A DNA stretch of 29,980 bases from a virus. The translations under genes and the position numbers were made by a program. The notes under the pieces were generated by a model. The model ran no database searches. It saw nothing but the letters and a program-made list of their open reading frames with translations, and was not told the DNA's origin. This document shows, one piece after another, positions 1 through 29,980 of this stretch. Each line of letters opens with the position of its first letter. Position 1 is the stretch's first letter. The stretch lies in IMG/VR virus record IMGVR_UViG_3300030450_001365, positions 1 through 29,980 of that record, one strand, 5' to 3'.

Positions 1-67
1 CTATTCCTAATGAGTTCTCTAAACTCTCTATTAACATTTTTTTCTTTATGTGTTCTTTTTTGCTCAT
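1..67 (-). CDS. Terminase small subunit, 5' part cut by window edge
   Basis: The ATG at 67-65 (minus strand) begins the same reading frame as the full TerS gene at 29959-29579, within the terminal repeat. Only the first 22 codons are present before the window ends. This is not a second gene. After joining the ends, TerS starts 15 bp downstream of the stop codon of the ABC-ATPase/GNAT gene, so the early block reads directly into the terminase genes. Confidence 0.9.
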   Translation of the reverse strand, partial: MSKKEHIKKKMLIESLENSLGI

Positions 68-88
68 TTTATTAAATTTATTTTATAA
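1..88. repeat. Left copy of 88-bp exact terminal repeat
   Basis: Bases 1-88 match 29893-29980 base for base. The repeat lies within the start of the small terminase gene and the gap before it. Two complete physical copies would break TerS at the left edge. The simplest reading is assembly overlap of a circular or circularly permuted genome, giving a unit of 29,892 bp. Confidence 0.97.
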
Positions 89-1135
89 TTTATATTCCCA
101 TGCAGTTGTAATTCTAGATGAACTATCTCCAATTAAATGTTTTATATTTCTACCAAATCTTCTACATTTCCAATGTATACTATTTTTAAAATAGTTTATT
201 AAACTTGGAGCTGAAGTTGTTATTGTAAATCTATATTTATTATTTATATATTTATTTCCTATATATTCTAATAATCTTATACCAACTCCAATACCTTGAT
301 AATCAGGTAAAACTACAACTCTATGTACTCTCCTTATATTTCTAACCTTTGGATGAGGTTGATGTAATATACTTATAAATCCTGCTAACTGTTCATTAAC
401 AAAAGCCAAATAAACATTAGCTGCGTTATTATGACTATGACTTAAATAATGATGTTTAGCAAACATTCTCCATGCTGATTTATCTCTTGTTTTGTATATT
501 TCAAATTTAATTTCTGGTCTATTTTTTTTTTGCTTTCTCAAATCTTGGAAAGTCATAGAATCAGTATTAAATATCCAATCAGGTAAAAGCCAATCCACAA
601 TATCATAATGACAACTTACAGCTATAAACTTTCTTTTTGTTTTCCTAATAGCCTTTTGTACTGCATAACTTCCTATTTGTGCTACATTCCTATCTACTAC
701 GCTTGTAAATTCATCAAATACCATTAACTTTTTATCCTGTAATAAACCATTAGCTAAATCCACTCTCATCTTTTGTCCATTAGATAATACTGAATAAGGC
801 TTAAGCCAACTTGGTGGAGAAGAAAAACCAACACTATTAAAAGTCCTTGTAATTTCATCTACACTTTTTTCTTTAGGCATATCATCTAATATAGTTTCAG
901 ATTCATATTTAAAATTAGTTATATAACTTTCAGGAAATAACTCTTTTGCTATTGTTGTCTTTCCACTACCACTACTTCCAATTATACAACCTATTTGCCA
1001 TTCATCATTTAAATCTATATCTCCAATAAATTTTTCTTTAATATGTTCAGTTTGTAAATCAAATTTACCCATAACTGAGCTAACCCTAAATGTCTTTTTA
1101 GGTTTAACTTCTTTTATAATGTTAAAATTCGGCAT
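83..1135 (-). CDS. ABC-type ATPase fused to GNAT acyltransferase domain (COG2401-like)
   Basis: This 350-residue protein has two domains. The N-terminal part is an ABC ATPase: Walker A GSSGSGKT (53-60), signature LSNGQ (117-121), Walker B KLMVFDE (136-142) and an H-loop His at 176. There are no membrane segments, so it is not a transporter subunit. The C-terminal part (about 210-340) is a GNAT fold with the acyl-CoA-binding motif QGIGVG (280-285) and an HHYL motif at 228-231. This arrangement matches the ABC-ATPase/acetyltransferase fusions of COG2401, whose function is not settled. Mu Mom, a DNA-modifying enzyme, is also a GNAT-fold protein, so base modification is one possibility; protein acylation is another. 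It overlaps the ParB-like gene by 22 bp and directly precedes TerS once the circle is closed. Domain calls are firm, the function is inference. Confidence 0.85.
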   Translation of the reverse strand: MPNFNIIKEVKPKKTFRVSSVMGKFDLQTEHIKEKFIGDIDLNDEWQIGCIIGSSGSGKTTIAKELFPESYITNFKYESETILDDMPKEKSVDEITRTFNSVGFSSPPSWLKPYSVLSNGQKMRVDLANGLLQDKKLMVFDEFTSVVDRNVAQIGSYAVQKAIRKTKRKFIAVSCHYDIVDWLLPDWIFNTDSMTFQDLRKQKKNRPEIKFEIYKTRDKSAWRMFAKHHYLSHSHNNAANVYLAFVNEQLAGFISILHQPHPKVRNIRRVHRVVVLPDYQGIGVGIRLLEYIGNKYINNKYRFTITTSAPSLINYFKNSIHWKCRRFGRNIKHLIGDSSSRITTAWEYKL

Positions 1136-1620
1136 ATATATCCTTTATTAGTTAAATCATTATATAATTGTTCTTGTTCTTTTTCAGATGTTACATCTAC
1201 TTCTATCTTATATTGTAATTCTATTTTATCAGATAAATCATCTTGTATTTTATCTATATTAAAACCTAGCTCAATATCTTTAAATCCCCAAGTCTTTAAA
1301 TCTATTACATCAAATTCATTTGCTAATATTTCCATATCAAAATCTCCACCTGATTTATTTAGCCTTACATTTAATTCTCTCTCATCTTCCTTTGATAAAT
1401 TAACTCTTACTGTAGGTATTTTTTTTGCTCCTAATTCTCTTAAAACTTTTAAACGCTGATGACCACCAATTACAGTATTATCTGAATTTATAATTATTGG
1501 GTCAACCAATCCAAATTTATCAATACTTGCTTTTAAATCCTCAAATTGCTTTTTAGTAATTTGTCTTGGATTATATTCAGCAGGATTAAGACTGTTTATT
1601 TCTATCAATGTAATTTTCAT
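1114..1620 (-). CDS. ParB/Spo0J-type N-terminal domain protein
   Basis: The protein has 168 residues. Positions 1-95 show the ParB/Srx fold: NPRQI near 17-21, a conserved helix around 25-37, then VIGGHQRLKVL with the nucleotide-binding GGHQR box at 52-56. Phage proteins of this family often bind nucleotides, cut DNA, or sit next to or are fused to DNA methyltransferases. No methyltransferase is visible here. The C-terminal 70 residues are not recognised and end in a KGYICRILTL tail overlapping the next gene. The ATG at 1620 lies 35 bp inside the HNH gene, and the 3' end overlaps the ABC-GNAT gene by 22 bp, so the three are probably translated together. A role in plasmid-like partition is unlikely because no ParA is present. 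Confidence 0.8.
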   Translation of the reverse strand: MKITLIEINSLNPAEYNPRQITKKQFEDLKASIDKFGLVDPIIINSDNTVIGGHQRLKVLRELGAKKIPTVRVNLSKEDERELNVRLNKSGGDFDMEILANEFDVIDLKTWGFKDIELGFNIDKIQDDLSDKIELQYKIEVDVTSEKEQEQLYNDLTNKGYICRILTL

Positions 1621-1876
1621 ATAAGTATTTTTTAATGTTTTCTAAATGTTGTATTCTACAGTATGTGTTAAATTGTTTGTCTGCTTCTGCTCTATTATGA
1701 CAATCTCTACAAAGACATATTAAATTTTCTACAAAGTCCATACATTTACTACCTCCTAATCCTCTGGCTTGTATATGATGGATATCCTGTCCTGGACTAC
1801 CACACATTTCGCATCCAATAAAATCAGTTTCATCTAAGTAAAAAAAAGTCATATAAACTTTAGTATGATTTCTCAT
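1586..1876 (-). CDS. HNH endonuclease
   Basis: This 96-residue protein has a compact HNH nuclease layout. A zinc knuckle is formed by CEMC (22-25) and CRDCH (56-60). The catalytic core is DIHHI (31-35) with the likely catalytic His at 34, Asn at 51 in ENLI, and the metal-binding His at 60. Phage HNH proteins near terminase genes often take part in packaging or replication nicking, and this one lies three genes before TerS on the circular map. Its ATG overlaps the preceding stop (ATGA). A second in-frame ATG gives MTFFYLDE, so the first eight residues are uncertain. It could also be a free-standing homing nuclease, but the translational coupling argues for a resident phage gene. Confidence 0.85.
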   Translation of the reverse strand: MRNHTKVYMTFFYLDETDFIGCEMCGSPGQDIHHIQARGLGGSKCMDFVENLICLCRDCHNRAEADKQFNTYCRIQHLENIKKYLYENYIDRNKQS

Positions 1877-2241
1877 ATCTTACAAGACTTTTCGTAAACC
1901 TTTTTAAGATTATTCATTATTTGTTTATTACAAGGGCTACAGCTTTTCCATACAGGATTAACACCAAATACACTAACATATAAAGCTGACACTATTTGCC
2001 TTTCAGCAGGGGTTAGCATTCCTTTTTTATCTACAGCAGGTATTACTTCATCATATATCTTTATCTCATCTTCTGTAAATTGTCTTATATTTTTAAAGTT
2101 TGGAAACATTTGATTGAGTTTCTTTCTTCTTTCCTCACATCCACAATCATCTCCTAATACTTTTTTAGCCACTTTATCTATTCCTGTAGCCTTTGTAATC
2201 TTTGCTATTGTATCTCCTAGTCCTTTATTCTTTTTTTCCAT
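1873..2241 (-). CDS. Conserved small phage protein with paired cysteines, function unknown
   Basis: Starting at the ATG at 2241 the protein has 122 residues. A TTG two codons upstream is possible but less likely. It begins MEKKNKGLGDTIAKITKATG, has a CGCEERR motif near 32-38 and a CSPC pair followed by a last Cys close to the C terminus, which together could bind a metal. The GLGDTI...KATGI...CGCEERR layout is one I associate with small proteins of Bacteroidota phages, without a known role. It overlaps the upstream 53-residue gene by 17 bp and the HNH gene by 4 bp (ATGA). Confidence 0.75.
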   Translation of the reverse strand: MEKKNKGLGDTIAKITKATGIDKVAKKVLGDDCGCEERRKKLNQMFPNFKNIRQFTEDEIKIYDEVIPAVDKKGMLTPAERQIVSALYVSVFGVNPVWKSCSPCNKQIMNNLKKVYEKSCKI

Positions 2242-2386
2242 CTTCAAATTTTTTCATAGCTAAATTAAATAACTCTAACATTTCAGGAGGTAAATTTTTT
2301 ATAGATTCTTTTAATTGTTTTACATCTCCTGTTTTTATATAATTTTCTTCTATTGTTTTTAATTGCTCAATCTTTTTGTCTTTCAT
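2225..2386 (-). CDS. Small charged protein (53 aa), function unknown
   Basis: This short gene fills what would otherwise be a gap. It reads from ATG at 2386 to TAA at 2225 and begins MKDKKIEQLKTIEENYIKTG, with a middle segment LPPEMLELFNLAMKKFEDG. It overlaps the end of the sigma-like gene by 20 bp and the next gene by 17 bp, the same dense packing as its neighbours. Composition is Lys/Glu-rich and helical. I do not recognise the family. Confidence 0.65.
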   Translation of the reverse strand: MKDKKIEQLKTIEENYIKTGDVKQLKESIKNLPPEMLELFNLAMKKFEDGKKE

Positions 2387-2903
2387 TTTTTAAATATTTT
2401 TTAACGATTCTTACTGATTTTCCTAATGTGTTTCTATTAATCTTTGTAGCCATTTGCATAGATGTTAAACTAAAGCCATTTAGATAGTATATTTTAAATA
2501 TCTGTACATCAAACCAATTTAAATCTTTGCACTTTTTATCTATCCATCTCAACCTTTTTTCCATTTGTTTTAGTTCTTCCCAGTTTTCCATTCCAATACC
2601 TCCCTCTTTATTAAATATATAATTTTCTTTATATTGTTTTCGTAGTTTATAATGCTTTCTGTATTTAGTATAAAAAGGCGAAGTTGAAGAATGGTATTGA
2701 TTAATCATAATTCTTACGATATAATACAATAATTCTCCCCTTTTAATTAATCCATTAATCAACTCCTCCTCTTTGCTGTATAGTTCTAATATAACTTCAT
2801 GTAGTAAATCCTCATAATCAGGATATCTATTTGATGATAATTTCCTGCTAACTTCGGTTAGCTTGGCATACTTTTTGTCTATATATAGATTAAGGCTTAA
2901 CAC
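2367..2903 (-). CDS. Sigma-70-like transcription factor
   Basis: The start codon is probably GTG at 2903, because there is no ATG before residue 67. The 178-residue product resembles a minimal sigma factor. Residues about 28-75 (YPDYEDLLHEVILELYSK... LLYYIVRIMINQ) look like region 2, which binds core polymerase and the -10 element. Residues about 128-172 (DVQIFKIYYLNGFSLTSM then INRNTLGKSVRIVKKYLK) form a region 4-type helix-turn-helix. A Gly-containing linker separates them. Similar short sigma-like proteins are common in Bacteroidota phages. It is the obvious candidate to recognise the repeated late promoter in this genome; that link is inference. The gene overlaps its upstream neighbour by 7 bp. 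Confidence 0.65.
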   Translation of the reverse strand: MLSLNLYIDKKYAKLTEVSRKLSSNRYPDYEDLLHEVILELYSKEEELINGLIKRGELLYYIVRIMINQYHSSTSPFYTKYRKHYKLRKQYKENYIFNKEGGIGMENWEELKQMEKRLRWIDKKCKDLNWFDVQIFKIYYLNGFSLTSMQMATKINRNTLGKSVRIVKKYLKNERQKD

Positions 2904-3175
2904 AATTTAGATATTCCCATTTCTAATAATTGCTCGTACTCCCATAATCCTAATTTACTACCTTCAATTTTTACATTTGTTTTATACTTATTATATAATT
3001 CTTTTTCTTTTCTATGTATATATTTTTCATAATCTACTCCCTCAAAGTCTGTGTCTAAATCTCTATATATAAATGTCTTTTCTTTTTCCCCATCATTAAC
3101 AAAGAATATAAAACAATGAGTAAAAACTTTATGACTAGGAGTTCTAATGTTTTTATAAAATCTAAATGGTTTCAT
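2897..3175 (-). CDS. Hypothetical protein (92 aa)
   Basis: The product begins MKPFRFYKNIRTPSHKVFTH. It is strongly charged with many aromatic residues and shows no motif that I recognise. A hydrophobic strand (HCFIFFVNDG) is followed by a Lys/Tyr-rich helical stretch. It starts from ATG at 3175, overlapping the VRR-NUC stop by 14 bp, and its end overlaps the GTG of the sigma-like gene. Its position between a nuclease and a transcription factor gives no clear clue to function. Confidence 0.7.
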   Translation of the reverse strand: MKPFRFYKNIRTPSHKVFTHCFIFFVNDGEKEKTFIYRDLDTDFEGVDYEKYIHRKEKELYNKYKTNVKIEGSKLGLWEYEQLLEMGISKLC

Positions 3176-3512
3176 TTTTATATGTTTTTATTATTTCTAT
3201 TACTTCATCTAACTTATAACATATTACTGCTTTATATCCTCTAGCATTTAATTTAGCTATCCATTCTTTCTGCTCTTTTGTAGGCTTATTATATCCAACT
3301 TTCAACTCAATCATTAATCCATTATATTTATTTTTATTAGATGGCTCAAAAATAAGTATATCAGGCACACCTTTTGAATAGTGTTTAGATAACATTCTCT
3401 TTTGTTTCCAATTAGACTTTCCTAAAAACACCCCTCCTAAAGTACATGTAAATAACATGCCAGTATATTCTAAATAAGTTACTACTGAATTTTGTAATTC
3501 TACTTCTTTCAT
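3162..3512 (-). CDS. VRR-NUC domain nuclease
   Basis: The 116-residue protein is a single VRR-NUC domain of the PD-(D/E)XK superfamily. Visible features are an N-terminal helix with Glu (KEVELQNSVVTYLE), the GVPDILIF strand carrying the catalytic Asp near 49-54, the MIELK motif supplying the Glu-x-Lys near 67-71, and PTKEQKEWI plus GYKAVICY typical of the C-terminal half. Family members include FAN1-type structure-specific nucleases and phage Holliday-junction resolvase-like enzymes. In a phage, processing of replication or recombination intermediates before packaging is the likely role. ATG overlaps the stop of the preceding 47-residue gene (ATGA). Confidence 0.85.
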   Translation of the reverse strand: MKEVELQNSVVTYLEYTGMLFTCTLGGVFLGKSNWKQKRMLSKHYSKGVPDILIFEPSNKNKYNGLMIELKVGYNKPTKEQKEWIAKLNARGYKAVICYKLDEVIEIIKTYKNETI

Positions 3513-3652
3513 TTTCTTCTGTCTATAAATATTGTTAATTGTATAAATAGTAAGTATATTCTTAATTCAAAATATGGATGAGCCTCATCAGGTTCGTAAT
3601 GCCTTACTCCTAATAAAATTCCATTCCATATTATATGTATTATTATATTCAC
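3509..3652 (-). CDS. Small hydrophobic protein (47 aa), function unknown
   Basis: The frame runs from a GTG at 3652, which overlaps the TGA of the replication initiator, to a TGA overlapping the ATG of the VRR-NUC gene; both are 4-bp overlaps. The product contains GILLGVRHYEPDEAHPYFEL followed by a hydrophobic strand (RIYLLFIQLTIFID). The GI-L-G-R plus acidic loop plus hydrophobic strand pattern resembles tiny proteins I have seen in other Bacteroidota phages, without known function. It may be membrane associated. The perfect coupling on both sides supports it as a real gene despite the GTG start. Confidence 0.65.
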   Translation of the reverse strand: MNIIIHIIWNGILLGVRHYEPDEAHPYFELRIYLLFIQLTIFIDRRK

Positions 3653-4440
3653 CTTTTAATCCATTTAATTTTTCCATCATAACTATTTACCTTTTTCTCG
3701 TAACCTAAGCCCTGTAAATGCTTATAATAGCTTGTCAATGCTGTTTGGTCTTGCTCCAACCTTTTAGCAAAATGTATATCGTAGTAGTCAGGATATTTAG
3801 GTTGTGTAGTTTTAGTAGTCTTTTCAAACTTTTCATTATTCCTTACCCATCTTTTATATCTTAATGATGTGTTCCAGGTTTTCTCTAGCTCCCATCTCAT
3901 CTTTCCTTTATTATTTTCTTCAGTCCAATAGTCTAAAAAATCTTCTACAAACTCTCTAGGCTGTAATTCTTTAATATCATTTAAAAATTTATCCTTTGGG
4001 GATATACTATTATTATTATTTAATATTATTTCTTTATTATTATTAATAGTCTTTAAATTTTTTGAAGTCTTGTTGTTAAAATTCTCACAATCTAGAATTG
4101 AAGTTTTTTTATTACTAGAGTTTAAGTTTTTTAATATCTGGGATTCATCTATTTGGAAATATAATTTAGCAGGAACGCCCTTTCTTACCACTTTTAGTAT
4201 GCCCCATTTTGTAAGTGTAGCTATAGCTTGTTTAATTTGATAGTAAGAAAGAGTCGTTACACAGCTTATGTTTTCTGTAGTACAAAAGAACATTCCATCT
4301 TTTAATTGTCCTTGTTCTTTAAAGTAATTTTGTTGCTGATATAAATGTGATAGTACAACATTAGCATCTATCCCAAAGGCAACTAAAAGAGATTTATTCA
4401 AGATAAGAAATGGAGTAGATGCTAATATTGATTTTTTCAT
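3649..4440 (-). CDS. Replication initiator-like protein (winged helix N terminus, O/DnaD type)
   Basis: The protein has 263 residues. Positions 1-105 form a winged-helix domain of the type found in plasmid and phage initiators (FLILNKSLLVAFGIDANVVL, then CVTTLSYYQIKQAIATLTKW, then GILKVVRKG). Residues about 105-150 are a low-complexity Asn/Lys linker. From about 155, FVEDFLDYWTEENNKGKMRW and KTWNTSLRYKRWVRN resemble the C-terminal part of DnaD/O-like loaders that recruit host helicase. No phage polymerase or helicase is visible, so replication probably depends on host proteins. The AT-rich linker region contains two direct repeats (4092-4132), as expected if the origin lies inside the gene as in lambda O. 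Confidence 0.65.
   Translation of the reverse strand: MKKSILASTPFLILNKSLLVAFGIDANVVLSHLYQQQNYFKEQGQLKDGMFFCTTENISCVTTLSYYQIKQAIATLTKWGILKVVRKGVPAKLYFQIDESQILKNLNSSNKKTSILDCENFNNKTSKNLKTINNNKEIILNNNNSISPKDKFLNDIKELQPREFVEDFLDYWTEENNKGKMRWELEKTWNTSLRYKRWVRNNEKFEKTTKTTQPKYPDYYDIHFAKRLEQDQTALTSYYKHLQGLGYEKKVNSYDGKIKWIKR
4092..4132. repeat. Iteron-like direct repeats inside the replication initiator gene
   Basis: Two 18-bp direct repeats lie at 4092-4109 and 4115-4132 and are identical at 16 of 18 positions; both begin CTAGA and end AAGTTTTTT. They start 23 bp apart, roughly two helical turns. The flanking coding sequence (about 3990-4085) is extremely AT-rich. Together these look like initiator-binding iterons next to a DNA unwinding region. 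Two copies are few, so confidence is limited. Confidence 0.4.
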
Positions 4441-4510
4441 TGTGTTAAATATATAATATATTTTATATAATTATTAAGTTAATTATATATTAGTTATTAA
4501 CATAAAATTG
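4441..4510 (-). promoter_or_regulatory. AT-only spacer upstream of the replication initiator
   Basis: This 70-bp gap is almost all A and T. It separates the SSB-like gene from the initiator. A GTTAAT...ATTAAC inverted repeat spans about 4478-4501, and several TATATA runs precede the ATG at 4440. A promoter, operator or part of the origin are all possible; I see no strict match to the late promoter element. Confidence 0.35.
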
Positions 4511-4912
4511 TTAAAAAGGTAAATCATCATCCTTTTTATTTTGTAAAAATTCAGAAAATTCTATTGTTTTCTTTTTAATATCTTTAATATCAATTACTTT
4601 AGAACTAGCTAAATCTATAGCTCCTTTAAAAGCTACACTAAATCTAATTTCATCTCTAGTTTCTAAATTTTTATTTGAATAATTAGAAGTTGGATTAGCA
4701 TAATGAGGCTTAATTTTAGGGTACTCTCCACCTGTATATTCATACTCAGTTTCATTACCAATTATAAATTTATTTTGAGTTTCTGATTTAGATAAATAAC
4801 TACCTCTATCTCCATTTTCAAATTCTATTATAAATTTATACATTAAACCATATTTACCCTCCCAAGTTCCATTAGGTTGAGTTACAGTTACTACTGATTT
4901 TTTAATTTCCAT
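4511..4912 (-). CDS. SSB-like OB-fold protein with acidic C-terminal tip
   Basis: The 133-residue protein starts with a beta-rich segment (VVTVTQPNGTWEGKYGLMYK, then IIEFENGDRGSYLS) consistent with an OB fold. It ends KKDDDLPF, which closely matches the conserved acidic tip (DDDIPF) of bacterial single-stranded DNA-binding proteins. That tip recruits repair and replication partners. The middle part (RDEIRFSVAFKGAIDLASSK) resembles phage proteins of this kind that carry a C-terminal helix before the tip. It is encoded just before the replication initiator, fitting a role in coating single-stranded DNA during replication. Overall sequence is unlike canonical Ssb, so the call depends on the tip, size and context. 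Confidence 0.65.
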   Translation of the reverse strand: MEIKKSVVTVTQPNGTWEGKYGLMYKFIIEFENGDRGSYLSKSETQNKFIIGNETEYEYTGGEYPKIKPHYANPTSNYSNKNLETRDEIRFSVAFKGAIDLASSKVIDIKDIKKKTIEFSEFLQNKKDDDLPF

Positions 4913-4917
4913 TTTAT

Positions 4918-5142
4918 TTAGTATTTAATTAATAATTCGTTAATATCCACATTTAATATATTACACAATTCTAATAATTCAGAAACTTTAAATGTTCCTG
5001 GACTTTCAATTTTATTTAATATACTGGGATAGGACAATCCCATTTTATCAGCAAGTTCAACCTTTCTGATTTTATTTCTAATCATTAGCCTATAGATAGA
5101 TTCCCTTATATCTTGACTGGTATTTAAAACTTTATATTTCAT
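4918..5142 (-). CDS. XRE-family helix-turn-helix regulator (Cro/CI type)
   Basis: This is a 74-residue single-domain protein. The helix-turn-helix occupies about 22-50 (KIRKVELADKMGLSYPSILN), followed by the usual helix FKVSELLELCNILNVDINEL. Its size fits a Cro-like regulator without a cleavable C-terminal domain. With no integrase in the genome, it more likely tunes early transcription or replication than maintains lysogeny. Candidate operators are the inverted repeat at 7301-7318 and the palindrome at 15321-15335, but neither link can be shown from sequence. The gene overlaps the previous one by 11 bp. Confidence 0.85.
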   Translation of the reverse strand: MKYKVLNTSQDIRESIYRLMIRNKIRKVELADKMGLSYPSILNKIESPGTFKVSELLELCNILNVDINELLIKY

Positions 5143-5350
5143 TGTCTTTTTTATTTATTAATGTTGTAATCATATCGTAATATTTATCATACATTTTATT
5201 AAATGTAACTTTTACAGCAGGTCGCATAACATATCCCCTAAATTCGTGATAGTTATTTCTATATAGAGTTTCGTGTTCATCCCCATAGATTCTTTTACAT
5301 TCTTCTAAGGCTAGATGTTCAGCTAATTCTTTTAAACTTAAATTCACCAT
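5132..5350 (-). CDS. Hypothetical protein (72 aa)
   Basis: The product begins MVNLSLKELAEHLALEECKR. It appears mostly helical, with the middle YRNNYHEFRGYVMRPAVKVT and a charged C terminus. I do not recognise a family. It is the first gene after a small AT-rich gap that contains a promoter-like element and overlaps the XRE gene by 11 bp, so the two are likely cotranscribed. Confidence 0.7.
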   Translation of the reverse strand: MVNLSLKELAEHLALEECKRIYGDEHETLYRNNYHEFRGYVMRPAVKVTFNKMYDKYYDMITTLINKKDNEI

Positions 5351-5364
5351 AACAATATCTTTTT

Positions 5365-5396
5365 ATAAATATATATATAATTTTATAAAACTGTTT
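5365..5396 (-). promoter_or_regulatory. Weak match to the phage promoter element upstream of 5350
   Basis: On the minus strand AAAC (5396-5393) is followed after 17 bp by TATATATTTAT (5375-5365), ending 15 bp before the ATG at 5350. The downstream box differs at one position from the late promoter copy at 17939-17949 and the spacing is the same. The sequence background is very AT-rich, so chance similarity is possible. Confidence 0.4.
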
Positions 5397-5397
5397 A

Positions 5398-5646
5398 TTA
5401 TTTAATATAATAATACTTGGCAACCTTAGTTTTTCCACCAAAGCGATTAGGCACAGAAACGGATTCTGTATTAAAAGTATATCCTTTTCTTTTAAGCGTG
5501 TAAATAGTACCTGAAAGCCTTGTATTTCCTAAGTCTTGTATAGCCTGTAGGCTGGTTATACTACCAAATTTTTCTAAGTAATCTAAAAGCCTACTCTCAT
5601 GCGTATTCTCTTTGAGATACTTTAATAATGTTTCTTTTTGTGTCAT
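5398..5646 (-). CDS. Winged helix-turn-helix DNA-binding protein
   Basis: The 82-residue protein has the layout of small phage winged-helix proteins: LLDYLEKFGSITSLQAIQDL, then GNTRLSGTIYTLKRKGYTFN, then a basic wing with GGKTKVAKYYYIK. The SITSLQAIQDLGNTRLS segment is the recognition helix region. Proteins of this type are common in early regions of phages from many hosts and probably regulate transcription or assist replication. It lies between two small unknown genes with only short spacers. Confidence 0.8.
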   Translation of the reverse strand: MTQKETLLKYLKENTHESRLLDYLEKFGSITSLQAIQDLGNTRLSGTIYTLKRKGYTFNTESVSVPNRFGGKTKVAKYYYIK

Positions 5647-5654
5647 AATTTTAT

Positions 5655-5849
5655 TTATTTATTTGATTTACACCAATTATAATTATCTTCTAACACTTGT
5701 ATCATATCATCTTTTGTTGTACCTCCACTATCTATTACAAGATTAATTAACCATTCTAACTCATCATCTTGGTCTGAACATTCTTCTCTAAACCATCTTA
5801 TGTAGTTTTTTATTTGAGTTCCTAAATCTGTTGTTATTTCTTTATCCAT
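5655..5849 (-). CDS. Hypothetical acidic protein (64 aa)
   Basis: The product begins MDKEITTDLGTQIKNYIRWF. It is acidic and helical, with a Cys in EECSDQDDELEW and another near the C terminus (NWCKSNK). No family is recognised. It starts 5 bp after the stop of the upstream gene and is followed by the winged-helix gene after 8 bp. Its small, acidic character is typical of phage early proteins that bind host factors, but nothing identifies a target. Confidence 0.7.
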   Translation of the reverse strand: MDKEITTDLGTQIKNYIRWFREECSDQDDELEWLINLVIDSGGTTKDDMIQVLEDNYNWCKSNK

Positions 5850-5854
5850 AATTA

Positions 5855-6232
5855 TTATAATTTTCTAGTTAATAATTCATTTATCTGTGCTTCATAGTCA
5901 AAAAATTCTTCTTCAGCTTTTTGACCTGCTAATAAACTAGCTAACATTTCAGAATTTAAATCACAAGTTTTATAACCACAATCATTAGCTATATTCAAAC
6001 TTTCAGTTAATGAGGGGTCGTATTCTTCTAAATATTTTATTGCCTTATTATAGTATATTATTTCAATATTAAAAGCTCCATCATCTCTTAATATATCAAA
6101 TAAATCATCAAAATCTTCCATATCGTCTAAATCATCTTCTGTTAAGTGTTCCATAATATCAAACTCTAGGTCTGCTGATATTCTATCAAAGTATTCTATT
6201 ATTTCTTGTTTATTTCTCATTTTTTTTCTCAT
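5855..6232 (-). CDS. Hypothetical acidic protein (125 aa)
   Basis: The start may be ATG 6232 or the internal ATG at 6220 (MRNKQEIIEYFDR), which seems equally good. The product is strongly acidic, with EHLTEDDLDDMEDFDDLFD at about 29-47 and a second helical region to the C terminus. Its overall charge suggests a possible DNA mimic or a host-protein inhibitor, but there is no recognisable motif. It overlaps the upstream gene by 23 bp if the first ATG is used. Confidence 0.7.
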   Translation of the reverse strand: MRKKMRNKQEIIEYFDRISADLEFDIMEHLTEDDLDDMEDFDDLFDILRDDGAFNIEIIYYNKAIKYLEEYDPSLTESLNIANDCGYKTCDLNSEMLASLLAGQKAEEEFFDYEAQINELLTRKL

Positions 6233-6419
6233 TTAATTTATTAATATAATCGTTTAACTTTTCTTTCATATAAGGTATGTTTAATGTTTGCAATAATTGG
6301 TAGGTACAAACTTCTATTACTATTTCATTACCACTAGCATCAATGCCTCCTATATATGTTATTTGCCCATCACAACTAAAGGTATGTAGCTCTGCTGTTT
6401 CTATATAGTTTACTGCCAT
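6210..6419 (-). CDS. Hypothetical protein (69 aa)
   Basis: The product begins MAVNYIETAELHTFSCDGQI. A beta-hairpin-like region (TYIGGIDASGNEIVIEV) is followed by a charged helix ending NEKKNEK. Two Cys residues are present. The family is not recognised. It lies 4 bp after the 47-residue gene and overlaps the following acidic gene. Confidence 0.7.
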   Translation of the reverse strand: MAVNYIETAELHTFSCDGQITYIGGIDASGNEIVIEVCTYQLLQTLNIPYMKEKLNDYINKLNEKKNEK

Positions 6420-6423
6420 AATT

Positions 6424-6567
6424 TTATTTATTTAATACAACTTCTTCAACCCATTCAATAAACTCATTTTCATTATAATTAAAATCTTTGTCAGAATTAA
6501 TTAAATCGTAAAATTCATCTATTAAGTTTTGATTATGTTGTATATAATTTAAAGTTTCTTTTTTCAT
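6424..6567 (-). CDS. Small acidic protein (47 aa)
   Basis: The short frame runs from ATG at 6567 to TAA at 6424 and begins MKKETLNYIQHNQNLIDEFY, ending IEWVEEVVLNK. The ATG shares its A with the stop of the upstream gene (TAATG), and the next gene starts 4 bp beyond its stop, which supports translation. It is a helical, acidic peptide of unknown function. Confidence 0.65.
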   Translation of the reverse strand: MKKETLNYIQHNQNLIDEFYDLINSDKDFNYNENEFIEWVEEVVLNK

Positions 6568-7022
6568 TATTCCTTAGATTTTAAATAGTCCTCGTATTCT
6601 TTCATAACTTCTTCATGGTCAATATCCTCATCTTCCTTTCCTTGTATAATATCCTCCATAAATGAAGTACCTATTATTTTAATTTGGTTATGTGGTTTTG
6701 TATATAAAACACTCATCATATCATCAAACTGTTTTTTAGTACCTATAAATTGTGAACTCTCATAACTACTACTCGGCAAATCACTAAAATTATCGCCAGT
6801 AACATGGTCTTTTACAACCTCAATAACTCTACCTGCATACTCAATATAATCTATTCGCCATTTAGCCTTTACAGTATTATATAATTCAGGCTTATTTAGT
6901 TCCTGTGAACGTGCCGACCTTTTTCTATGTTCTTCCATATACTTATCAAATTCGCTACGTTCATCTTGTAATTGTGTTAATTGTTTTTTCATATCGTTTA
7001 ACATTTTATTTATATTTTTCAT
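6567..7022 (-). CDS. Hypothetical protein (151 aa), coiled-coil N terminus
   Basis: Residues 1-45 form a probable coiled coil (MLNDMKKQLTQLQDERSEFD). A more globular region follows (AKWRIDYIEYAGRVIEVVKD and FIGTKKQFDDMMSVLYTKPH) and the C terminus is acidic. There is no recognised domain. Its gene is the second in the early leftward transcription unit, one base beyond its neighbour, and its stop is coupled (TAATG) to a 47-residue gene. Confidence 0.7.
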   Translation of the reverse strand: MKNINKMLNDMKKQLTQLQDERSEFDKYMEEHRKRSARSQELNKPELYNTVKAKWRIDYIEYAGRVIEVVKDHVTGDNFSDLPSSSYESSQFIGTKKQFDDMMSVLYTKPHNQIKIIGTSFMEDIIQGKEDEDIDHEEVMKEYEDYLKSKE

Positions 7023-7023
7023 A

Positions 7024-7215
7024 TTATTTTATTAAATTATTATATCTAAAAATAGATAAAGAATCTCCATTATCTAATAAAACACTCCAATTTGTAATCA
7101 TTACAATTTTAGCTGTTTCTATACCTGTTTTACCAAACATATATGACTTAGTGTATTTTATTTTTTCTCCTATACTAAGCTTAGAATTACATTTTATATT
7201 ATCTAAATTTTTCAT
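7024..7215 (-). CDS. Hypothetical protein (63 aa), first gene of early block
   Basis: The product begins MKNLDNIKCNSKLSIGEKIK. A run of short strands (YMFGKTGIETAKIVMITNWS, then VLLDNGDSLSIF) suggests a small beta barrel such as an SH3-like fold. Its function is unknown. It follows the 105-bp regulatory gap and so would be the first protein made from the leftward early transcript. Confidence 0.65.
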   Translation of the reverse strand: MKNLDNIKCNSKLSIGEKIKYTKSYMFGKTGIETAKIVMITNWSVLLDNGDSLSIFRYNNLIK

Positions 7216-7232
7216 CTCTAATAGTTTTAATT

Positions 7233-7265
7233 AATAATATATAAATATACAATAATTTTAACAAA
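7233..7265 (-). promoter_or_regulatory. Candidate early promoter
   Basis: On the minus strand TTTG (7265-7262) is followed after 18 bp by TATATATTATT (7243-7233), 17 bp before the ATG at 7215. Bacteroidota primary-sigma promoters use a TTTG upstream box and a TA-rich -7 box, so this is a reasonable host-type promoter for the early genes. It lacks the AAAC box of the late promoters. Extreme AT richness makes the exact position uncertain. Confidence 0.4.
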
Positions 7266-7300
7266 TAATAAAATAATTTAATAAATATTAAGAAAGTTTA

Positions 7301-7318
7301 TTAACAAGAAAGTGTTAA
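7301..7318. promoter_or_regulatory. Inverted repeat, candidate operator
   Basis: TTAACA and TGTTAA form perfect 6-bp arms separated by 6 bp, just past the stop of the metallophosphoesterase gene and upstream of the candidate early promoter. On the minus strand ACTTTCTT also occurs twice, 16 bp apart, in the same stretch. This could be the binding site of the XRE or winged-helix regulator. It has no T-run expected of a terminator. Confidence 0.4.
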
Positions 7319-7320
7319 TA

Positions 7321-7995
7321 TCATAGTTCCATAAGAAGATTTATAGGAAGTTTACCATTATTGAGAATAACACCACAACCAATTGCTGGTTTCTTTCCAT
7401 ACTTAGCATACGCCATAGCGTAAGATTCGTGATTAATCCCACAACCTACCTGCATACCAAATACTCTAAAGTTCTGCCCTACATAATGCTGACAACCACA
7501 AAGAGTATGTAGATGACCTTGTACTGTATTCATCATATCTGCCTTACATTTTGTAAATGCTTGTCCACCCTCTCCATGTAAAAATTGTACTCCATCTTTT
7601 ACATACCTTTCTACAAAGTTCCATCCTGGCACTTCTAAGACTTCTTTATAACTCTTAATCCATTTGCTAGGAATAGCTGAGGTTTGTCCTTTACGAAAAA
7701 TCATTCTATCATGATTTCCAATAATTACAGTAGCCTTTGGAAACTCTTTATACCACCTAGCTATCCTTTTAATTGCTAATTCTAGCTCATCAGCCCCTCC
7801 CATTCCATCTGCGTTTGTTTCGTGATAGCTAGAATAATGATTATCAATAATATCTCCAATAAATACCACCTCTGAACAATCAAACTGTTCATATTTAGAT
7901 ACGCAAAATTCTAAGTATTTATCTAAGCAGAAAGGCTCGTGTAAATCTCCTATTACTAAAACATTATTAGCAACGCCACCCTCAGAAACTCTCAT
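7321..7995 (-). CDS. Calcineurin-like metallophosphoesterase
   Basis: Counting from the ATG at 7995 (224 residues), the metal-binding signature is complete: GDLH (16-19), GDIIDNH (47-53), GNHD (93-96), an HGE at 140-142 and GHLH (160-163). Such phage enzymes hydrolyse phosphodiester or phosphomonoester bonds, and roles in RNA or nucleotide turnover or DNA repair have been proposed for relatives. The frame stays open upstream of the ATG to the holin stop codon, encoding DYRLRLTKTEHDIIKE, which looks like the usual helical N terminus of these proteins. A non-AUG start (for example ATT at 8055) is therefore possible. It is the last gene of the late lysis block. Confidence 0.88.
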   Translation of the reverse strand: MRVSEGGVANNVLVIGDLHEPFCLDKYLEFCVSKYEQFDCSEVVFIGDIIDNHYSSYHETNADGMGGADELELAIKRIARWYKEFPKATVIIGNHDRMIFRKGQTSAIPSKWIKSYKEVLEVPGWNFVERYVKDGVQFLHGEGGQAFTKCKADMMNTVQGHLHTLCGCQHYVGQNFRVFGMQVGCGINHESYAMAYAKYGKKPAIGCGVILNNGKLPINLLMEL

Positions 7996-8055
7996 CTCTT
8001 TTATAATGTCGTGTTCTGTTTTAGTTAATCTAAGTCTATAGTCTTTTTTGATAAT

Positions 8056-8448
8056 TTATTTTTTAAGTTTCTCAACCGAACGCCCACCAAAATAAGCCCC
8101 TATAATCGTAATAAGAACTAATTGGAGAAGGTCAGTCCATTTTTCTGCCACTTGAAAGGTAATACTGCCACTATCTATGAATACAAGTAGCATAGTACAG
8201 GCAATAGTAAACACTAGAACAAGTGGTCTTACGTTTTTAGATAACCAGCTATCGCTATTCATATCTGCTTTCCATCTTTCGCTGACATTCTTTTCTACCT
8301 CTACTTGATGGCTAACCATTAATTCTTTTATCTTTCTTTTAGCTTCTAATTTTTCTTCCTTAGATGTGCTTAGATTGTCTAATACACCACCTACAGATTC
8401 TACTAGCTTTTCAGCCCCTCCTCCGAATATTGTTTTTAGTATTTTCAT
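8056..8448 (-). CDS. Holin, 3TM GTA-type
   Basis: The 130-residue protein has an N-terminal amphipathic region (KTIFGGGAEKLVESVGGVLD), a long charged helix, then SWLSKNVRPLVLVF leading into a hydrophobic segment (about 80-93), a short loop, and a second strong segment (LLQLVLITIIGAYFGGRSVE) before a basic tail. The NVRP box followed by membrane helices is the hallmark of the GTA/3TM holin family (PF11351). It should form inner-membrane lesions that trigger lysis. It overlaps the M15 peptidase gene by 4 bp, forming a compact lysis pair. Confidence 0.82.
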   Translation of the reverse strand: MKILKTIFGGGAEKLVESVGGVLDNLSTSKEEKLEAKRKIKELMVSHQVEVEKNVSERWKADMNSDSWLSKNVRPLVLVFTIACTMLLVFIDSGSITFQVAEKWTDLLQLVLITIIGAYFGGRSVEKLKK

Positions 8449-8912
8449 ATCCCTTTTTCTATTTTATGGTATTTATATTTTGTTCTTCCGTTTTCTTTAT
8501 AGGCTTCTAGTAAAGACTTTCTATTATGCTCTTCATTGTAGCTAATATGAATCCAGGAATACTCAAACTCGTTAATCATTTGGTCAAATGGTAATCCTAA
8601 TTCTATTACTTTATCCCAAATTATCTTATTGTCCATTATACCATCTATTTTAAATTGAATATCCGCTGCCTGACCTCTACAATGTTGGCTTCTTTTTGAA
8701 CCCCCTATTAGCTTATTTAAGGCATCTGAACGATAACCACTCGTAATCTTAATTGGTAGCCCTAAAGCCTGTCTAAGTGGCTGTAAAACGTATTTAACTA
8801 ATAACTGTATATTTCTAATGTGTTCAGGAGAGGGGGAGTTTTCCACTCCGTTTCTTATTGCTGAAACGCTTTTAGTAAATTCATTTAAAGAAAAATTTTT
8901 TGAAAGTATCAT
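8445..8912 (-). CDS. Endolysin, M15-family peptidase
   Basis: This 155-residue protein is a single M15 (Peptidase_M15_3) domain. Residues KITSGYRSDALNKLIGG (55-71) lead to SQHCRGQAADI (75-85), which supplies zinc ligands His77 and Asp84. SWIHISY gives the third ligand His122, with Glu115 nearby in INEFEYSW. Such enzymes cleave peptide bonds in peptidoglycan cross-links or stems. There is no signal peptide, so release through the adjacent holin is expected. Gene order is peptidase then holin along the transcript. Length matches the family, with about 30 extra residues at the C terminus (KSLLEAYKENGRTKYKYHK). Confidence 0.88.
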   Translation of the reverse strand: MILSKNFSLNEFTKSVSAIRNGVENSPSPEHIRNIQLLVKYVLQPLRQALGLPIKITSGYRSDALNKLIGGSKRSQHCRGQAADIQFKIDGIMDNKIIWDKVIELGLPFDQMINEFEYSWIHISYNEEHNRKSLLEAYKENGRTKYKYHKIEKGI

Positions 8913-9289
8913 TATCTAAATTTAGAGATTGTAACGCTGTCTATTACAGCTTGAATTTCTTTCTTTTCAACATCTAACTGAAACATTAAATTCCCTTTAA
9001 ATGTTGCCACTACCTCTGTCTTATTAAAGACAATTATCGTAGGTAATACTTTAATCTTGTAAGATTCTGCCAAGTCAGGATTGTCCTTAATACATATTCT
9101 GTATGTCCTACAGTCTTTTAGACTGCCTAAGAAATGACATTTGTTACTATCGTTCCAATCTGCCCAAAACTCAATAACAATTGGTTCGCTGGACTGTTGA
9201 GCATCTTTTAATTGAGTAGTTGTTATAAGCGATTGGCTCAGACATTGATAAGGTATTACCCACAATAATATATAAAAAAGGTATTTCAT
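8912..9289 (-). CDS. Exported thioredoxin-fold protein lacking the CxxC site
   Basis: A signal peptide covers residues 1-19 (MKYLFYILLWVIPYQCLSQ), with SQ cleavage typical of Bacteroidota. The rest has thioredoxin features: PIVIEFWADW (36-45), the segment YKIKVLPTIIVF with cis-Pro83, and ATFKGN. The active-site WCGPCK is replaced by WNDSNK (45-50), so both catalytic cysteines are Asn. Cysteines remain at 51, 60 and 66. It cannot be a standard oxidoreductase; a binding, chaperone or inhibitor role in the periplasm is possible. It lies in a run of exported proteins, one base from the peptidase gene and overlapping the membrane-anchored coiled-coil gene by 4 bp. Confidence 0.75.
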   Translation of the reverse strand: MKYLFYILLWVIPYQCLSQSLITTTQLKDAQQSSEPIVIEFWADWNDSNKCHFLGSLKDCRTYRICIKDNPDLAESYKIKVLPTIIVFNKTEVVATFKGNLMFQLDVEKKEIQAVIDSVTISKFR

Positions 9290-9576
9290 TTTAGCTCGTA
9301 AACTCTCTCCTCTATTTTCTCTACCTGCGTTTCTATTTTATCTAATTTCTCTGCATTACTCATAACAGTCTGCGTAATTAAATCAATTCGCAACCCAAAT
9401 TCAGTCGCTGTTACTTCAGGCTCAGGAATTTCTATTACAGGTAATTCCTTAGCTTGCTGGATTTCCATACTTAACGAATAATACATACCAATAAAACTCG
9501 CAACAACTGCTATTATAGCAACAATAGATTTTATTGAAAGTACAAACTTACTATTTTCCGATACCTCTGTCGCCAT
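9286..9576 (-). CDS. Single-pass membrane protein with C-terminal coiled coil
   Basis: The 96-residue protein has one membrane helix at about 13-31 (SIKSIVAIIAVVASFIGMYY) after a short polar N terminus. A Pro/Glu-rich linker (VIEIPEPEV) leads to a periplasmic coiled coil (MSNAEKLDKIETQVEKIEER). This topology would suit an inner-membrane spanin-like subunit or a holin regulator. There is no lipoprotein partner nested in another frame that I can see. It may pair with one of the exported proteins next to it. The lysis-gene context supports a role in envelope disruption, but the family is not recognised. Confidence 0.7.
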   Translation of the reverse strand: MATEVSENSKFVLSIKSIVAIIAVVASFIGMYYSLSMEIQQAKELPVIEIPEPEVTATEFGLRIDLITQTVMSNAEKLDKIETQVEKIEERVYELK

Positions 9577-9579
9577 ATT

Positions 9580-9765
9580 TTAACATTTAGCACAGTTCTT
9601 ATCAGCAATTCCTTGACCAATAATTAAAGCCACAGTAACTATCACTAAAGTATTCATTTTAGTATCGCTAATTCCAAAGCTATCTGAAAATAATATCAGA
9701 ATAACAGTTGTAAAACCATACCAGAACTTCCTTGATTTAATAAATTTTAAGATTAATTCTTTCAT
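9580..9765 (-). CDS. Small two-segment membrane protein, possible second holin
   Basis: This 61-residue protein has a basic N terminus (KELILKFIKSRKFWYG), a first membrane helix (FTTVILILFSDSFG) and a second (MNTLVIVTVALIIGQGIA), ending in NCAKC. Size and topology suit a small holin, antiholin or pinholin. The CxxxC pair at the end (ADKNCAKC) is unusual and could form a disulphide or bind a metal. It lies among lysis and exported-protein genes with 3-bp spacers on both sides. Confidence 0.65.
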   Translation of the reverse strand: MKELILKFIKSRKFWYGFTTVILILFSDSFGISDTKMNTLVIVTVALIIGQGIADKNCAKC

Positions 9766-9768
9766 TTT

Positions 9769-10254
9769 TTATTTAATTTTAAAGTTAATTTTCCCATCTT
9801 CTATATACACGTTTTCTCTCCTGTATATCTCTTTTCCGTTTAAATTATATATTTTATTGTTGTTTTTTGTTTTTTGCAGTAGCTCTAAAATAGCTGTATT
9901 CCCACAAGGTAAACCTGTAACACAATCAAGGTATTCAGTTACATAAAGAGTGTCAATAATAGGAATTTCTACATACACAGTATCACAAGGAACATAGTCA
10001 TATACAGAACAATCTGCTAAAGTTGTGGGTACAGCCCCATCCTCATCGCTTCCATCAATGCAATCTAGCCAGCCATCATTAAGATATAAGAGATTATTAA
10101 AGCCATTAGGTACACAGCCAAGAGGAGAATACTGTGTCCAATTACTTTCATCATCGCCACAATAGAAACCTCCTTGCTCAACACATAATTCACAATTTGT
10201 CTGACTAAATCCATAACTAAATACTAATACAAATAACAAAAATAATTTTCTCAT
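9769..10254 (-). CDS. Secreted cysteine-rich protein with LDLa-like motif
   Basis: The protein has 161 residues and a signal peptide (MRKLFLLFVLVFSYGFSQ). The mature part holds nine Cys. The segment from GFYCGDDES through GCVPNGF to GWLDCIDGSDEDG resembles an LDL-receptor class A repeat, including the acidic DCIDGSDE calcium site, although one of the usual six Cys appears to be missing. The C-terminal 27 residues (IYNLNGKEIYRRENVYIEDG) look like a short, degenerate type IX secretion sorting domain, whose hallmark is YdlnGk. A secreted or surface-attached phage product is therefore suggested. It follows the outer-membrane barrel gene by 1 bp. Function is unknown. Confidence 0.7.
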   Translation of the reverse strand: MRKLFLLFVLVFSYGFSQTNCELCVEQGGFYCGDDESNWTQYSPLGCVPNGFNNLLYLNDGWLDCIDGSDEDGAVPTTLADCSVYDYVPCDTVYVEIPIIDTLYVTEYLDCVTGLPCGNTAILELLQKTKNNNKIYNLNGKEIYRRENVYIEDGKINFKIK

Positions 10255-10255
10255 A

Positions 10256-11287
10256 CTAAAATATTAAATAATTAAACCCAAATTTGAACTCCTGTATAGG
10301 CTTTTCCCAGTATTCTAAATAAGTACCCTCCACAAATACACCTAAATTTTTTGTAATTCTCCATCCTGCTACTAATCCAAAGTCAACATCAGTAGGAGTA
10401 CCTTGATAATCATAAGAATAATCATCTAATCCATAATGAAAAGGCATTACATTTAACCATCCATGAATCCAATACTTATCGCTATAGTAATAATAAGCTG
10501 TTCCAATAGCTATAGAAAGCTCAGAAACGCTGCCTAAAGCGTTTAATTGGTCTTGGTTATACTGACCTATAGCTGAACCAAAATAATGCTTAAAAAACTC
10601 ATCATTTGAAGTGGCTATTAATTCTCCATTATTAAACCAATGCCACCCACCCTGAACAAATTGAGTAGAATATCCAAAATCTTCTGCTAATTCCTGAAAA
10701 GCACTTTCTCCACTTACCCAAAAATCCTCAATTGGAGATATACCATAAACAGGATGATTTCTTCCAACTGCTCCAATAGTAAAATCAAAAGAACCTTTAT
10801 TTATTCTAAATCTTGTATCAAAAGATATGTACTCTAAGTTTCTTCTTTCATCATTTTTAGCTTGTATTTTAGTAACATAGCTATTTCCTAAGTACCTAAT
10901 CCAAAAATCTCTATTATTGTACGTTTCACTACGATTACGAATAAAAGAATAATTAAACAAATACTCCCAGCCCCTATTATTACCAATGGTAGTATTATCA
11001 GCAACGCTTTTTTCATTCCCATAATACCAAGTCGTAAGTTTCTGTTCATAATTGAAACGAGCAATTTTACGGATTCCGATTGTGAAGTTGTAATCATAAG
11101 GATTTATTTGAGTTGTTTCTTCATAGCCTTTATTTATTGCTATATAATCTTGATTTTCAATCATGCTTGTATTAATACTCCCTGAAGAATATATAGTAGC
11201 ATATTTAAAGAATTGAGCTTTGCAAGTTCCTAGTCCTAGAATAAAAACTATTAATAAGAAATATATATGTTTTTCGTTCATCTTCAT
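10256..11287 (-). CDS. Phage-encoded outer-membrane beta-barrel protein
   Basis: This 343-residue protein begins with a signal peptide (HIYFLLIVFILGLGTCKAQ; cleavage before FFKYA fits the AQ rule of Bacteroidota). The mature chain is rich in Tyr, Trp, Phe and Gly and alternates polar and hydrophobic residues in short strands, for example WEYLFNYSFI, SFDFTIGAVG, LSIAIGTAYYYY and FKFGFNYLIF. The last residue is Phe, the usual C-terminal signal for outer-membrane insertion. This is a barrel, probably with 10-14 strands, and has no counterpart among virion parts. Roles in superinfection exclusion or altering the host surface, as for Lom-type proteins, are plausible. It is coupled (TAATG) to the fibre-like gene. 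Confidence 0.75.
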   Translation of the reverse strand: MKMNEKHIYFLLIVFILGLGTCKAQFFKYATIYSSGSINTSMIENQDYIAINKGYEETTQINPYDYNFTIGIRKIARFNYEQKLTTWYYGNEKSVADNTTIGNNRGWEYLFNYSFIRNRSETYNNRDFWIRYLGNSYVTKIQAKNDERRNLEYISFDTRFRINKGSFDFTIGAVGRNHPVYGISPIEDFWVSGESAFQELAEDFGYSTQFVQGGWHWFNNGELIATSNDEFFKHYFGSAIGQYNQDQLNALGSVSELSIAIGTAYYYYSDKYWIHGWLNVMPFHYGLDDYSYDYQGTPTDVDFGLVAGWRITKNLGVFVEGTYLEYWEKPIQEFKFGFNYLIF

Positions 11288-11817
11288 TATAATACTTTTG
11301 TATAAGCATAGGTTACATAAACATCAGCAGTCCAACCACCATTAAAAGCTCCACTAGACCACATTACAAAAGGTTTATTTAATGCACTTGCAGCTAAAGT
11401 ACCTTTAGCGCCTGGATAACCAGTCAAAGAATAGGTGGTATCAGTTGAAAGATTATTCATAAACGCCCTTTGAGCAAAATAATATTCATTATTACTTGAG
11501 GAATCATAGCCTACATACAAATATTTATTAGCTGTCTCATTAGGGGAGTTATGCGTACATAATATGGTTACATTATATACAGTAATCATATAACCACTTA
11601 AAGCTCCTACTAAAGTTTTGGGCGAACTATCTAAAGCCTGAGCTTCTGCATTACTAACAGAAATTTTATCTGTTTGCATTAAGTATTTAAAATCCATCTT
11701 TTTTGAAGTACCAGCCGAGCTACCTGTGGTATCGTTTACATCCACCACCATTAATAAATCGCCACTACCGACCTGTTCTGTCAGGGCTGTTTTGTCTGTT
11801 AGTCTTTGATTTGGCAT
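11287..11817 (-). CDS. Tail fibre or virion appendage protein
   Basis: The 176-residue protein has two parts. The N terminus (LTDKTALTEQVGSGDLLMVV, then DVNDTTGSSAGTSKKMDFKY) matches the attachment module seen at the start of many Bacteroidota phage fibres (Asp-rich VDVSDTT...GTSKKI). The C terminus is beta-rich (MITVYNVTILCTHNSP, ANKYLYVGYDSSSNNEYYF, WTADVYVTYAYTKVL), consistent with a jelly-roll or fibre head domain of a short receptor-binding protein. It follows the head-tail adaptor, ahead of the exported cassette. Host recognition is the likely role, but no catalytic motif is seen. Confidence 0.65.
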   Translation of the reverse strand: MPNQRLTDKTALTEQVGSGDLLMVVDVNDTTGSSAGTSKKMDFKYLMQTDKISVSNAEAQALDSSPKTLVGALSGYMITVYNVTILCTHNSPNETANKYLYVGYDSSSNNEYYFAQRAFMNNLSTDTTYSLTGYPGAKGTLAASALNKPFVMWSSGAFNGGWTADVYVTYAYTKVL

Positions 11818-11887
11818 AATTATCTAAATATTTTTTTAGTTTTTGTTCGTTATTTTTCCTTTGTTTTTCCTTTTGTTTTGTAAGCAT
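11765..11887 (-). CDS. Possible tiny basic protein (40 aa)
   Basis: A frame from ATG 11887 to TAG 11765 encodes a very basic peptide (MLTKQKEKQRKNNEQKLKKY...). It starts 4 bp after the adaptor stop but runs 53 bp into the fibre gene, a longer overlap than usual here. The alternative is that the 74-bp gap is a plain AT-rich spacer holding the start region of the fibre gene. I do not recognise the peptide. Confidence 0.25.
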   Translation of the reverse strand: MLTKQKEKQRKNNEQKLKKYLDNYAKSKTNRQNSPDRTGR

Positions 11888-11891
11888 AATT

Positions 11892-12464
11892 TTAGCAACA
11901 TATAGTTATATCTGCTCCTTGTAAAAAGGATTTAGTTTTATTACTCATTGGAGCTACATCAAGATTTAATCCTGCGTAGTAGTTCTGAGAAGTAGGAGTT
12001 AAATCTGCTCCTGAATTTGAGCTGTACTCAGGAAAGCTGTTTGTATTATTTCTTATGTAGTCTATCAGCCTTTCTCTGTAGAACTCAGCTTGGTCTATAC
12101 TGGCATTAATTAAAGGCTTTAAATCGCTATGAGAAACGCTAGAACCTTGCTCACTTGACATTGTTACTACAGAATTATTTACCATTCTAAGCCTAAGGAA
12201 TGGAAGTACAGTAGCGAATGAATATTGGACAAGGCTTGGCTGAACGTAAGTTTGTAAAAGCGTTAAATATGCCCCTGATAAACTGCTACCTTGTATATCA
12301 GATATTAATTTATTAGTTAAATCAGTACCCAGCACAGGTAGTATATATCTATCTTGTGCCATTAGTATATATGGAAGTAGTAAATTGTCATCTACGCTTC
12401 CACCGAGAGCTGAATCTTTTTTCAGTCTGTTTGTACTTATAAAAAGTGTATGTTGTATAGCCAT
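11892..12464 (-). CDS. Head-tail adaptor/connector-like protein
   Basis: The 190-residue protein is helical and has the pattern of gp6-type adaptors: LLPYILMAQDRYILPVLGTD near 28-47, a second helical region (YLTLLQTYVQPSLVQYSFAT), then LRLRMVNNSVVTMSSEQGSS and QAEFYRERLIDYIRNNT. Similar Bacteroidota phage proteins (I recall DUF6712) lie next to the portal and are thought to form the ring below it. The gene begins 8 bp after the portal gene, which supports this. It ends with an unusual ADITICC tail. Assignment is by pattern and position. Confidence 0.65.
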   Translation of the reverse strand: MAIQHTLFISTNRLKKDSALGGSVDDNLLLPYILMAQDRYILPVLGTDLTNKLISDIQGSSLSGAYLTLLQTYVQPSLVQYSFATVLPFLRLRMVNNSVVTMSSEQGSSVSHSDLKPLINASIDQAEFYRERLIDYIRNNTNSFPEYSSNSGADLTPTSQNYYAGLNLDVAPMSNKTKSFLQGADITICC

Positions 12465-12472
12465 ATTTTAAT

Positions 12473-14302
12473 TTATTTTACTCCTGGATAATGTCCGTTA
12501 TCTGGCATGTTATACGGAGCTATTTTACTTTCTCTTAATCCTTTTGGTTTTCTTTTATAACTTGCAGGAATACTATCTACCTTGTTATAGTCATTATCTA
12601 AACTTTGACCATCTTTTAATTCAGTTCCTTTTTTAAGTCTATATAATACTTCGTTCCATTTATGTCTGCAGTAAACACCTCCCTTGAACTTGAATAAATC
12701 ATAAGGTTGTTTATTATGTCCTAATTGTCTATTTATTCCCCTTTCACTTGCTATATCTATATCTTCTATTCTATAAACAAAACCCCCTCTGCTTAATCTC
12801 ATCATATTTTCACAAAATGGTCTTGATTTACTTCCTGAGCCTTTTGTCGTTCCAACAGCATACTTAAATCTAACTCTATAATAAGACTTATCTAAATAAC
12901 TAAATTTATCTTCATTACTTTTTATTTCATTTACTGCAAAATCTTCTCTCTTTTGTATAAATCTATCTGCCCATTCTTCATAATCATCCCCTGTACCTTG
13001 CTCTCTTTCATCTACAACCTCCCATTCATCATCATTTATTTGCTCCCCCTCTAAATTATTTAATAAAGCATCAAATTGGTCATCAGATAATTCAGTAAAT
13101 TCTTTCTTTATTTCATCCCCTGTGTCTATTCCCTCTTTCTCTTGCTCATCTTCACTTACTTTAGCTACATTACTAATATCAATGAAATCAGCAGGTTTAA
13201 GCGATTTAAAGTACAAATCAAGGTTTATGTCGCAAATGCTAAAAATGTCCTGTAATCCACTTAAAAGCGTATTCTGGAAAGGTTTAACAACTGTATTGTT
13301 AAATAAACTGTAAGAATCTCTAAGCTCATCAGCATTATTGCCGAATCCTCCACCATCTCCCTTTACGCCAAATAATAAAGGGCTTGTAACTCTATGTCCT
13401 GTTAAAACCTTTCTAGTAGTTTCAGTGGATAAGAATTGATAGCTATCTGCATTATCATTAGCATTGATAGGAACTATCTCAGGAGCAGTGTCTTTTCCAT
13501 CATTAAAGGTAATTAGAATCTTTCCTGCGTTACCACTACCACCAAATTTAGAGTTAATCTGTCTTTCTATAGTTCTTCTTTCCTCTCTTGTGGGCACACC
13601 ATTCGCAAAGTTTACTGCCATACTAGGAAACATACCTGATTTGATATTAGATAAATGAAATTGAGCAATCTCCATATCTAATTGAATATAAGAAGTAGAG
13701 CCTTGATAGTCAGGTAGTGAATAATAATAACTACCAGGCGAATAATCTTTGATACATAATACTTGACTTGCACTTGTTCTGTCCTTTTCATCAAACGCTT
13801 TATATATTCTTGGTTTGTGCTTTCGAGTATTAGTCCAATCTGCTGAATAGTAGTATTCATTTACATTACCATAGCCATCAGCTTTTCCACTTCTTATATA
13901 TTGTGCAGGGATATGATACATCTCCACTATCTTAGTTCTAGGCTTGTTCCATATCGTATTAACATAACACATACCAAACAGTTTTAAATCAAATGCTAAG
14001 CACTTTAAAAGGTCTTTCTGTGAATGTCCTAGTAGTGATGTAAGTCTTAACCATTGTTCCTTATGTTCTTCACTATCTTCTCTATCAGTAGCATCTAAAC
14101 CCTCTCCATAAATCATAGCTGAAACTCCTTTTATAATAGCATTATTAATACTACTACCATTGTATAATTCAAGTAGATATTGAGGGTACATGTTATCTGT
14201 ACCAAATTGTATATAATCTTTATTATTTGTTTCAGTAACTTGAGGAAGATTAAACTCTGCTAAATGTATTACTGATATTTCTGTATTATTTTTCTTTTTC
14301 AT
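12473..14302 (-). CDS. Portal protein with extra C-terminal domain
   Basis: The protein has 609 residues. Residues 1-390 follow the phage portal pattern: YIQFGTDNMYPQYLLELYNG, a wing region with MYHIPAQYIRSG, QFHLSNIKSGMFPSMAVNF, and the stem/crown region HRVTSPLLFGVKGDGGGFGN followed by LRDSYSLFNNTVVKPFQNTL. The portal forms the dodecameric DNA channel at one capsid vertex. Beyond the acidic linker (about 400-445) comes an extra domain (about 460-560) with KSRPFCENMM, YRIEDIDIASERGINR and FKGGVYCRHKWNEVLYRL. The paired Cys and GG..CRH resemble the zinc-binding end of MuF/gp7-type head morphogenesis proteins, for which there is no separate gene here. The last 50 residues are basic and Pro-rich. 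Confidence 0.85.
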   Translation of the reverse strand: MKKKNNTEISVIHLAEFNLPQVTETNNKDYIQFGTDNMYPQYLLELYNGSSINNAIIKGVSAMIYGEGLDATDREDSEEHKEQWLRLTSLLGHSQKDLLKCLAFDLKLFGMCYVNTIWNKPRTKIVEMYHIPAQYIRSGKADGYGNVNEYYYSADWTNTRKHKPRIYKAFDEKDRTSASQVLCIKDYSPGSYYYSLPDYQGSTSYIQLDMEIAQFHLSNIKSGMFPSMAVNFANGVPTREERRTIERQINSKFGGSGNAGKILITFNDGKDTAPEIVPINANDNADSYQFLSTETTRKVLTGHRVTSPLLFGVKGDGGGFGNNADELRDSYSLFNNTVVKPFQNTLLSGLQDIFSICDINLDLYFKSLKPADFIDISNVAKVSEDEQEKEGIDTGDEIKKEFTELSDDQFDALLNNLEGEQINDDEWEVVDEREQGTGDDYEEWADRFIQKREDFAVNEIKSNEDKFSYLDKSYYRVRFKYAVGTTKGSGSKSRPFCENMMRLSRGGFVYRIEDIDIASERGINRQLGHNKQPYDLFKFKGGVYCRHKWNEVLYRLKKGTELKDGQSLDNDYNKVDSIPASYKRKPKGLRESKIAPYNMPDNGHYPGVK

Positions 14303-14305
14303 ATT

Positions 14306-14896
14306 TTAAACTTGCCATATTTGAGTTCCATATTGAGCATCTAATTCTTCATCAGCAGAGCTTGGCTCTCCAGTAGCTCCTGGAATAACATTATCAACAT
14401 CATTATCAGTATATTCTGTATAGTAAGTAATGGGTAAATCTCCTTTATGTACATACGTTTCATCTACTGTTAAATTAACAACTATACTTGTTCCCTCTAT
14501 TTTAGTTAAACCCTCTATTGCAAAAGTATTTGAATCAGCATAATATAAATCTATGTCGATTGTGTCCATATAAGGCATAACTGTTATACTTTGCTCTCTA
14601 AAACCTAGCACATCATACGTTCCTGCTATTCCAGTAGTTCCATATAAAAACGTGATTGCAAACTGCCAGTACCTAGAATTAGAGTTGTATGTAGGGTCAG
14701 GAGCATCGCCACTTCCACCATTTGGATAGCAAGAAACAAATCTTGTAATATTAGTTTTTCTTGCTCTACATAACGCTATCAAATTTTTAGTGTTTGCTAT
14801 ATCTACAAGACTAGATAAGTTTTCATAGAATATAACAGTACCCCCTAATACTGTAGGAGGCATAGTACCCTCAAGATTTAAATTATATACTGACAT
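14306..14896 (-). CDS. Hypothetical structural protein (196 aa)
   Basis: The product begins MSVYNLNLEGTMPPTVLGGT. It is beta-rich with few charged residues, for example FAITFLYGTTGIAGTYDVLG and MPYMDTIDIDLYYADSN, and ends in an acidic segment (PSSADEELDAQYGTQIWQV). Position between the small 46-residue gene and the portal suggests a virion component, perhaps a decoration, neck or fibre-associated protein. I do not recognise the family. Confidence 0.65.
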   Translation of the reverse strand: MSVYNLNLEGTMPPTVLGGTVIFYENLSSLVDIANTKNLIALCRARKTNITRFVSCYPNGGSGDAPDPTYNSNSRYWQFAITFLYGTTGIAGTYDVLGFREQSITVMPYMDTIDIDLYYADSNTFAIEGLTKIEGTSIVVNLTVDETYVHKGDLPITYYTEYTDNDVDNVIPGATGEPSSADEELDAQYGTQIWQV

Positions 14897-15036
14897 TATA
14901 CCTTTTTAAATATTTTAGAATAATATTCTCTATATAACTGTTTTTCTTCTTCTTCACTATTAGCCTCTAAAAGTTTTTTGTCTAACTCTTTTCTTTGCTC
15001 CTCATCTATTGATATCCATTCAACCTTAGTTCCCAT
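14896..15036 (-). CDS. Small helical protein (46 aa)
   Basis: The frame from ATG 15036 to TAA 14896 begins MGTKVEWISIDEEQRKELDK and continues as a Glu/Lys-rich helix ending YYSKIFKKV. Both ends are coupled as TAATG: its start shares a base with the stop of the 65-residue gene and its stop shares a base with the next ATG. It might be an assembly helper for the portal or neck. It has no family match that I know of. Confidence 0.7.
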   Translation of the reverse strand: MGTKVEWISIDEEQRKELDKKLLEANSEEEEKQLYREYYSKIFKKV

Positions 15037-15233
15037 TAATCAGTATATTCATTATAAGATTCTGTTTCTATTTTTACTTTTTTCTTTTTTGGTTTTGCAA
15101 CTTCCTGCTCAAAATAAGCGTTTCTTAATGTTTCGCTAATTTTTAGTATCTGTCTTTGTGTTAATTCATCTAAAGGATAGTTGACATTTGCAGGGCTTTT
15201 GCCCTCCCATTCTTTTTTTACTTTCCAAGCCAT
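15036..15233 (-). CDS. Small basic protein (65 aa), first gene of portal/lysis unit
   Basis: The product begins MAWKVKKEWEGKSPANVNYP and continues LDELTQRQILKISETLRNAY before a Lys-rich tail (KPKKKKVKIETE). The PLDELTQRQI plus basic tail pattern is one I associate with small proteins found near head genes of Bacteroidota phages; no function is known. It lies directly behind a late promoter element and leads a transcription unit that runs to the metallophosphoesterase gene. Confidence 0.75.
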   Translation of the reverse strand: MAWKVKKEWEGKSPANVNYPLDELTQRQILKISETLRNAYFEQEVAKPKKKKVKIETESYNEYTD

Positions 15234-15247
15234 AGTATTAGTCTTTT

Positions 15248-15278
15248 AATAGTATATATAAATATAGATAATTCGTTT
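15248..15278 (-). promoter_or_regulatory. Late promoter element (portal/lysis unit)
   Basis: On the minus strand AAAC (15278-15275) is separated by 16 bp from TATATACTATT (15258-15248), which ends 15 bp before the ATG at 15233. Box sequence and spacing match the copies upstream of 18803 and 28426, and nearly match the copy upstream of 17924. Confidence 0.7.
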
Positions 15279-15320
15279 TCAAATGTAAGTTTTATAAAAA
15301 AAACTTTATAAAATATAGTA

Positions 15321-15335
15321 GAATATAAAATATTC
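15321..15335. promoter_or_regulatory. Perfect palindrome upstream of the rightward gene
   Basis: GAATAT and ATATTC form perfect 6-bp arms around AAA, 17 bp before the ATG of the rightward gene. In the 15279-15351 stretch there are also repeated TTTATAAA segments, and TATATATTTACTAT directly precedes the ATG. The palindrome is a reasonable operator for a dimeric regulator such as the XRE protein, though AT richness lowers its specificity. Confidence 0.45.
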
Positions 15336-15351
15336 TTTATATATTTACTAT

Positions 15352-15540
15352 ATGGAAACAAGATATACAAAATACAGAACTTATAAAAAAATAGATATTT
15401 GTTATGATAAAAAGTTTAAAGTATGGATATGCAGACAGATGGACTTTACAGCATACACAGAGCAGGAAATGAAAAACTCTATAAACGCAGAACATAGAAT
15501 GACTACCCTAGCAGGTCAGTGTAAATGGATTGAGGGATAA
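15352..15540 (+). CDS. Rightward small protein (62 aa), moron-like
   Basis: This is the only convincing gene on the plus strand. The product begins METRYTKYRTYKKIDICYDK and contains FKVWICRQMDFTAYTEQEMK and an unusual end, TLAGQCKWIEG. It appears to be a small mixed alpha/beta protein with three Cys. It has its own AT-rich upstream region with a palindrome and is followed at once by a hairpin terminator. A free-standing, oppositely oriented gene between structural genes is the classic arrangement of a moron that alters the host or excludes other phages. The function is not recognisable. Confidence 0.7.
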   Translation: METRYTKYRTYKKIDICYDKKFKVWICRQMDFTAYTEQEMKNSINAEHRMTTLAGQCKWIEG

Positions 15541-15573
15541 TAAAAAAGGGCTATCCTTAGATAACCCTATTTT
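15541..15573. terminator. Bidirectional hairpin terminator
   Basis: GGGCTATC (15548-15555), loop CTTA, GATAACCC (15560-15567), with an A-run on the left and TATTTT on the right. Read leftwards the stem is closed by a G-U pair and followed by U6, so it should stop the tail tube transcript well. Read rightwards it contains one C-A mismatch and ends the small rightward gene less strongly. Confidence 0.75.
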
Positions 15574-15593
15574 AATTGAGTAACGATTATTAA

Positions 15594-16208
15594 TTATGTT
15601 CCTGATACAATAGTAAGTTCAGAATCAGCATCTCCTAGAGCATCAAATGGATAATCAGTTCCACTCCCTGCTGTTTTCTTAATCATAAAGATAGGTTCTT
15701 TTTCCTGACCCTCTAATTCTAATGTAAATCCTGACATATCTCCTTTAGCAGCTCCTGTCACAATAGTTCCACCTGTCACATCCATTCCGTTATTAAAGCC
15801 TAATAGATACACATTATCGTTATTGTCCTGAACGAATATTTGTACTCTATTATAGCATATTAATTTTATTTCATTTGCTTGAGCAACTGATATTTTTTGT
15901 AGTGTCAAACTTAAAGTCTGAGAAAAAAATGTAGTTCCTGCTGAAGCATCAGAATTAACATTAACAGTCATTGATGATAAATTAGGTCTAAGGTCATACT
16001 TATACAAAGTCATAGTAGAAGCAGTAGGAGAACCATAAGCACTCCAACCTGTAAAGCCTGCTGTGTCTATTTGCAAGGCATCTGTTCCGTTAGGAGTATA
16101 ATGTTGTCCGATATTTGAGGAGTAATTCGCACAGAAAAAGATTGTTTTCAATCCTCCAATCTGGTCTTTACAATCGACTAAAAGTCCTCTAGTTAATTCA
16201 CAAGCCAT
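15594..16208 (-). CDS. Probable major tail tube protein
   Basis: I choose the ATG at 16208, giving 204 residues starting MACELTRGLLVDCKDQIGGL. A longer frame to 16259 would pass through a terminator hairpin. The MACELTRG...C..GGLKTIFF start is typical of abundant tail-tube-like proteins in Bacteroidota siphoviruses. The rest is beta-rich (MTLYKYDLRP, SLTLQKISVAQANEIKLICY, VFVQDNNDNVYLLGFNNGMD-like strand, then MSGFTLELEGQEKEPIFMIK), fitting a tube monomer. It sits alone between two terminators directly after the capsid gene, which suggests separately tuned, high expression. Confidence 0.6.
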   Translation of the reverse strand: MACELTRGLLVDCKDQIGGLKTIFFCANYSSNIGQHYTPNGTDALQIDTAGFTGWSAYGSPTASTMTLYKYDLRPNLSSMTVNVNSDASAGTTFFSQTLSLTLQKISVAQANEIKLICYNRVQIFVQDNNDNVYLLGFNNGMDVTGGTIVTGAAKGDMSGFTLELEGQEKEPIFMIKKTAGSGTDYPFDALGDADSELTIVSGT

Positions 16209-16232
16209 TTTATATATATTTTTATTGTTTAT

Positions 16233-16257
16233 AAAAAGGGGAGATATTTCACTCCCC
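16233..16257 (-). terminator. Rho-independent terminator after the capsid gene
   Basis: On the minus strand GGGGAG (16257-16252), an 8-nt loop and CTCCCC (16243-16238) form a perfect GC-rich stem followed by TTTTT. It lies 10 bp past the capsid stop. It also shows that the tail tube gene starts at 16208 and not upstream of the hairpin. Confidence 0.85.
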
Positions 16258-16267
16258 ATTAATTAAT

Positions 16268-17257
16268 TTATGCGTGAGCTGAAGTTGCATATACACCATC
16301 AGTTCCTACAGCAGTTTGAACACCCATAGCGAAGTTCATAACGATTCTTACATTGTCTGAGCCGTCAAATTGATAAGTAGGGATGATTCTCGCTTCAGTC
16401 CAGTCCGTAGCTAGGTTAGTACCTACTACAAGATTCTCAGGATATGTAGCAACGATAGTATCGTTAAACATTCCAGGACAAACATAGATAGGGAATCCCA
16501 TATAAGTCAATCCACTAAATTCTCCTGCTGCTCCTAATTGTTGAAATGTAGTAGCAGATGCCAATTTTTGAGCATATAAAGCATAAGTTTTTTGATTCAT
16601 ATAAAAACCAAAACCAGGCTTAGATAAAATCCCCTCTACAGAGCCAACTACTTTGTCATATACTGCTGCTAAATCATCAAGTATATCAGCAGTAGTAATA
16701 GCTCCATCTAAATCTACTTCATGAAAGTCTTTCATAGCTGAAGCCTCAATACCTGTATCATCTAACGAGCCATCATTTGATTGAAAACCAACTAAAGCAG
16801 GGTCGCCAGAACCTTTCCAAATCATATTTTCAATATGCGCTCCTGCCTTTGCAGCAACTGTAGATAGTAAGAAGTTCTCAAATGTACTAGGTAGATTTCC
16901 GTTTCTATCCATATTTTCTCCAATCCAAGTAGGGAAAATTTTACCTCGACATACTTCTTGATTTACTTTCATATCAGTCAAGGTAAGTACCTGCTCTGTT
17001 AAAGCTAAATTTGCAGGAGCATCTGTAGTTGAGAAACCACAAGCTGCTGCCTGAATAGGGTCAGATATTCCTAAGTTATTAATAACTGCTTTTCTATTTA
17101 ATCCATCTATTGTCCTTACATACCCTTTTGCAATTGTGTCAGGTGACTTCACTGCAGCGGATACAAAAGGCAACGCTAATCTACCTGCGTAGGTGTTATC
17201 AGTTATAGTTATATCAAACTGATACTCTTTACTTAAATTATATTTATTATTCGCCAT
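16268..17257 (-). CDS. Major capsid protein (HK97-fold candidate)
   Basis: The 329-residue protein begins MANNKYNLSKEYQFDITITD. Features expected for a capsid subunit are an N-arm, helical spine-like stretch (FENFLLSTVAAKAGAHIENM around 130-150), MIWKGSGDPALVGFQS, an A-domain-like region (VEGILSKPGFGFYMNQKTYA, LASATTFQQLGAAGEF, GLTYMGFPIYVCPGM), and FDGSDNVRIVMNFAMGVQTA near the C terminus. The cargo of acidic scaffold and XkdF-type protease genes immediately upstream supports the call. It follows the scaffold gene by 10 bp and ends at a strong terminator, as expected for the most abundant product. Confidence 0.8.
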   Translation of the reverse strand: MANNKYNLSKEYQFDITITDNTYAGRLALPFVSAAVKSPDTIAKGYVRTIDGLNRKAVINNLGISDPIQAAACGFSTTDAPANLALTEQVLTLTDMKVNQEVCRGKIFPTWIGENMDRNGNLPSTFENFLLSTVAAKAGAHIENMIWKGSGDPALVGFQSNDGSLDDTGIEASAMKDFHEVDLDGAITTADILDDLAAVYDKVVGSVEGILSKPGFGFYMNQKTYALYAQKLASATTFQQLGAAGEFSGLTYMGFPIYVCPGMFNDTIVATYPENLVVGTNLATDWTEARIIPTYQFDGSDNVRIVMNFAMGVQTAVGTDGVYATSAHA

Positions 17258-17267
17258 TTTTTTAAAT

Positions 17268-17924
17268 TTATTTATTGTTAATGTAATACGCTGCTCTTTC
17301 TGAGGCAGTCATTTTAGCTAAATCAATTTTCTCTGACTTAGTTTGTGTTTCAGGATTGTGAGTAAAACCCTTAGCTCCTGGTGTTTCTTCCATTTCTGAT
17401 AACTTAGTTTTTAAGTGTTCTATTTCTTCAACTAAGCTAGTAACCATATCCTTAGACATCTCTACCTTTTCTTCTTCCTCAACTTCTTCTTCAACTGTTT
17501 CTTCAGTTTCTTCTGACATATTTTCTTTGTCTGCTTTTAAATCAGCTACAGCATCTTCAAGGTTTTTTATTCTTTTCTCCATTCCCTCCCAGTCTGCAAC
17601 ATCTGCTTCTTCTGCCATTTCTTCTACTTCTTCTGATGCTTCTACATCTTCAGCTTCTTTTTCTTCTCCCATATCTAAAACTTTACCATTATCATCAATA
17701 GTAAGTTTAGCTCCATCTTCCATAGTATATGACCCTGATGATAAAGGACTAGCCTCTCCATCATCATTAACTACAAAGACTTCAGAGCCTATCATAAATT
17801 GCTCATCCTCAGTAGCTACAACTCTGCCATCATCTAATATCATTTCAGCATACATTTTAACTTCCTTAGATTCCTTATTATCAATAGATAATAAAGTTTT
17901 GATTTTTTCTAACGTGTCTTTCAT
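17268..17924 (-). CDS. Acidic coiled-coil protein, probable scaffold
   Basis: The 218-residue protein has a small N-terminal beta domain (MYAEMILDDGRVVATEDEQF to GKVLDMG, about 24-88) followed by very acidic, Glu-rich coiled-coil segments (EKRIKNLEDAVADLKAD-like, then EEIEHLKTKLSEMEE). The end is TASERAAYYINNK. Acidic, helical proteins between the protease and capsid genes are usual scaffolds. The N-terminal beta part is extra and might contact capsid or be removed by the protease. It lies directly behind a late promoter element and is cotranscribed with the capsid gene. Confidence 0.7.
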   Translation of the reverse strand: MKDTLEKIKTLLSIDNKESKEVKMYAEMILDDGRVVATEDEQFMIGSEVFVVNDDGEASPLSSGSYTMEDGAKLTIDDNGKVLDMGEEKEAEDVEASEEVEEMAEEADVADWEGMEKRIKNLEDAVADLKADKENMSEETEETVEEEVEEEEKVEMSKDMVTSLVEEIEHLKTKLSEMEETPGAKGFTHNPETQTKSEKIDLAKMTASERAAYYINNK

Positions 17925-17938
17925 TGTATAGTATTTTT

Positions 17939-17970
17939 ATAAGTATATATAATTAATTTAATATTTGTTT
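17939..17970 (-). promoter_or_regulatory. Late promoter element (scaffold/capsid unit)
   Basis: On the minus strand AAAC (17970-17967), 17 bp, TATATACTTAT (17949-17939), ending 14 bp before the ATG at 17924. It differs slightly in the downstream box and has one more base of spacing than the other three late copies. A second ATACTAT sequence follows between this box and the ATG. Confidence 0.65.
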
Positions 17971-17975
17971 ACAGG

Positions 17976-18803
17976 CTACCTTTTTACAGTACCACTTTTA
18001 ATAGCTGAACAGATTTTAGCAGCAGATTCTTTTCCGTACTTTTTCTTCATATCAGCGATACATTGCTTCCAAGGATATTTAGCTAACGCCTTTTTCGTAA
18101 TGTATTCTTTCATTAACTCAAATTGGTCTTTTTCATCTTGAGTTATAATCATTCTAATTCTGTCTAATAAATCTTCATCAGACAATATATCTTCTTTAGT
18201 GTATTTCTTTTTCTTTTTAGTGTACCTTTTTTTCTTTGTGAAATCGTGCATAGTAGCCTCTATTAGCTTATCTGTAAAGTATCCCTCTATGCTGAAACCT
18301 CGTACAGATTTTTCACGAACCTTTTGCCAGACCTCATCATTATTAACTTTCATTTTCACAAACCACGTTCCGATTGGCATTTTATCAAATCCAAATTGTG
18401 ATGATTTATCAAATTTTTCATCCTCCTTAATCCAGCTTTCTACAACACTTAATCCCTCAATTGGTACTTTATGCTCATAAGTAGCATTATTGTTTCTTAG
18501 ACTGCCCATAAATAGCTCCTGTGCCTTTTTAATAGTTTCTTTGCTAAAGTAAACTGTATATTCCTCGTTAAGTTCTTGGTCAAATCTTGGTATTTCTTTT
18601 TCAGGAATAAGCACAGCTCCTACTAAAGTCTTTTTTTCTTCATCTAATTTAGCTAAGGATAGGAAATTATCTTTACTGAAAAACACCCAGTTCTCCTCTA
18701 TCGCAGGAAATTCTACTAGGCTTATAGCTTCTACTCCAAATCTTTCTGATTCTTCATCTATGATTAATTCTACTAATCTTTTTTTTACTTTTTTTTCTGC
18801 CAT
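17976..18803 (-). CDS. Prohead protease, XkdF-like
   Basis: The protein has 275 residues. Residues 1-180 match the XkdF-type putative phage serine protease layout: ISLVEFPAIEENWVFF (28-42), TLVGAVLIPEKEIPRFD (59-75), YTVYFSKETIKKAQELFM, ATYEHKVPIEGLSVVESWI with candidate His111, PIGTWFVKMKVNNDEVWQKV, and VRGFSIEGYF with candidate Ser171. It should process scaffold or capsid during maturation. After a very basic linker (KKKRYTKKKKKYT) comes a C-terminal helical tail ending CIADMKKKYGKESAAKICSA, a pattern also found at the ends of other Bacteroidota phage head proteins. The gene follows a late promoter and precedes the scaffold gene. Confidence 0.8.
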   Translation of the reverse strand: MAEKKVKKRLVELIIDEESERFGVEAISLVEFPAIEENWVFFSKDNFLSLAKLDEEKKTLVGAVLIPEKEIPRFDQELNEEYTVYFSKETIKKAQELFMGSLRNNNATYEHKVPIEGLSVVESWIKEDEKFDKSSQFGFDKMPIGTWFVKMKVNNDEVWQKVREKSVRGFSIEGYFTDKLIEATMHDFTKKKRYTKKKKKYTKEDILSDEDLLDRIRMIITQDEKDQFELMKEYITKKALAKYPWKQCIADMKKKYGKESAAKICSAIKSGTVKR

Positions 18804-18806
18804 TAT

Positions 18807-18837
18807 AATAGTATATATTAAAGTTAATAATTTGTTT
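18807..18837 (-). promoter_or_regulatory. Late promoter element (protease)
   Basis: On the minus strand AAAC (18837-18834), 16 bp, TATATACTATT (18817-18807), ending only 3 bp before the ATG at 18803. The upstream box overlaps the tape measure stop codon. Box sequences and spacing match the copies at 15248-15278 and 28430-28460. The tiny distance to the ATG would imply an almost leaderless transcript. Confidence 0.7.
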
Positions 18838-21457
18838 ATAGGCTTGACTGTAAATCTAACTCACTTTGTAAAGCCTGAGCATTACTTATGTCTGTTTCTA
18901 CAACATAAGCCTGGACTGGGGCTTGTTCAGAATCCCCTGTTCCGAATGTAATCTGTGGAATTTGCCCTGTTTCATCAGCTCCTCCATCTTTTGAGCCTCC
19001 TCCATCTCCACCGACAGAACCACCACCACCACCACCAGCTTCTCCTAATGCTCCTTTCGCCTGTGCCACCCCTGCAAATACAATAGCTAACATTTGTAAC
19101 ACTAATCCTGGAGTAAGTACAGGGGCTGCTGGTCCTGATGCTGCTGCTGCTGCCAAAGCTGCAGTGTACGCTGAACTAATTTGTCGCCCTGTATCTATAG
19201 CTATTTGTAATAATGCTGCTTTCTTTTCTTTCTTTCTTTGTTGTTTCTCTATTTTATTTTTTTTCTTATTAAACTCATCTTCAGTAATTAATCCTTTATT
19301 TAACTTCTTTTCTAGCTGACCAATTTCTTTAGTTGCCCCACTTCCTGCAATTTGTACTAAAGAATTTATAGTACTCATAGCATCATCTACCTTTTTTCTA
19401 TTTGCCTCTGCCTGTGTTTCTTCACTTAGTAATATATATTCATCTTGTACTCTTTTAATTTCCTCTTGCTTCATTCTCTCTATCTCTACTTCACTAACCC
19501 CTAACTCTATAGCCTTATCTAACATGACCTGATACTTAGCGTTAATAGAATCTATCTCTAACTGTTCTGCTGATTTATTAAGATTAGCTAATTCCTCTTG
19601 GTTCTTTTTAATAACATCTAGCAACGCATTTTCATCTCTTTCTGTTATTTCTAATATTAAAGCATCTCTTTCCTTTATAAGCTCTATTCTATCTTGTGAA
19701 TCTTCTTCAGTTAAGTCTATAATTTCATTATACTTCTTTTCTATAGCATCTATTTCTTTTTGGTCCTCTGACTTTCTAAATTCATTAACAACAGCTTGAG
19801 CTTGTTCTTTTAATTTTTTTTGAGTTTCTTTAAACTCTGCTTCAGCTTCATCTAACTTTAGTTGATGCGCTGTTGATTTATTTTCTATTGCAAGATTATG
19901 ATTATCTATATTAGTTTCGTTTTGTTCCATTAATAATAACGCCTCCTCAATTAAAGCCTGATTGCTTGCTATTGCCCCATCAAATTGATGAGTAGTTTGG
20001 TCTGATATTGAATTATAATAATCACTTACATCGCTATTAAAAGACCTTATTAGGTCTATATCCCTTTCTCCCTGCTCAGGGTCTATCCAAACGTGCATAT
20101 CTTCATCATAATACTCACTTCTTTGATATCTTAATGCTTCCCTCAAATTATCATCTGCTTGTAGTAATTCGCCTGTATATCTTTTAAGCTGCTTTAAGTT
20201 TTCAGAATTTTCTATTTTTTCTCTAACCTTTATTCTATCAAAAAAATCTTTTTGAGATTTACCTAATCCAGAATATAGTTCATCATATATGCCTAATATT
20301 ATATTCTTTTGTTGTCCATGTGCCTCATCAAATTCTAATCTAGCTGCATCTTCATCCTGCATCCTTTTTATATCTTCCATTAATTGCTCATTCTCCTTTT
20401 TCTTTTGAGCTATTAATTCTTTTGATGCTTTTATACTTTCTTGATTTCCTTTAGTGTCTGTTGATTTTAAATTGTTTAAATGTTCTTGTGCGTCTGCATA
20501 CGCTTGTGCTGCTGATTCTAATTGACCTTTTAAACTCAAATCCTCCTTTTCTACTTGAACATTTTTAGTCATTTCTTTTCTAATATCCTCATACGCTTTT
20601 CTTTCAGCTTCTAATTCATTAGCTACCTTTTCTGCTCTTTCTTTTTGTTGAGCTGCTCTCTCTTGTTCTAATGAATTTAAGTTTGTTAATTGCTCAGACC
20701 TTTGGCTTGTAAGTCTTTCATCTATTTCAGCTAATTTTGTTTTAGCCTCAATTACTCCCACTTGTAAATCAATATTATCTCTATCCAAACGCAACTCCAT
20801 TTCAGCTAATCTTAACGCCTCCTCTGCCATGTGCCTTTCTGCTTCCCCTTGTTCAGCTAATACTCTACCTAGTTCTTCGTTGGCTTCTATTCTTTCAGCT
20901 ATTGACCTTGATGTATCATCCCTTAACTGTCTTTGTAATTCAGCTTCTCTTTGATACTCTAATTGTGTAAGGGCTAATTCTGCGTTCATTAGCTTTACTT
21001 CATTCCTTAACGACACAACTTCTCCTGCCATATTAGACATAGAATCCCCTGCATCATTAGTAACACCAATAAGACTCCCAAGCCAACTAATAGCACTATT
21101 AAACATGTCTATCAAGCCCTCTAAAATACCTGCTACAAACCCTATAACATCTCCTAACGTATCAAATATTGGCTTTAATTTTATCATTATTCTACCAAAG
21201 GTATCTGCTGATTTTTGATTCTGTGAAAACATCCCTGTAAGACTTGCTAATAAACTTACAAATAACCCTATCCCTGCTGTCTTTAAAGCTTTACCTACAT
21301 AGTTAAACCCATTACCCATTATCTTCAATCCTCCTGATGCAACTTTTCCGCTTTTCCCAACACCACTTAATCCCTTGCTCAAATTGTTCACATCTTTTTC
21401 AGCTTTTTTTGTATCTGCTTTAAAAAATAATACTAATTCTTTCATTCCTAATGCCAT
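18836..21457 (-). CDS. Tape measure protein
   Basis: The 873-residue protein begins MALGMKELVLFFKADTKKAE. It contains hydrophobic segments near 55-72 (LKTAGIGLFVSLLASLTGMF) and 95-130, then very long coiled coils from about 145 to 690 rich in Glu, Lys and Gln. The C-terminal part has an Ala-rich membrane-like stretch (YTAALAAAAASGPAAPV, then LQMLAIVFAGVAQAKGALGE) followed by Gly-rich linkers. This layout is characteristic of siphovirus tape measures, which set tail length and help pass DNA through the membrane. At about 0.15 nm per residue a tail near 130 nm is predicted. It overlaps the 61-residue gene by 10 bp. Confidence 0.88.
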   Translation of the reverse strand: MALGMKELVLFFKADTKKAEKDVNNLSKGLSGVGKSGKVASGGLKIMGNGFNYVGKALKTAGIGLFVSLLASLTGMFSQNQKSADTFGRIMIKLKPIFDTLGDVIGFVAGILEGLIDMFNSAISWLGSLIGVTNDAGDSMSNMAGEVVSLRNEVKLMNAELALTQLEYQREAELQRQLRDDTSRSIAERIEANEELGRVLAEQGEAERHMAEEALRLAEMELRLDRDNIDLQVGVIEAKTKLAEIDERLTSQRSEQLTNLNSLEQERAAQQKERAEKVANELEAERKAYEDIRKEMTKNVQVEKEDLSLKGQLESAAQAYADAQEHLNNLKSTDTKGNQESIKASKELIAQKKKENEQLMEDIKRMQDEDAARLEFDEAHGQQKNIILGIYDELYSGLGKSQKDFFDRIKVREKIENSENLKQLKRYTGELLQADDNLREALRYQRSEYYDEDMHVWIDPEQGERDIDLIRSFNSDVSDYYNSISDQTTHQFDGAIASNQALIEEALLLMEQNETNIDNHNLAIENKSTAHQLKLDEAEAEFKETQKKLKEQAQAVVNEFRKSEDQKEIDAIEKKYNEIIDLTEEDSQDRIELIKERDALILEITERDENALLDVIKKNQEELANLNKSAEQLEIDSINAKYQVMLDKAIELGVSEVEIERMKQEEIKRVQDEYILLSEETQAEANRKKVDDAMSTINSLVQIAGSGATKEIGQLEKKLNKGLITEDEFNKKKNKIEKQQRKKEKKAALLQIAIDTGRQISSAYTAALAAAAASGPAAPVLTPGLVLQMLAIVFAGVAQAKGALGEAGGGGGGSVGGDGGGSKDGGADETGQIPQITFGTGDSEQAPVQAYVVETDISNAQALQSELDLQSSL

Positions 21458-21633
21458 AGTCTAAATGTTTTTTTTAGTTGTCTTTTAAATTGTTTTTTTA
21501 CCTTTTCTACATCTTTAGTATATTCCTCTTGACCATATACAAAGTGTAATTCTTCATCCTCTAAATCTATTTTAGTTACAATGCTTAATGATAGAGGTAT
21601 CATAGTCGCTAATTTTTTTATATCTAATTCCAT
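21448..21633 (-). CDS. Small protein (61 aa) between tail genes
   Basis: The product begins MELDIKKLATMIPLSLSIVT and ends QFKRQLKKTFRLWH, with a basic helical C terminus. It overlaps the 1175-residue tail gene and the tape measure gene by 10 bp each, so it is surely read with them. It could be a tape-measure helper. No family is recognised. Confidence 0.7.
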   Translation of the reverse strand: MELDIKKLATMIPLSLSIVTKIDLEDEELHFVYGQEEYTKDVEKVKKQFKRQLKKTFRLWH

Positions 21634-24600
21634 AATAAAAATCCAAAGTCTTGATAAAGTATGCCTGAACTATTTTGGAAAATAGCAATTTCTCCTATAG
21701 GTTTTCCATTTGGGGCTATACCTGTAATTAATAATTTTACTTTTGCCAGCCAGTTTGTTGTATTATTGCCTGAATGTGTAATAGTTAATTTTAAGCTATT
21801 GTCTGAACCAAAAGTAGATATATCTACTGTAGGCTCAGGGAAGTCATTATCTCTTTGTTCCTTATCTTTGTACTGACTTGTTGAGCCTGCGTGTGTTTTT
21901 TCGTTACTTGCTGGGCTTTTTAATACACTATAATACTCAAAGAATCCTACCTTGCCTGTATTCCCCCCTGTTCCTCCTACTATATTTCCAGTTAGTTCTA
22001 CATTTATATAAGCCATAGTATCAGGGGGCAAATTTATTATTCTATCATTTACATTTTGTTGCCTTAAATTACCTGCTGTAGAACCTTGTGTAATACACTC
22101 TAAATAAAATGTAGATTCTTGAGCTGGCAGGTTTGCATTTCTTCTTATTACTTTAGTATCACTATCTTGAATAGGTAGCATTGGCAAGGCTACAGGGGGG
22201 CTAATTGGTATATCTTCTCCACCTGCTGGAGTTCCACCTCCACCACCTGCTCCTCCACCATTAAGACCACCAGCATTTCCTCCTGCTGCCATCATTCCCC
22301 AGTAACAAACTCCTAATCCTAAATCTGAATTAGTCTCCTCATACCAATACCACTGACCAGCATCTTTACAGCATTCAAAAGTAGTACTATATCCTACATT
22401 ACCAGTATTAATATTAGTAAAAAGAATCTGACCTGAATCTGTCCAAGCGTATTGAACATATTGGCAATCATAATTTAATTTAGATATGGCTTTTATTAGC
22501 TTGACTTTTGTTGTTTCATTTCCTCCTACTACATAGCTGTCCACACTAAGAACTCGCCATAATGTATTTTTAATATATACAGGATTTTTAAATGAAAAAT
22601 TAGCAATATCATCTTCATTTAAATGTATATTACATTCCATTATCCTAGCCTCATCACTATATATTTCATTTATATAACTCGCCCAGTAATCATTATAAAA
22701 ACCATGAATACTTTGCGTGTCGCCAAATATATTAAAAGTATAGCCAGTAAGAAATTGAGGATTATAATATTCCCAATGCAGGATTTTAGTCGCTGAATTT
22801 ATTCCACCTCCTATCGTACTTAAATTATATTGAGTACATAAAGGAAATTTATTATTTACATTTAAAGCCTCAGTATCTCCTAGCATGGTATATACTCCTG
22901 ATATTATATTAAATTCCCAATCATTCCCCCATTGGTCGTTCATATCAGTCAAAGTAATAGGCGTTCCACTATAATAGAATAACATAGGCTTTCCATCTGT
23001 AATAGGATGTTTATTTCCATTATCATCTACTTCAAAATTATAAGCTATAGCCACTTGATTATTAGGCGACATCCCTTGCATATTATAAGACCAGTGACCA
23101 ATTCCTTGAGCAATAAAAGGGGCGTATATACTATGGTTTTTAAAATTACCTTTTGCAAAATCATTATTATTTATTTGTTCGACACTACCATAAACTCTTT
23201 CCCATTTATCAATATAACTTTTATTTAATATATCTTGATTTTCTAAATCAGAAAATAGTAGTGTGTTTTTTTGCATTTCATTAGTTGACTTAATTATTTG
23301 CTCTTTAGAGATATCTAATTTATCAGTCCAATATTGAGTTTCTCCACCAGCAATATAATCCTGATATGGTTCTATAATTAAGTTTTTAGCATTACTAGGA
23401 TTGCTCGTTACAATTAAATTATATCTTGAGCATAAATCTTTTACAAAATCCCCCTGAGTAATATCAGGCATATTTTCTGTCATTATAACTTCTCCATTAA
23501 TTCCTCCATTATTAAAAAGCCCTTCTCCTAGATTTATAGTTTGTATAGAGCCTGCTGAATATCCTGCTATAAATAAGCCATTTCCTAAATTACCTGATGC
23601 AAATACAGGGGCTATAGATACCTGCATAAAAGGAGCGTAATTAATGAAATTAAGAATACTAAGTGTTTGAGTAAATTGAACCTCTACGCCATTTCCTGGA
23701 TTTACATTTACAGTTTGAGTTGTAAACGACATCCCATAGTTAAAGTTCCATGATTGAGTAACATTATAACTTTGTATTGTAGTTCCTGCAACAGTTGTAG
23801 GGGCTAGGTATAACGTAAAATTAACTTGTATTACCATTTCCCCAAAAGGAGCTTCATCGCCTGAATCAGGGTCATAAGGAATGTATAAAGTGGGTACTGT
23901 TTCTCCTAAAAAATTTACAGGATTTAATATTCCATTAGTATCAGATTCTATTATATCAAACTCTATAGGCTCTAAATATAAATTATACAGATAGCCTGTA
24001 GATGCTTGATTATATCCAAAATATTCATTTACTATATTAGTTGTAGATGCACTAAATCCCTGATATACCTTTACTCTAGTCCTTTCATATTGAGGGGCTA
24101 ATGTCATAAATTGCCTACCAAAGAAAGTGTCTATATCTTGTGCGTTATTATTCAACCCTAGAAATGTACTTGTAATACTATATCCAGCCCTTGCTGCTAT
24201 TATCTTTAAAAGCCTTTGTATTCTTATGGCAGGTTTTAAATTACTTGCTGTAATTAAGCCATAGTAATTAGTGTTACCTTGCCAGGTACTATTAACCCCT
24301 ACTTCATTATTAGGATTATTAGGGTCTAGATAATCAGGATTCCAAAACATACTGTCGCACAATGGAAGTTGTGTATGTCCATAATCTATAATAGGATATA
24401 ATATATCGTTTTCCGTTGTTTCTAGCATTGTAGTTACGCCTGTAGTCCAACTAGCCTCTACATTAGCTAAGGTTAATCTGTGGTCTAATTGCCTATCTAC
24501 TGTTCCATCATCACGTATAAAGGCTTCTCTTAATTTTTTGCCTTTTATATCGGCAAAGAAATTAGCAGTATCTCCAAACACCACAACCTCATATAATCTT

Positions 24601-25151
24601 GAATTTAAATATATTGATTTAAGCTGTATATAGCCCTCTAATTGTGGAACGCTATCTACTAAAATTACAGCCTTAAATTTTTTTCTAGTATTATATATTA
24701 AAGTATCTAAATTAACATCAAACCAATTTTCAAAGAAGTTATTATTTGAATCAGTAAAAGGTATTTTAATAGTTTGACTAAAATTAGACCTCCTTTGGTC
24801 AGGCTCTTTAATATCCAACCAATTTAGATTTAGTCTTATATTGGGAGCTTTTTGTAAGTCTAAATCATAAGGATTTTCAGGCAAATTAAATAGCATAGCA
24901 TTATCAGGAATTGCTGTTGTAACACTATATAAAGTAACAGTAGAAGCCCCATCTACTGACTTTATCACTCCATATACCACACCTGCATTATCTGTTAATG
25001 TATCGCCTGCTACTAATCTATCTACAGCAGAATATCCATCTGTTGTAATTACTGTTTCTGAATCTGATACAGGATATGTTGAGCCTGGATTATTAATTAC
25101 GACTAATGTGTCTGTCAAAGTTGGTCTATATACTACTAATCTTGTGTTCAT
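21624..25151 (-). CDS. Large tail protein (1175 aa), probable baseplate/tail-tip component
   Basis: The N-terminal part has beta strands (LVVYRPTLTDTLVVI, GDTLTDNAGVVYGVIKSVDG) followed by a conserved-looking region around 125-190: RSNFSQTIKIPFTDSNNNFF, AVILVDSVPQLEGYIQLKSI, LYEVVVFGDTANFFADIKGK. The pattern of a PFT..NN..F box and a DG-like eGY.qL turn recurs in Bacteroidota siphovirus tail proteins, with distal tail or hub position. The middle is beta-rich and Asn-rich, a Gly-rich linker (about 955-985) precedes a C-terminal beta domain. The protein may combine hub and receptor-binding roles. It lies one base after the 470-residue gene. Confidence 0.6.
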   Translation of the reverse strand: MNTRLVVYRPTLTDTLVVINNPGSTYPVSDSETVITTDGYSAVDRLVAGDTLTDNAGVVYGVIKSVDGASTVTLYSVTTAIPDNAMLFNLPENPYDLDLQKAPNIRLNLNWLDIKEPDQRRSNFSQTIKIPFTDSNNNFFENWFDVNLDTLIYNTRKKFKAVILVDSVPQLEGYIQLKSIYLNSRLYEVVVFGDTANFFADIKGKKLREAFIRDDGTVDRQLDHRLTLANVEASWTTGVTTMLETTENDILYPIIDYGHTQLPLCDSMFWNPDYLDPNNPNNEVGVNSTWQGNTNYYGLITASNLKPAIRIQRLLKIIAARAGYSITSTFLGLNNNAQDIDTFFGRQFMTLAPQYERTRVKVYQGFSASTTNIVNEYFGYNQASTGYLYNLYLEPIEFDIIESDTNGILNPVNFLGETVPTLYIPYDPDSGDEAPFGEMVIQVNFTLYLAPTTVAGTTIQSYNVTQSWNFNYGMSFTTQTVNVNPGNGVEVQFTQTLSILNFINYAPFMQVSIAPVFASGNLGNGLFIAGYSAGSIQTINLGEGLFNNGGINGEVIMTENMPDITQGDFVKDLCSRYNLIVTSNPSNAKNLIIEPYQDYIAGGETQYWTDKLDISKEQIIKSTNEMQKNTLLFSDLENQDILNKSYIDKWERVYGSVEQINNNDFAKGNFKNHSIYAPFIAQGIGHWSYNMQGMSPNNQVAIAYNFEVDDNGNKHPITDGKPMLFYYSGTPITLTDMNDQWGNDWEFNIISGVYTMLGDTEALNVNNKFPLCTQYNLSTIGGGINSATKILHWEYYNPQFLTGYTFNIFGDTQSIHGFYNDYWASYINEIYSDEARIMECNIHLNEDDIANFSFKNPVYIKNTLWRVLSVDSYVVGGNETTKVKLIKAISKLNYDCQYVQYAWTDSGQILFTNINTGNVGYSTTFECCKDAGQWYWYEETNSDLGLGVCYWGMMAAGGNAGGLNGGGAGGGGGTPAGGEDIPISPPVALPMLPIQDSDTKVIRRNANLPAQESTFYLECITQGSTAGNLRQQNVNDRIINLPPDTMAYINVELTGNIVGGTGGNTGKVGFFEYYSVLKSPASNEKTHAGSTSQYKDKEQRDNDFPEPTVDISTFGSDNSLKLTITHSGNNTTNWLAKVKLLITGIAPNGKPIGEIAIFQNSSGILYQDFGFLLWN

Positions 25152-26563
25152 TAACTATTGGTTCTTATTGTATTAGCATACTCTAAATCAAGAGAATATT
25201 GAATTTTTACTCTATCATTAACGCTGCTTTTTTTTATGTAACTTTTATTCTTTAATATAACAGGATATACTATATTATTATCCCCTAATATTTGCACGTT
25301 AGTAGATGTAAATAGTTCCTCTAACCAACTAGCCTCATCATCATTAAGCCAATCGCTATTTACTTTTAATTTTCTAGTAGCTTGACTAAATAAAGTATTT
25401 CTCCCTCTATCCCAATTATCATATCCAAATGTAAGCTCATTCCAAGTACCTGGAGTTTTAGCACTTTCAGATTTTCTAATATCTACACTCTCTACTGATT
25501 TACCTCTAAAATTCATATAATCCCAAGCCCCTAGTCTATTCACCCAAGCTAGTCTAACATTATCATATCTAGTACAAGATTGATGTCTGTCATCTACACT
25601 TGCCCCACTACCATATCTATAGAAATAGTATATAGCTGTTTTAACGGCTGCTCCCCCTGCTGATTTTCCTTGTATAGTATAATACGCCCAATTAGTATTA
25701 TTGCTTGGTCTTTGTAGATTAGTTCCACCATCATTAAAATTCTCTAAATTTCTAGTTCCACAACCAAAGTATAATAGACTGTTTTTCATATCATCAGCAA
25801 CAGCCTTGCCACCTACAGAGGTAGTAGAATCAATATCAACATCATTTATAAGCGAACCAGCATTAGTATAAAATCTTATTCGTATGCTAGTACACGCATC
25901 GGTAATCACTAATCCTCTATTTACAAAGGCTACTGTCAATTCATCAACATTATCTGCTGATGCATCTCCACCTCTAACAAATTGTACAAACGGAGCATTA
26001 CTTAAAAATCTTGAATTATTATCATCGGGTAGATTTGGCGTTAATGGATAATTAACACCATCTTTATCTAATCCCCCTTCATTTGCTCCTATTTTAGTAA
26101 AAGGCGTTGTCGCAGGAATACTATGTATTATTTCATTGTCTAGGTTTAATGTTTCTTCAGGGCTTGAATTAGCATCGGCTGCCTTTTCATATCCACCTAC
26201 TATTTTTACGCCTATAAATTGACTTGTGTTTTGTGAATAGGCATTACTGGTATCAGTTATTCCTATTGAATGAATACTACCATCTATTGATTCTTGGTCA
26301 CCTACATTCTTTTCTTGTGTTTTTAAATATGTTGTAATTATTTTTGATACATCTACTATGCCTACATCATTAGCATTCTTATATAATTTTATTTTAGCTT
26401 TTTGTACCCAAGTAGAATTATCTGTTGTGCTTATATATACTTGAGCTATATATCTAAATTTAGCTGCATTAATTATAGACCCTGTTGTTTCTTTTAATAT
26501 AAATACCATTGGGCTATTTGATGCTGCTAATAAACTGGGTTTTTGTGTTATTGAATATGCCAT
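25151..26563 (-). CDS. Tail protein (470 aa)
   Basis: The product begins MAYSITQKPSLLAASNSPMV and is beta-rich throughout, for example FRYIAQVYISTTDNSTWVQK, VDVSKIITTYLKTQ, VQFVRGGDASADNVDEL and RIRFYTNAGSLINDVDIDST. A region around 320-400 (YYFYRYGSGASVDDRHQSC, LAWVNRLGAWDYMNFRGKS) is followed by a short C-terminal domain. The Q-K-P start and W.NRLGAWD.F motif are ones I associate with tail proteins of Bacteroidota siphoviruses. It shares a base with the 1175-residue gene stop/start, suggesting joint assembly at the tail tip. Confidence 0.6.
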   Translation of the reverse strand: MAYSITQKPSLLAASNSPMVFILKETTGSIINAAKFRYIAQVYISTTDNSTWVQKAKIKLYKNANDVGIVDVSKIITTYLKTQEKNVGDQESIDGSIHSIGITDTSNAYSQNTSQFIGVKIVGGYEKAADANSSPEETLNLDNEIIHSIPATTPFTKIGANEGGLDKDGVNYPLTPNLPDDNNSRFLSNAPFVQFVRGGDASADNVDELTVAFVNRGLVITDACTSIRIRFYTNAGSLINDVDIDSTTSVGGKAVADDMKNSLLYFGCGTRNLENFNDGGTNLQRPSNNTNWAYYTIQGKSAGGAAVKTAIYYFYRYGSGASVDDRHQSCTRYDNVRLAWVNRLGAWDYMNFRGKSVESVDIRKSESAKTPGTWNELTFGYDNWDRGRNTLFSQATRKLKVNSDWLNDDEASWLEELFTSTNVQILGDNNIVYPVILKNKSYIKKSSVNDRVKIQYSLDLEYANTIRTNS

Positions 26564-26564
26564 A

Positions 26565-27176
26565 TTATTCTATCGTTATTTTGTTAGGAAGTTTGTTTAT
26601 TAATTTACCAAAGTCTAATCTAAATGCTTCTACAAGGTCATTAGGTAGCGTTTTAAGGGCTTTCTCTACTGGCTTAGAGTAAAACATGGTTCTTTCTAAT
26701 CCTCGCCTTTTAATGGAATATCCTATTGCAAAGGCTGCTCCTAGTTGATTTCCATCTTTTAGGCTTATAGGCTTATTTCCAATCCAGCCCTGAATAGCAT
26801 TTACTAGCTTTCCTTTTGGATTAGTGTACTTAAAACTAAAAGGGCTTCCTGTAGTATTCCTTAATGTTTTTCTTTCTACATTTTCGCTAGCATCAGCATA
26901 TCCCTTTCCTTTTACTCCCTGGTCAACAAATCGCCAGTAATTATCAGCCTTGCCAAATCCAAAGCCTAGTGTAATAGAACTTTGGTCTGTTTTCATTGTA
27001 TAGTGATACTCATTAAATAAAGTATTTGTTTTAGTTCTTTTTTTATCTTTATTTAATATAGCCCTCCCCTCTTTAATTATATTAGAAGCAAAAGTAGTCA
27101 TAGATTTTTCTAAGTTCTTAGCCTCTCCTTTTATAAATTTGCCATCTGGTCCTCTTAATTTAAATACTACTGCCAT
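26565..27176 (-). CDS. HK97 gp10-like neck/tail component
   Basis: The 203-residue protein starts MAVVFKLRGPDGKFIKGEAK. It shows the features of gp10-type head-tail joining proteins: an N-terminal helix (MTTFASNIIKEGRAILNKDK), a beta hairpin (TDQSSITLGFGFG), YWRFVDQGVKGKG (the FV..GV.GKG turn), and C-terminal YSIKRRGLERTMFYSKPVEK, like the IKRRGI motif of this family. It is longer than the usual 120-150 residues. Neighbours are a tail-completion candidate and tail proteins, consistent with the neck. It shares one base with the upstream gene stop. Confidence 0.55.
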   Translation of the reverse strand: MAVVFKLRGPDGKFIKGEAKNLEKSMTTFASNIIKEGRAILNKDKKRTKTNTLFNEYHYTMKTDQSSITLGFGFGKADNYWRFVDQGVKGKGYADASENVERKTLRNTTGSPFSFKYTNPKGKLVNAIQGWIGNKPISLKDGNQLGAAFAIGYSIKRRGLERTMFYSKPVEKALKTLPNDLVEAFRLDFGKLINKLPNKITIE

Positions 27177-27688
27177 TATGAATTTGGGTCATTGTCTGAT
27201 GGCTCTATAGGAGCTACGCAGAGATTATTGGTATTATTTACTTGTATTGACATACTAGCTGACCATCCTGTTAATATATTAGCAAATCTAGCTGTGAAAG
27301 GTTCTGTACTTATTGGCAAGTCTAGAACAGCCTCATTAGGCACATAGCTTAATTTCTTACCACTATCTCCTCCTGATGTTTGTAAAGCTAAGTTCTGCCT
27401 GAATTCAGCTATTATATCTTGTGTTATTTGTAATGTATTTGTCCATACTTCATTTCTATTAGTCAAATCTTCTTTAAGTGTATCTAAAATAAATATAGTA
27501 AATGAGTATGTTAATACTCCCATGTCAATAGTAGCTGTTCCAGGCTCACAATAAAGTATCGGAAAGTCTGATTTATCAAGTTTATTTACATCCACCTCAT
27601 CTAAAAAGCCTGAATGGAAAGAATTAATTAAATAGTGATTAGTAGCTATATCACTAAAATCATCTATTACGTTTTTGAAAGTTATCAT
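27176..27688 (-). CDS. Probable tail completion/terminator protein
   Basis: The 170-residue protein begins MITFKNVIDDFSDIATNHYL. An N-terminal helix is followed by DFPILYCEPG, a strand (VLTYSFTIFILDTL), a long helix (NEVWTNTLQITQDIIAEFRQ) and C-terminal strands (SASMSIQVNNTNNLC). This helix-strand-strand-helix order is that of tail terminators such as lambda gpU and related proteins. Its place before the gp10-like gene fits. It starts within the C-terminal part of the frameshifted chaperone reading frame, so translation of the two overlaps by 29 bp. Confidence 0.5.
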   Translation of the reverse strand: MITFKNVIDDFSDIATNHYLINSFHSGFLDEVDVNKLDKSDFPILYCEPGTATIDMGVLTYSFTIFILDTLKEDLTNRNEVWTNTLQITQDIIAEFRQNLALQTSGGDSGKKLSYVPNEAVLDLPISTEPFTARFANILTGWSASMSIQVNNTNNLCVAPIEPSDNDPNS

Positions 27689-28426
27689 ATTTATTTTTTG
27701 TTGTACTTGTTTTATCTTGTTGATAACATAAATAGGTCAATACTAAATAAAACTCTAATTCTGTTATCTTTGTTACATTGAGAATATTCTCATTTGCCAA
27801 TGAAAAGATTACGTTATACCATCCCCATTTACTCCCTAAACTTCTTTCTTCAGCTTCTCCATCTCCTTTTTCAAATATTTGTGCAAAGAGTTTTGTAGTT
27901 TTTTTCCTAAAAGAAAAAAAAAACTCAATGCAGACATCGAGGGAAGTATTGGAAAGTCTAAAAACTCATCCTGTACTTCTTTACTTGGCACATAAGGTTC
28001 AATACTATATCTCCTATTTGTTTTTTTAACTATTGGTCTATATAATATGCTCATTATCTTATGTAAATTATCCTCAGCATTTTTACAATGTTCCTCTATA
28101 TCAATATATTCCCCCATTGTTATCTCGCTTAGGTTAGGAATAAAGCCATACTCCTTTCCTTTCCATTCTACTTTCTTTACTAGCTCTTTAGTATCAGGCA
28201 TTTCTTTTTCTAAGAATTTTAGACTTTTTAATACCTTATTAATACTTTTAATTTCCATGTTTTGAACTATGTCTTTTTCCAACCCACATATCACACTCAA
28301 AACAGCTAAATTAAATTCTTCTTCTTTAAGTTTTCTATCCCTTACTTTTTTAAATTGTAAGTACATATTAATTGAAATCCCATTCCAGTCCTTTGGAATA
28401 CTAACCTTTCTACTTTCTCTACTCAT
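27660..28426 (-). CDS. Tail-assembly chaperone, -1 frameshift fusion product
   Basis: Moving to the -1 frame at the A7 run (27905-27899) after residue 176 gives an open frame of 79 further codons, ending at TGA 27660 within the next gene, for a 255-residue fusion. The extension reads TTKLFAQIFEKGDGEAEERS and then WGWYNVIFSLANENILNVTK, followed by ITELEFYLVLTYLCY. The W-GWY..I..LA..D/E.IL pattern fits the T domain of tail-assembly chaperones, which binds the tape measure. The extension has no ATG of its own. It fills the otherwise gene-free 27689-27835 gap completely. The alternative is an indel error in one of two homopolymers (A7 here, T10 at 27914-27923). Confidence 0.7.
27836..28426 (-). 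CDS. Tail-assembly chaperone, unshifted product (196 aa)
   Basis: The zero-frame product begins MSRESRKVSIPKDWNGISIN. It has FNLAVLSVICGLEKDIVQNM, then GKEYGFIPNLSEITMGEYID, and NLHKIMSILYRPIVKK followed by YSIEPYVP, ending with a hydrophobic stretch SALSFFFLLGKK and a Lys/Glu-rich tail. The G-YGF.P-L..IT.GEYID and NLH.I...LYRPI pattern is frequent in Bacteroidota phage genomes. Combined with the frameshift it is read as the G-type product of a tail-assembly chaperone pair, made in excess over the fusion. A late promoter lies immediately upstream. It follows the TerL gene, an unusual location for this gene. Confidence 0.7.
   Translation of the reverse strand: MSRESRKVSIPKDWNGISINMYLQFKKVRDRKLKEEEFNLAVLSVICGLEKDIVQNMEIKSINKVLKSLKFLEKEMPDTKELVKKVEWKGKEYGFIPNLSEITMGEYIDIEEHCKNAEDNLHKIMSILYRPIVKKTNRRYSIEPYVPSKEVQDEFLDFPILPSMSALSFFFLLGKKLQNSLHKYLKKEMEKLKKEV
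27899..27905 (-). other. Candidate -1 slippery heptamer A AAA AAA
   Basis: In the chaperone frame the codons are TTA GGA AAA AAA CTA, giving the classical X XXY YYZ form A AAA AAA followed by C. Slippage allows both Lys tRNAs to re-pair in the -1 frame. A T10 run 8 bp upstream is a weaker alternative site. I see no obvious strong hairpin directly downstream. Confidence 0.65.
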
Positions 28427-28429
28427 TTT

Positions 28430-28460
28430 AATAGTATATATAATTTGTTAATAATCGTTT
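28430..28460 (-). promoter_or_regulatory. Late promoter element (tail block)
   Basis: On the minus strand AAAC (28460-28457) just past the TerL stop, 16 bp, TATATACTATT (28440-28430), ending 3 bp before the ATG at 28426. Spacing and both boxes are identical to the copies upstream of 18803 and 15233. The 28459-18836 tail genes are packed without gaps behind it. Confidence 0.7.
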
Positions 28461-29628
28461 ATAAAATATAGTATTTGCCACTATGGTTTGTCATTAGCTT
28501 ATTTAAAGCAACATATCTAACAGCATCAATTAAGTGGTCTTGCTGGTTAGTGGCTGGTTTATTTACTATGTGTCCATTCTTGTCAGTTAGCCATTTGTAA
28601 TATTTAAACTCATTTAAAGCATTTGTACTGTTCTTAGTTATATGTATCTTAAATCGCCTTAAAATGTCTATACCCATATTTATAGAATCAGCTCCTTTCT
28701 TAGCTCCTTTGATATTAAATCCTTGTCTATATAGTTCTTCTATGGATTTAGGCTCTGCTGAATCAGCTATTATTTCTGTTTGTCTTGTAATATTTAATTC
28801 TCTTAGCTTTTCTGCTATATCTTGGTTTGTTAATCCTTTACTATATATTAGTTCGTTTATATACAAATCATCATTTAATTTATAAACTTCTGCTATTGCT
28901 GTAGGGTCATTACTATATCCAAAGTCCATGCCAATAGCTATTAGACTAGCTTCAGTAGGTACATTATTAGCTATCTCAAATTGTCTAAAGATAGTTTCGG
29001 TTGGTTGAGCCATATCGCCTAATCCGTAAATTTTCCAATAGTTACTATCTAAATCCCTTAACCTTTCTATTTCTTTTATTGTTTCATCAGGTAAAAAAGG
29101 ATTGTCTAAATATGTTGATTTAATAAAAGTACAATCTTCTCTATTCATTACATTATCATAAATCCAACTATAAGGGTCTGAGGGATTAAAGTCTAAATAT
29201 ATATTTTCCGTAGTCCTTAAACTGAGTTGAATCCAATCCTCAAAACTAAATTCATTTGCCTCATTAAGCCATAGTATATTTCTTTTTCGCCCTCTTATCT
29301 TTTGTGGCATATCAACTGATATGAATTCTATTTCATTGTTATTTAATTTGTATGTAAGTTCAGACTTATTATGTTTGTTGGGATTATAAAGGTTATGCTC
29401 CTCTAATATATTAAAGAAATCTTTATAGGCTGTACCCTTTAAAGCAGGCAAGGTTTTTCTACATATTGTATACACCTTTCCTTGCTCCTGTAATGCTTTA
29501 AGGATTATTAACTGTGCTAAAGAATAAGTCTTACTGCTTCTAGTTCCACCTTGATTAACTACTATTCTAGTATTAGCATTAAGATTTTTCTGTAGGACTA
29601 TTGTTCCCTTTAGGTTTAATGATTTCAA
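28459..29628 (-). CDS. terL: Terminase large subunit (PBSX-type)
   Basis: This is the DNA-packaging motor, with 389 residues from a TTG start at 29628; there is no ATG before the conserved region. The ATPase has Walker A GGTRSSKT (27-34), the RKTLPALKGTAYKDFF adenine-side segment, and Walker B ILWLNEANE with the catalytic Glu. The RNase H-like nuclease follows: MDFGYSNDPTA, ADSAEPKSIEEL and DHLIDAVRY, each carrying an acidic metal ligand. The order and motifs fit the PBSX-like terminase family. It overlaps TerS by 50 bp and its stop lies in the first box of the tail promoter. Packaging from a circularly permuted concatemer (headful) would fit the lack of real ends. Confidence 0.93.
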   Translation of the reverse strand: MKSLNLKGTIVLQKNLNANTRIVVNQGGTRSSKTYSLAQLIILKALQEQGKVYTICRKTLPALKGTAYKDFFNILEEHNLYNPNKHNKSELTYKLNNNEIEFISVDMPQKIRGRKRNILWLNEANEFSFEDWIQLSLRTTENIYLDFNPSDPYSWIYDNVMNREDCTFIKSTYLDNPFLPDETIKEIERLRDLDSNYWKIYGLGDMAQPTETIFRQFEIANNVPTEASLIAIGMDFGYSNDPTAIAEVYKLNDDLYINELIYSKGLTNQDIAEKLRELNITRQTEIIADSAEPKSIEELYRQGFNIKGAKKGADSINMGIDILRRFKIHITKNSTNALNEFKYYKWLTDKNGHIVNKPATNQQDHLIDAVRYVALNKLMTNHSGKYYIL

Positions 29629-29959
29629 TTTCTATCTTTTTAATTTCTTCATCATTAGAAGTTAAATTTATATTCTGCTGTTGTATATATCCTCTCTTGT
29701 GTCCTTTATGTTGTAAGTAAAATATAATACTTCTTTCCTTTTCTTTTTGTATGTTCTTAAATAATTGACTTTCTACAAAGTCTAATTTTACATTGTCTAT
29801 CTCATCTACTTTCTTTCTAAAGTCCTCATCTTCTTTATACCATTTATAAAAACTTGACCTACTTATATTTGCTTTATTACAAGCTGTAGATACTATTCCT
29901 AATGAGTTCTCTAAACTCTCTATTAACATTTTTTTCTTTATGTGTTCTTTTTTGCTCAT
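29579..29959 (-). CDS. terS: Terminase small subunit
   Basis: This 126-residue protein begins MSKKEHIKKKMLIESLENSL. Residues about 8-55 form a helix-turn-helix (GIVSTACNKANISRSSFYKW) like those that recognise packaging sites. A helical region follows (DEDFRKKVDEIDNVKLDFVE, then QLFKNIQKEKERSIIFYLQH) with KGHKRGYIQQQ, the usual end of the oligomerisation domain in phage TerS proteins, and an acidic-to-basic tail. It directly precedes TerL and overlaps it by 50 bp. The start lies in the terminal repeat; on the circular map it is 15 bp after the ABC-GNAT gene, so it is probably read from the early transcript. Confidence 0.85.
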   Translation of the reverse strand: MSKKEHIKKKMLIESLENSLGIVSTACNKANISRSSFYKWYKEDEDFRKKVDEIDNVKLDFVESQLFKNIQKEKERSIIFYLQHKGHKRGYIQQQNINLTSNDEEIKKIEIEIIKPKGNNSPTEKS

Positions 29960-29980
29960 TTTATTAAATTTATTTTATAA
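29893..29980. repeat. Right copy of 88-bp exact terminal repeat
   Basis: Identical to bases 1-88. It includes the start codon and first codons of TerS and the short gap after the ABC-GNAT gene. It marks where the circular map was opened. Confidence 0.97.

Follow-up and report, generated by a model that had tools for sequence, protein, structure and literature searches.

Four copies of a bipartite repeat in the DNA analysed here (the window: a whole IMG/VR record of an uncultured virus, linear, 29,980 bases, about 70% A+T) are best read as late promoters that would be recognised by the host core RNA polymerase together with a phage-encoded ECF-like sigma factor, the predicted product of 2367-2903. 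We place the probability of this reading, which comes from sequence analysis, at about 85%. The early/middle cluster would supply the sigma factor, whose region 4 would bind the -35 box, (A/G)AAC-A/G-A, and whose region 2 would open the -10 box (T-11 A-10 T-9 A-8 C-7 T-6 in the window group). The late blocks beginning at 28426, 18803, 17924 and 15233 would be switched on by this factor and would need it, and the transcripts of the 28426 and 18803 blocks would start at or next to the ATG.

A bipartite motif precedes four presumed late blocks

The main genes of the window all lie on the minus strand. They include recognisable terminases, a portal gene, a capsid-like protein gene and a gene with head-maturation-protease similarity, and their function and position suggest which genes are early and which late. 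The putative promoters precede the gene after the large terminase gene (TerL), the protease-like gene, a presumed scaffold/capsid pair and a block leading to the portal gene:

28459-29628, minus strand: large terminase; the TTG start given by the ORF caller is provisional
28433-28460, minus strand: putative late promoter 1, with AAAC at 28457-28460, a 16-base spacer and TATATACT at 28433-28440; before gene 28426, just past the large terminase gene
18810-18837, minus strand: putative late promoter 2, with AAAC at 18834-18837, a 16-base spacer and TATATACT at 18810-18817; before gene 18803 (head-maturation-protease similarity)
17942-17970, minus strand: putative late promoter 3, with AAAC at 17967-17970, a 17-base spacer and TATATACT at 17942-17949; ahead of gene 17924, presumed to encode the scaffold, and of the capsid gene
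16268-17257, minus strand: gene for the presumed major capsid protein, a 'virion structural protein' by PHROG; follows promoter 3
15251-15278, minus strand: putative late promoter 4, with AAAC at 15275-15278, a 16-base spacer and TATATACT at 15251-15258; ahead of gene 15233 (65 aa) and of the portal operon

The pattern AAACN{15,18}TATATACT has exactly four matches, each of them on the minus strand of the window, against a mean of 0.13 and a maximum of 1 in 100 dinucleotide shuffles, in line with the original prediction of such a motif at four late units on this strand. Each match lies immediately 5' of a gene that starts with ATG (28426, 18803, 17924 and 15233). The spacers at the 28433, 18810, 17942 and 15251 sites measure 16, 16, 17 and 16, the same values as first given, and the gap from the 11-mer to the ATG is 3, 3, 14 and 14; of the predicted range of 3 to 15 bp, the lower end was thus recovered at two sites and the upper end came out as 14, also at two sites. 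Since TATATACT irrespective of AAAC occurs 12 times in the window (5.1 expected), its pairing with AAAC and its placement are what counts. When each site was held out in turn from a position weight matrix, the held-out sites ranked 2, 3, 6 and 1 among some 18-20 thousand windows. With the full matrix they are the top four (scores 20.5-24.4), the next being 18.4 at 24421, within a coding gene, so the many equal-scoring matches in coding regions that would have counted against the prediction were not seen. The host-type pattern TTTG-N17-21-TAHHTTTG (sigma-ABfr promoter) has 0 sites on both strands of the window, which agrees with the claim of a specificity unlike that of the host.

The putative promoters are conserved in relatives and fall into classes

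Relatives were collected through two queries, the sigma-like protein and the capsid protein. The comparison with related phages proposed with the original prediction found the promoter kept at all four sites. In front of their orthologues of the four genes, the relatives carry (A/G)AAC-A/G-A, whose distance to a -10 containing TATA is locked. More specifically, 223 orthologous promoters were register-aligned; their -35 is mostly AAACAA, GAACAA, AAACGA or AGACAA and their spacers are variable, with a distance from AAAC to the T opening the -10 region of 14 in 205/223 and 15 in 18/223. Class A, to which the window group belongs, has a -10 of TATATATA followed by C, A or T, and class B has TATATTTAT. 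A set of 100 distinct class-B promoters shows 93-100% fixation at -31A, at -30C and at almost every position from -17 to -7, whereas the spacer from -27 to -18 is for the most part not fixed. The C at the diagnostic position is confined to class A, where 37 promoters have it. A single TATATATAT promoter is present in each of seven class-B phages. Position -10 alone was rejected as a class marker, as seven class-B scaffold promoters have A there; C-7 is diagnostic.

A regular expression for both classes, run on 1.8 Mb of related loci, gave 289 matches on the gene strand and 2 on the opposite strand, counts that are not all independent given partly overlapping loci; 236 lie just 5' of an ATG, and a Markov control gave 8 matches.

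The only cultured relative found was the Nonlabens (Persicivirga) phage P12024L, reached via the capsid protein alone, at 26% identity. Its gene order is VRR-NUC, gp35 (annotated sigma-70 region 2, Pfam above cut-off), terminase, and it has seven AAAC-N16/17-CGTTA sites, each at an ATG, six before structural blocks and one shortly past the sigma gene; the motif recurs in related contigs. In the SigH register, with the C of AAAC at -30, the CGTT of P12024L supplies G-11 T-10 T-9, the bases that SigH reads. The gp35 system is the same as that of the window in the VRR-NUC/sigma/terminase order, in the AAACAA -35 and in having promoters at the ATG of late genes; it differs in that its -10 is CGTTAATA and gp35 is not confidently alignable with the window protein. 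T-9 and A-8 are common to the window-group, class-B and P12024L promoters, and -11, -10 and -7 differ. The -10 half varies by phage group, being TATATACT in the window, TATATTTAT in class B and CGTTA in P12024L, and the -35 half is kept. No description of the P12024L promoters was found in any paper.

The motif is absent from two flavobacterial phages, Flavobacterium phage 11b and Croceibacter phage P2559S, neither of which has a sigma in its annotation. The latter (L203) has a repeated host-like promoter, TTTGACAATTAAAG...TTTAATTTAGCA, before 1516, 28271, 30691 and 37410; between it and the ATG lies a shared leader, ACCGAGAGCA, which looks like a conserved 5' leader element.

We also considered that the host primary sigma factor, sigma-ABfr, reads the promoters as a variant of TTTG/TAnnTTTG, AAAC being a UP-like or spacer feature, and judge this distinctly unlikely. 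The class-B -10 does resemble TAnnTTT, TATATTTAT sharing 7/8 bases with TAnnTTTG, and the regions before genes 5350 and 4440 contain TATATTTA. However, the -35 differs from that of the host, the window -10 is TATATACT and not TAnnTTTG, the TTTG box is absent from the right place and the window lacks the host-type pattern. AAAC is moreover fixed at -31/-30 with locked spacing, whereas the -33 motif of F. johnsoniae is weak (PMC6847099), and the CGTTA of P12024L is unlike any sigma-ABfr -10.

The window encodes a putative ECF-like sigma factor

The proposed recognition factor, absent from the original prediction, was found in the follow-up analysis together with its setting:

2367-2903, minus strand: ECF-like sigma factor, 178 aa, GTG start, proposed to recognise the late promoters
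3162-3512, minus strand: VRR-NUC nuclease gene, syntenic marker upstream of sigma
29579-29959, minus strand: small terminase subunit (TerS); relatives have it behind the sigma block, and the cut in the window record falls between the two

Searched alone against Pfam and PHROGs, the window protein has no match. In its family, 42/43 homologues match TIGR02937 (NCBIfam, sigma70-ECF; best 2.1e-10) and 17/43 match a PHROG sigma family. The window protein itself matches TIGR02937 at 0.003 over residues 12-172, with 17.2 bits against the curated cut-off of 42.9, a homology at superfamily level only. By hhalign, residues 18-168 of the sigma profile align with E. coli RpoE/FecI (E 5e-4). A PDB sequence search gave no sigma match with sigma profile A1 and weak matches to ECF sigmas with the P12024L profile A3; profile A2 matches the P12024L sigma weakly.

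The AlphaFold model of the 178-aa protein predicts two helical domains and a poorly predicted linker. Its leading Foldseek matches in the PDB are ECF sigmas (probability up to 0.99, best E 5.7e-3); the low confidence of the linker between the two domains keeps the E-values modest. A domain-only match to sigmaE region 4 bound to -35 DNA has a TMt of 0.68. The model and this match support a region 4 helix-turn-helix in a protein without sigma1.1 or sigma3. Region 2 of Mtb SigH uses W81, I85, N88 and Y90 (PMC6411747), and Y61-x3-I65-x2-N68-x-Y70 of the 178-aa protein fits their spacing, W81-x3-I85-x2-N88-x-Y90. This pattern, in which N68 is invariant, and the TIGR02937 alignment over residues 12-172 support a sigma-70 region 2 with the promoter-melting residues. 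The block RIMINQYHS, the most conserved of the sigma-like family, matches the W81/I85/N88/Y90 region of SigH. Residue 73 was rejected as a specificity determinant, since L152, L153 and L155 break the rule and S73 is present in the class-B phage L152; no single sigma residue predicts promoter class.

A tblastn search for the sigma gene in cultured phages gave no match, nor did a genome-collection scan find cellular copies; the link to P12024L and the original prediction indicate that the host is probably a member of the Bacteroidota. For a single-subunit phage RNA polymerase gene, there was no RNA polymerase family match among the large ORFs scanned in this perhaps incomplete record.

Promoter class follows the backbone that includes the putative sigma gene

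The sigma gene is present in 28/45 capsid-bearing records, including all of 23 kb or more; it is absent from two of about 22-23 kb and from most shorter fragments. The relatives that were checked share the order VRR-NUC, sigma, HNH, ParB, (ABC/GNAT), TerS, TerL, late promoter, so that sigma sits immediately ahead of the late genes. The sigma tree (18 A, 42 B) shows a single change of promoter class. The capsid tree for the same 28 phages shows five, as many as five class-A phages allow, and a capsid tree with class A monophyletic is rejected (AU p about 1e-58); with strict labels, in which ties are not counted as class A, the capsid-tree changes are 6 for all phages and 5 for the paired set. 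Promoter class therefore follows the sigma-containing backbone and not the capsid gene, which is itself driven by one of these promoters. As TerL and the 18803 gene track the class too, the tree test does not single out sigma. The original suggestion that the specificity is supplied or altered by the phage gains from these data, in that a sigma-like gene lies on the contig and promoter class appears to track it across relatives.

Phages that differ in promoter class appear to have swapped capsid genes (16268-17257 in the window); the window capsid shares 86-90% identity with its counterparts in many class-B phages and 66-78% with those in most class-A phages.

A phage or host activator could instead bind at the AAAC(A/G)A -35 and recruit the host sigma holoenzyme, the 178-aa protein being that activator in the style of T4 MotA or P2 Ogr. 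Individual Pfam matches of the homologues include YlxM-like and other HTH models, and late activators such as ArpU occupy the same locus in other phages. We find this very unlikely, as the protein has a region 2, the melting-residue pattern and the invariant block, and the -10 differs between clades along with the sigma clade, which an activator of the host sigma does not explain. Shared ancestry of upstream DNA or AT-rich chance, with no promoter at all, would draw on the about 70% A+T of the window and the 12 occurrences of TATATACT and is extremely improbable, given that both boxes are fixed while the spacers have diverged, that the strand bias and the Markov control contradict it, and that the distant P12024L group shares both the -35 and its distance from the ATG.

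Late messages are predicted to be leaderless

With the predicted +1 borrowed from the SigH register (C of AAAC at -30), the ATG starts at -4 to +3 in 41/41 promoters after TerL, 58/58 before the protease-like gene and 36/61 before the scaffold gene, and at +6 to +13 in orthologues of gene 15233. In the P12024L group the ATG is mostly exactly at the predicted +1, and at window promoters 1-4 it stands at +2, +2, +14 and +13. The earlier proposal of nearly leaderless messages would thus hold for two of the four window promoters and, in relatives, for most orthologues at three of the four sites. Since more than half of the promoters have their ATG on the predicted +1 or only a few bases from it, leaderless late mRNAs are predicted, in a phylum in which most transcripts have leaders in the one species profiled (PMC6847099).

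Comparison with known systems

The window protein resembles the ECF (group 4) sigma-70 factors, such as Mtb SigH and E. coli RpoE, in having sigma2 and sigma4 only and about 180 aa. It differs in being viral and very divergent in sequence, with no linked anti-sigma seen. The promoters are also alike in the -35 (GGAACA in ECF promoters, (A/G)AAC-A here, with (A/G)AAC at -33 to -30) and in the rigid spacing to the -10, and in the P12024L group only in GTT at -11..-9. The window -10 is not of the ECF GTT/GTC type; TATATACT is A+T rich with T-11 A-10 T-9, T-9 being common to all. T4 gp55 reads TATAAATA, a promoter without a -35 box, and requires co-activators. In its role the putative sigma factor is likened to it and to SPO1 gp28/gp34, phage-encoded sigma factors with distinct promoters for middle/late genes (PMC9429907).

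On balance, we favour a family of phages, presumably of marine Bacteroidota, with its own ECF-like late sigma, a fixed -35 specificity, a -10 switched between lineages (TATATACT, TATATTTAT, CGTTA) and many late messages starting at AUG. If true, the lineages would form a natural series in which the re-targeting of sigma region 2 is coupled with leaderless expression of late genes. Sigma and promoter come here in many natural pairs in which the -35 stays constant and the -10 changes, and these make the reading of the -10 by ECF region 2 directly testable; most deserving of a test are the combination of a fixed -35 and a switching -10 and the predicted leaderless late starts. No paper on late-promoter recognition or a late sigma in Bacteroidota phages was found in a search that reached few subscription journals.

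A weaker copy and other conserved elements

A weaker copy had also been predicted upstream of gene 5350:

5351-5396, minus strand: weaker promoter-like copy, with AAAC at 5393-5396 and a -10 of TATATATATTTATAAAA; before gene 5350

It is present, and about 15 relatives keep it; its -10, however, is TATATATATTTATAAAA, relative L008 has lost the -35 and relative L141 has the TATATTTAT form. For these reasons, the copy may be a separate (middle or host-type) promoter and not a fifth late promoter. The conserved AAAC...TATATATATTTATAAAA is possibly a middle promoter of the block that includes sigma.

At 83-1135 on the minus strand, an ABC-type ATPase half is fused to a GNAT acetyltransferase half (phrog_11143); several relatives carry this fusion between their ParB-like gene and TerS. 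The bases just 5' of the TerS start (ATAAAATAAATTTAATAAAATG; window 29960-29980, L005-L171) are nearly the same throughout both promoter classes, even though the gene preceding TerS varies.
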